Assembly (NCBI RefSeq): GCF_964355755.1
Contig: NC_092677.1
Span: 13,414,601-13,478,600 of the forward strand
From: Antedon mediterranea
Taxonomy: Eukaryota > Echinodermata > Crinoidea > Comatulida > Antedonidae
Reading direction: 5' to 3'
DNA length: 64,000 bases
Both the position numbers and the translations under genes were made by a program. This document shows, in pieces, positions 1 through 64,000 of this stretch (within the stretch, counting starts at the first letter, position 1; every line of letters begins with the position of its first letter). The notes below the pieces were generated by a model, which saw only the letters and a list, made by a program, of their open reading frames with translations, did no database searches and had not been told where the DNA came from.

Positions 1-583
1 AAGTTTGCGGTAATTGTGCTAAAATTGATTTAATTCAATGCTTTTATTCTATAGGTTTCACAACTCAAAGCGAAGAAACAACACATATACCAGATTTGTT
101 TTTCTATTCAATTCGATTTTTACATTGTTTACATTAGGCCTATGTAGTTCTACAAATTACTATTAATTAATTAACAGTACAGTAATCAAATGCAATAACA
201 TCCAACATCCACTACGATTATCGAGGGCAATGCTTATTGGCTTTTTGTTTCTTTGCCTGAAATTGATTTAATTTAATGTTTACTTACCTGTAAAAATAAT
301 ACTTTTTATACCTGTTTTTTACTCTATTATACTAAGTTGGACTCACTTTTGGAAGCGGTACAGGTAAAGGTGCGCAAATAGCAACGTTTCCAACACAACA
401 ATGTAAGTTAACATGCTCTGAAAATTTAATTTTTAAACATTTATCAAAACCTGATTGAAGGGGATTCTTTTGGGAAGGAAATGTACATGGCCTTAAACGC
501 CACCCCAAAAATGTACACTTAATTTATAGGAGCCTCTTTTAAAATAAACTTAATATTTTCTACTCATACACTAAAAAAAATAG
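1..583. other. Left edge, no gene recognised
   Basis: AT-rich sequence with no open frame that resembles a domain. It probably holds upstream introns or linker exons of gene A. A possible splice donor (ACAG/GTAAAG near 361-368) cannot be tied to a coding exon. Confidence 0.4.
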
Positions 584-772
584 GGCCTAACGAATATTAT
601 TCTGATGACGACGACTCAGATCATGGTGATGGTGCATATGGTGGCGGAAGTCGAGGTGGCGGTGGTGGAAGTCGAGGTGGCGGAAGTCGAGGTGGTGGAA
701 GTCGAGGTGGCGGAAGTCGAGGTGGCGGTGGTGGAAGTCGAGGTGGCGGACGCGGTGGTGGTCCAAAATCAG
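584..772 (+). CDS. Gene A: acidic plus Gly-Arg-Ser repeat linker exon (partial gene)
   Basis: This is a predicted internal exon of the leftmost DED-family gene. It lies between an AG at 582-583 and a GT donor at 773 and is 189 nt, so exactly 63 codons with phase 1 at both ends, like every other internal exon of this family. In that frame it reads an acidic head (DDDDSD), then about six GGGSRG or GGGGGSRG repeats, then GGGPKSG. This looks like a flexible, basic RGG-type segment joining DED modules. The acceptor has a weak pyrimidine tract, so the left edge is uncertain. A frame one base away gives Val/Glu repeats and is taken to be a shadow. The link to gene A rests on order, strand and phase. 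Confidence 0.5.
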
Positions 773-1290
773 GTGAATATCATCTATTATAACTTTTGCG
801 TAAATCTCAAAACCAAACACGTACTTTTCACATTCTGGTCTTCGAAAACAAGTTGATGCCTGACCCTGGTTGATCAAATATGGCCGATAAGTACAGTAAA
901 AAAGTACACCGAGATAAATTTCTCTGTACAATTTAAAAAGATTGATTGATTATGACTATATTATTTCAATATTATTAATTAACTTAATGTCTGAATGTTA
1001 AGTGATCGTTAAACAATAAAGTTGAGCATTTCCCCACCGGATTCTATTATTCTACTATAATATTCAATTACTTAAGAATATTGGTAATTCTGATGATGAG
1101 AAATGGTTGTAAGCTCAAATTAAAGACTGTTTGGATTCTAATGTCCTGTATATTTAGAATTATATTCGACGATCACATCAAAACCCCTCACCACCCCACC
1201 CCTAATCTCCACTATTATCACACTCCTAATAACAAACAATTATAATCGGTTGAACAATTTCTACTTCATAGAACATATTTGATTTTGCAG

Positions 1291-1338
1291 GAATGAGCAA
1301 GGCCGTTGATTTCAATCTTCTAAAAACGATTGAACATC
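1291..1338 (+). pseudogene. Partial duplicate of the gene A last-exon start
   Basis: TTTTGCAG followed by about 45 bases closely matches the acceptor and first codons of the true exon that begins 67 bases further on. The shared part covers the GATTTCAATCTTCTAAAA stretch. In the phase used by the gene this copy reaches a stop at once (CTT TTC TAA), so it looks like a decoy left by a small tandem duplication across the exon edge. Confidence 0.5.
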
Positions 1339-1357
1339 TTTTCTAATTTTTTTTCAG

Positions 1358-1845
1358 AAGTGAACGAGGATGATTTCAATCTCCTGAAAATGATTGTGTC
1401 AGAGTATTACGATGACAGGAATTGTCTCATTATGCTGAAGGTGTTGTTTAGAGACCATGTGCCTCAATTCAAATTACAAGAAATGAGATCTACAATAGAT
1501 ATGTTAAACGCGTTAGAGGACTCCGGTGATTTAAGTTCAAAAGACATCTCGATAATATACGACACAATCAACTTGACAAAACAATATGCCTTGAAAGATA
1601 AGATACAGAAAGAATTACCATTTCCCAATGTAAGTGGAATACCAATTACCAACTTCACAGAGTACAGACAGAAGATAATGAAACTTGGAATGGAGATAAA
1701 TAGAAGGGATATACATAGAAGTGATATGTATTCTAACAATCCATACAAGGGATACCAAAGTAGTTGGAGAATGATAGACGATTTAGACGACGGCAACATT
1801 CAAACATTGTTGAGTAAACTGAATATGCTGCATTATTGGAATTAA
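1358..1845 (+). CDS. Gene A: terminal exon, type-I tandem DED-like module
   Basis: This is the last exon of a DED-family gene that starts outside the window. The acceptor is TTTTTTTTCAG at 1347-1357; entry is in phase 1 (previous G plus AA gives Glu), so it reads EVNEDDFNLLKMIVSEYY. The first half has the DED helix pattern (NCLIMLKVLFRDHVP, then STIDMLNALEDSGDLSSKDISIIYDTINLT). The second half has the companion-module signature, YRQKIMKLGM then SSWRMIDDLDD. The C-terminus is shorter than in genes B and E and ends LLSKLNMLHYWN. A possible poly(A) signal, AATAAA, is at 2232. Known DED domains bind other DEDs in death-receptor and inflammatory complexes; that role here is inferred. Confidence 0.7.
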
Positions 1846-2424
1846 TAATTCAAGATTGGTGAGAATCATTTCCAACCAGTCATCTGTTAATGTCGATTCG
1901 TAACAAACATTACAGTCCTGTCTTACAACCAGAAACTATATAGTTGGTAGTATTACTGAATTACTGAATACTGTTGTATAGATTATGCTCATACATTTCT
2001 AGGTCCATGATTGATAAGTCGGCCTATTTTTAACATCTTTGTTCAGGAAGAAAATATCATGTTTGGTCTTATTTATAAATCATATAAAACCCGTTTTATT
2101 CTTCATGAAGTTTTAGTGATAGCTAGTAGTATTATTTTCGTATACAGTAGGCCTATACGTTGGCATTTCAAACAGTATTTTTAACTAAATGGTCGACATA
2201 TATGTTATGATTTTAATATTCATGTCAAGTGAATAAAAATGTTTCCACTTAAAAAATGTGTGTACACTGTATGCTTGGGAAGTTTGACTTAAGGCAGACG
2301 GTTGGAAGAAAATGGGTATCTTACCTCACCAAAATTTAAGTAAGATAGACAGTATACCATCATCATCCGTTACATGATTCGTCTTGGGTAGACATTGCGT
2401 ACGCTAATCGTTTCCATGACTCTC

Positions 2425-2566
2425 TTGAGATTCAACTACCATCATTCCCAAAAGTAAAAAAGATCCCGATTTCTACATTTACACCATACAGACAAAACAT
2501 AATGAAATATGGAAGGGGCATAGGCGAACAAGATATAGCCTAACGAAGATTGATGGGTACTATTTA
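2425..2566 (+). pseudogene. Relic of a type-I DED exon
   Basis: Translation gives a stretch like LPSFPKVKKIPISTF, then PYRQNIMKYGRGIGEQDIA, then a stop and a frame change before a copy of the AAGATTGATGGGTACTAT segment found in gene B (24435-24452). It aligns with residues just after the first DED of the gene B last exon. No flanking splice sites or open frame survive. Confidence 0.65.
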
Positions 2567-2931
2567 TTTTTTTATTATTATATTTATTTTATGGACGGCG
2601 TCCATTATAAAAGCTAAATATCACTGGGCTACTTTATGTTAAATAAAACAAAGTATGAACATTTAAATGAAGCAATGGTTCATTCAAATAAACATAGTAT
2701 TTTGATTCTTTTTTACATGGAAGTAAGTCTCAGTTTCGTCCTTATATAATCCTAAGTGATACTTAAGGAAAGTGAGTCTGGTAAATTGGTGTTTTTTCTG
2801 CTATAGTGAAACATATCGTACCATGTTTCCGCTTACAGATACGTCTATGTTCGTCTACTTTTCAATACAATAACAATACTAAATAGATCCATTCGCTGAT
2901 CCACAGCATTATCATTTTCAGTAGAATTTGC

Positions 2932-4241
2932 CATCTATATATAAATTTACGTAAGGGCAAAATTCGGTAAATCGCGCCTTACTTCTAGAATGTTTACTCG
3001 ATGGTATATACAGTTGGTTCGTACTTTCGGTACTGATTTTAACCACCTGATGTAACCCTGTTTACTAATTAAATTGAGTTAGATAATTATTTATTGACGA
3101 TTAAAACGAATTTAGGTTCAACGATTTGCCCCAAATAGGGGTGTTTTCCGATCGTGGTATACACTGTCTAATGGATGTCTAACTTGAAAAATACCCGCAC
3201 ACGATAATACGAGGACGCTTCGCATTTTCCTATCTCCTCCTACGATAATTGTTTTTAATAGCTGTAAACCGGTTGAACTGCTCGAGTACAGCATCATAAT
3301 GTTGAAGACAGGCCGATTTTCTTTTAAAAATACTATTTTGATAGATTTAATTTACGTTTTTACAAATGTATTGATTTGCGATGAATGGAACATTCCAATC
3401 TCTCAGTCTGCCAGTTTGGTTTAACACAAGTAGGTAAATTTATGAGCCCTTGGAGAATAAACTTGCAATACTTTGACAATACAGTACTGCAAATACCTAT
3501 TAACCATTTTTGGTCGTCATTTGAATCGAACATTTCTTACTGTGAATACTGTTAGATGTTATATACAAACATTTCTTACTGTGAATACTGTTAGATGTAA
3601 AAAAATATATACAAATAAACTTTATTACTGTGACTGTGGGTAGGCTCTACTGTTGATATATAAACACGTAATATACAAATAAACTTTATTACTGACAGTT
3701 GCTTCTCAACGTTTGCATTAATTAATAATTACAAAAAATATAAACGTCGTAGTGGTGTATCGTTACATGTACTTTACTATTTCAATCGACTATGACAGTG
3801 ACAGTTTTAACAAAGTATTAAATCGCAAATGTCTTACTATATTTAGTCACCGTTAGTGGTATATTATTTATAGGCCTATAAAAAATGAAAACAATATTTC
3901 GTTACTGACGTGGATAAGAATATATTTAAAAATTGTTCCTCTTTGTACCTATCCTCTTTCCCATCCCTCAACCCTAATTGGGTTTCTTTAAATGAATAAA
4001 CAATTTGGACTCATTTTGTGGTAAGTTTTTCTTTCGGAAGTAATTCCCCGGGTGCTAATTTTGGTTGACTACATAAATCATTGTGTCTATTTATTCGTTT
4101 CTGTAAACGACAATGTATTATAGTCCTGCGGTACGTGCATTTGAAATCGCCAGATATTTTACCCTGAAATTACTGTGTATTCGAGAACCATCTGTGAGCA
4201 CGACCTAGATGGTACGCGAGCGAAGCGAGCGTACCATCTAG
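2932..4241 (+). repeat. 1.3-kb dispersed repeat, copy 1
   Basis: This stretch is matched in inverted orientation by 30809-32164, from CATCTATATATAAATTTACG at one end to CCATCTAG at the other. No coding frame was recognised. A subrepeat containing TTACTGTGAATACTGTTAGATGT occurs twice near 3535-3600; the partner copy has three. The right end carries a 13-bp stem (4205-4217 with 4229-4241, 11-base loop) that is absent from the partner. Class unknown, probably a non-autonomous transposon. Confidence 0.7.
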
Positions 4242-4254
4242 TTTGTATAATTAT

Positions 4255-4625
4255 AATAAATTATATATAATGTTTTTATTGAAATTAACAATACGCAGTT
4301 TTTCCTCTAATAAGGATTTTCTTCTCTGAATTATGTTTCAACTAGGCCTATAATCCTTTACATATATTATTGTTAATGTTATAGTATTGGTTTTGGGGTT
4401 GCTTAATCTATTTGTATCTTCATTGCGATCCAGCCGCTGATACCCACAACATTGTCGATTTTCAGTAATTGGCTTCGGATATACAGTATATCATAAATTA
4501 TTTAAATAATGTTTTTATTGAACAATACGCAGTTTTTTATGTAATAAAGATGTGCTTCTCAATTATGTTTCATTTCTTTAATCATTTGCATGTTAATGTT
4601 ATAGTATTGGTTTTGGAATTAATAT
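4255..4625 (+). repeat. Direct duplication of about 125 bp
   Basis: Two similar segments start near 4268 and 4507. Both run TAATGTTTTTATTGAA, AACAATACGCAGTTTTT, AATTATGTTTCA and GTTATAGTATTGGTTTTGG. They lie just upstream of the gene B 5' exon and hold no credible gene. A block between them (CAGCCGCTGATACCCACA) recurs near 45745 and 58700, upstream of other copies. Confidence 0.6.
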
Positions 4626-4701
4626 TAAATTATATTGAAACTGTTTTTTTCTTCCGTTATGAGAATAAATTACAGTTTCATTTTGACCTAAAATACAATT
4701 C

Positions 4702-4863
4702 CTAAAAATAGATCCATCAATCGTAATTATGCATAACAAAGAAAAGACGTGATCACTCGTCGTTTCAGTGACCTGATCTCCGTACTGTGGCAGTTGTAGA
4801 GGGGGAAAGAAAGATTAAAACTAACCCTAGTTTTAATTTTCCTAACTAAAGGAAAGGTAAAAG
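4702..4863 (+). promoter_or_regulatory. Gene B upstream block and 5' UTR exon end
   Basis: A block starting with CCTAAAAATAGATC, then ATGCATAACAAAG and AGACG, ends in GGTAAAAG/GTAAGG with the donor at 4864. Closely similar blocks precede genes C, D and F and one relic, and each ends at a GTAAG donor. It is read as proximal promoter plus non-coding exon 1 of gene B, whose ATG exon is 18 kb away beyond the foldback insertion. The transcription start cannot be placed. Confidence 0.6.
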
Positions 4864-5222
4864 GTAAGGATAGTTATTGCATAACATGTTTCAGATGGGT
4901 CCATACCAAAGGAATAATGGCGGATTATTTGATGTTTCAATTCAAAATAGGCTACAGAACATCGCTCATTCCGAACGCGACAAACATGCGAAATAACAAT
5001 ACTATAGGCCTCCTACAATAAAACTTTTATTATCCAAAATTCCAGGGAAATTAATTTCATAACCGTAGTCTTTATATGCATAGTTATCGTTCATCAATTA
5101 TTTACAGTATCGTATTAAATCGTAAGAAATTAGTACTCTACTAGCTAGTCTGTCTTTAATAAATTACACATATTACTATTAGAAAATACAACCTTCGATA
5201 GGCCTCTTATAGAATATGTGCA

Positions 5223-5231
5223 TTCGGTTTG
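5223..5231 (+). repeat. Left target-site duplication TTCGGTTTG
   Basis: Nine bases directly abut the first base of the left inverted repeat. The same nine bases follow the right inverted repeat at 22453-22461. Confidence 0.92.
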
Positions 5232-5655
5232 AGCGCCGTGAAGTTGGTTACTTATTCCTTATTCGACATTCGTCAATGGAAGTTGGTTCCTTATTCGACG
5301 TTCGACATTCGCTAGGCTAGGCCAAAATTTCGAAAATGATAATTTCCCAGCGGTAAATATGCCGTGCGCCACCAACCAATCTCCTGCTGGTACTTATTCC
5401 CTATTCGACATTCATTCGTGAAGTTGGTTCCTTATTCGACGTTCGCTAGGCCGCGGCCGACCGGCTGGCCCAAATTCGTACCAAAGTAGACCTAGTGTAG
5501 ATGTACCTATTTTATCACAGATTTACATTTTTTAGTTCCGATATTACGACCATACCAACGCCTCGGGCCGGGTTCACAATAGTATAGATTGACGTAGTAT
5601 GGTCCTGGAATTCCAGAAATGTGCCACTTGCCCCGACCCAGATCGGGCAAGTACG
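5232..5655 (+). repeat. Left terminal inverted repeat (424 bp)
   Basis: Read against the reverse complement of 22029-22452 this matches base for base, with two differences seen (5390 and 5527) and no gaps. The outer 230 bp hold several copies of GAAGTTGGTT followed by TTATTCGACATTCG-like words, a plausible repeated transposase-binding region. The inner part runs into the first tandem unit, including the variant GACCCAGATCGGG shared only by the two ends. Confidence 0.9.
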
Positions 5656-8600
5656 TGTTTTAACGCAATTTCAAATGCGTATTTTTAGCAATAATTTACT
5701 AAGAATTAATAGCACCACTTTTAAAGTGGCCATATGACCACACCCCGACGCCTCGGGCCGGGTACACAATAATATAGATTGACGTAGTATGGTCCTGGCA
5801 TTCCAGAAATGTGCCACTCGCCCCGGCCCAGTGCGGGCAAGTACGGGTTTTAAAGCAATTTAAAATGCGTATTTTTAGTGTTATTTTACTAAGTATTAAT
5901 AGCACCACTTTTAAAGTGGCAATATGACCACACCCCGACGTCTCGGGCCGGCCGCCGGGTACACAATAGTATAGATTGACGTAGTATGGTCCTGGCTTTC
6001 CAGAAATGTGCCACTTGCCCCGGCCCAGTGCGGGCAAGTACGGATTTTAAAGCAATTTAAAATGCGTATTTTTGGCATTAATTTATTAAACACCACTTTT
6101 AAAGTGGCCATATGACCACACCCCGACGCATCGGGCCGGGTACACAATAGTATAGATTGACGTAGTATGGTCCTGGCATTCCAGAAATGTGCCACCTGCC
6201 CCGGCCCAGTGCGTGCAAGTACGTGTTTTAAAGCAATTTCAAATGCGTATTTTTAGCAAAAATTTACTAAGAATTAATAGCACCACTTTTAAAGTGGCCA
6301 TATGACCACACCCCGACGCCTCGGGTCGAGTTCACAATAGTATAGATTGATGTACAATGGTCCTGGCATTCCATAAATGTGCCACTTGCCCCGGCCCAGT
6401 GCGGGCAAGTACGTGTTTAAAAGCAATTTCAAATTCGTATTTTTAGCATTAATTTACTAAGAATTAATAGCACCACTTTTAAAGTGGCCATATGACCACA
6501 CCCCAACGCCTCGGGCCGGGAACACAATAGTATAGATTGACGTAGAATGGTCCTGGCATTCCAGAAATGTGCCACTTGCCCCGGCCCAGTGCGGGCAAGT
6601 ACGGATTTTAAAGCAATTTAAAATGCGTATTTTTAGCATTAATTTAGTAAACACCACTTTGAAAGTGGCCATATGACCACACCCCGACGCCTCGGGCCGG
6701 GTACACAATAGTATAGATTGACTTAGTATGGTCCTGGATTTCCAGAAATGTGCCACTTGCCCCGGCTCAGTGCGGGCAAGTACGTGTTTAAAAGCAATTT
6801 CAAATGCGTATTTTTAGCATTAATTTACTAAGAATTAATAGCACCACATTTAAAGTGGCCATATGACCACACCCCGACGCCTCGGGCCGGGAACACAATA
6901 GTATAGATTAACGTAGTATGGTCCTGGCATTCCAGAAATATGCCACTTGCCCCGGCCCAGTGCGGGCAAGTACGGATTTTAAAGCAATTTAAAATGCGTA
7001 TTTTTAGCATTAATTTAGTAAACACCACTTTTAAAGTGGCCATATGACCACACCCCGACGCCTCGGGCCGGGTACACAATAGTATAGATTGACGTAGTAT
7101 GGTCCTGGCTTTCCAGAAATGTGCCACTTGCCCCGGCCCAGTGCGGGAAAGTACGGATTTTAAAGCAATTTAAAATGCGTGTTTTTAGTGTTATTTTACT
7201 AAGTATTAATAGCACCACTTTTAAAGTGGCAATATGACCACACCCCGACGCCTCGGGCCGGATTCACAATAGTATGGATTGACGTAGAATGGTCCGGACA
7301 TTCCAGAAATGTGCCACTTGCCCCGGCCCAGTGCGGGCAAGTACGGGTTTTAAAGCAATTTAAAATGCGTATTTTTAGTGTTATTTTACTAAGTATTAAT
7401 AGCACCACTTTTAAAGTGGCAATATGACCGCACCCCGACGCCTCGGGCCGGGTACACAATAGTATAGATTGACGTAGTATGGTCCTGGCTTTCCAGAAAT
7501 GTGCCACTTGCCCCGGCCCAGGGCGAGTACGGATTTTAAAGCAATTTAAAATGCGTATTTTTGGCATTAATTTAGTAAACACCACTTTTAAAGTGGCCAT
7601 ATGACCACACCCCGACGCATCGGGCCGGGTACACAATAGTATAGATTGACGTAGTATGGTCCTGACATTCTAGAAATGTGCCACCTGCCCCGGCGGCCCA
7701 GTGCGTGCAAGTACGTGTTTTAAAGCAATTTCAAATGCGTATTTTTAGCAAAAATTTACTAAGAATTAATAGCACCACTTTTAAAGTGGCCATATGACCA
7801 CACCCCGACGCCTCGGGTCGGGTTCACAATAGTATAGATTGATGTAGAATGGTCCTGGCATTCCATAAATGTGCCACTTGCCCCGGCCCAGTGCGGGCAA
7901 GTAAGTGTTTAAAAGCAATTTCAAATGCGTATTTTTAGCATTAATTTACTAAGAATTAATAGCACCACATTTAAAGTGGCCATATGACCACACCCCGACA
8001 CCTCGGGCCGGGAACACAATAGTATAGATTGACGTAGTATGGTCCTGGCATTCCAGAAATATGCCACTTGCCCCGGCCCAGTGCGAGCAAGTACTGATTT
8101 TAAAGCAATTTAAAATGCGTATTTTTAGCATTAGTAAACACCACTTTTAAAGTGGCCATATGACCACACCCCGACGCCTCGGGCCGGGTACACAATAGTA
8201 TAGATTGACGTATTATGGTCCTGGCTTTCCAGAAATGTGCCACTTGCCCCGGCCCAGTGCGGGCAAGTACGTGTTTAAAAGCAATTTCAAATGCGTATTT
8301 TTAGCATTAATTTACTAAGAATTAATAGCACCACATTTAAAGTGGCCATATGACCACACCCCGACGCCTCGGGCCGGGAACACAATAGTATAGATTGACG
8401 TAGTATGGTCCTGGCATTCCAGAAATATGCCACTTGCCCCGGCCTAGTGCGGGCAAGTACGGATTTTAAAGCAATTTAAAATGCGTATTTTTAGCATTAA
8501 TTTAGTAAACACCACTTTTAAAGTGGCCATATGACCACACCCCGATGCCTCGGGCCGGGTACACAATAGTATAGATTGACGTAGTATGGTCCTGGCTTTC

Positions 8601-8811
8601 CAGAAATGTGCCACTTGCCCCGGCCCAGTGCGGGCAAGTACGGATTTTAAAGCAATTTAAAATGCGTATTTTTAGCATTAATTTAGTAAACACCACTTTT
8701 AAAGTGGCCATATGACCACACCCCGATGCCTCGGGCCGGGTACACAATAGTATAGATTGACGTAGTATGGTCCTGGCTTTCCAGAAATGTGCCACTTGCC
8801 CCGGCCCAGTG
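5560..8811 (-). repeat. Short arm of the tandem array
   Basis: About 17 units of about 180-190 bp. Landmarks of each unit are the CCACTTTTAAAGTGG dyad, GTATGACCACACCCCGACG-like words, TAGATTGACGTAGTATGG, and GTGCCACTTGCCCCGGCCC. Spacer variants alternate (AGTATTAATAGC, AGAATTAATAGC, or AAACACC). All open frames here are artefacts of the repeat. Confidence 0.9.
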
Positions 8812-10759
8812 CAAGTGGCATATTTCTGGAATGTCAGGACCATTCTACGTCAATCCATACTATTGTGAACCCGGCCCGAGGCGTCGGGGTGTGGTCATAT
8901 TGCCACTTTAAAAGTAGTGCTGTTAATACTTAGTAAAAAAACACTAAATATACGCATTTTAAATTGCTTTAAAACACGTACTTGTCCGCACTGGGCCGGG
9001 GCAAGTGGCACATTTCTGGAATGCCAGGACAATACTACGTCAATATATACTATTGTGTACCCGGCCCGAGGCGTCGGGGTGCGGTCATATGGCCACTTTA
9101 AAAGTGGTGTTTACTAAATTAATGCTAAAAATACGCATTTTAAATTGCTTTAAAACACGTACTTGCCCGCACTGGGCCGGGGCAAGTGGCATATTTCTGG
9201 AATGCCAGGACCATTCTACGTCAATCTATACTATCGTGAACCCGGCCCGAGGCGTCGGGGTGTGGTCATATGGCCACTTTAAAAGTGGTGCTATTAATTC
9301 TTAGTAATTATTGGTAAAAATACTCATTTGAAATTGCTTTAAAACACGTACTTGCCCGCACTGGGCCGTGGCAGGTGGCACATTTATGGCATGTCAGGAC
9401 CATTCTACATCAATCTATACTATTGTGAACCCGGCCCGAGGCGTCGGGGTGTGGTCATATTGCCATTTTAAAAGTGGTGCTATTAATACTTAGTAAAATA
9501 ACACTAAAAACACGCATTTTAAATTGCTTTAAAATCCGTACTTGCCCGCACTGGGCCGGGGCAAGTGGCACATTTCTGGAATGCCAGGACCATACTACGT
9601 CAATCTATACTATCGTGAACCCGACTCGAGGCGTCGGGGTGTGGTCATATGGCCACTTTAAAAGTGGTGTTTACTAAATTAATGCTAAAAATACGCATTT
9701 TACCCGCACTGGGCCGGGGCAAGTGGCACATTTCTGGAATGCCAGGACCATACTACGTCAACCTATACTATTGTGTACCCGGCCCGAGGCGTCGGAGTGT
9801 GGTCATATGGCCACTTTAAATGTGGTGCTTTTAATTATTCTTAGTAAATTAATGCTAAAAATACGCATTTGAAATTGCTTTTAAACACGTACTTTCCCGC
9901 AATGGGCTGGGGCAAGTGGCACATTTATGGAATGCCAGGACCATTCTACATCAATCTATACTATTGTGAACCCGACCCGAGGCGTCGGGGTGTGGTCATG
10001 GCCACTTTAAAACTGGTGTTTACTATATTAATGCTAAAAATACGCATTTTAAATTGCTTTAAAATCCGTACTTGCCCGCACTGGGCCGTTGCAAGTGGCA
10101 CATTTCTGGAAAGCCAGGACCATACTACGTCAATCTATAATATTGTGTATCCGGCCTGAGGCGTCGGGGTGTGGTCATATGGCCACTTTAAAAGTGGTGC
10201 TATTATAATACTTAGTTAAAATAACACTAAAAATACACATTTTAAATTGCTTTAAAACACGTACTTGCCCGCACTGGGCCGGGACAAGTGGCACATTTCT
10301 GGAATGCCAGGACCATACTACGTCAATCTATATTATCGTGAACCCGACCCGAAGCGTCGGTGTGTGGTCATATTATGGCCACTTTAAAAGTGGTGTTTAC
10401 TAAATTAATGCTAAAAATACGCATTTGAAATTGCTTTTAAACACGTACTTGCCCGCACTGGGCCGGGGCAAGTGGCACATTTCTGGAAAGCCAGGACCAT
10501 ACTGCGTCAATCTATACTATTGTGTACCCGGCCCGAGGCGTCGGGGTGTGGTCATATGGCCACTTTAAAAGTGGTGCTATTAATACTTAGTAAAATAACA
10601 CTAAAAATACGCATTTTAAATTGCTTTAAAACACGTACTTGCCCCCACTGGGCCGGGGCAAGTGGCACATTTCTAGAAAGTCTGGACCTTTCTACGTCAA
10701 TCCATACTATTGTGAACCCGGCCCGAGGCGTCGGGGTGTGGTCATATTGCCACTTTAAA

Positions 10760-13700
10760 AGTGGTGCTATTAATACTTAGTAAAATAACACTAAAAATAC
10801 GCATTTTAAATTGCTTTAAAATCCGTACTTGCCCGCACTGGGCCGGGGCAAGTGGCATATTTCGGGAATGCCAGGACCATACTACGTTAATCCATACTTG
10901 TGTTCCCGGCCCGAGGCGTCGGGGTGTGGTCATATGGCCACTTTAAATGTGGTGCTATTAATTCTTAGTAAATTAATGCTAAAAATACGCATTTGAAATT
11001 GATTTTAAACACGTACTTGCCCGCACTGGGCCGGGGCAAGTGGCACATTTCTGGAAAGCCAGGACCATACTAAGTCAATCTATACTATTGTGTACCCGGC
11101 CCGAGGCGTCGGGGTGTGGTCATATGGCCACTTTAAAAGTGGTGTTTACTAAATTAATGCTAAAAATACGCATTTTAAATTGCTTTAAAATCCGTACTTG
11201 CCCGCACTGGGCCGGGGCAAGTGGCACATTTCTGGAATGCCAGGACCATTCTACGTCAATCTATACTATTGTGTTCCCGGCCCGAGGCGTTGGGGTGTGG
11301 TCATATGGCCACTTTATAAGTGGTGCTATTAATTCTTAGTAAATAATGCTAAAAATACGCATTTGAAATTGCTTTTAAACACGTACTTGCCCGCACTGGG
11401 CCGGGGCAAGTGGCACATTTCTGGAAAGTCAGGACCATACTACGTCAATCTATACTATTGTGTACCCGGCCCGAGGCGTCGGGGTGTGGTCATATGGCCA
11501 CTTTAAAAGTGGTGTTTACTAAATTATTGCCAAAAATACGCATTTTAAATTGCTTTAAAATCCGTACTCGCCCGCACTGGGCCGGGGCAAGTGGCACATT
11601 TCTAGAAAGTCTGGACCTTTCTACGTCAATCTATATTATTGTGTACCCGGCCCGAGGCGTCGGGGTGTGGTCATATTGCCACTTTAAAAGTGGTGCTATT
11701 AATACTTAGTAAAATAACACTAAAAATACGCATTTTAAATTGCTTTAAAATCCGTACTTGCCCGCACTGGGCCGGGGCAAGTGGCATATTTCTGGAATGC
11801 CAGGACCATACTACGTTAATCTATACTATTGTGTTCCCGGCCCGAGGCGTCGGGGTGTGGTCATATGGCCACTTTAAATGTGGTGCTATTAATTCTTAGT
11901 AAATTAATGCTAAAAATACGCATTTGAAATTGATTTTAAACACGTACTTGCCCGCACTGGGCCGGGGCAAGTGGCACATTTCTGGAAAGCCAGGACCATA
12001 CTAAGTCAATCTATACTATTGTGTACCCGGCCCGAGGCGTCGGGGTGTGGTCATATGGCCACTTTAAAAGTGGTGTTTACTAAATTAATGCTAAAAATAC
12101 GCATTTTAAATTGCTTTAAAATCCGTACTTGCCCGCACTGGGCCGGGGCAAGTGGCACATTTCTGGAATGCCAGGACCATTCTACGTCAATCTATACTAT
12201 TGTGTTCCCGGCCCGAGGCGTTGGGGTGTGGTCATATGGCCACTTTAAAAGTGGTGCTATTAATTCTTAGTAAATTAATGCTAAAAATACGCATTTGAAA
12301 TTGCTTTTAAACACGTACTCTCCCGCACTGGGCCGGGGCAAGTGGCACATTTCTGGAAAGTCAGGACCACACTACGTCAATCTATACTATTGTGTACCCG
12401 GCCCGAGGCGTCGGGGTGTGGTCATATGGCCACTTTAAAAGTGGTGTTTACTAAATTAATGCCAAAAATACGCATTTTAAATTGCTTTAAAATCCGTACT
12501 CGCCCGCACTGGGCCGGGGCAAGTGGCACATTTCTAGAAAGTCTGGACCTTTCTACGTCAATCTATATTATTGTGTACCCGGCCCGAGGCGTCGGGGTGT
12601 GGTCATATTGCCACTTTAAAAGTGGTGCTATTAATACTTAGTAAAATAACACTAAAAATACGCATTTTAAATTGCTTTAAAATCCGTACTTGCCCGCACT
12701 GGGCCGGGGCAAGTGGCATATTTCTGGAATGCCAGGACCATACTACGTTAATCTATACTATTGTGTTCCCGGCCCGAGGCGTCGGGGTGTGGTCATATGG
12801 CCACTTTAAATGTGGTGCTATTAATTCTTAGTAAATTAATGCTAAAAATACGCATTTGAAATTGATTTTAAACACGTACTTGCCCGCACTGGGCCGGGGC
12901 AAGTGGCACATTTCTGGAAAGCCAGGACCATACTAAGTCAATCTATACTATTGTGTACCCGGCCCGAGGCGTCGGGGTGTGGTCATATGGCCACTTTAAA
13001 AGTGGTGTTTACTAAATTAATGCTAAAAATACGCATTTTAAATTGCTTTAAAATCCGTACTTGCCCGCACTGGGCCGGGGCAAGTGGCACATTTCTGGAA
13101 TGCCAGGACAATTCTACGTCAATCTATACTATTGTGTTCCCGGCCCGAGGCGTTGGGGTGTGGTCATATGGCCACTTTAAAAGTGGTGCTATTAATTCTT
13201 AGTAAATTAATGCTAAAAATACGCATTTGAAATTGCTTTTAAACACGTACTTGCCCGCACTGGGCCGGGGCAAGTGGCACATTTCTGGAAAGTCAGGACC
13301 ACACTACGTCAATCTATACTATTGTGTACCCGGCCCGAGGCGTCGGGGTGTGGTCATATGGCCACTTTAAAAGTGGTGTTTACTAAATTAATGCCAAAAA
13401 TACGCATTTTAAATTGCTTTAAAATCCGTACTCGCCCGCACTGGGCCGGGGCAAGTAGCACATTTCTGGAAAGTCAGGACCATACTACGTCAATCTATAC
13501 TATTGTGTACCCGGCCCGAGGCGTCGGGGTGTGGTCATATTGCCACTTTAAAAGTGGTGCTATTAATACTTAGTAAAATAACACTAAAAATACGCATTTT
13601 AAATTGCTTTAAAATCCGTACTTGCCCGCACTGGTGGGCCGAGGCAAGTGGCATATTTCTGGAATGCCAGGACCATACTACGTTAATCTATACTATTGTG

Positions 13701-14200
13701 TACCCGGCCCGAGGCGTCGGGGTGTGGTCATATGGCCACTTTAAATGTGGTGCTATTAATTCTTAGTAAATTAATGCTAAAAATACGCATTTGAAATTGA
13801 TTTTAAACACGTACTTGCCCGCACTGGGCCGGGGCAAGTGGCACATTTCTGGAAAGCCAGGACCATACTAAGTCAATCTATACTATTGTGTACCCGGCCC
13901 GAGGCGTCGGGGTGTGGTCATATGGCCACTTTAAAAGTGGTGTTTACTAAATTAATGCTAAAAATACGCATTTTAAATTGCTTTAAAATCCGTACTTGCC
14001 CGCACTGGGCCGGGGCAAGTGGCACATTTCTAGAAAGTCTGGACCTTTCTACGTCAATCTATATTATTGTGTTCCCGGCCCAAGGCGTTGGGGTGTGGTC
14101 ATATGGCCACTTTAAAAGTGGTGCTATTAATTCTTAGTAAATTAATGCTAAAAATACGCATTTGAATTTGCTTTTAAACACGTACTTGCCCGCACTGGGC
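10760..14200 (+). repeat. Higher-order repeat, about 932-bp period
   Basis: Blocks of five basic units recur with spacings of 931-935 bp. For example, equivalent points fall at 11040, 11971, 12903 and 13838, and at 11639, 12571 and 13503. Each block has the same ordered set of spacer variants, so it was amplified as a five-unit block. Confidence 0.8.
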
Positions 14201-14389
14201 CGGGGCAAGTGGCACAATTCTGGAAAGTCAGGACCATACTACGTCAATCTATACTATTGTGTACCCGGCCCGAGGCGTCGCGGTGTGGTCATATGGCCAC
14301 TTTAAAAGTGGTGTTTACTAAATTAATGCCAAAAATACGCATTTTAAATTGCTTTAAAATCCGTACTCGCCCGCACTGGGCCGGGGCAA

Positions 14390-17300
14390 GTGGCACATTT
14401 CTGGAAAGCCAGGACCATACTACGTCAATCTATACTATTGTGTACCCGGCCCGAGGCGTCGGGGTGCGGTCATATGGCCACTTTAAAAGTGATGCTATTA
14501 ATACTTAGTAAAATAACACTAAAAATACGCATTTTAAAATGCTTTAAAACTCGTACTTGCCCGCACTGGGCCGGGGAAAGTGGCACATTTCTGGAATGCC
14601 AGGACCATACTACGTCAATCTATATTATTGTGTACCCGGCCCGAGGCGTCGGGGTGTGGTCATATGGCCACTTTAAAAGTGGTGCTATTAATACTTAGTA
14701 AAATAACACTAAAAATACGCATTTTAAATTGCTTTAAAACACGTACTTGCCCGCACTGGGCCGGGGCAAGTGGCACATTTCTAGAAAGTCTGGACCTTTC
14801 TACGTCAATCCATACTATTGTGAACCCGGCCCGAGGCGTCGGGGTGTGGTAATATTGCCACTTTAAAAGTGGTGCTATTAATACTTAGTAAAATAACACT
14901 AAAAATACGCATTTAAAATTGCTTTAAAATCCGTACTTGCCCGCACTGGGCCGGGGCAAGTGGCATATTTCTGGAATGCCAGGACCATACTACGTTAATC
15001 TATACTATTGTGTTCCCGGCCCGAGGCGTCGGGGTGTGGTCATATGGCCACTTTAAATGTGGTGCTATTAATTCTTAGTAAATTAATGCTAAAAATACGC
15101 ATTTGAAATTGCTTTAAAACACGTACTTGCCCGCACTGGGCCGGGACAAGTGGCACATTTCTGGAATGCCAGGACCATACTACGTCAATCTATATTATCG
15201 TGAACCCGACCCGAAGCGTCGGTGTGTGGTCATATTATGGCCACTTTAAAAGTGGTGTTTACTAAATTAATGCTAAAAATACGCATTTGAAATTGCTTTT
15301 AAACACGTACTTGCCCGCACTGGGCCGGGGCAAGTGGTACGTTTATGGAATGCCCGGACCATTCTACATCAATCTATACTATTGTGAACCCGACCCGAGG
15401 CGTCGGGGTGTGGTCATATGGCCACTTTAAAAGTGGTGTTTACTAAATTAATGCTAAAAATACGCATTTTAAATTGCTTTAAAATCCGTTCTTGCCCGCA
15501 CTGGGCCGGGGCAAGTGGCACATTTCTGAAAAGCCAGGACCATACTGCGTCAATCTATACTATTGTGTACCCGGCCCGAGGCGTCGGGGTGTGGTCATAT
15601 GGCCACTTTAAAAGTGGTGCTATTAATACTTAGTAAAATAACACTAAAAATACGCATTTTAAATTGCTTTAAAACACGTACTTGCCTGCACTGGGCCGGG
15701 GCAAGTGGCACATTTCTAGAAAGTCTGGACCTTTCTACGTCAATCCATACTATTGTGAACCCGGCCCGAGGCGTCGGGGTGTGGTCATATTGCCACTTTA
15801 AAAGTGGTGCTATTAATACTTAGTAAAATAACACTAAAAATACGCATTTGAAATTGCTTTTAAACACGTACTTGCCCGCACTGGGCCGGGGCAAGTGGCA
15901 CATTTCTGAAAAGTCAGGAACATACTACGTCAATCTATACTATTGTGTACCCGGCCCGAGGCGTCGGGGTGTGGTCATATGGCCACTTTAAAAGTGGTGT
16001 TTACTAAATTAATGCCAAAAATACGCCTTTTAAATTGCTTTAAAACACGTACTTGCCCGCACTGGGCCGGGGCAAGTGGCACATTTCTGGAATGCCAGGA
16101 CCATACTACGTCAATCTATATTATCGTGAACCCGACCCGAAGCGTCGGTGTGTGGTCATATTATGGCCACTTTAAAAGTGGTGTTTACTAAATTAATGCT
16201 AAAAATACGCATTTGAAATTGCTTTTAAACACGTACTTGCCCGCACTGGGCCGGGGCAAGTGGCACGTTTATGGAATGCCAAGACCATTCTACATCAATC
16301 TATACTATTGTGAACCCGACCCGAGGCGTCGGGGTGTGGTCATATGGCCACTTTAAAAGTGGTGTTTACTAAATTAATGCTAAAAATACGCATTTTAAAT
16401 TGCTTTAAAATCCGTACTTGCCCGCACTGGGCCGGGGCAAGTGGCACATTTCTGGAAAGCCAGGACCATACTGCGTCAATCTATACTATTGTGTACCCGG
16501 CCCAAGGCGTCGGGGTGTGGTCATATGGACACTTTAAAAGTGGTGCTATTAATACTTAGTAAAATAACACTAAAAATACGCATTTTAAATTGCTTTAAAA
16601 CACGTACTTGCCCGCGCTGGGCCGGGGCAAGTGGCACATTTCTAGAAAGTCTGGACCTTTCTACGTCAATCCATACTATTGTGAACCCGGCCCGAGGCGT
16701 CGGGGTGTGGTCATATTGCCACTTTAAAAGTGGTGCTATTAATACTTAGTAAAATAACACTAAAAATACGCATTTTAAATTGCTTTAAAATCCGTACTTG
16801 CCCGCACTGGGCCGGGGCAAGTGGCATATTTCTGGAATGCCAGGACCATACTACGTTAATCTATACTATTGTGTTCCCGGCCCGAGGCGTCGGGGTGTGG
16901 TCATATGGCCACTTTAAATGTGGTGCTATTAATTCTTAGTAAAAAATTAATTAATGCTAAAAATACGCATTTGAAATTGCTTTTAAACACGTACTTGCCC
17001 GCACTGGGCCGGGGCAAGTGGCACATTTCTGGAAAGCCAGGACCATACTAAGTCAATCTATACTATTGTGTACTCGGCCCGAGGCGTCAGGGTGTGGTCA
17101 TTATGGCCACTTTAAAAGTGGTGTTTACTAAATTAATGCTAAAAATACGCATTTTAAATTGCTTTAAAATCCGTACTTGCCCGCACTGGGCCGGGGCAAG
17201 TGGCACATTTCTGGAATGCCAGGACCATTCTACGTCAATCTATACTATTGTGTTCCCGGCCCGAGGCGTTGGGGTGTGGTCATATGGCCACTTTAAAAGT

Positions 17301-20300
17301 GGTGCTATTAATTCTTAGTAAATTAATGCTAAAAATACGCATTTGAAATTGCTTTTAAACACGTACTTGCCCGCACTGGGCCGGGGCAAGTGGCACATTT
17401 CTGAAAAGTCAGGAACATACTACGTCAATCTATACTATTGTGTACCCGGCCCGAGGCGTCGGGATGTGGTCATATGGCCAGTTTAAAAGTGGTGTTTACT
17501 AAATTAATGCCAAAAATACACATTTTAAATTGCTTTAAAATCCGTACTCGCCCGCACTGGGCCGGGGCAAGTGGCAAATTTCTGGAAAGCCAGGACCATA
17601 CTACGTCAATCTATACTATTGTGTACCCGGCCCGAGGCGTCGGGGTGCGGTCATATTGCCACTTTAAAAGTGGTGCTATTAATACTTAGTAAAATAACAC
17701 TAAAAATACGCATTTTAAATTGCTTTAAAACCCGTACTTGCCCGCACTGGGCCGGGGAAAGTGGCACATTTCTGGAATGCCAGGACCATACTACGTCAAT
17801 CTATATTTTTGTGTACCCGGCCCGAGGCGTCGGGGTGTGGTCATATGGCCACTTTAAAAGTGGTGCTATTAATACTTAGTAAAATAACACTAAAAATACG
17901 CATTTTAAATTGCTTTAAAACACGTACTTGCCCGCACTGGGCCGGGGCAAGTGGCACATTTCTGGAATGTCCGGACCATTCTACGTCAATCCATACTATT
18001 GTGAATCCGGCCCGAGGCGTCGGGGTGTGGTCATATTGCCACTTTAAAAGTGGTGCTATTAATACTTAGTAAAATAACACTAAAAATACGCATTTAAAAT
18101 TGCTTTAAAATCCGTACTTGCCCGCACTGGGCCGGGGCAAGTGGCATATTTCTGGAATGCCAGGACCATACTACGGTAATCTATACTATTGTGTTCCCGG
18201 CCCGAGGCGTCGGGGTGTGGTCATATGGCCACTTTAAATGTGGTGCTATTAATTCTTAGTAAATTAATGCTAAAAATACGCATTTGAAATTGCTTTAAAA
18301 CACGTACTTGCTCGCACTGGGCCGGGACAAGTGGCACATTTCTGGAATGCCAGGACCATACTACGTCAATCTATATTATCGTGAACCCGACCCGAAGCGT
18401 CGGTGTGTGGTCATATTATGGCCACTTTAAAAGTGGTGTTTACTAAATTAATGCTAAAAATACGCATTTGAAATTGCTTTTAAACACGTACTTGCCCGCA
18501 CTGGGCCGGGGCAAGTGGCACGTTTATGGAATGCCCGGACCATTCTACATCAATCTATACTATTGTGAACCCGACCCGAGGCGTCGGGGTGTGGTCATAT
18601 GGCCACTTTAAAAGTGGTGTTTACTAAATTAATGCTAAAAATACGCATTTTAAATTGCTTTAAAATCCGTTCTTGCCCGCACTGGGCCGGGGCAAGTGGC
18701 ACATTTCTGAAAAGCCAGGACCATACTGCGTCAATCTATACTATTGTGTACCCGGCCCGAGGCGTCGGGGTGTGGTCATATGGCCACTTTAAAAGTGGTG
18801 CTATTAATACTTAGTAAAATAACACTAAAAATACGCATTTTAAATTGCTTTAAAACACGTACTTGCCTGCACTGGGCCTGGGCAAGTGGCACATTTCTAG
18901 AAAGTCTGGACCTTTCTACGTCAATCCATACTATTGTGAACCCGGCCCGAGGCGTCGGGGTGTGGTCATATTGCCACTTTAAAAGTGGTGCTATTAATAC
19001 TTAGTAAAATAACACTAAAAATACGCATTTGAAATTGCTTTTAAACACGTACTTGCCCGCACTGGGCCGGGGCAAGTGGCACATTTCTGAAAAGTCAGGA
19101 ACATACTACGTCAATCTATACTATTGTGTACCCGGCCCGAGGCGTCGGGGTGTGGTCATATGGCCACTTTAAAAGTGGTGTTTACTAAATTAATGCCAAA
19201 AATACGCCTTTTAAATTGCTTTAAAACACGTACTTGCCCGCACTGGGCCGGGGCAAGTGGCACATTTCTGGAATGCCAGGACCATACTACGGCAATCTAT
19301 ATTATCGTGAACCCGACCCGAAGCGTCGGTGTGTGGTCATATTATGGCCACTTTAAAAGTGGTGTTTACTAAATTAATGCTAAAAATACGCATTTGAAAT
19401 TGCTTTTAAACACGTACTTGCCCGCACTGGGCCGGGGCAAGTGGCACGTTTATGGAATGCCAAGACCATTCTACATCAATCTATACTATTGTGAACCCGA
19501 CCCGAGGCGTCGGGGTGTGGTCATATGGCCACTTTAAAAGTGGTGTTTACTAAATTAATGCTAAAAATACGCATTTTAAATTGCTTTAAAATCCGTACTT
19601 GCCCGCACTGGGCCGGGGCAAGTGGCACATTTCTGGAAAGCCAGGACCATACTGCGTCAATCTATACTATTGTGTACCCGGCCCAAGGCGTCGGGGTGTG
19701 GTCATATGGCCACTTTAAAAGTGGTGCTATTAATACTTAGTAAAATAACACTAAAAATACGCATTTTAAATTGCTTTAAAACACGTACTTGCCCGCGCTG
19801 GGCCGGGGCAAGTGGCACATTTCTGGAAAGCCAGGACCATACTACGTCAATCCATACTATTGTGAACCCGGCCCGAGGCGTCGGGGTGTGGTCATATTGC
19901 CACTTTAAAAGTGGTGCTATTAATACTTAGTAAAATAACACTAAAAATACGCATTTTAAATTGCTTTAAAATCCGTACTTGCCCGCACTGGGCCGGGGCA
20001 AGTGGCACATTTCTGGAATGCCAGGACCATTCTACGTCAATCTATACTATTGTGTTCCCGGCCCGAGGCGTTGGGGTGTGGTCATATGGCCACTTTAAAA
20101 GTGGTGCTATTAATTCTTAGTAAATTAATGCTAAAAATACGCATTTGAAATTGCTTTTAAACACGTACTTGCCCGCACTGGGCCGGGGCAAGTGGCACAT
20201 TTCTGAAAAGTCAGGAACATACTACGTCAATCTATACTATTGTGTACCCGGCCCGAGGCGTCGGGGTGTGGTCATATGGCCACTTTAAAAGTGGTGTTTA

Positions 20301-20870
20301 CTAAATTAATGCCAAAAATACACATTTTAAATTGCTTTAAAATCCGTACTCGCCCGCACTGGGCCGGGGCAAGTGGCACATTTCTGGAAAGCCAGGACCA
20401 TACTACGTCAATCTATACTATTGTGTACCCGGCCCGAGGCGTCGGGGTGCGGTCATATTGCCACTTTAAAAGTGGTGCTATTAATACTTAGTAAAATAAC
20501 ACTAAAAATACGCATTTTAAATTGCTTTAAAACCCGTACTTGCCCGCACTGGGCCGGGGAAAGTGGCACATTTCTGGAATGCCAGGACCATACTACGTCA
20601 ATCTATATTTTTGTGTACCCGGCCCGAGGCGTCGGGGTGTGGTCATATGGCCACTTTAAAAGTGGTGCTATTAATACTTAGTAAAATAACACTAAAAATA
20701 CGCATTTTAAATTGCTTTAAAACACGTACTTGCCCGCACTGGGCCGGGGCAAGTGGCACATTTCTGGAATGTCCGGACCATTCTACGTCAATCCATACTA
20801 TTGTGAATCCGGCCCGAGGCGTCGGGGTGTGGTCATATTGCCACTTTAAAAGTGGTGCTATTAATTCTTA
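14390..20870 (+). repeat. Higher-order repeat, 3181-bp block duplicated
   Basis: Equivalent points are 3181 bp apart over a long stretch (14390/17571, 15418/18599, 15943/19124, 16441/19622). From about 19.9 kb the spacing falls to 2802 bp (17438/20240, 17571/20373, 17761/20563), a loss of 379 bp or two basic units. A third copy starts at about 20373 and is cut short. Confidence 0.8.
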
Positions 20871-22028
20871 GTAAATTAATGCTAAAAATACGCATTTTAA
20901 ATTGCTTTTAAACACGTACTTGCCCGCACTGGGCCGGGGCAAGTGGCACATTTCTGGAAAGTCAGGACCATACTACGTCAATCTATACTATTGTGTACCC
21001 GGCCCGAGGCGTCGGGGTGTGGTCATATGGCCACTTTAAAAGTGGTGTTTACTAAATTAATGCCAAAAATACGCATTTTAAATTGCTTTAAAATCCGTAC
21101 TTGCCCGCACTGGGCCGGGGCAAGTGGCACATTTCTGGAATGCCAGGACCATACTACGGCAATCTATATTATCGTGAACCCGACCCGAAGCGTCGGTGTG
21201 TGGTCATATTATGGCCACTTTAAAAGTGGTGTTTACTAAATTAATGCTAAAAATACGCATTTGAAATTGCTTTTAAACACGTACTTGCCCGCACTGGGCC
21301 GGGGCAAGTGGCACATTTCTGGAAAGTCAGGACCATACTACGTCAATCTATACTATTGTGTACCCGGCCCGAGGCGTCGGGGTGTGGTCATATGGCCACT
21401 TTAAAAGTGGTGTTTACTAAATTAATGCCAAAAATACGCATTTTAAATTGCTTTAAAATCCGTACTCGCCCGCACTGGGCCGGGGCAAGTGGCACATTTC
21501 TGGAAAGCCAGGACCATACTACGTCAATCTATACTATTGTGTACCCGGCGGCCGGCCCGAGACGTCGGGGTGTGGTCATATTGCCACTTTAAAAGTGGTG
21601 CTATTAATACTTAGTAAAATAACACTAAAAATACGCATTTTAAATTGCTTTAAAACCCGTACTTGCCCGCACTGGGCCGGGGCAATTGGCACATTTCTGG
21701 AATGCCAGGACCATACTACGTCAATCTATATTATTGTGTACCCGGCCCGAGGCGTCGGGGTGTGGTCATATGGCCACTTTAAAAGTGGTGCTATTAATTC
21801 TTAGTAAATTATTGCTAAAAATATGCATTTGAAATTGCTTTAAAACACGTACTTGCCCGCACTGGGCCGGGGCAGGTGGCACATTTCTGGAATGCCAGGA
21901 CCATACTACGTCAATCTATACTATTGTGTACCCGACGCGAGGCGTCGGTGTGTGGTCATATGGCCACTTTAAAAGTGGTGTTTACTAAATTAATTCTAAA
22001 AATACGCATTTTAAATTGCTTTAAAATC

Positions 22029-22452
22029 CGTACTTGCCCGATCTGGGTCGGGGCAAGTGGCACATTTCTGGAATTCCAGGACCATACTACGTCAATCTAT
22101 ACTATTGTGAACCCGGCCCGAGGCGTTGGTATGGTCGTAATATCGGAACTAAAAAACGTAAATCTGTGATAAAATAGGTACATCTACACTAGGTCTACTT
22201 TGGTACGAATTTGGGCCAGCCGGTCGGCCGCGGCCTAGCGAACGTCGAATAAGGAACCAACTTCACGAATGAATGTCGAATAGGGAATAAGTAACAGCAG
22301 GAGATTGGTTGGTGGCGCACGGCATATTTACCGCTGGGAAATTATCATTTTCGAAATTTTGGCCTAGCCTAGCGAATGTCGAACGTCGAATAAGGAACCA
22401 ACTTCCATTGACGAATGTCGAATAAGGAATAAGTAACCAACTTCACGGCGCT
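22029..22452 (-). repeat. Right terminal inverted repeat (424 bp)
   Basis: Reverse complement of 5232-5655 with two mismatches by eye. The near identity implies a recent insertion or recent homogenisation of the two ends. Confidence 0.9.
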
Positions 22453-22461
22453 TTCGGTTTG
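22453..22461 (+). repeat. Right target-site duplication TTCGGTTTG
   Basis: The nine bases right after CTTCACGGCGCT equal the nine bases before the element. Confidence 0.92.
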
Positions 22462-22864
22462 TCAGGTTGATTCATTATTTACAATCATAGAGATATTATA
22501 GTGAACTCTGTTCACAGTGCATGGGACTGAATAAATATTAAACTGATAAGGCGAGTATGGTCCTCTCGAAATGTGTTTATCATAATAATAGGGCTTATAG
22601 ACATAATAACATATTTGTATTACTCATGTCTAAAGGATACTGTTTAAAGATGCTGTAAATACACAATAATAAAACAGGATGCTGAAGTTTCTTATATCTG
22701 TGGCTGCGACACGATCAGTTCCATGCCTTACAGATAAGTGTACAATACTGTTGGTATTTGTCGCAGTCATACATAAGATCAAAGGACGAGTTTCCATCTT
22801 GGCAACATGTTTCTGTAGATTGTCTTGGTAGGTAATTATAAACTAAATTCTTTTCAGTAACAAA

Positions 22865-24606
22865 ATGGATGATAGCTTTACAGACTTTCGACAAGAATTC
22901 AGTAATGCTTATCCCGGGGATAGAAGACGGGAGTTGAGATTTCTTCTGCATTATCATCTACCGATTGGTTTATTGTCTAAGGAACACAACTCAGGAATAG
23001 ATTTGTTTAATGAACTTAAAACTAAAGGCATCATCACATACAATAATGTTAAAATTATGTCAGAAATTGCAGACGTGACAGAAAACGCCGACGCAAAAGC
23101 AAGTGTAACTAAATACAAAAAGGAAGTTGGTAAAGACTATGATGGCAAGGGTGGGAAAAGTTTGTCTTCACATCGTAAAACTTTCTATAAAGCTATGGAT
23201 GAAATCACGGAAGAATTAGACGGGGGTGATGTACATAAGTTGGTTGGCTACTACGGATTGGGCTCACAAGGCAAGACAAATAAATGGAATTTAGTGTTTT
23301 ATTTAGAGAAAGAGTTAAAATTAAACACACGGAAGAAACTGGAGAGATTTGCCAATCAGTTGAATGCGAGTGCAAAAGTCAAATTGCTTGGTATGTATGT
23401 AAAACAGTGCTATTAATGTATATTTAAATTAATATCAAATAACAGCATAAAATTGTTTACTTATAATTTTAGTAGATAACTACAATATTGTTTTGTATGG
23501 CCAGCATATATAGCTGACCACATATCGGACTAAATTTGCAATTACAGTATATATATTTTTGTTCAAGAAGGGGGGCGGGGGGAGCGGGAGAACGATTGAT
23601 GATAAGTTCTAAACTTTTGGTCTCTGTCTGGATAAAAAAATGTATATCTTACAGTATGTTAATTTGTTGTTGGAAATAAAACATTAATGTATTGTAACTA
23701 AAAAGATAATTCGAACCTGTTTATATAAATTTGTTCTTCTGTATCGGTTATTCAACTATTGTTCTTATTTACATGATGCAGGTGAACAACCAGTTGCTGG
23801 TGGGGGTGCCGTGGAAGCAACATCAACAGCAGCAGGTAAGTATCTCTTTGAACCGACTAAGTTTGTATTATACAATGCATTGAGAAAAATGTCTGAATGA
23901 ATACTCAAATTTTCCTAAGCGTTTCAGCCTAAATTTACGATTCATAAAACCGATAACATATATAGGCCTACAATGAGAACGAGGAAAAATGCCATATACC
24001 ATTTTTCAATATTTTTGTTCACAAATGAACGGATTGAGTCCAATTAACAAACCTTTTTCCTGATTTGCAGAATTGACCGACGATGATTACAAGCTTTTCA
24101 AAACGACCGTGTCAGCGTATTACGATAACAGACCGGATTGCCGTATTATGTTGATGGTGCTGTTTGGAGACCATGTTCCTACACAAAATCATAAAACACG
24201 TAATAGTACAATAGATTGGTTAAATGCGTTAGAGGAATCTGATGATCTAAGTTCTGATGACATCTCTATCGTATATGATACAATAAACCTGACAGCACAT
24301 TATGCTTTACAAAAGAAGATCAAAAAAGAAAAACTATCATTTCCAGAAGTTAGGCCAATAGAAATTACCAACTTCAGCAATTACAGACAGAAGATAATGA
24401 AATTTGGAAAGGGAATAACTTCAAAAGATGTAGCAAAGATTGATGGGTACTATAACAATCCAGTTAAGAAATACGAAAGTAGTTGGGGAATGATATATGA
24501 TTTAGAATTTGAGCAATCAATCTTCAAAGAAAGCAACATCGACGAATTTGTTGCAAAGTTGAAGCAATTGAAACTTCCGTCAAGCCCGGCAGAATTGTTG
24601 GAATAA
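22865..24606 (+). CDS. Gene B: tandem-DED protein, 371 aa, three coding exons
   Basis: The ATG exon is 22865-23390, just after the acceptor CTTTTCAG/TAACAAAATGG; the linker exon is 23782-23835; the last exon is 24071-24606. All junctions are phase 1 and the joined frame is open (1116 nt). The N-terminal DED is at residues 1-90 (FRQEFSNAYPGD, LRFLLHYHLP, LFNELKTKGIITYNNVKIMS). A second DED-like module follows (RKTFYKAMDEI, NKWNLVFYLEKEL), then a Gly/Ala/Thr linker, then a type-I DED pair (LFGDHVP, YRQKIMKFGKGI, YESSWGMIYDLE). The layout resembles the double DED of caspase-8 and FLIP, doubled, but with no caspase domain. Poly(A) signal at 24776. Probably a cytoplasmic adaptor or inhibitor of DED complexes; that role is inferred. 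It looks intact despite the 17-kb insertion in intron 1. Confidence 0.8.
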
Positions 24607-26200
24607 TTCAGATTTTATGCAAATTATCTGAAATAATTCTCTTCCTATGAATTGTACTTCATGACTCTTTACTCAGAGCCTTGCACCTGATGATAAAATC
24701 AATATTGTTTATCTCCTTCATGAAATAGTCTGTAGTTTGCAATGTTTTATTCAAAGCAACTAAGATCATTACGAAAATAAAATTTAATCAAAATGCTGAG
24801 TGTTAACATACTTAAAATGCTATAATTAAAGTTAAAATAAATAATTTTGTTCTAATAAATGTATCTAATAAACTTTCTTATGATAGATAGGCCTACATTT
24901 ACATTTTTTGTTTATAAATTGATGGCCTATAAACATTTTATATAACTTTTTATTTTAGTATAATGTATACTTTTTTAGTTATGGAAGACATTGTTATTTC
25001 TACGTATGACTACCAATTATTTGAATAGTCAAGCAGCTTTATTAATATTTAGATTTAAATATTTTAGATCAAGTAAAAATTAGTGTGATCAAGTATATAA
25101 TAAATTTTATTTTGTATGTACAGTACAAGACCAACTTGTGTTGATCTGGTCTCTCTGTTTAAATAAAGTTGAACTTGAACTATATTCTTTTTTGTTAATT
25201 TCTTTTGAGAAGACGAGTTCTCGGTAAACCTTGAGTTAATACATTATTTATTAATTGATTATTTGGAGTGTGGGAGCAGATTATGACCATGATAATAACA
25301 GATAAGTGATGACAGTAAATTCACAGTTTCATAAACACACAGGTCAGATCTACACAATATGTTAACATCTTTACTGTTATCATTGTATGGTTGATTGAAA
25401 GGAAAAGGTACTATTACCCACCGATTTTGCGGTGTTGTATGGGGACATGTTGGCAAAAATTAGTTCAGGTTAATCACGTTTTGTAAAGTGTAATTTACCT
25501 TGGGGAGGCGTATTTTTCTGAATCATTAAAACATCATTCATTTTCCACACACAGTGAACTGTCTGTCGTGAGAAACTTAAGCCTAAAAATATCATTTCCT
25601 CCTCGAGTGAACTTCAGCACAAACATACACACAATCATTCACCCCTGTGCTGTCTGTAAACCTGTTAACGTTACAAATAGACCGTAAACATTGGAGCTAC
25701 CGTTGACCTTGATAATAATAATAGTTATACCTGGAATTTCCCTTTTGATCGTTTCGACAGTACAGTACCCAAAATAGGTTTTAAATAGGCCTACAGTATT
25801 TATGCAAATGCAAACGTTTATGTTGATTTTAGAGAATACGTTGAATTGCTCTTTTGTTGAGAACAGTCAGTGGACAATTTTAATTTTAATCTATATGTAA
25901 AGCGATCAAGAGTTAACAAGCCGTTTTTGACCGATATTTTTTTTACATTGTTAGGTCTACCCTACTGTTTTTTGGCCAAACGAATAAAATAAGATAACTG
26001 GCTAAATTTAAAATCTATAATTCATTTTCATTTAAGTTGTCATTCTGTCAACAAAAGGACAACTGCAGATTTGACTAGTGTTTAGACTGTTTAGTTAATT
26101 ATAACCATAACTTTATTTTGGCGCGTAAAAATATATGATACTACAGAATTGTACCACTTTTCAATTAACTCGACTTTATCGTTATAGTATCAATGTAATT
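24607..26200. other. Gene B 3' region and intergenic DNA
   Basis: AT-rich, with no credible coding frame. It includes the likely gene B 3' UTR. A kappa-B-like word, GGAATTTCCC, is at 25733-25742 in a block that recurs upstream of other gene copies. Confidence 0.4.
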
Positions 26201-26219
26201 TTTACCTTTTCCTGAAAAT

Positions 26220-26407
26220 ACAATTTTGTAATTTCCATTCTCTTCTACAATTCCTAAAAATAGATCCATATAGCAAAAATATGCATAACAAAGACAAGAC
26301 GCCATAATAGTCAAACGACTGTTGTGACCTGATCGATCCATACAGTGGTTGTTATAGAGGGGCAAGACGCATCTATTTTTTAGTTTCTTCAGTATAAAAG
26401 GTAAAAG
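26220..26407 (+). pseudogene. Orphan promoter block and 5' UTR exon
   Basis: Closely similar to the upstream blocks of genes B and D: AATTTCCATTCTCTTCTA, CCTAAAAATAGATCC at 26252-26266, ATGCATAACAAAGACAAGACG-like sequence, ending GGTAAAAG/GTAAG with the donor at 26408. No ATG exon follows within range; only a relic last exon lies downstream. It is read as the surviving 5' end of a dead gene copy. Confidence 0.6.
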
Positions 26408-26432
26408 GTAAGAATTATTATAATTACGTAAA

Positions 26433-26555
26433 TATCAGTTAGGGGGGAAATGGCAAAATCAGCACTGTGGTTATGTTACAAGAGTTGTCAATAGATTATC
26501 TGATAAAACTCATAGAAAGTAGGACGCCTTTTGCCATTTTCCCCTAAACTGACAT
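26433..26555. mobile_element. Small MITE-like inverted-repeat element
   Basis: About 123 bp bounded by imperfect inverted repeats of about 25 bp: TATCAGTTAGGGGGGAAATG on the left, and the reverse complement of CATTTTCCCCTAAACTGACA on the right. No coding capacity. Family unknown. Confidence 0.6.
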
Positions 26556-27060
26556 AGTACGGTACAAAGGATAGCAATTACCATTCGCCTTAATTATTAT
26601 ATTATAAAAATATAAAGAGTGAAAAACACGACAGCCTTCAGTACAGTTACTTATGCATATCAATATTTTCAACATAATCATAATAATCTGTGGTTTCTGA
26701 GTAAATGCATCGTTTCTGGTAATTGGTACGACATTGAACAATTGAATTATAGGCGTGACAGGCCTACGGTTAGACGGATTAAACCACTGACAATATTGTT
26801 TGTGGATAAAACGTAAGGGGACAAAAAGCCACCCTCGGTGTAGGCCCAATTACATTTTTTCAATTTATTCATGATCACAATTGATTTCACACGCGTATTT
26901 GTTGGTATGTAAGTAGGTTTGCGAATACCGAGAGTATTATTATCATTTAGCGAAACATGGCTGACGCCTAAAATGGAGCGATTAGAATTAAAGAATCAGT
27001 AACAGTTAAAAAATACCACAAATAATAAATTATTTATTGTATGTTTGCGGCTCTTTTACC

Positions 27061-27120
27061 ATAATTTTTAAAAGTCAAAAAGATCAGAACATAATGAAAT
27101 TTGGAATTGGCATATAGACG
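27061..27120 (+). pseudogene. Relic type-I DED exon, left half
   Basis: The words CAGAACATAATGAAATTTGG and AATTGGCATA align with the YRQKIMKFGKGI segment of gene B. The relic is cut at 27120 by the element that starts CAGTGGCGG and resumes at 32937. Confidence 0.65.
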
Positions 27121-28779
27121 CAGTGGCGGATCTAGCGGGGGGCGTATGGGGCGTACGCCCCCCCTATTTTTTAAAGATTTTTTTTTTGTGAAAAAAATTA
27201 AATAGATGTTAAAAACACGTATCGTTTCGACGGTCATCAATCACCGATGGTTTGCACATTTTCATAGAGAAAATAGTACTTCGGAGCACATCGTCAGCTT
27301 GATCGCATTCCACCAAGCATGTACGTCGACATCCTTTGTGTAGCCTACTATCAATCTCTAGCGTTACCAACGATCATTCACAGTTAAGTGTAAAAGGAGC
27401 AAGATGATAAAAGCCACGTGGTGAGCTTGGTCGCGTTCCACTAAGCAGGTCGGCATCCTTTGTGATCGTCACTCCCGTATTGTAGAGTAGCGGTACCTCC
27501 ATCGATCAGTAGAGTTGATGAAGCCACATGGTCAGTGCTACTATACTACGCGCCCATTTATTAAGTACAATAAAAACAAAGGCTAGGACTCAGGGGCGGT
27601 CGCAGGACTATTTTAAGATAGTTGCCCAAAGAGTCTATAAGGCGGTGTAGACACTGAATATTTGAGCCACAGGCGAAGCAAATTGTTAAAAGACACCCCC
27701 TAGATGGCCGCAAATTGTACTCTCGCACGTAAAATTCATGATAAATTGCACCTCTAGTTCGCCGGAAATGTCACTCATAGCGCTAGCAAACAGAGGATTG
27801 TAGCCAATAACATACGCGACTAACAATATAGGATAACGTCACGGGGAAGTCCCCGTAAATTAGTAAATTACCAATGGTTTATTCAAATTCAACACTGTAA
27901 CTAATCCCTCGCTATTCAATTAAAATTGTATTATTACTACTATATTGTTGAAAATGGATTGCGTGATATGAAAATGAATTGATAGTAAAACGTAACAAAG
28001 ATACGTTCATGTCTGGTTATTAGGTATTCATGCTCTGATGAAGCGGAGGATTAATTTTGTAGAGTTCCATTTAAAATAAATTTTGTTACAAAGAAATATT
28101 TTGGTTGTGGAGGTCGTTAAATTCGCTGGCGCCAGCATTACTTCTTTTACCAATTTTAACAATTAAGCTAACAACAAAACTCTGTAACTACTTTAAGCCT
28201 ATCAAGATCCGGTTCTTGCAAAGAACTATACATTCATTTCAATATTCCAATATTCATTTCGTAGCAACAACTGCGCACCTCTCTTTGACGTCAACTTTAA
28301 TATCACGATCACATGCCGCTATTGACTTTGGCCGTGACGTTACAAAAGCTGTTCCACAGTTAGTGCAGGTCTTTCTGTACTGTAGACAATAGGATATTAC
28401 TGAAGTCTATATTTATTCACTCAAAATTACACAGATACTATTTTAGAAAAACACACAGGATTCTCGATATAAATGTATATATTACCAATACCTTACTTGT
28501 TATAGACCTTTTGAAGAAATTGTATTATTTGCTGCCAATCATTGAGTTCATTAAAACACACACACTTACAAACACTATCAAAATCCAGGCACAATACCAA
28601 AACAAGAGACACTTTTTTTTGACACAAGAATCATAAAGATGAACGCACTATAACAACAGCATGTTATAGACAGGCTACTATAAAATACTATCAAACAATC
28701 ATATGACAAACACATTAACACATCCAAGAGAGAGGGCAGTCAATACGAGTACTAACTCACTTGCCTCCTGATTTACGTA

Positions 28780-29745
28780 AAGGTAAGAAATTACAAAACA
28801 CGGTACTACCTATAAAACTTTTTGCAGACGACACCAAGTTGTATAGAGTGGTCAATAACATTGATGATGCGGATTTATTTCAAAGAGACATTGACAGTGC
28901 TTCCCATTGGTCTAATGTTTGGCAATTGCCTTTTAATGACATTAAGTGTAAGGTATTTCATTATGGTCGTGATAATCCCAATTTCTTGTATTCAATGGCT
29001 GGTAATTTACTACATGAGGTAAAGCAGGAGAAAGATCTAGGTGTTACCTTTGATCCTAGTTTAATCTTTAATTTGCATGTAGCGGATATTTGTAAAAGAG
29101 CTAATAAGAAACTAGGAATGATTTATAGGTCTTTTAAATTCTTGAATAAAGATGGATTTTTGAAGCTGTATAAGTCTATTGTCAGGCCAACGCTTGAATA
29201 TTGTAACACTCTTTATAATCCTATTAGAAAACGAGATCAGGATGAAATAGAGAAGGTCCAGCAAAGAGCAACAAGATTGATTCCTAGGTACCGTAATATT
29301 CCTTATGAACAACGTTTGAGAATTCTTGGTCTTCCTACCATGAGATATCGAAGGCAGAGAGCAGATATTATCCAAGTTTTTAGGATTGTTAAAGGTTTCG
29401 ATCGTATTTCGATCAACACATTTTTTGAATTTGATCTAGAATCTCGGGCCCGTGGACACCCATATAAACTCAAGTTTAAAAGCTCTCGTCTTAATATTAG
29501 GAGGGACACGTTCTCCAGGAGAGTTATTCTCTTATGGAATGCTCTGCCTACGGATGTAGTTTCATGTGCTACGGTGAACTTGTTCAAAGCAAAACTTAAC
29601 GTCGCATGGTCTAACCACCCGCTGAAGTTTTCACCCTATATAGAATATGATTTTATTGCTAAGAGGGGCTTTTAAGCACTGAGTGCTTCGCCTCGATCCC
29701 GTAGACGAAAGTGTACGGGAAACAAGTAAACAAGTAAACATTTTT
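28780..29745 (+). pseudogene. LINE fragment: reverse transcriptase C-terminal part
   Basis: A single open frame (28761-29675) starts shortly before the catalytic LFADDTKLY box and runs to the LINE C-terminus, with typical words: VRPTLEYCNTLYNP, VQQRATRLIP, and RRVILLWNALP. The N-terminal reverse transcriptase motifs and the endonuclease are missing, so this is a 5'-truncated CR1/jockey-type copy. The 3' tail is a short (AAACAAGT)n-like microsatellite (about 29720-29740). Not a host gene. Confidence 0.85.
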
Positions 29746-29792
29746 CATATATACAGCAACACAATAGCGATAAGACGGAAGTTGCCTTAATT

Positions 29793-30010
29793 AAGCCTGT
29801 TTCCTGTCGACGTTATTATTCGACGCTATCGTCCGTCGTCGTCGTTGATCGTTAACAGTTCAACGACGATCGTTTGAAAACGATCAAGTTGAAATGATAA
29901 CGATACCGAGTACCTTTTTCTGTAAATCGTTAACATTTCAATGTTTACGTAGAAGATCGCCGATTATTGTTAACGATAGCGTCGAAAAGCGTCGACAGGA
30001 AAACAGGCTT
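29793..30010. mobile_element. MITE, about 218 bp
   Basis: Starts AAGCCTGTTTCCTGTCGACG and ends with its near-perfect reverse complement, CGTCGACAGGAAAACAGGCTT. The inverted repeat continues inward with gaps (TTCGACGCTATCG and CGATAGCGTCGAA). TTAA lies at both outer edges. Non-coding. Confidence 0.7.
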
Positions 30011-30808
30011 TAAGATACCGGAATTACTTGTATGCAATTGACACGCAGTAATTTGAAGGCAATTCCGTTTGAATCGTGTTTGTAGTTTGTTGACGCTCGC
30101 GTGTTGTGTTTAAAATGTTACTTGTAATACTAATTGCAGATTCATTTGGACCTTCCCATAATGCATTGGTGCGTGGAGTTTCATTCATCATTATATCATA
30201 CTGTATTGCTATACAGTAGTCTTTTTTTTGTTATCACGTGACATACAATTTCCAGAATTCATTTTCATTTATCCACTATATAAACTGTACAACCACGGAC
30301 ACTCCAGAAAAGAAAATATGATCGAAATTTGCAGAAAGAAGCAATTATTATTATAAAACACTATTTCAAAGTTCGGAACGTTCGTAATTTTTACGGAAAT
30401 TCGCCCAACTATTACGGACGTAGAGAAATGAAGACACATAGGGGCTAGGGTACTACGAATGATGGGAATCCCCGGCAAAATGTAATGATTATGGCTAAAT
30501 CAACGACCCGTGTGACGGGGGTTTACCACGATCACAGTGTGTAGTGGCACTTCTCACGCACACAAGCAATCCAAACAGACGGTCAACAAACACAACAAAA
30601 ACGCTAGTTTTCCAACCCTGAACTTCTATAACGTTAATGATTAACATAAATATATGATGAAATGGGATATAAATTTTAATTTAGTGGCAGAAAAAATATT
30701 TAATATGAAATTAAAGGTGTCGCCCCTACTGTATAGTCAAGTGCCTATGAAAATTATCCCGTTAGGCCTACATTTTATTAAAACGTATTACTATTAAAAT
30801 ATTAACAA

Positions 30809-32164
30809 CTAGATGGTCGTGCCCACAGATGGTTCTCGAATACACACGGTAATTTCAGGGTAAAAAAACTGGCGATTTCAAATGCACGTACCGCAGGACT
30901 ATAATACATTGTCGTTTACAGAAACGAATAAGTAGACACAATTATTTATGTAGTCAACCAAAATTAGCACCCTGAGAATTACTTCTGAAAGAGAAACTTA
31001 CCACAAAATGAGTCCAAATTGTTTATTCATTTAAAGAAACCCAATTAGGGTTGAGGGATGGGAAAGAGGATAGGGGGAAAGAGGTTAGGTACAAAGAGGA
31101 ACAATTTTTAAATGTATTCTTTATCCACATCAGTAACGAAATATTGTTTTCATTTTTTATAGGCCTATAAATAATATACCACTAACGGTGACTAAATAAA
31201 AATAGTAAAACATTTGCGATTTAATACTTTGTTAAAACTGTCACTGTCATAGTCGATTGAAATAGTAAAGTACATGAAACGATACAACACTACGACGTTT
31301 ATATTTTTTGTAATTATTAATTAATGCAAACGTTGAGAAGCAACTGTCAGTAATAAAGTTTATTTGTATATTACGTGTTTATATATCTAACAGTAGAGCC
31401 TATCCACAATCACAATAATAAAGTTTATTTGTATATATTTTTTTTACATCTAACAGTATTCACAGTAAGAAATGTTTGTATATATTTTTTTACATCTAAC
31501 AGTATTCACAGTAAGAAATGTTTGTGTATATTTTTTTACATCTAACAGTATTCACAGTAAGAAATGTTCGATTGAAATGACGACCAAAAATGGTTAATAG
31601 GTATTTGCAATACTGTATTGTCAAAGTATTGCAAGTTTATTCTCCAAGGGCTCATAAATTTACCAACTTGTGTTAAACCAAACTGGCAGACTGAGAGATT
31701 GGAATGTTCCATTCATCGCAAATCAATACATTTGTAAAAACGTATATATTAAATCTATCAAAATAGTATTTTTTAAGAAAATCGGCCTGTCTTCAACATT
31801 ATGATGCTGTACTCGAGCTGTTCAACCGGTTTTCAGCTATTAAAAACAATTATCGTAGGAAGAGATAGGAAAATGCGAAGCGTCCTCGTATTATTTTGTG
31901 CGGGTATTTTTCAAGTTGGACATCCATTAGACAGTGTATACCACGATCGGAAAACACCCCTATTTGGGGCAAATCGTTGAACCTAAATTCGTTTTAATCG
32001 TCAATAACTAATTATCTAACTCAAATTAATTAGTAAACAGGATTATATTTGGTGGTTAAAATCAGTGCCGAACATATACCAACTTTATATACCATCGAGT
32101 AAAAATTTTAGAAGTAAGGCGCGATTTACCGAATTGTGCCCTTACGTAAATTTATATATAGATG
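30809..32164 (-). repeat. 1.3-kb dispersed repeat, copy 2
   Basis: Inverted partner of 2932-4241, with moderate divergence and a few indels. It holds three copies of the TACATCTAACAGTATTCACAG subrepeat (about 31440-31565) where copy 1 has two. No gene inside. Confidence 0.7.
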
Positions 32165-32936
32165 CTGCAGCATTTCATGACCCTTGTTGTTTTATTTGTT
32201 TTCCCGTCGATGATTCTCATAAACAAATCGCGATGACAAAAGAGGTGTTTTGTTTTTTTCAAATCACTAAATATAATGTAATGATGATCGAGCCGGACCG
32301 CTAATTTTTAAACGATCGTTTAAAAATCGTTGAATCGTTGAATATGCCGTGATTTTAATTGTCAAAAACATGATGTCAGTCGATGGCTCGGAGTTTCGAT
32401 AAATCTCGCGTCGCATGTGTTGCGTGGTGGTGGAAAACACTCTCAGCAAGTTTGCTTCATTAATATGAGACTCTGTGACGACCCACTTTAACGTGACGTC
32501 ATTTTACTTTAGCTGCATGCGATCGAAGAAGTAGTCGTCACCGCGATCGACCCGGCGCGCGTGTAAGAAAATAATACCGGCGGCCTAGGCTAGGACAAGT
32601 TTATAAAAGCTGAAAAACATCGTCGCGTTGTAAAAATGTAGATGTAAAGTACAGGCAAGTTGTTAGCTTGCTTTTGGTACTCTAGGTAAGTATCAGCTGC
32701 ATGTTCCACATGTCGTAATTTGCGAGCTTTAGAGTGTTTGGTAAATGACATTATGAGATGTTTGTAAATCGTTTTAAACGACTTACAATGCGCTAGAACG
32801 CCAAAATTTCCAGGGGCCCTCGGCCCCTGGACCCCCACCGGGGTCCCTTAGCGGCCCCCTGGCCCCCAGCCAATGTTTGCTCACTTCGATCGCAAAGCTA
32901 CGCCACCCCTATTTCAATATCCTGGATCCGCCCCTG

Positions 32937-33070
32937 TAGACGAAACAGATGTAACGAAGATTGATACATGATTTAGAATTTAAAAACATCATAAAAAAAA
33001 ATATCAAAGAATTCATTGCAATGTTGAAGAAATTGAAACTTCCATCCGCTGCAGGATCGTTTGAATAATT
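32937..33070 (+). pseudogene. Relic type-I DED exon, right half
   Basis: It resumes where 27120 stopped: GATGTAACGAAGATTGAT, ATGATTTAGAATTTAAAA, and AAATTGAAACTTCCATC, ending in a stop like gene B (GAATAATTAA) and matching the gene B 3' UTR start (TTATGCAAATT). A deletion removes the YESSWGM region. Confidence 0.7.
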
Positions 33071-34200
33071 AATTAATTATGCAAATTGTCTGATAGTCTA
33101 CTAATCCTGGGATTGAATAATACAACGAAAGGCCTTTATTATGACCCAGGACTAAAGACGACTGCTTATTGGATGCTCCATAAAAAAGTACCAATCTATG
33201 TAGTAATTCAATTCAATTCAACTTTTAATCGTAATAATCATAAAACCTGAGATTAAGATTTATTTTGAACTTCATGAAATACAAATCTTTTGTAAGTAAC
33301 ATCCGAACAAAATAATAATGTGTTTGTGATCTTTATGATAATAGTTTATTTGGAATTCCTTATCGCTTTTACAATACTGCACCTAAAAATAGTTTGTACA
33401 AATACAATATGTAAATACAAAATGTAGATTGTTATTCTAAGCGAAATAAATTGACACTTTTAGTATAGATAATAGTTATGATTTCAGAGAAAATCTTAGA
33501 CATGATAACAAAGAACCAATATTTATAACCATGTTTTATTTGAATATGAAATGAAAAATAAATTTAATGCTCATCAACTTTACGAAATGTATTCAAAACC
33601 TGGAAAGGTGAGTCACTGATATTCCCTAGTCAAACAAACTATTAACCTGCTATATATATATTGTATCTACTTGTATTGTTTTTCTAATAACGAAACGATA
33701 ACAATAATAACGAAGATAAAATAGACGATATAGATTATGTTGTTGGGCTTAATAAAAACCTGATGTTGGTATAATAATTGTATGAATTGATTGATGAAAA
33801 CGATTACTATAGTTTGCTGTTGATGAGAACAGTGTGGGGCGAATCATTGGGCGTTCTCGGCAATTTACCCGTATCTTTCAATATACAGGAAATCATCGAA
33901 CAATTGACTAATCAATTTAAATCATTGGATTTAGGCTAGTATTCTCCCAAATAATTTCCAAACAGGGCAAAAAATCATCTACAAATCCGTAGACAAAAGT
34001 GATTTTTCCATAATAACGTTGGAAAAATTATAGTAAATCAATTACATTAATTTACTTCCTCAATAACATAGCATTATGAGATGGTTTTAATTGGAAACAT
34101 ATTCAAGTTTAATTGACTTTGAATTTCCCGAAGAATATTAATAAAATTTTGGAATTTCCATTTCATTCATTTCTAAATAGAGATTCAATAATAATAATAA
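33071..34200. other. Intergenic DNA upstream of gene C
   Basis: AT-rich, with no gene. It carries a block shared with other copies: GGAATTCC at 33352 and CTAAAAATAG at 33383, the same order as at 45189 upstream of gene E. Confidence 0.4.
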
Positions 34201-34204
34201 TGAT

Positions 34205-34321
34205 TAGGCCGAACGCGATCACCAGATCTTTCCATCAGACGCTATTCAATCTACTCTTACGAGTGTGAAAGACGCATTTTTAAAACTATTTTTTTTTGTA
34301 ATTAAGGAGGAAAAGTTAAAG
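34205..34321 (+). promoter_or_regulatory. Gene C proximal block and 5' UTR exon end
   Basis: It ends AGGAGGAAAAGTTAAAG/GTAAG with the donor at 34322, and is preceded by GAAAGACGCATTTTTAA, as in the gene D block. Intron 1 would be 1391 nt. The exon start is not defined. Confidence 0.55.
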
Positions 34322-35719
34322 GTAAGAATATTTGTATAACATGTCATATATTAGGTAGGTCTGTTATTAAACAAATCAATAATTACCAAATATTTATTTG
34401 TTCATTTTTGAATTCAAAAGCCGAAATGACGTCACTGTATTTCTAGTTGCTATCCCAGGTAGGCCAGTATTCATAATATAATATAATAATAATATTCCAT
34501 GTATCCATAATCAATGATAAGTAATTAAGTTTGACTGAATATACCTGCCTATAATCATTCATGAACAATGTATTGCTAGAGTGAAATGAAGAAGTAAACT
34601 TAATTCTAAAATAACGCTTACTTAAAGATGTATTGTCCCTTTGACTAATTCCCAAACATTTTTTTTTTTTTAATTTCGAAAAAAAGTGGGTCATTTTGAA
34701 GTATCATAATAGTTATTAACTTTCACCAAAAATTATTAAAAAAAAAAATAATTTAACCGAAATACAGATGTTTTTTTGTTCAAAAAATAACTTTGACTTC
34801 CAGTCAAAGTTTTCAATCAAAACATATCCCATAATGCAATGCGCTTGTTTGGCTACTCTGTATGCATAATCATAAAACTTCCTTGCGATCTGTGTGAAAA
34901 CACCTTCTCAACCGTGATGAGTTGTAAACAATCCTAATTAGCATCATGCATAATGCATACTCATGGTTTGAAATCTTTGTTTACTTTCGCTTGCAACGAT
35001 TTCTCAGACGAAATGTAATCTAATTAATTTACCTGTTAATTACGTAAACTGTTGTTTTTGGCTCGAATTTTCGACTTAAAGTGAATAACTTTAATATTAC
35101 TTTGATATGGCCAATTTAAATTTAGAATAATTTTTTTTCATTTTTTGTGTTTCAAGGGACAATACATCTTTAATGGGACGCTCTAGCGTTTGAGCTTGGT
35201 GTGCACAGACTCCCACAATTCAAATGAAAACACCAGACCTGACTCTCTCGAACATAAAGTTAAATTTATAAAACACATGTAATGACTTTTTGAATTAATG
35301 TAGGCCTACTGTAACACCAAACGTTTCACAATTGTTGAGGACATTGATGGGCGTCTTAATTTAGGCTACCAAACTTTAGAACAGAAATGAAAACAAGAAC
35401 GCATTGTACAAAAATGCTTGTTAATAAGTTTTATACAAACTTGCAAAGGCAGACGCCATTGTAAATACATATATAATTAGGCCTACACATTAAATTTGAT
35501 TTAATTTTATCGTGATAAATAATACCATATAATAGTATTATTATTATTAATACTATATCCTTTAATAAAGCTTGATGATATTACGTTGAAAAGGGTAACA
35601 TAACGTATGATTTTACCAACTAATAAAAAAATGTATTGGACCAGTGGTTATTATATTCATTTTGTAAATTGAAACGACAGTCTTAATTAAGAAAATAGAA
35701 TTTCTTTTTCAGTAACATA

Positions 35720-37728
35720 ATGGATGGATTGAGAAACTTTTGTCAAGAATTCAGTAATGCTTATCCTGGTGATACTGTAAAGAAGTTGAGATTTCTTCTG
35801 CATGAGCACCTACCAGTTGGTGAATTATCACAGAAAGGCTATACAGGAATGAGTTTATTTAATGACCTTAAAAGTAAAGGCCTTATCGCATACAATGATA
35901 TTAACCTTATGACAGAAATTGCAGACGTAACAAAAAATGGTGATGCAAAAGCCAGTGTGAAGAAGTACAAAGAAAGCGTTGGTGAACAATATGATGATAG
36001 CTGCCCATGCGAAGCAGGTTTGTCTTTACAGCGTAAAACACTTTATGAAGCTATGACTGCAATCACAGAAAATGACAGGGGTGATTTGCACAATTTGATT
36101 GAGTTCTACGGATTAAAAGCACTCGGGTTTACAAATAAATGGGATTTGGTATTTCATTTGGAAAAAGAACTCGAATTGAACACCCAGGCGAAATTGGCGG
36201 TATTTGCCGGAAAGTTGCACAAAGGACCAAAAACCATATTACTGGGTATGTATTAAAAAATGATCCCTCTTTTAAATGTTACACGTTTAATATTACACCA
36301 TTTCCATCATCTTCAGCAGACTAATCTTAAATAACCAATTCTGTGCTTCGCTTTGGCCTTCCCAGATTAGAAGTTTTTATTTTTATTGTACAGGTGAAGA
36401 AGACCAGGGAACAAGTGGAGGATTACCTGCAGCTAATGTTGGTGGTATGTTAGGTCTTCTATTAGATTAGTCCAACATTGTCTCATTTTTATTAATTGAA
36501 ACATGCATACATACACAAGCATTTTAAATTGACACTTTAGTTTATGGAAATAATTGGCTTATACATCATTAAGTTTGACTTAAGAATAACAGGGCCTTTA
36601 GGCATTATATTTTCTTACTGGTAGGCTACAAGTACTGCACTACGGTAGCATTTAAAAAAAAAAAACTTAGAAAGGTATTGAATGTCATCTATGTGTTTGA
36701 TTAAATAACCTAAGCATAATATTTTTACTTTACTCTCTATAATTACATTAAATAATACATTGTAATTTTACAGTTAGTCAAGCTGCAGCACTACCTGAAA
36801 GACCACCACTGACGCATTTAAATATTGGTAAGTACTACTGTATATACTTTGGATGCCATGAAAGTATGAACAATTAAAACATGTATTTAAGCATGGAGAA
36901 ACCAGATTTGAGTGATGATGTGTACCGTATTTAAAGACCCAAAGTAGGTTTAAAGTAAAGTTAACCGGTCGGGCCCACGCAAGATTTGATAAGGCAGGTA
37001 ATGGTGGAATGTACAAGCATCGGGAAACCGCCGATTCTAGCACGGTGAGAGAAAATATCATCATTTTTGGTGAGCAAAATTCCATTCAGCCGACTTAACC
37101 GCAAACGTTCACATTCACCATATTATTCAATGCCATAAGTTATCCTTATTAAAGAGAATAAAATGCTTTTTTTAAAGATCTTAATGAAGAAACTTTCCTG
37201 GAGCTTCTTGAAGACTTGTCCGAATGGTTAAAAGTTGATGGAAATGTCTACCTGTTAAAATTACTACTTGCCGATTTTAGCGAAATTGCTGTAGGAGACA
37301 TAGAGGAAACAAAGGAACCATACGATCTATTTAGATTGCTCAATACTGCTGGACGTATCAGCGGAAAAAACGTTGATGTAATCATTGAAGCCTTCAGTTT
37401 GTGTGGATGGTATGGTGCTGCGGATGTGATAAAGCAAAAGATACCAAAATTCGATGGATTCGTTAGGGACATGAAAATAACTAAATTCTCTCAACTTAGA
37501 CAAAATTTAATCCCATTTGGTCGCATGCTAGGCCTTAGTAAGATGAAAAAAATATGCCATTGGTATAAAATTGCTGTTAATCAAGTTGAAGATCGATGGG
37601 ACCTCTTGTCCGAACTTGAAAACAGGGATCTACTTACAAATGTAAAATTCATTAATAAACTTGAAAATAATAAGATGACGAAAGAAGCGAGTGTGCTGAA
37701 GAAAGGCCTCAACCTAAAGGTTAAGTAA
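35720..37728 (+). CDS. Gene C: tandem-DED protein, 393 aa, four coding exons
   Basis: The acceptor TTCTTTTTCAG/TAACATAATGG sets the start. Exons are 35720-36245, 36394-36444, 36774-36827 and 37178-37728. All junctions are phase 1, total 1182 nt, no internal stop. The N-terminal DED pair reads FCQEFSNAYPGD, LRFLLHEHLP, LFNDLKSKGLIAYNDINLM, then RKTLYEAMTAI and NKWDLVFHLEKEL. The linkers read EEDQGTSGGLPA and LPERPPLTHLN. The last exon is type II: FLELLEDLSEWLKV, LLKLLLADF, PYDLFRLLNTAGRISGKNVD, then LRQNLIPFGRMLG and EDRWDLLSELE. Poly(A) signal at 37761. This is the cleanest complete member. DED function is inferred from sequence pattern only. Confidence 0.8.
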
Positions 37729-38699
37729 ATAAATGTATGTACATACAATGTTTACCCATCAATAAACATTCGATTGCTGTACATAGTTATGCCCATAGTT
37801 CATAGTAGGTTAAAGTGGTAATATTGCTTGCTTGCAGCGATGTTTGGTAAATGTTACCGTATAAAGTCCATTTTATAGAACAGTAGTATTATGTCATTAG
37901 GAAGAAAGATTGGGTGGCTTAAGTATATTAGAAAATAAGTAATTGCTTTGTTACAGATTTCATAAATGATGATTAATTTTGATTTATGTATAGGGATACA
38001 TTAACACAATATATATATTGATAAGTTAGATAAATAATTAAATGTGTGTATTATAAGGTTTATATAACGTTTGTTTTATTGTAGTATAATATTTCACTAG
38101 TATATATTAATTATAGTTACAGTTTGAAGGCATAAACATATACCATTTGTATAGTAAAGAGACTATATAACCTAATTCCTTAGTTCAACACAGACGAGAT
38201 AGCATGATTGTATAGGTACATGTACACTATTAAGATATGCCGATAATTTAGCGAAGCTATTCATCATTACAGCTGTTCTGTAGAACAGTCAAACGTAAAA
38301 TAATGATTTCTTGTTATAAACAAAATTGCATCACTGTTCCAAACCAAATTAAGTACGTTCACGCATTTTTTTGTTTAAAAATACCTTTTTAATGTTTTTA
38401 TTCTGGGTACCCGAGTCTAGGACTCTCTCATCTTCTCCTCCTCTTCCATCTGGACACCATTGAGCCACCTTTCAAGTCCGTAACTAGTCAGCGGTTGCGC
38501 CAGTATCTTCCCGACGCGGGGGCTACATTACCCGACGAGGGGGCTATGCGAGCATCACTAGGCTGGGGGCCAGGGCCGCCAAGGGGGCAGGGGACGCCAA
38601 GAGCCCCTGGTGGGGGACCAGGGGGCGAAGAATTAATAGAATTTCCTTTCTATTATATATTATGAAAGCAATTCCAGTACCGTACGGTATGCGCTTAAC
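37729..38699. other. Gene C 3' region and G-rich transposon scrap
   Basis: Likely 3' UTR, then AT-rich DNA. At about 38470-38635 a GC-rich stretch (GGGGGCCAGGGCCGCCAAGG, CCCTGGTGGGGGACC) resembles the right end of the hAT-like element (32810-32880), so it is probably a fragment of a related element. No gene. Confidence 0.4.
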
Positions 38700-38800
38700 T
38701 TTACAAAATATTATGCTTTACAAAGGAAGATTATAAAAAAATTAAAAACACTATCATTTCCAGAAGTAAGGACAACTTCAGCAGTTACAGACTACTGTAT
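38700..38800 (+). pseudogene. Relic type-I DED exon, first part
   Basis: Words shared with gene B: TTATGCTTTACAAA, AAACACTATCATTTCCAGAAG, and ACTTCAGCAGTTACAGAC. It lies between genes C and D, and its end is displaced to 39902. Confidence 0.6.
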
Positions 38801-39016
38801 AACGCAATTTTTTGCGGACGGAGTAGAAGATGTAGATGATGATAAATTATCTCCAAGTTTTTAATTCGAGAAAATAAATTTAAACGTGAATACGTCGATA
38901 CTCATTGCAATGAAACCGACTATCGTCCTTTTGGACCGTCTTTATTTTGTACATTATAGGCCTACTATTAATCAGAAAGGAAAACAAGGCCAACAGCCAT
39001 TAAGTCGCGTGCTACA

Positions 39017-39795
39017 ATGCATAGTGATACCGGACCGACAGACAAACAGACCGGACAGACAGACAGACCGACAGACAGACGGACCGACCGACATAGTGAA
39101 CTATACTGACCGAAATTACTGAACATGTTTAAAAATGTTGAAATGTTTAAAAACATTTATATTTTTTTAATTTACACGTGCGTGGCCTGTCACCTTTGAC
39201 GTGCTCGTATAACGTAATTTCGAGTTGAAAAGTAAGTTAAGAAAACAGAAATCGGGCAAGAAGAGTGCGCAATAACATTTAACGCGCAGTGCGCGCGCAA
39301 AAATCTGCGCACTCATGGCAATTTTGTAAACGCTTAAAATTGCCTGAAACGTACTCTTATTTCATCGAAAATAAATTTTGAAAATTTTAAGCGCGCTTAC
39401 GCATGCGTTACATGCGCTACGCACGTAATTGTATTGCCATATGATGATTTATGCCCTGAAATTTATGAGTACCAAATTTTATTTAATTGTGATTCATGGT
39501 TGTTAAGATATGATTACAAACGTGATTTCGTTAAATCGTGCGTAGACCGCGTAATTTTTTATTGCGCACCGTGAAAACATAACCACATCGATTCCTGGCC
39601 ATAAGGAATATTCTGTGAAAAATTGACTTAGCTAGATTAAACTGATATCAAGATAAGGTCATAAAGCGATAAAACGCATAGTGATACCGGACCGACAGAC
39701 AGACAGACAGACAGACCGACAGACAGACCGACAGACAGACCGACAGACAGACAGACAGACAGACAGACCGACCGACCGACATAGTGAACTATAGA
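39017..39795 (+). repeat. Two (GACA)n repeats with shared flanks
   Basis: CATAGTGATACCGGACCGACAGAC starts and GACCGACATAGTGAACTATA ends two blocks (39019-39113 and 39678-39794) rich in GACA and GACC. The second continues GAGTCGCTTCCAAGCGACTA, a small hairpin. The shared borders suggest one dispersed element family rather than a chance microsatellite. The DNA between them has no gene. Confidence 0.65.
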
Positions 39796-39901
39796 GTCGC
39801 TTCCAAGCGACTAAAAATACTCAGAATGCGTGGTATACACACGTTAATAATTTGTCAGTTTGTGATTTCAATGGGTGTCCCTTTTCAATTCTTTTACTAT
39901 T

Positions 39902-39946
39902 TGTTCAACCTTCCAAACGTTAAGCGGCGCGGAATTGTTGGAATAA
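39902..39946 (+). pseudogene. Relic type-I DED exon, end with stop
   Basis: AACCTTCCAAACGTTAAGCG and GGAATTGTTGGAATAA match the last codons and stop of gene B (CTTCCGTCAAGCCCGGCAGAATTGTTGGAATAA in part). Confidence 0.55.
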
Positions 39947-40006
39947 CCATGGAGTAAAGAATTCTTTACTCCATGGAAATGGAGTAAAGAATTCTTTACT
40001 CCATGG
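39947..40006. repeat. Two perfect palindromes in tandem
   Basis: 39947-39976 is a perfect 30-bp palindrome centred on GAATTC with CCATGG at each end. 39979-40004 is a 26-bp perfect copy. They abut the stop codon of the relic exon. No loop bases separate the arms. Confidence 0.85.
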
Positions 40007-40289
40007 AATAACTTTTCCTTTCGGTGGTGGTGGGTCTAGAAACCAGAGCTTAAAACGTAAATCCATTGTTTGTTCCACCGAATTTTAGGCCTACTAAAAT
40101 CCATGTTAGATTCATAGGGCCCAAGAAACCGTAACAAGAGTAAACCATAATAAGTTAAAAATAACTTTAGACTAGCGAAAAGGAATCTTGCCGAATGCTA
40201 CCAGACATGATCACTCTTTCGGCTGTAGGCCTTTTCTCGTTTTATAGTATACGCAGTATACGCAGCTAGGTTTAATTTGACCTTTCCTA

Positions 40290-40481
40290 AAATACAATTT
40301 TTAAATTTCCATTCTCTTCTAAAATTCCTAAAAATAGATCTATAGAATCATGTTTATGCATAACAAAGGTAAGACGCGATTGAACAGGTCACTTCACCCG
40401 ATTCACAGCTCAGTGTAGCTATTTATTGCGTGGAAAGACGCTTTTTTAATATAGTTTCTCTAAGTAAAGGAAAGGCAAAAG
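40290..40481 (+). promoter_or_regulatory. Gene D upstream block and 5' UTR exon end
   Basis: AATTTCCATTCTCTTCTA, CCTAAAAATAGATC at 40327, TTATGCATAACAAAGG, AAGACGC, and a last GGCAAAAG/GTAAG with the donor at 40482. It is nearly the same as the orphan block at 26220. Intron 1 is only 128 nt. Confidence 0.6.
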
Positions 40482-40618
40482 GTAAGTAGAATTATTGTAC
40501 TGTATAACATTAAGTAGTCCTATTACACAAAGCAATAATCACCAATCAATTTGTTTAATGTTTTAATTAAAACTACAGTTTGTGACTCTGCAAAACGTTT
40601 TCTTTACAGCATAACATA

Positions 40619-43600
40619 ATGGATAGACATACACGATTCAGTAGCTTTCGTCAGAAATTCTGTGACGCTTACAATGGAGTAAACAAACAGGAATTGAGAT
40701 TTCTTCTGTATGATCACCTACCGGTTGGTGTATTAGGAGATGAAAACTATTCAGGAATGAATTTATTTACTGAACTCAACCGTAGAGGCCATATCGAATA
40801 CAATAATGTTAACATAATGTCAGATATTGCAGCAGACGTGACAAAAAATCAATGTGCAAAACAAAGTGTAATAAAGTACAAAGAAGAAGTTGGTAAAGAA
40901 TACGATGATGATAGCTGCGAGGCAAGATTGTCTCTATGGCGTAAAACACTTTATAGAATCATTTGAAATCACAGAAAACAAGGGCGGTGATTTATACAAC
41001 TAATACAAGTTGATTGACTTGTACCAATTGCGCCCAGAAGGCTTTACAAATAAATGGGATTTAGTATTTTATTTGGAGAAAGAACTCGAACTAAACACAC
41101 AAAAGAAATTGACCAAATTTGCCAGTGTTTTGAACAAACATGCACAAATCGTATTACTGGGTACGTATTCAGTTTTAACAAAGTCTGACCTCATAACATA
41201 TTTTTACTGATTATAACTGTTTGTTCCCGTTCTTACTTTTTCAATTCTAATTTAATTTTACAGGTGATGATGGTGATGATGATGATGATCAGTTACCTGC
41301 AGGTAATGTCTGTTGTATGTCAGGACCGATGGTGTATTTGCTAATGAAGCTATAAATATTCATTAGGGCCTATTTATTATTGGAAATGTTTACCAATACC
41401 ACCTTTTATGTTTGAATTTGAACTAGGCCTATATAATAAATGGTAAACTGAGAACTGATTCTCAGTAAGAGCAAGTATAGAATCTATGATTGTAGGCTTC
41501 CTTACCATTAAAAGAAGAACATAAAATCAAGTATTGAAAAGGGTATTTTTGTTGGTTAAATAATCAAAAACCTCATTACAATTTTGCATTCACTAAATGT
41601 TATTTGTTATTTATAACTTACAGGTGATCAACCTGAAGCACTGGAAAGCACTGAAAGACAACCATTGACTCCATTAAATATAGGTACAAAAACTATACTT
41701 TATAATACTTAGAACCATAAAGTAAGCCAACTCACGTGAGAGCATCCTGGTGATGGCTGACCAACTACCAGATCAGCACACCGGGAGACGATCCCCTACT
41801 CTTTTCGAATAGTGTGCCAATTTCTTTAACGTGCACTGTTAAGTACATGGGAACAACGGTATCTTGTCTAAAGATGCAATTAGTGTGGTGCAGATAAGTT
41901 CGAAGCCATGCCTATTACATGCTAGTCCGATATTATCATTACACCATCACTCTCTGGTATAACAGCACCCGCCGCTATTTCTAGACGGTCTCCCATCATC
42001 ATCATCATCAATTGAAAATTGAAACATACTAACTTACATACACATACATTTTAAATTGACACTAGAGTTAATGGGAATAATTGGCTTATATAGCATTAAG
42101 AATACGTTTGACTAAAGGATAAGTGCCGTTGAACTGATCCTGACTACCGACAAGGAATCACTGGCGTATACTCAAAAGGGTTGTTAGGCATTATACTTTC
42201 TTATTACTACTGTATTAAATTGTAACGTACGATACTATACGGTGTAGCATTTAAAATTAACTTAGAAAGGTATTGAATTTCATCTATGTGTTTATTCATT
42301 GTTCATTAAATAACCTTTCACTTTACTCTCTATAATTATAATAAACAATTATTGTAATTTTACAGTTGGTCAAGCTGCAGCACTACATGAAAGACCACCA
42401 CTGACGCATTTAAATATAGGTAAATTCAATAATGCATTTATGTGATCGATGATTTGTATTTAAAGAACTAAAGTATGTTTAAAGTTAAACCGGTCGGGCC
42501 ATACACTATTTTAGAAAGCAGATAATTGAATACAGCTCTGTATCATCGGCCAGTGTGCCATTTTTTTGGTACATAAGTTGGGGTCCCCTTATGTAAAAGC
42601 CGAACTACTTCCTAAATATAACTAAACATAACATTCTAAATAATCTCTTTCACTATAAAGTAGAAGTTGCTCAGATTCGAACCCCATACATCGACATGTA
42701 AAGTCCATAGTCTAATCCATTAGAATAAACAGACGGCTAGACAGAAAGCATTTGCATTAGTGATTTTTTATTAGATAAATTCTTACGTCACATCTTATGG
42801 ATATGAATAATAAATATTCATGTATATTTTGTGACGTTTCATGAGGGGTCCCCAACATATGTAAAAAAAGAAATGTTGCGTGCCACCGACTAGCACGGTG
42901 AAAGAAACTATCTATCGTGTTAATTTTTTTAATTGTTTTTTTGGTGAGCAAAATTCCATTCGGCCGAATCAACAACTTTAAAACCTCACAATCACAGTAT
43001 TCACAATATTATTCAATGCCGTAAGTTATCCCTACTAAAGAGAATACAATGTTTTTTTTTAAAGATCTTTCGACAGACGATTTGTTGGAGCTTCTTGTCG
43101 ATTTGTCAGGGTGGGTAAAAGTTAAGGGAAATATCTACATGCTAAAATTACTACTTGGCCATTTTAAGGTAATTTCTGTTGGAGAAATAGGAAAAGCAAA
43201 AGACCCATTCGATCTGTTTAATTTACTCATTGCTTCTGGACATATCAGCGGAAAAAATATCGATTTAATCATTGAAGTCTTCAGTTTGTGTGGATGGTAT
43301 GATGCTGCGGATGTGATAAGAAAGAAGATAAAAGACTTCAAAGAAATCGTTAAAGGCATGAAAATAACTAAATTCCCCCAATTTCGACAAAATGTGATCG
43401 TATTTGGTCGCATGCTAGGTTTAAATAAAATTAAGAAAATATGTCAATTGTACCGAATCTCTGTTAACCAAATAGTAGATCAGTGGGACCTGTTAGTGGA
43501 ACTTGATGGTAGAGATATACTTGAAAGTGAAATTTTTATTGGGAAGCTTAAAAGAAATGGGATGGAGAAAGAAGCAAATGTGCTGAAAAAAGAAACAGAT

Positions 43601-43720
43601 AATGTAATTCCACAAAGTTTCATATACATAAAAGATTCTACAAGTAATATTAGCAGGCTATATACCTGTAGCTTAGTCAAAGATGTTCAGGTAGGCATAT
43701 CTGTGGTGGAAAAAAAATAA
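40619..43720 (+). pseudogene. Gene D: tandem-DED gene with a broken first exon
   Basis: Exon pieces: 40619-41160, 41264-41314 (or to 41302), 41624-41683, 42366-42419 and 43065-43720. The first DED is whole (FRQKFCDAYNG, LRFLLYDHLP, LFTELNRRGHIEYNNVNIM). In the second DED a net loss of 2 nt near 40955 shifts the frame, and a 6-nt insertion brings TAA near 40999. The rest resumes as NKWDLVFYLEKELELN. The linkers repeat the ERQPLTPLN and ERPPLTHLN motif. The last exon is type II and open, with a C-terminal tail about 39 residues longer than in gene C (ending VEKK). A truncated single-DED product of about 115 residues is possible. Acceptor TTTACAG/CATAACATAATGG. Poly(A) signal near 44157. Confidence 0.7.
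41735..41997 (-). mobile_element. 5S-derived SINE, 5'-truncated copy
   Basis: On the minus strand it starts inside the 5S part at GATGGGAGACCG and continues like the full copy at 44690: GCGGCGGGTGCTG, TATCGGACTAGCATG, and TTAACAGTGCACGTTAAAG. The 3' third differs from the other copy. A short (ATC)n run adjoins the 5' end. It lies in an intron of gene D. Confidence 0.75.
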
Positions 43721-44689
43721 TTGCATTTTCAGTTCTAGAACATAAGGAAGTGGTTTTCTAAGGTTAAAGAGGTTTGACCTTAACATCGATACATTTCCTC
43801 AATTGTTATAATACAGTAAGAACATTTTCTATAGCCATTTAGCCTGCTTTATAATAGCTTGTAGTTTGTAACAGTGTAACTATAATGTTGTATTAACTTT
43901 ATAGATTATTACAATTTTGTAGAATAGTATGTTTTTAAAAACTGGTAATAATATTAAGAATATTAAGTAGCTTTTATACATTTATAGTCATGCGTATATT
44001 TTATATGAATAATGAATAATTTATGCTTTATAGTTACAATTATGAGGAACAGTTTAGTAATGAGGCATAAACACGGATATTCAATTGAGAGCTCAAGTTC
44101 TACAATTTCTCGGTTAATTTTAGTGTAGTAGAGCTGTATAAAAATGTGTTTTTATTGAAAAAATAAAATACTAGTAGAAAGTTAGATTCATTCTTTTAAT
44201 TATGGACATATGGATATTCTATTAAGAAATAGGTCTATAGGTAGTTCTTTAATATAGTTAAGTTTTGAGATTTAAAAAATAAATAATTGTTTGATCTAAA
44301 AAAAGATAGTACGCCTAATTGTATTGATTATTCGCATGTTATAGGGTTATTGGGGGAGGGGGTTGGGGGGGGGGGGGCTCCGGGTGGATGCAGAGGTATG
44401 GTGTTCCATCATTTCTGATTATACTGATGGTGGTAATTAAAGATATTATGATGATGTCTTAATATTATGATGTCATGTGACTGAACGATCTCTCTTACTA
44501 TATTATAAGAGATATATACAAGATGAGGAGGGAGAGAGGGAGAGAGTGTGAGCTTGTGGCCACGTCGTTAAGCCAATTTGTCCCACCTAGGATGTTCGTT
44601 ATATACAAATTTTGTTGTGTTTTGTTTTTTTGATGTTAATAAATATTGTGAAAATAATTAAATTCAAAAGTTCTATTGAAATCCATTGA
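43721..44689. other. Gene D 3' region
   Basis: AT-rich, no gene. A G-rich run (44351-44377, up to 13 G in a row) and a GAGAGGGAGAGAG purine stretch near 44530 are the only marked features. Confidence 0.4.
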
Positions 44690-45050
44690 ATACGGCCATA
44701 CTGCGTTGAAACACCACCGGTTCTCGTCAGATCACCGAAGTTAAGCAACGTTGGGCCCGGTTGCGTTCTGGATGGGAGACCGTCCAGAAATCGCGGCGGG
44801 TGCTGTATATATACTGGAGAGTGATGATGTAATGGTAATATCGGACTAGCATGTGATAGGCATGGGTTCGAGGTTATCTGTACCATACTAATTGCATCCT
44901 TAGGCAAGATGCTTTACTCTCATTGCCTCATCCTTCGGATGGGATGTAAAGCCGTTGTACTTAACAGTGCACGTTAAAGAACTGCTGGCTGCCGTGGGTC
45001 CGTGGAGGGCCTAATCCGAATATATATATAAAAAAATAAATAAAATAAAA
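44690..45050 (+). mobile_element. 5S-rRNA-derived SINE
   Basis: The first 125 bases resemble 5S rRNA: TACGGCCATACTGCGTTGAA, TTCTCGTCAGATCACCGAAG, and the RNA polymerase III C-box TGGATGGGAGACC kept exactly at 44769-44781, then GGGTGCTGTATAT. The body follows (TCCTTCGGATGGGATGTAAA, GTGCACGTTAAAG) and an A-rich tail at about 45020-45050. This layout is that of 5S-headed SINEs (SINE3 class). It is diverged, so not a working 5S gene. Confidence 0.85.
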
Positions 45051-46415
45051 ATATGTAGCCTTAAAATATCACAGCATTCAATTTCTCTGCACACTGAATC
45101 GACTGATGTTAGTTTCCATGTTGAATTGTTCATGTCGGAAATCGTTGGGTAAACAAACCGTTGACCTTGATATAATAATAGTTGATTTGGAATTTCCTTT
45201 GATCGCTTCTACAATACATGTAAACAATAATCGGTACCTAAAATAGGTTGTATAAATAAAAAGTATTATAATATGAAAATGGAGAGGTTTGGTATGCCAG
45301 CCACTTATCGAGGGAAAAGTAAATACATGCCTATTTGCATTTTATCACTAACTCAATTTATAGGAAAATTTACTACTGTAGCCTATAGTGAACGGCGACA
45401 CAACTCTATAAAAGCAGAGATACTGTTGTTTTCCTCTTCTTTTTTTTATCTACATGGTGAACCTCACGTCGGGAATCCCTATGGCCGCGGGGTCGGGTAA
45501 ATCCTGGAGCCACCACTTAAGTAATTGATGTTATGTATTGCACTTTCAGTATCAAACTGTTGTAATAAATGGGTATTTAGAGGATAATATTATAAATGTG
45601 AAAACATTTAAAAAGTGCAATTTTAGCTAAGAAACTGAGCACATAGTTTCAACCAAGATTAATAATCTAACTCGCTGTTTAACATTTTCGTTTTGATTTA
45701 ACTTGTTGCTTATTTGTATTTATTTGTATCTCCATTGAGATCCAGCTACTGAAAGGCTACCCACAGCATTATCATTTTTTGTTAGTAATTTGCATTTTAA
45801 TAATTTTATTATAAAACGATTTATTAAAATATATCAAGGAGCTATGTCAAGGCTTATTGTCACGGTCCCTTTAATGGAATTCGAACCGGAACTAGAACTA
45901 TCGCCACGCCGCCTACTATATACAGATTGACAACGACAGCCAATAAATTAGTGTGCGAATGAGGTAAGTAAAGGCTAGGTAAAAACAACTTATGTGTATA
46001 TATACGGATTAGGCCAAGTTGAGCCGCCGACAAGTTGAGCCGCCGCCAGAAAAACGTTATTTTCTATGGAACGCCAAATGCTAACTTTCGCCGGTGCTCG
46101 TTGTTTTATAATAATTATGATAATTTACGACGTAACAAGTTTAATTAATAGTGATGTTGGACACATTTATAAGTGAAAGTACTGTATGTAAAGTAGGTCT
46201 GTCTAATTGCTAAAATTAAATATTATTATTAAACTTGTGTCATCGAATACTAATGTTTGTCACATAAATTTTAAAAAATCCCTGTACTATAGTACAGAGA
46301 TTTTTTTTAAAGTAATACTGTGTAACCAAAATTAAAATAACGGGATTAAAAATCGTGATTGTTTCATTATATTTACATTAAAGTTAATTTATTCTGTAAA
46401 TAAGATAATAGATAA

Positions 46416-46450
<35 letters not shown>

Positions 46451-46780
46451 TTTCAATTATATATTTTATAAATTGTATTGTTCTCGGAAAGCAATAAATA
46501 TTACGTAATAAAATTTCATACGGTGAAAAAATATATTTATGTTCAGTTAAGGTTTCCTTGGCTAATTGGCAAAGAAAGAGTATCGTAATATCGTTGAAAG
46601 CACCTAATAAGTAATAATATGTTACGTATATATATATACATCTAAATTTAGCAAGAACTATTTACTTTCAAGATATGATGAACGTTAAATATATATATTT
46701 TATAAGACCAGTTTAGATCAAATAATATGGTTTAAATAGAAATTATCGCTTTGTTTTCTTTTATTTATTACTAGTTAATT
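45051..46780. other. Region upstream of gene E
   Basis: No coding region. It shares upstream blocks with other copies (GTTGACCTTGATATAATAATAG at 45161, GGAATTTCC at 45189, GAGATCCAGCTACTGAAAGG near 45740). The expected 5' UTR exon ending AAAG/GTAAG was not found. An (AT)n run sits at about 46418-46446. Confidence 0.45.
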
Positions 46781-46800
46781 TTTTTGTATTTTTCGTATTT

Positions 46801-48660
46801 AATGTAAAGGAGTTGAAATTTCTTCTACATGATGACTTGCCGATCAGTGTATTGACCCAGACCGCCAGCTCAGGAATGCATTTTTTTACTGGACTTAAAA
46901 CTAAAGGCGTTATCGCATACAATAATATCAAAATTATGTCAGAAATTGCAGAACTGACAGAAAACACCTACGCAAAAGGAAGGGTACTTAAATACATAAA
47001 AGACGTCGGTCAACACTATGATGATAGAGGTGGGAAAAGTTTGTCTTCACATCGTAAAAAGCTATATAAAGCTATGGTTTCAATCGAGAGAGATGATTTA
47101 TACAAATTGATTGGATTCTACGAATTGGTTCCTCTTGGCTTAAAAAACAAATGGGATGTCGTTTTTCATTTGGAGAAAGAGATGAAGTTAAACGATACAC
47201 CAAAGTTGTTAACCGTCTTCGCCGATAGGTTGAATTCAACAGCAAAATCAATATTACTGGGTGCGTATTTCCCGTTTGAAACGTTATTATAAATATAAAA
47301 TGACTTATGTACATTGATACTGTATCATTTTCTGATTAGGCATATTAATTCATATATTACTATAATTATTGCTTATAGTGTTATTCAATTAAAGAAAAAA
47401 ATGTTATTTTTTAAAATGTAAAACATTATGTAGCAAAAGAAATGAGATATTTGAAAGTTAAATATGTTACAGATCCAGAGGCTGGTAATGCAAGTGGGGA
47501 AACATTTCAATTTACAGGTAGGCAAATCATTTATTTTCTGGATCAATTGCCTCCTAATGCAAATAGGATAATAATAACCTGATAAAAGTGGCAGTACGTT
47601 TTTAGTCCATCCTAACAGTACAATATTTATTTATCTAGCCTGATTAATTTAACTCCGCTCATGAAGGAAGAAATTAGAATAATATTCTCTATACAAGTAA
47701 TTTTCTTTACCGTACTATAATATTTATCTATATAAATACTATAATACAGGTGAAAATGTTGTTGACGATACATTTCCAAGAAGAATACTTAGCTCAAGAG
47801 CATTGCGAAGTAAGTACACGTATTTTTGAAAATCTGAAACAATGGACATACAGAGTGAATTTATTTGTATATTATTTAGGCCTATAAAAATTAAAAAATT
47901 ACTAATTTTTATCTATATAGGCCCTACTGTTGCTGATGTTGCTAATGAGGGTACCGAAAAAAGAGTAGCGCTCCCAACAACACCGTCGGGTAAGTAAAAT
48001 CTGACACAATGTACATATAGAGTGAATTAGAGTAATAAAAACAAATAATGCATGGAAGTTTGAATGAGTCAATACAGCAAAAGTAATTTTGAAAATGTAC
48101 ACTCACAGAACATCTTTCCTAATTTTACAGAAATGGACGAGGATGATTTCCAGCTTCTAAAAATGATTGTATCAGGCTATTACGATGCGATAAAAGATTG
48201 TTTCACTATGTTGATGGTGTTGTTTGGAGATTATGTACCTAAATCCAAACATAAATCAATTAAAAATACAATCAGTTTGTTAAACACGTTAGGTACTTCA
48301 AATGCTTTAAGTTCCGATGATATCTCTATAATATTTGATACAATCAACTTGACGGGGCACTATGCCTTAGAAAGGAAGATTCAGGAATCAATACCATTAT
48401 TTCCAAATGTAAGTGGAATAGAAATTAAACACATCTCAAGTAACAGACAGAAAATCATGTCATTTGGAATGGGTATGGGTGAATCAGATGTTTCAAAGAT
48501 AGATGGATTAAAAAACAATCCGCTCAAGAATTATGAAAGTAGTTGGAGCATGATATATGATTTAGAATGTAGAGAAATCATCAAGGTTAACGACAACCAA
48601 AAATTCATTGCAGATTTGACAAGACTGGGACTTTCTCGCCTTGCAGAAGTATTGAAATAA
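46801..48660 (+). pseudogene. Gene E: tandem-DED gene lacking its first codons
   Basis: Exons: about 46801-47260, 47473-47517, 47750-47809, 47921-47989 and 48131-48660. All internal junctions are phase 1 and open. Similarity to the other genes begins abruptly at GTAAAGGAGTTGAAATTTCT. The usual ATG and FRQEFSNAYPGD codons are replaced by AT-rich DNA with no in-frame ATG, so the start is lost or lies in an unseen exon. The DED pair reads LKFLLHDDLP, NNIKIMSEIAEL, RKKLYKAM, NKWDVVFHLEKEM. Three linkers follow (SGETFQFT, RRILSSRALR, KRVALPTTPSG), then a type-I last exon (MDEDDFQLLKMIV, LFGDYVP, YESSWSMIYDLE). Poly(A) signal near 49465. Confidence 0.65.
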
Positions 48661-50275
48661 TTTAAGATTATAACACATGATCTGAATTCTAATGGTACTG
48701 ATCTGAATTTTAATGGTAATGGTGAGACGTATTTGTCTCTATGCACTCGGTGGTGCCTCCAAACTGTAAAATGTAAATATCTGATTTATGTATAGGGCCT
48801 AGGCCTACTTCCTTTATTATTTAACCGCGTATAAAGCATATACTTTACATATGTCTAACTTTAGCTGAAATCTCTCCACTTAATATACATAATTAGATAT
48901 TCTATCAAATTTGATTATAAATCCATCTAGAATAATTAAACACTAAAGAAAACTACCATAATAATCTGTATACAACATCTGTATAATTTTAAATACAGCG
49001 TTTATTTCCGTTGAATTCAAAGCATTTTAAAAATCATCACTAAAATAAGAATTAAACAAAAACAGCTGAATGTTACACAGAGATACACGATAGGCCTATT
49101 TTAGGTCTATACAGTACTTTAAAAAATAATTTCGTTTGATATCTAAATATGCCTACTCCTCTTCTTCTGCTAGACTAAAAATGTGGTAAATGTCTAGTAT
49201 ATTCTACATTAATTTAATTTGAAATTGGTGTTTTGAATAATAATCCTTGCTTGTTTTAGTATAGTATTGTACAATTGTAGATTAATTTATTTATTTATTA
49301 ATTCATTTGCGTGAGATTGCCAGCAACAGAAATAAGTGGCTTTTGTTATTTTGAATAATTATTTTTACGTTATTTTATATTTGTTGTTGTTGTAAGAGGC
49401 ATGCATGTAAGAACTTATCAGATTTTGTAAATCCACAGTGCGTGGTTTTGTTACATTTTTTAGAAATAAAGTTACCTATATATAGACATGTATTCTAATT
49501 TATACTTATATAACCGGTGTATATACTTATTAGTAATTAAGATAATATAAGTTCGCATCATAATGTAATTTAACACATTAAACACATTTATTAATTAAGT
49601 AATATTTGGAATTTTTAATATTAGGCGTAATATAAAAGAGTTATAGTAAATGATGTACCGAGGCTTCGTTAACAAAACAAACAGTAGTTTTCCTGAGACT
49701 TACAGTAGTCTTTTTTTATTTGCTTTACATTATTGCTTGTTGGATAAATAAATGAAATAAAAGTATAACTACGATAACTTTCATTTAATGTATCATGTCG
49801 TCAACAAATGACACATAATTTACAATACTGGAACAATTTTATTACATAGGCCTACATTAAATGAATTTCTTAAAATTGGAAATGTAGTAGGAAGAGAATT
49901 TTCCGAAGCATATAGGAAAATAGTTTTGTGTCACATAGCAGACAGGTATAATTGTAATTCCTGATAGAGGGTGTTTCATTTGCCAAGTCATGCATAACAT
50001 ATTGCTGGAGGGGCTTTATAAGCGGCGGCGCATGTGGTTTAATCCTCTCCTTTGTTTTAATTAAGACTAAACCTACGTCCTGCGTCAAAACTCAATTTTC
50101 AAATTCCATTTCATCGTGGTCATTATATATTTGGAGAGTAATTTTTCGTATCACATCCTAACTATTCGTGATTTCTTCAGAATTCAACTGTATTTTACGC
50201 ATTCTCCCTCGTTTCTGTAAGTAAAAGCAAAAGTTGTAAAGGAAGTAAAATACAATATTTTAAAGCCGCTGACAT
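48661..50275. other. Gene E 3' region and intergenic DNA
   Basis: AT-rich DNA with no credible coding frame or RNA gene. The first 800 bases are probably 3' UTR. Confidence 0.4.
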
Positions 50276-51885
50276 ATATTTTTAATTTATCACTTCAAAC
50301 TGGACTGATACCAGGGAAGTTGAAAATTTCGAAAGTAGTTCCTATACATAAAAAAGAGGACCGCCATTTGGCCTCAAACTATCGTCCCATATCGCTGTTG
50401 CCCATTTTTTCGAAAGTTTTTGAAAAGATTATCCATAATCAAGTATACAATTATCTTACAAAATTTAAAGTGTTAAGCAACAATCAATATGGATTTAGAA
50501 ACAAACACTCAACTTCTCATGCTATGATCGACTTGGTCCATAGAATATTAAATGCATTTGAAAAAAAGGAATATGCACTTACTACCTTTATGGATTTGTC
50601 AAAAGCGTTTGACATTATCGATCACAGTATTCTGTTGAGCAAATTGGCGCATTATGGTATAAGAGGCATCGTTTTAATGTGGTTTAGAAACTATTTAAGT
50701 GGCCGCAAACAATATGTTTATGCCAATAGTAGATCATCATGTTTAAAAGACACCAATATAGGGGTGCCACAGGGTTCTGTTTTAGGACCACTTTTGTTTT
50801 TAATTTACATCAATGATATTTAAGTCGAGCAAGTAGTAAAATAGATATAATTAGTTTTGCTGACGACACAACTTGTATAACAAGAAGAGATGACCCTACA
50901 ATGTTAAACCATACTATGAATATTGAACTAGAAAAAATAAACGTATGGCTTAAAGCAAATAAGCTGTTACTGAATGTCAGCAAAACTAATTACGTTGTTT
51001 TAAGAACTAACCAAAAGTACTTTGACAAAAACCAGTTTAAAATAAAAATGAATAATGTGTTATTACATAGAAAAGAAAATGTGACATTTCTAGGTGTAAT
51101 TTTAAACGAAAATCTTAACTGGAAACATCACATACAGCTTATTAGGAAAAAAATGTCTAGCCTAGGGCAATTGGTATACTTTTAAAAGTAAGAGAATTCT
51201 TTCCTCATAAAGTCCGTATTAGTCTTTATAACACCTTAGTATTACCTCACCTTCAGTATGGTAACTTAATATGGGGAAATACATACAAGAGCACGTTAGA
51301 AGTAATACTAAAACTCCAAAAGAGAGCTGTAAAATGCATTACCTTCTCTAAATCCAGACAAGCCGCAGAGCCACTGTTTAAGAAACTAAAAATATTAAAC
51401 GTTTATGATATTTACAAAGTAAACGTCATAGGATTTATGTACGTAAAATTCAATGAATTACCACATCACATTTTAAATATTTTTAATTACTGTGACAGTA
51501 TTAGGCCTACTCATAAGCTCAGAACAGAAACTGAATTCGAAATTCCCTTCACAAGACTAACTTGCAGTCAACAGTTTATACACAAATATGGACCAAAATT
51601 GTGGAAAGAATTCACTTGTAATGGTGGTAATAAACCGGTTATCTTAAAGAAACAAAATAAATGTATAAAAAAAACAGGTCAAAAAATACTTATTATCACT
51701 ATATGCTGATTAACAACACCTTTGTTTATTTAAGTTCTATATACTTGTTCTTATGTAAAAGGGTCCTACAAAAAAAACGAAGCTACAGCTTTTTTATGCA
51801 GGATCCCTGTTTTCAGTTGTACTGTAATTATGATGTACTGTAATTGATGACTAAATAAATGTGGAATAAATGAAATGAAATGAAA
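50276..51885 (+). pseudogene. LINE remnant with reverse transcriptase, frameshifted
   Basis: Reverse transcriptase motifs appear in order: NYRPISLLPIFSKVFEKI, TTFMDLSKAFDIIDH, GVPQGSVLGPLLFLIYINDI, then after a stop and frame change FADDTTC, NVSKTNYVV and VTFLGVILNENLNWKHH, and after another change PHLQYGNLIWG, LQKRAVKCIT. This is the CR1/jockey style. The endonuclease and 5' end are missing. The 3' end has a short (AAATG)n run (51867-51885). Dead copy. Confidence 0.85.
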
Positions 51886-51975
51886 CTGTTTTAATTTATA
51901 AAGGTATCATGCCAATTACGGTATGCCTTTTCGGGCACTACTTTATTCGGAGGCTACGTGACTATGCCAACAGGG

Positions 51976-52470
51976 TGTCTCGAAAACAGAGACCTCGAAA
52001 ACAGAGACCAGAGACCCGAGACCCAGGGTCTCTGTTTTCGAGAAAATCTCGAAAACAGAGACCCACACTAAAACGTCTCAATATTACGTAATATAGGGGG
52101 TCTCTGTTTCGAGTTCTCGAAAACAGAGACCCCCACTAAAACGTCTCAATATTACATTATATAGGGGGTCTCTGTTTTCGAGTTTTTCCCAAAAACAGAG
52201 ATCCCCCACTAAAACGTCTCAATATTACGTAATATAGGGGGTCTCTGTTTTCGAGTTTTTCTCGAAAACAGAGACCCCACTAAAACTTCTCAATATTAAG
52301 TCAATATTACGTTATATAAGGGGTCTCTGTTTTCGAGAAAAACTCGAAAACAGAGACCCCCACTAAAACGTCTCAATATTACGTAATATAGGGGGTCTCT
52401 GTTTTCGAGTTCTCGAAAACAGAGACCCCACTAAAACGTCTCAATGTTACGTCAATATTACGTTATATAG
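51976..52470. repeat. Tandem array of hairpin units
   Basis: Six units of about 68-83 bp start near 52026, 52096, 52164, 52237, 52320 and 52391. Each has GGGTCTCTGTTTTCGAG facing CTCGAAAACAGAGACCC across 0-6 bases, then CACTAAAACGTCTCAATATT and the palindrome ATATTACGTAATAT or a variant. It adjoins the DIRS-like remnant. No coding capacity. Confidence 0.9.
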
Positions 52471-54319
52471 GTGGTAAATTCCGGACACCCGAATAGAAAC
52501 GGACGCGTCCGAAGCGGGTTGGGGCGGTTGCTCCAACCAGAGTCACGTCTCCGGCGTTTGGAATGCCGAGGAGGCGTTAGCCCACATCAATCTCTTAGTA
52601 CTTTGGACAGTAGACCGAACGTTGAAAGCGCTACTTCCAAACATAACAAATTCACACGTCCATGTCTGCTCGGACAACACAACCGTGGTCGCGTACATCA
52701 ACCGACAAGAAGGCACAAAGTCTCCGACTCTTTGCTATCACACATGGACGCTCATACACTGGTGCATCGCGCACAGAATAACGCTGACTGCATCGCATAT
52801 TCCGGGCAGCCAGAATGTAGTCGCGGACACGCTGTCCCGACTCGCTTTACGCCCGACCGAATGGCGTCTGTTGCCGAGCATAGCCACTCAAATATTCGAC
52901 CACTTCGGACGGCCGCACATAGACCTGTTTGCAACGTCAGAGAACACGCAGCTCCCGACGTTCTGCAGTCGATTCCGGGATGCACGTGCGTGGGCGGTGG
53001 ATGCCCTGTCCATGTCATGGGACGGTTTATGGGCTTACGCGTTCCCGCCAATATCGATCATACCAATAGTTCTGACTCACATTCAGCGCTTCCGATGCCG
53101 AGTTCTGTTGATCGCACCCCGTTCTGGCCTCGTCAAGCGTGGTATCCGCTTCTTGCCAGTCTTCTTTACGATCACCCGCTGCGTCTTCCGGTCCGCGCGG
53201 ATCTACTGACGCAAAATCGTGCGAGGTTCTCGACGATCAATCTACAATCCCTGAACCTGACTGTTTGGCCATTGTCAGGGATCAGCTCAGAGACTCGGGA
53301 ATTTCGGACGGCCCAGCCGCCCTGGCGGCCAAATCTAGAAGAGATTCGACTCTCACCGTCTACAACAGCCGCCTACGACACTTCTTCCGCTGGTGCAGAC
53401 AAAAGAACATAGACCCTAAGGCGATATCCTTGGGTCAGATCTGCGCTTTTTTGCATTACCTGTACGAATCAGGCTTGCAAGTACGCACGGTGTCAGGCTA
53501 CCGGTCCGCGATTGCGGCCATTACTCCGCCATTCAAGGATGGCTCGACGGTGTCAACTTCCGCAGTAATCACGCATTTCTTACGCGGTATGTCCAGAGAG
53601 CGACCTCCGTCTAAGGTCTTAGTTCCACGTTGGGACGTCAACGTCGTTCTATCCGCACTCACGCGCCCGCCGTTCTATCCGCACTCACGCGCCCGCCGTT
53701 CGAGCCAATGAGCAAGGCTTCGTTATACAATCTTTCGCTTAAGACAGCGTTTCTGGTGGCGTTGTCCTCATGTAAACGCCGAGGCGAGCTGCACGCGCTC
53801 ACGCTAGAGCCAGGCCATATACGATTTGAGCGGGGCGGAGTCCGGTTGACATTCAGGAAGGACTTTCTGGCCAAGTCCCAGACGTTAAATTTCTCGCCGC
53901 CTGCTGTGTTCGTTCCATCAATGTCCGCATTTTTGGGGGTAGTAGAGGACAAATTCTGGTGCCCGGTAAGAGCACTCAAATTCTACATCCACCGTACAGA
54001 GACGTTGCGAGAGGGTATATCTCACTTATTCGTCACGTCGGTGCCCCCGTATCGGCCGGCCGCAAAATCCACGATTGCTAACTGGGTCGTGGCAGCGATT
54101 CGGGCCGCTTATGAGTCGTCCAGCACTTCGCCGCCGGTACATATGCATGAGGTGCGGGATGTTGCTACATCCTGGGCGTTGTACGCTGGTGTTTCTGTAT
54201 CAGACATTATGACAGCGGCATGGTGGCGGACACAGTCTACGTTTACTGCGCATTATTTAAAGGACATTTCTGCAACCATGGCGCCAGTAGCAGCAGCAGT
54301 GCTAAAGCCTAGGTTATAG
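52471..54319 (+). pseudogene. DIRS-like remnant: RNase H and tyrosine recombinase
   Basis: 5'-truncated; the reverse transcriptase is missing. RNase H residues are seen in TDASEAGWGG, CSDNTTVVAYIN and HIPGSQNVVADTLSR, followed by the DIRS-type DLFATSENTQLPTF. The tyrosine recombinase reads SRRDSTLTVYNSRL, then KRRGELHAL (first Arg), HEVRDVATSW (His-x-x-Arg) and WWRTQSTFTAHYL (Trp and Tyr). Frames change near 53120, near 53270 and at a 26-bp tandem duplication (53646-53671 and 53672-53697). GC content is far above the neighbours. DIRS elements integrate with a recombinase rather than a DDE integrase. Dead copy. Confidence 0.85.
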
Positions 54320-54327
54320 GTACGTAC

Positions 54328-54976
54328 CCCGGGGGGGGGGGGGTCACTTGTATATAAACCAAACGTGGGGGGGGGTTTTGCAGCAGCCACTTCAAGACAT
54401 GAGGCACTTGTGCTACCTGTTTTACTGAAAAATACTACGGACTTGAACTACCATTTACCAAATAAAAATCCAGTGTTCTCTAAAAAGACGGCAGAAACAA
54501 GGCCACGCCAGAGAGGGCGCAATATTTGTACTGGTTCCCGGCATGATCTGCGCATGGCCAAAGAGACCGTTCATGGCAAAATCATGAACGTGTTTTCGCT
54601 CGTCCGCGGTGCATGACGACGATGATCAAGAGTCAAGAGTGGTCACAGTTGAATGATTTTGTCGTAGGCTATGTTTCGTGTTCTTCTGCTGATGCGAAAA
54701 CTCTAGGCCTATTCAAAGGTGTTTAGCGATGGGCTTATAGCCGGGCTTATAGCATCCATTAGGCTAAAATACCTGCAAAATTTGGCGATAAATCGTGACA
54801 TTTTGACACGGGTGGGCGGGCCAGGCACTTAAACTACTAATTTCACCCTGTCATTTCCCACACTTGTGCTACCAACTCTCCATAATTTCCCACACTTGTG
54901 CTACCAGGCCCTCGAAAATATACCCGTAAATGCGGCACCTCCCCGTATGGAAATATTTAAGAGTGACCCCCCCGGG
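54328..54976. mobile_element. Small TIR element with 8-bp duplication GTACGTAC
   Basis: It starts CCCGGGGGGG(G)nTCACTT and ends AGTGACCCCCCCGGG, with GTACGTAC directly on both sides (54320-54327 and 54977-54984). 649 bp with no transposase; the open frame at 54365-54616 has no recognisable domain. An 8-bp duplication fits the hAT or P groups. It inserted just after the DIRS-like coding remnant. Confidence 0.75.
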
Positions 54977-55057
54977 GTACGTACACTTCACTTGCTCTGC
55001 TCTTTGTTAAATTACTCCCACCGCCGACTAGTTCTAGTGCTAATCTGGCTATTGTCG

Positions 55058-55145
55058 GTTTATACAGGTAAGCTAGGCACGATATAGACTACACAAACCA
55101 GTAGTGGTGTTAGTAGTCTATGAGTGCTAGCTTACCTGTATAAAC
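55058..55145. repeat. 88-bp hairpin between two DIRS-like remnants
   Basis: GTTTATACAGGTAAGCTAG at the left is the exact reverse complement of CTAGCTTACCTGTATAAAC at the right, and the next bases also pair in part (GCAC, TAGACTAC with GTAGTCTA, GTGC). It may be a terminal or control region of one DIRS-like element. Confidence 0.75.
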
Positions 55146-55221
55146 TCCCTCCCGCCGTCCCCGCAGTCAAGTGGGCGGAAAATGATGACGGTGGTATGTT
55201 GGTACGTTCCCACATGAGGGC

Positions 55222-57215
55222 GTGGTTGCGGACTGGTCCATTATAATACAGGGGTGTTCTAGGCATGAGCTATTCCTTTGTCGCAGAATTGGAGTACCCA
55301 TAAAAGATTCTAAGACAGTCGCTCCTACGACGAATATCATCATTTACGGCAATGAAGTTGATTCAATCAACATGATATGTCGCTTGCCGGAGGCAAAAGT
55401 AACGAAAATAAAATCAATTCTAGATACATTTGTAACAAGGAAAAAAGTTACTTTAAGGGAACTACAATCGTTAATAGGGCTCTTGAGTTATGCTTGTTCA
55501 GTTGTCCTACCGGGTCGAACCTTTCTGCGAAGACTCATCAACCTCCTCTCCCTTGCAAAACACCCAAACCATTTCATTAGGATTAATTTAGAAGCGAAAC
55601 AGGATCTGTACATGTGGCTTACCTTTATTAAACATTTCAATGGCAAAGCCCTCATTCTTCCGGAAAAATGGATCACCTCGGATACGATCCGATTATTTAC
55701 CGACGCGGCGGGTTCAATCGGATGCGGGGCTATCTTAGGAAGTGGTTGGTTTGCGTTTCCTTGGCCGTGTTCATTTTTAGGCAGGTCCATAGCTGTACTT
55801 GAATTGTTTCAAATTGTGATTGCGTTGGAAACTTGGGCACCCAGGCTCGCGAATAAGAGGATCCTATTTCGGTCCGACAACCAAGCAGTTTGCGAAATAC
55901 TTAAAAAAAAAACCGCGAAAGACGCTACTCTCCTGCGGCTTTTGCGACGCTTGGTGCTTTGTTGCCTAAATCACAACATTCTGTTCGAAGCAAAACACAT
56001 TCCAGGCAAGGAAAATGTGTTGGCTGACCTACTGTCAAGGCTCCAAATCAACAAAGCATTGTCATTGGATAAGTCTCTTAGCGCTCATCCTACAGAAGTA
56101 CAGCATGAGCTGCTTCACATTTAAATGGTCTGGGATCATTATGCAGTACGAAAAGTTCAGCTTGGGCTGCTTCTAAGTACTCAGTCACGAACGATGAAGT
56201 CCAGCTTGGAGCTGCTTCAATAACTTACTTACGTTAAACAAGATTAATTTGGATAGTTTATTTTTCAGGCTTCTCCATAGACCCACAGCAAGGAGCAGCC
56301 AATCCCGCTCTGACACCGACAGCGGTCTCCTTAATCGAATCCTCCCTTGCACGTCCAGTCACCAAAAAGGCTTACAGACGTAGTCTGCAACTGTTGGCAT
56401 CCTGGTCAGGAAAACGAGTACCCTTACCACTTGATGTAGGTACAATTTGTAATTTCCTGTCTCATTTATTTGACAAAGGTTTGGCACCAGGAACAATTTC
56501 CTCACATTATTATGTCTGCAATCTCGTTCGTACACAAGTTAGTAGGCCTACCGGATCCTAGCGGGTTTTTCCTCGTTCAAAAAATTATCCGCGGAATTCA
56601 TTCTAGGGCGGCAAAAGTGAACTCTCGGCTTCCCATAACAAAAAGGATCTTGATTAGGCTACTCGATGCATTGCAGTTTATAGAACCATTACTACCCCAT
56701 CGTTTGTTACTTGAAGCATTATTTCTTACAGCGTTTCAGGATTTTTTTTCGGCTCGGAGAATTGGCATCAAAAGCCAAAGATTCGAACGTAGTAGAGCGC
56801 AACGATTTAACTCTGAACGAAACAGGGGCCTTAATCATAATACGACACCACAAAACTGGAGTTGGAAAAACCCCCGTTTCGGTATCATTTGCACCATGGG
56901 TTAGAGAAAAGTACTGCCCAGTGGCCGCACTAACAAACTACCTCGCACATTGCCAACAGTCCACAGGTCCCTTGTTTCAGCACCTTGATGGCAAGGCGGT
57001 TACACAACAATTTGTGGCGTGCCGGCTGAGAGTGGCAGTGTCGTTTATTGGGTTGAATCCGAGCCATTACAAGGGCCACAGTTTTCGTATTGGGGCAGCA
57101 ACACATGCTGCGTCATTAGGCAAGGCATGTCAGATAGCCTCATTCAACAATTTGGGAGATGGAAATCTTCTGTTTTCAAGAAATACATTCGTATTTCATC
57201 GTTCAGTTCGTAAGG
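55222..57215 (+). pseudogene. DIRS/Ngaro-like remnant: RT end, RNase H, tyrosine recombinase
   Basis: 55222-56124 is open and reads the end of a reverse transcriptase (KKVTLRELQSLIGLLSYAC, LPGRTFLRRL) and RNase H (FTDAAGSIGCGAIL, LELFQIVIALETW, FRSDNQAVCEIL, HIPGKENVLADLLSRL). The recombinase follows from about 56290 in several frames: SLARPVTKKAYRRSL, KLVGLPDPSGFFLVQKIIRG, RLPITKRIL, RLGEL, KGHSFRIGAATHAASLG (His-x-x-Arg), and in another frame IQQFGRWKSSVFKKYIR (Trp, Tyr). It is a different family from the previous remnant: lower GC and a different recombinase. Frameshifts near 56510, 56755 and 57130 make it inactive. Confidence 0.85.
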
Positions 57216-58110
57216 GTCAGGTCCGTGGTTTTTGTTTGGTCTGGGTGGGAACCCATCCAAGGCTGGGTTTTTGGCGCCGACACCCAGACTCATGTCTTAT
57301 CTTTCAGCCAATTTCATATTTTATTGTATTTTAATCAGACTCAAGTAGATTTATAGATGTATATATTTGATGCTTAAGTCAAATTTGTTAACCTAATATT
57401 AAGTACTGTTTAGTAAGTAAGAGTTTAATACTTTGATTTATACTTTGTTTAAATATTCTGATTACTGATATCCGTTATGCAGTATTTTATTTATGGTTTC
57501 AGATGACATAACGTATAAGGCGTAACCCCTTTTTATATTATGTAATATAATTAGGCCTAAGTGATATGTCATCTATGTTTTACCAATATACACGTTTTAA
57601 TATTCGTCATTTTAATAAATGACATTTCCATCCAATGATGGTTTATCTGTGTTTGTTTGTTGTCCTGTCCGGTCGCTAGCGTAACACAAATTAATTTCTT
57701 CATAAGAGAGATTTTTGTTGATCCAATAGTACGAAATACAAATATAAACTGTTTTACAATCTGGTAAATAAGTCACCTCGGTAACCAAGAACAAAAGTCT
57801 ACATGAAATAGCAAACTGAATGTTTGCAAAACGTCAACAGTACTTTGTATTTCGTACTTTCGATTTACTGGATAGACAACAATTGAGTTGGTGTCAGTTT
57901 ATTTTGAAACAGTAGCATACATTATTGTCGTGTTAAAGTGCTATATAAAAATATAAATACTCTTTCTCCCCTGAAATTTATTCGAATGTTGACGCCTAAC
58001 ACAAGTATATTTGTTTGGCCTTATTAGAAATTGTAGTATGATTTTGACCTAATAATATAATGTTGGAATTCCCAATATTGTTTACAATGCCTTATAATAG
58101 TCGGATTCAT
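57216..58110. other. Intergenic DNA upstream of gene F
   Basis: No gene seen. Two small dyads are visible: CTGGGTGGGAACCCA near 57240, and AGATGACATA (57501) facing TATGTCATCT (57565). GGAATTCCC is at 58065-58073 in the shared upstream block. Confidence 0.4.
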
Positions 58111-58244
58111 CCAATCATAATTGGGCGTAACAAAAGTAAATCGCAGTGACCCGACCCGACCGTTCCCAGTGGCTGTTGTAGAGCGGCAAACACACATACT
58201 GGTATTTGTTAGATTCTTTCGAAGTAAAGGAGGAAAGACGAATG
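58111..58244 (+). promoter_or_regulatory. Gene F upstream block and 5' UTR exon end
   Basis: GGGCGTAACAAAAGTAAATC, GTGGCTGTTGTAGAG, and AGTAAAGGAGGAAAGACGAATG/GTAAG with the donor at 58245. It is diverged from the B and D blocks but in the same order. Intron 1 is 725 nt. Confidence 0.55.
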
Positions 58245-58973
58245 GTAAGAATTATTGTATATAACATTATTAAATAGGTCTCCATAAACAGTGGAATATA
58301 TTAAAGCTTCTTATTTGATGTTTGCTCATTACCCAACGCGAAAAATATATCAGATAAATGCACCTACGGGTTTTGTTTACACTTATCTATGGTATCTGGG
58401 TAATTGGTAGGAGCCTATAGCCAACATGTTACTGATAATGGATAATGTGATATTGAATTGGTATCTCCTGTCTAGGCCTATAGACACTTGTTATTAGAAT
58501 GAAATCCGAAAATGAAAATATAAACAGTTATCTTATGCCGCCTATATATATATAGGCCTATAATAGATATATGAAGGGCTTATAGTGTTGCACTGATGAA
58601 GGGCTAGTGTTGCCCAAAAGCTCTAATTTTTCTGGCTGTTTTACTTTATAGTTTTGATTTAGCTTTTTGCTTATTTTATTTTGTATCAACATTGAGATCC
58701 AGCCACTGATACCCACAGCATTGTAATTATTTTCAGTAATTTGCCTTTGGATTTATAATAGATATATCTATATTTATATTTTAAAGGTTTTGTTTGTTGC
58801 CAGGTGCTAGGCCTAAACACATCACAGTGACAGTTCATAGCTTTTATTTTTCCTCTATCCCTCTATTAATGTTTAGTATGTAGAAAGATTGAAAATTTAA
58901 AAAAATCAATGAATACATCCCGCAAGTATACTTCCTACAAGAGCATAACAATTCTTTTATTTTTTACAGTAAC

Positions 58974-61900
58974 ATGATGGTTGATACTGATGATAAGTTT
59001 AGAGACTTTTGCCAAAAAATCAGTAATGCCTATCCTGGGAATAAAACAAAGGAGTTAAGATTTCTTTTACATGATCCGTACCTACCAAATGGTGTATTGG
59101 CAGGGGAAGGTTATTCGGGAATGTACTTATTTAATGAGCTCAAAAGTAGAGGCAAAATCGCATACAATGATGTTAACCTTGTATCAGAAATTGCAGATGT
59201 AACAGAAAATGAATGTGCCAAAACTATTGTAATGAAATACAAACAAGAAATCCAGTGTAATGCTAGGTCTATTTCGAGTTTGTCTTTATATCGTAAAACA
59301 CTTTATAAAGCTATGGGTGTAATCACAGAAAATAAGGGGGGTGATTTACACAAATTAATTGACTATTACGGATTGAATCATCAAGAATTTACAAATAAGT
59401 GGGATTTAGTATTTTATTTAGAGACAGAACTCAAATTAGAAAACACAACAGAGAAATTGAACAGGTTTGCTGAACAGTTGAATGGAGGTGCAAAAGTCAT
59501 ATTGCTAGGTACGTAACAGTATTTTGAAATATTTTTATTTCCATGATTTTAAACGTTGTAGGCCTACATTAAAAAATGGTGGTATGATTTAGACATTACA
59601 TATCTCTTTATTTTATTTACTTATATTTAATTTATATAAAGAATCAAGAAGTAGAACATTTATTTGATGAAAAGAGCCACCCTATATCATTAATATTATC
59701 TCTAGCTCTGAGACTTTTTTTAATAGCTAAGTGGTAGGTCTCATAGTTACTGTGTATGTATGCGACATGAAAATAAAGAATCCTCTTCCGATTACCTATT
59801 TGGCCTTCCTGCCTATATTTCTGAAAAGAGAAATGCCGAAAGTTTCCCCTTTTATATTACAGGACAAAGCGCTGTTGATAATAGTGGAGCAAGACCTGCT
59901 ATAGGTTGGTTGTATGAAATATTTATTTTAGTTTTAGAATGTTCAATATTGTCTTGAAGAAAGCTACTATACTGTGAACAATTTACCATTAAATTTGCCA
60001 TGTGTTTTTCGACGAAATAGGCCTATATTTACTATATTATTTTTAATCGACGCTTGAATCATGCTAATGATCACAGTAATAAGTAGTACGCATACGTACG
60101 GTACATTTTGTTGACTGAGTAATTGCTACCGAAAAAAGGGTAGTGCTAATACTTATAACTCAATTAGTTCGTTTTCTTGAATATTCTTCTTGATTTATCA
60201 AACTAGTGTATATGGTGTGTATATAGTACTGTAAATAATGGGTAGTGCTAATACTTATCACTCAATAGGTTCGTTTTCTTGAATATTATTCGTCAAACTA
60301 GTGTATATGGTGTGTATATAAATTGGTTTGATAATGAAATTAAACAAGCAATTACAGAACGAAGAGAAGCTGCTAGGACGCATAGAAAATACGTCAAATT
60401 AAACCCTAATAATGACCACACAGATATTCTATGGCAATCCTACAAAGAAAAACGTGTTAATGTAAAATAACTGATTTCAAGAAAAATTACTGAATCTAAA
60501 GTAAACAAATCTATTAAAATTGCTAAAAAAAGGAGGACCCTCCTCTAGAGATTTTTGGGAAATTCTTAAAGGGTCTAATGACAGTAAATGTAAATCTGGT
60601 ATTAATTGTGTTAAACTTTCACAAGACCGTAATGAAACTACATGTGATAAAAAAAATTCTAACTATTGTTAAACATTATTGGACAAGTTCATGATTGTTT
60701 CTCATACTTGACAAAATGGGCAGTTAGTGAAATGCACTCTATAAATGACATTAGCAATGATGAGAATATACTCTCTAATATTACAGATAAATAATTACAG
60801 AAGCACTATCAAATGCCAAAAATAATAAAGCCCCAGGTATAGATGGTATAACGAATGAACTCCTTAAAAACGGAGGTATAGCGCTAGAAACATCCCTCCT
60901 TGTCTTATTCAACAAAATTGTTGAATTAGAAAAGATACCGAGTGGAATGTAAGCATTATTGTTCCCATCTTTAAAAGGGGGGATCGTAAAGATTTAAATA
61001 ATTATAAATGAATTTCACTGACTTCTTGTGTGTCAAAAATTTTTAACAGAGTAATCACTATGTACGTATCTAATTTTATAGAAAAAGATAACTTTCTTTC
61101 GGAAGTTCAGGGAGGCTTCAGATCTGACCACAGATGTGAAGATCACATCTTCACTCTTAAAAAATATATTGTGTTGCCGATCAAATGTAGGCAAAACTAC
61201 ACATCTAGCCTTCCTGGACTTCCGTAAAGCTTTTGATAGTGTTTGGCGAGATGGCCTTTTAAAATCTGCATGGGACGCAGGTATAAGAGGGAAAGTTTGG
61301 AGACTTATTAGCTCTCTTTATAATGATGTTAAAGGCAAAGTTAGAATAGGAGAAAGTATGACAGATGAATTTAATATTTATAAAGGTGTAAAACAATGGT
61401 GTGTGCTCTCACCAATTTTATTCTCAATTTTTATAAATGAATTTGTAAAACTTCTTCGTGATAGTAATTTATGGAATGGTATCTGGATGGGTGGCATTTT
61501 CTGGGCTGATGATGTTATTCTATTAGCTAATGATGAAAAGGAAATGACAAAAATGTTAGAAATCGCAGATAGATTTGCTAATGAATGGAAATTGGGATTT
61601 AATCATGACAAGTCCAATGTTATGGTTGTTAGTAAACGCATAAATAAAAATAAAAATTGGAAATTGGGGGAAAAGACAATTAAAGAGGTAAATAGCTACA
61701 AATACTTGGGTGTTTATATCACATCAAATTTAAGAGATCACACACATTATGAACATGTCAAACAGAAAGGAAACTGATTAATAGCTTACATTAAGGGTAT
61801 TATATCTAATCTTGATAATTTTAACAGAGTGTATTATGGTAATATACTTTAGAAGTCAATTGCACTTCCATCAATAAATTATGCAAGTAGTGTTTGGTAT

Positions 61901-64000
61901 AATAGATCAATCTAAGATAATGAAGACTTAGAAAAGCTTCAACTACAAATGGCACGTTATTTATTAAAGGCTCCACGATATACACCCCGTGAAGCCCTTT
62001 ATGGTGATCTTGGTTGGGTCCCTTTGTCCCAACTACATGAAATGTCGAGAACAAAGCTGTTTAACCGATTTATAAATGGACAATAGTAGGTGGCCAAAGA
62101 TTGCCTTAGATTGTATGGTACAAACTGATTGTAACTTTAATAACCTAAAATATAAATTCTTAAGTAATTGTGTTGATACAATTAACAAATGTACAAATGA
62201 TGTGAACTCATATGATATATTTAATGTTAATAATCTGTCTTTTTCACACCTTTTTCAGGTAAGAATACTGAACAGGCCTTATCAGAATCATATAAATCAG
62301 AGTGGTCAAACAATTTATTACAAAAAACTTCCTTAAACATTTATTCTAAATTAAAACCTGAACCAAAATGAGAAAAATATCTTCTTGACAAAATAAATTT
62401 TTATGGTGCTAGCTTAAAGTTTAAGGCTAGATCAAACACTTTACAACTTGATTGTAAAACATGTAAGTGGTCAAATGAAACCACAGGTGTTTGCACACTA
62501 TGTGAAATCGGTGAATTTGAAGATATTAAACATTTTATTTTGAACTGTAAGGCTTTTGACAACATTAGAAAAGAAGAATTAAGAAACCTAGAACATGATT
62601 TGACCCTCTGTAATGATTATGATTTATGGACATTATTTGTAAATGCAAATGATGAAAACAAATTAAGTTTTATATTAGGGGGAGAGTCTGTTCCTTTTTT
62701 CTAATAAATCATATAACTCATTTGATAAATTTTGTAAAAAATATTTAAGTTCTGCATGGGAGAAACGATCCTCTTTAAAGTACTCCCAATGATTAATTTA
62801 TTGTATTGTTACTTGTAAATACTGTAGTTTCTAGTTAATTTTGTTTTTTTTGCTTAGTTATAGTTTGGTTATTCATCTTTTTATTTTTCTATAATGTTCT
62901 GCTTTGTTTGCTGGACCGAACCGCATATTGTGAGTGCCACTGATACAAAGGTGTTATGGTCAACAAATAAATAAATAAATAATACTGAAAATAAAATTAC
63001 ATAATAAAAATAGTAGTATTTATATGTTTACTCGAATTTAATATGCTTGCTATTTTACGAATTTAATATAGCTGAACAGCAAGGTACTGGTGGTGCCACT
63101 GGTGGAGGAGAAGGCTCTTCATCAACAACAACTAGGCCTATAACAAAGACAACGACGAAAACAACAACATCACGTAAGTAGTAGGCTTATTTATTGAAAA
63201 TATTTATTAGTACTTGTACTTGTTTGTATACCAACACACTATAATGTATGTGCTATTAAACTAAATATTAGAATAACATGTGATTATGTTTATAGGTGAT
63301 CATCCGAGAGAAAGTACACCATTGGCTCCATTAAATAAAGGTATAAATATTAGTTGCTATCTAACCACAAAAGCGAACGTCATATAAAACAATATCATAT
63401 ACTGTATCGTATTTTGTTGGATAAGAGCTATTTCATCCAGTAGACTCAACCATGGAGGTATAAAAATAACCATGCGCACATAGCTTTAATTAACAAATTA
63501 CAGCTTTTAATAATGTTTGTAGGCCTATTGGTTATTTCATGGAGAAATATTTCTCGATGGTTATTTTATCCAAATGTACTGTTTATTATTTACAAACACT
63601 ATTAATATACTAAGAAAAAACACTCTTTTCTTTTGAAGATTTTTTCTGAAAGCGACTTACGGGAGCTTCTTGTCGACTTGTCAGGTTGGTTGAAAGTTAA
63701 AGGAAATGTCTATATGTTAAAGTTACTACTTACCGATTTTAAAGAAATTGCAGTGGCAGGCATACAAAAAGCAAAAGACCCATTCCGTCTATTTGAATTA
63801 CTCATGACTCCTGGACTTATTAGCAGGACAAATATAGATTTAATCATTGACATTTTCAATGTGTGTGGATGGTATGGTGCTGCGGAGGTGATCAGAAAAA
63901 AGATACCGTTATTTGAGAGATTTGTTAGGGGTATGCCAATAACTCAATTATCTCAACTTCGACAAAATTTGATCGTATTTGGTCGTTTGCTAGATAAAGA
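58974..64000 (+). CDS. Gene F: tandem-DED gene, 3' end beyond the window
   Basis: The acceptor TTTTTACAG/TAACATGATGG precedes two adjacent ATGs (58974 and 58977). Exons: 58974-59508, 59863-59904, 63072-63173, 63296-63340, and 63639 to beyond the window. Junctions are phase 1. The N-terminal DED pair reads FCQKISNAYPGN, LRFLLHDPYLP, LFNELKSRGKIAYNDVNLV, YRKTLYKAMGVI, NKWDLVFYLETEL. The linkers include a Gly/Ser/Thr stretch (34 codons) and RESTPLAPLN. The last exon is type II (LRELLVDLSGWLKV, LLKLLLTDF, FRLFELLMTPGLISRTNID). One extra T in the run at 63641-63646 puts the last exon out of frame (GAT TTT TTC TGA): a true lesion or a homopolymer error. A LINE sits in the intron after 59904. Confidence 0.65.
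60135..60325 (+). repeat. Tandem duplication of about 100 bp
   Basis: GGGTAGTGCTAATACTTAT, TTCGTTTTCTTGAATATT, and AAACTAGTGTATATGGTGTG occur in both halves (from about 60138 and about 60239). The second copy ends at the LINE 5' boundary, so it may be a long target duplication or an older local repeat. Confidence 0.6.
60320..62990 (+). pseudogene. LINE remnant in an intron of gene F
   Basis: 5'-truncated: it begins in the linker after the endonuclease (WFDNEIKQAITERREAARTH). Next come NNKAPGIDGITNELLKNGG, RVITMYVSNFIEKDNFLSE, FLDFRKAFDSVWRDGL, GVKQWCVLSPILFSIFINEF (the usual Gly before Cys is Trp), WADDVILLA, and LGFNHDKSNVMVV. A C-terminal Cys-His cluster, TCKW to GVCTLCEIGEFEDIKHFILNC, is at about 62460-62550. 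There are many stops and frame changes. The 3' tail is (AAAT)n at 62966-62985. The clade is not certain. Confidence 0.85.

Follow-up and report, generated by a model that had tools for sequence, protein, structure and literature searches.

The locus raises the question of whether a long satellite-like block in the window (the whole 64,000-nucleotide stretch of Antedon mediterranea DNA analysed here, G000:C8:13414601-13478600) is ordinary satellite DNA or a unit that has been transposed as such. The block occupies positions 5232-22452 (17,221 bp) and is bounded by exact 9-bp duplications, with AGCGCCGTGAAG as the outermost sequence at one border, CTTCACGGCGCT at the other, and TTCGGTTTG directly outside both, in agreement with the 17.2-kb element with a clean 9-bp duplication that had been described from the letters of the window alone (hereafter, the sequence-only reading). 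The gapless 424-bp terminal match with two differences, claimed in the same reading, was reproduced as well; in an ungapped comparison of the two ends, the first mismatches fall at positions 159 and 296 of the element, followed by one at 425. At each end, a non-satellite terminal domain takes up the outermost ~326 bp, and the remainder of the 424 bp already belongs to the array. Within this domain, GAAGTTGG occurs at positions 5240, 5279, and 5420 of the left end, and CCAACTTC at 22257, 22398, and 22437 of the right end. Tandem repeat was said to fill the interior, which holds with the refinement that the arms are strongly unequal (~3.6 and ~13.6 kb): two opposed arrays of ~190-bp units, also readable as 371-bp dimers by Tandem Repeats Finder, together span 5558-22126 and meet without a unique middle (Table 1).

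Table 1. Features of the element and its borders, in window coordinates
Feature	Position	Strand	Method
Left 9-bp target duplication, TTCGGTTTG	5223..5231	.	Flank comparison
Left terminal inverted repeat, 424 bp	5232..5655	+	Ungapped end comparison, motif search
Short arm: array, 17.5 units of 190 bp	5558..8812	+	Tandem Repeats Finder
Palindrome centre / arm switch, 10 bp, without counterpart in the sister copy C7:9.24	8810..8819	.	Copy comparison
Long arm: array, 71.4 units of 190 bp	8811..22126	- (opposite orientation)	Tandem Repeats Finder
Right terminal inverted repeat, differing from the left one at 2 positions	22029..22452	-	Ungapped end comparison, motif search
Right 9-bp target duplication, TTCGGTTTG	22453..22461	.	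Flank comparison

A search of the genome (354 Mb in 18 contigs) with a 329-bp end, as the sequence-only reading had suggested, yielded further copies in convergent pairs, and this genome-wide recurrence excludes chance. The pairs form two families, F1 (eight convergent end-pairs, 7.8-20.4 kb, including the window element) and F2 (12 convergent end-pairs, 3.9-24.4 kb, the shortest one being rearranged), in counts that leave out single, partial, or decayed ends. Together they amount to 302 kb, with 18 of the 20 elements being at least 12 kb long. F2 has ~80 terminal bp in common with F1 at 83% identity, and has its own 192-196-bp units; the ends of the two families start with AGCGCC or ACCGGC. 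The degenerate end ASCGSCGTGAAGTTGG is present at 53 exact and six one-mismatch places in the genome, against two for the reversed control. Interiors were fully read in five of the eight F1 elements (the window element, C7:9.24, C1:34.35, C1:25.60, and C1:2.31) and four of the 12 F2 elements (C4:24.80, C7:19.12, C5:21.28, and C10:11.43), nine of the 20 pairs in all; apart from C10:11.43, and from C1:2.31 where 1.9 kb breaks the array, they consist of tandem repeat between the terminal domains. A scan of the window element, C4:24.80, C7:19.12, C1:2.31, and a 2-kb F1 piece gave two frames of at least 150 aa, both within the satellite, and C5:21.28 contains no frame of at least 110 aa. Single or unusual ends, partly read in 18 + 7 + 5 stretches, comprise truncated or diverged F1 and F2 pieces, retroelement-like frames, and a third family that is also filled with repeats; no transposase was seen in them on inspection by eye, with a Pfam scan for a minority of the frames at most.

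Other copies lacking 9-bp duplications had been named in the sequence-only reading as a finding that would count against it, and the survey of the copies did not bring about this refutation. Exact 9-bp duplications flank 17 of the 20 end-pairs (F1, 7/8; F2, 10/12), yet three have none that is exact, namely C5:8.65 and C11:21.86 (7/9 each) and the rearranged C10:11.43 (4/9). The 17 exact duplications are 17 different sequences without a clear consensus, and among 380 wrong pairings taken as a control, the best agreement was 6/9, reached six times. Flanks were also joined with a single 9-bp copy and used to search the genome for empty sites, the best 40 candidates being scored per search. Among the matches listed, the joined site of C1:2.31 is found uninterrupted over its whole length at 39 places (98-99%), that of C3:36.28 at two places (99%), and that of C4:24.80 at 40 places (98-100%, with 24 at 100%). 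These three copies are inserted into other repeats whose uninterrupted versions persist. For C5:8.65, matches of 90-97% cross the junction, as would be expected if the duplication had decayed. Viewed by itself, the interior resembles any other tandem array, dimers and amplified blocks included, as would be expected of ordinary satellite DNA that carries an inversion and has acquired its inverted ends and 9-bp repeat by rearrangement or chance; this explanation is nevertheless extremely improbable in the face of ends common to 20 convergent pairs, 17 exact duplications, and empty sites for three copies. Ordinary satellite DNA without transposon borders is in fact refuted by the empty sites, unless these are assembly errors. 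The exact duplications and the empty sites thus bear out the view of a transposed unit. By structure, with long inverted ends containing tandem repeats and fixed-length duplications at many sites, the element is a foldback transposon; in full, it is very probably a giant non-autonomous DNA transposon of the foldback type that has presumably been moved in trans, likeliest by a Mutator-like transposase.

Movement of the array as a unit is best seen in the comparison of the window element with C7:9.24, which lies on a separate contig and has a differing 9-bp duplication. The left 330 bp are identical between the two copies, as are the right 330 bp, and left and right differ by two within each copy alike. 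The short arm has the same length (3.58 kb) in both, and ~15 of 15.9 kb are collinear at 99.5%, in segments of 3,578 bp (7 mismatches), 7,116 bp (27), 2,039 bp (20), 1,530 bp (19), and 1,221 bp (3), giving a total of 76 mismatches in 15,484 aligned bp, where adjacent segments overlap by up to ~200 bp (repeating units) and some mismatches cluster at segment ends. Identity of the ends alone is no proof of sisterhood, as the right end of C5:8.65 is also identical to ends of the C1 copies. Since the window element and C7:9.24 are collinear, with identical ends and different duplications, the satellite palindrome moved whole in this pair, and the simplest reading of the alignments is one recent transposition of an element of ~15 kb or more. 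It could be argued that most arrays were short at insertion and expanded in place later, so that large satellite palindromes would not truly transpose, because the unit-block differences between the sisters and a triplicate block in the 24.4-kb copy show that arms do change in place. We consider this improbable: the two sisters are near-identical unit by unit over ~15 kb and have the same short arm, and a match of such length points to a common source that was already that long. Clear full-length movement is seen in this single pair only, and growth after insertion is possible for the other arrays. C1:34.35 and C1:25.60 make up a second pair of sisters, which are mirrored in orientation; their short arms are equal at 1.96 kb, the long arm is more reshuffled, and eight segments are collinear (11,240 bp, 121 mismatches).

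All of this evidence is drawn from one assembly, and missed adapters in long reads are a known source of long inverted repeats. Palindromes could be made by fold-back reads in this way, but the arms are unequal and internally different, each of the 17 insertions has its own 9-bp duplication, and sisters on different contigs have the same left-right differences, so that an assembly or read artefact is hardly credible.

Following movement, repeat blocks were gained or lost. Unit blocks differ between the collinear segments of the window element and C7:9.24, which also differ at the centre by the 10 bp that the latter lacks at its arm switch, and the 24.4-kb F2 copy contains a ~3.05-kb block in triplicate at ~99% identity. 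At the centre, C5:21.28 is devoid of ~29 bp that C4:24.80 has, C1:34.35 and C1:25.60 have one common centre, and the arm switches of C7:19.12 and C1:2.31 are at other points of the unit. Arm length may change in both directions through unequal exchange or the duplication of blocks, and the centre may lose short stretches whenever a hairpin or cruciform formed there is cut and then rejoined. The copies record how a very long palindrome changes in an animal genome, by gain and loss of arm blocks and short differences at the centre. Recent homogenisation of the two ends within a copy was also considered and is unsupported: left and right ends differ by 2-4 events over 330 bp in 7/7 copies (a count that leaves out the interrupted left end of C1:2.31), about equal to the mean of 1.8 mismatches and 0.6 gaps between ends of different copies (98 comparisons over 330 bp), and left-right differences are common to sister copies.

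For the source of the transposase, a profile search of the genome with PF10551 gave 36 MULE-domain matches, and a protein search with one MULE type gave 32, for which the distance check used 17 positions that also stand for the other 15, these lying at or beside the same places. Weak matches can escape such searches; of those obtained, none falls inside the 20 pairs, and the closest one is still 34 kb away from its nearest neighbour among the 59 ASCGSCGTGAAGTTGG ends; the helper with the same ends that the sequence-only reading expected was thus not recovered. An F1-like end at C4:9.685M is 20 kb from a MULE match, with the end motif absent from the 6 kb around the match. Of the MULE type used as protein query, the one copy whose ends were seen, at C7:10.44M, was rejected as the source, its 32-bp inverted ends, which start with CCGAAACGGCCGCC, being unlike those of the element. 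Related copies of this type carry matches under the Pfam cut-off to PHD (L033) and FLYWCH (L034). A second MULE type, which has a 651-aa frame, is 99.93% identical across all 4.5 kb fetched at two places, its ends being beyond the stretch. Because neither a transposase nor an autonomous copy was found, we infer the mobilisation in trans as well as the superfamily. The earlier assignment to the Mutator/FB group remains plausible, in that 9 bp fits, while no transposase is linked to the ends. The published duplications are 8-11 bp for MULEs, a range not unique to them, and 9 bp for Rehavkus (PMC6446971).

A transposase produced elsewhere, likeliest in the Mutator-like (MULE/Rehavkus) group, would recognise the terminal domain through the repeated GAAGTTGG and CTTATTCG motifs of its outer ~210 bp, pair both ends and then cut, and insert the element via a 9-bp staggered cut. 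The missing transposase could be a weak MULE, be encoded by an intron-split gene, or belong to another superfamily. The last of these, a true foldback transposon served by a non-Mutator transposase such as that of Merlin or P/Galileo, is possible, though rather unlikely; a MULE gene with the element's ends was not found among the genome matches, in keeping with it. P-type elements have 7-8-bp duplications, which counts against P/Galileo. Galileo, with a P-type transposase, is also a foldback element in structure (PMC3688188), and for Merlin elements, which may contain tandem repeats, duplications of 8 or 9 bp are described (PMC8101967). The GG with which Merlin ends are reported to start in the same account speaks against Merlin, since those found here start with AGCGCC or ACCGGC.

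The unit consensus sequences of F1 and F2 align over nearly the whole length with a score of 92, whereas 100 base shuffles, aligned at fewer rotations than the real pair, score 23 on average and at most 36. The units are thus homologous, and the satellite and the ends share ancestry; judged from these alignments, the satellite-armed design predates the split of F1 and F2. On balance, we lean towards a satellite lineage whose mode of life and of spread is that of a giant transposon: the ~190-bp repeat and the ends would have descended together through the split into two or more families, and palindromic arrays of ~15 kb would be able to move intact. If so, a long array would not prevent transposition, and many of the satellite blocks dispersed outside heterochromatin may be transposed units and not debris. 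The means by which satellite DNA passes from chromosome to chromosome is not a settled matter, to which the present elements (3.9-24.4 kb, almost wholly satellite where read, and between target duplications that are exact in 17 of 20) suggest one answer, that a large satellite array can itself jump.

The closest known systems are foldback elements. Drosophila FB and sea urchin TU are built as foldbacks with repeats in the arms; the duplications are 9 bp in FB and 8 bp in TU, and the repeats and elements of both are much shorter. The nearest published case is Tetris of Drosophila virilis, which, as described, likewise has long inverted arms, each made of an outer domain and of ~220-bp tandem repeats further in, 8-10-bp duplications, no transposase found, and repeats that gave rise to satellite arrays (PMC4079207). 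It differs in its arms of at most 1,735 bp, its middle domain, and its three structurally complete copies only, whereas the elements found here reach 24.4 kb without a unique middle. The authors of that account suggest that transposition may have been disrupted by larger arrays (PMC4079207), against which runs the movement of a ~15-kb array as a whole in one sister pair. Tm1, a Mutator/Foldback element of root-knot nematodes, is reported to have inverted ends of composite build that include tandem repeats, duplications mostly of 9 bp (8-10 bp in 45/53 elements) without a target consensus, and non-autonomous forms, but its repeats are 13-15 bp, its end motifs are asymmetric, and some members carry a transposase (PMC3169594). 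Rehavkus is similar in its 9-bp duplication and in a minisatellite adjoining an end, and differs in its PHD-finger transposase, a minisatellite before the 3' end only, and inverted repeats of 26-400 bp (PMC6446971). What is unusual here is the size, the presence of only satellite between short terminal domains in the copies read, and the array of one pair that moved whole; no satellite-only foldback element of such size was found among the titles and opening abstract lines of the open-licence papers that searches on foldbacks, satellites, and inverted repeats listed.

Galileo, too, is described with long, internally repeated inverted ends, and differs in its 0.5-1.2-kb arms, its P-type transposase, and the binding sites in its arm repeats (PMC3688188); in the elements tested here, one of F1 and two of F2, exact GAAGTTGG and CTTATTCG are confined to the outer ~210 bp. 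The parallel with its extra binding sites fits instead a third family with the related end GTGAAGTTGGTTACTAGTTC, found at 49 exact places, the nearest MULE match being 20 kb from these ends. Nine convergent pairs are among them, 0.3-8.7 kb apart, and the 3 kb read consists of ~147-bp units in which GTTACTTATTC occurs 10 times.

The 24.4-kb copy of the second foldback family, F2 (C5:21281659-21306065; L065-L067), contains a block of ~3.05 kb three times at ~99% identity, which is a recent block amplification. Among copies of F1, the family of the window transposon, the left end of C1:2.31 is split by a 1.9-kb insertion (C1:2305544-2307417; L029), with 19 bp of that end found at either side. The host of C1:2.31 is a ~1.1-kb repeat, and the same repeat matches the flanks of another F1 copy, C5:8.65. 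This repeat occurs in many near-identical copies (e.g., C10:19327956-19329038) and apparently has inverted ends; F1 seems to have struck it more than once. Two full-length foldback copies, C11:21862145-21874499 and C5:8649411-8669774, are bordered by duplications matching at 7/9 positions, even though their ends hardly differ from the ends of other copies.

A third family has an end related to those of F1 and F2, GTGAAGTTGGTTACTAGTTC or close to it, and repeat units of ~147 bp that themselves contain the end motif GTTACTTATTC. The places matching the third-family end across the genome include nine convergent pairs of 0.3-8.7 kb.

Mutator-like transposase (MULE) genes were sought as possible helpers of the foldback elements. 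One MULE type, which we take to be Rehavkus-like, is intron-split and has related copies with weak PHD and FLYWCH matches; the inverted ends of one copy are 32 bp long and start with CCGAAACGGCCGCC. A second MULE, found at five places in the MULE-domain search of the genome, has an intact 651-aa frame, and is probably recently active, as judged from the 99.93% sequence identity between two copies over 4.5 kb.

Stretches of the genome (L-numbers, positions given by contig) and frames of the window
Feature	Label	Position
Third family	L041	C8:22622788-22623452
Third family	L120	C5:20946641 onward
651-aa MULE, compared copy	L121	C2:1380500-1385000
651-aa MULE, compared copy	L122	C5:1625580-1630080
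Intron-split MULE type	L062	C7:10435000-10444000
Intron-split MULE type	L063, L056, L033-L036	
Weak DED match		window 1324-1845
Weak DED match		window 22847-23416
Weak DED match		window 24064-24606
Weak DED match		window 37162-37728

In the window, four frames match the death effector domain (Pfam DED) weakly, all four below the curated cut-off, and similar frames recur at 35699, 46726, 48064, and 58893. Two of the weak-DED frames flank the transposon, which lies ~0.4 kb ahead of the one at 22847. Elsewhere in the window, a tandem array (52026-52470) is built of units each of which forms an inverted repeat (GGGTCTCTGTTTTCGAG...CTCGAAAACAGAGACCC). The array adjoins retroelement frames, where 52478-53209 gives an RNase H-like match.
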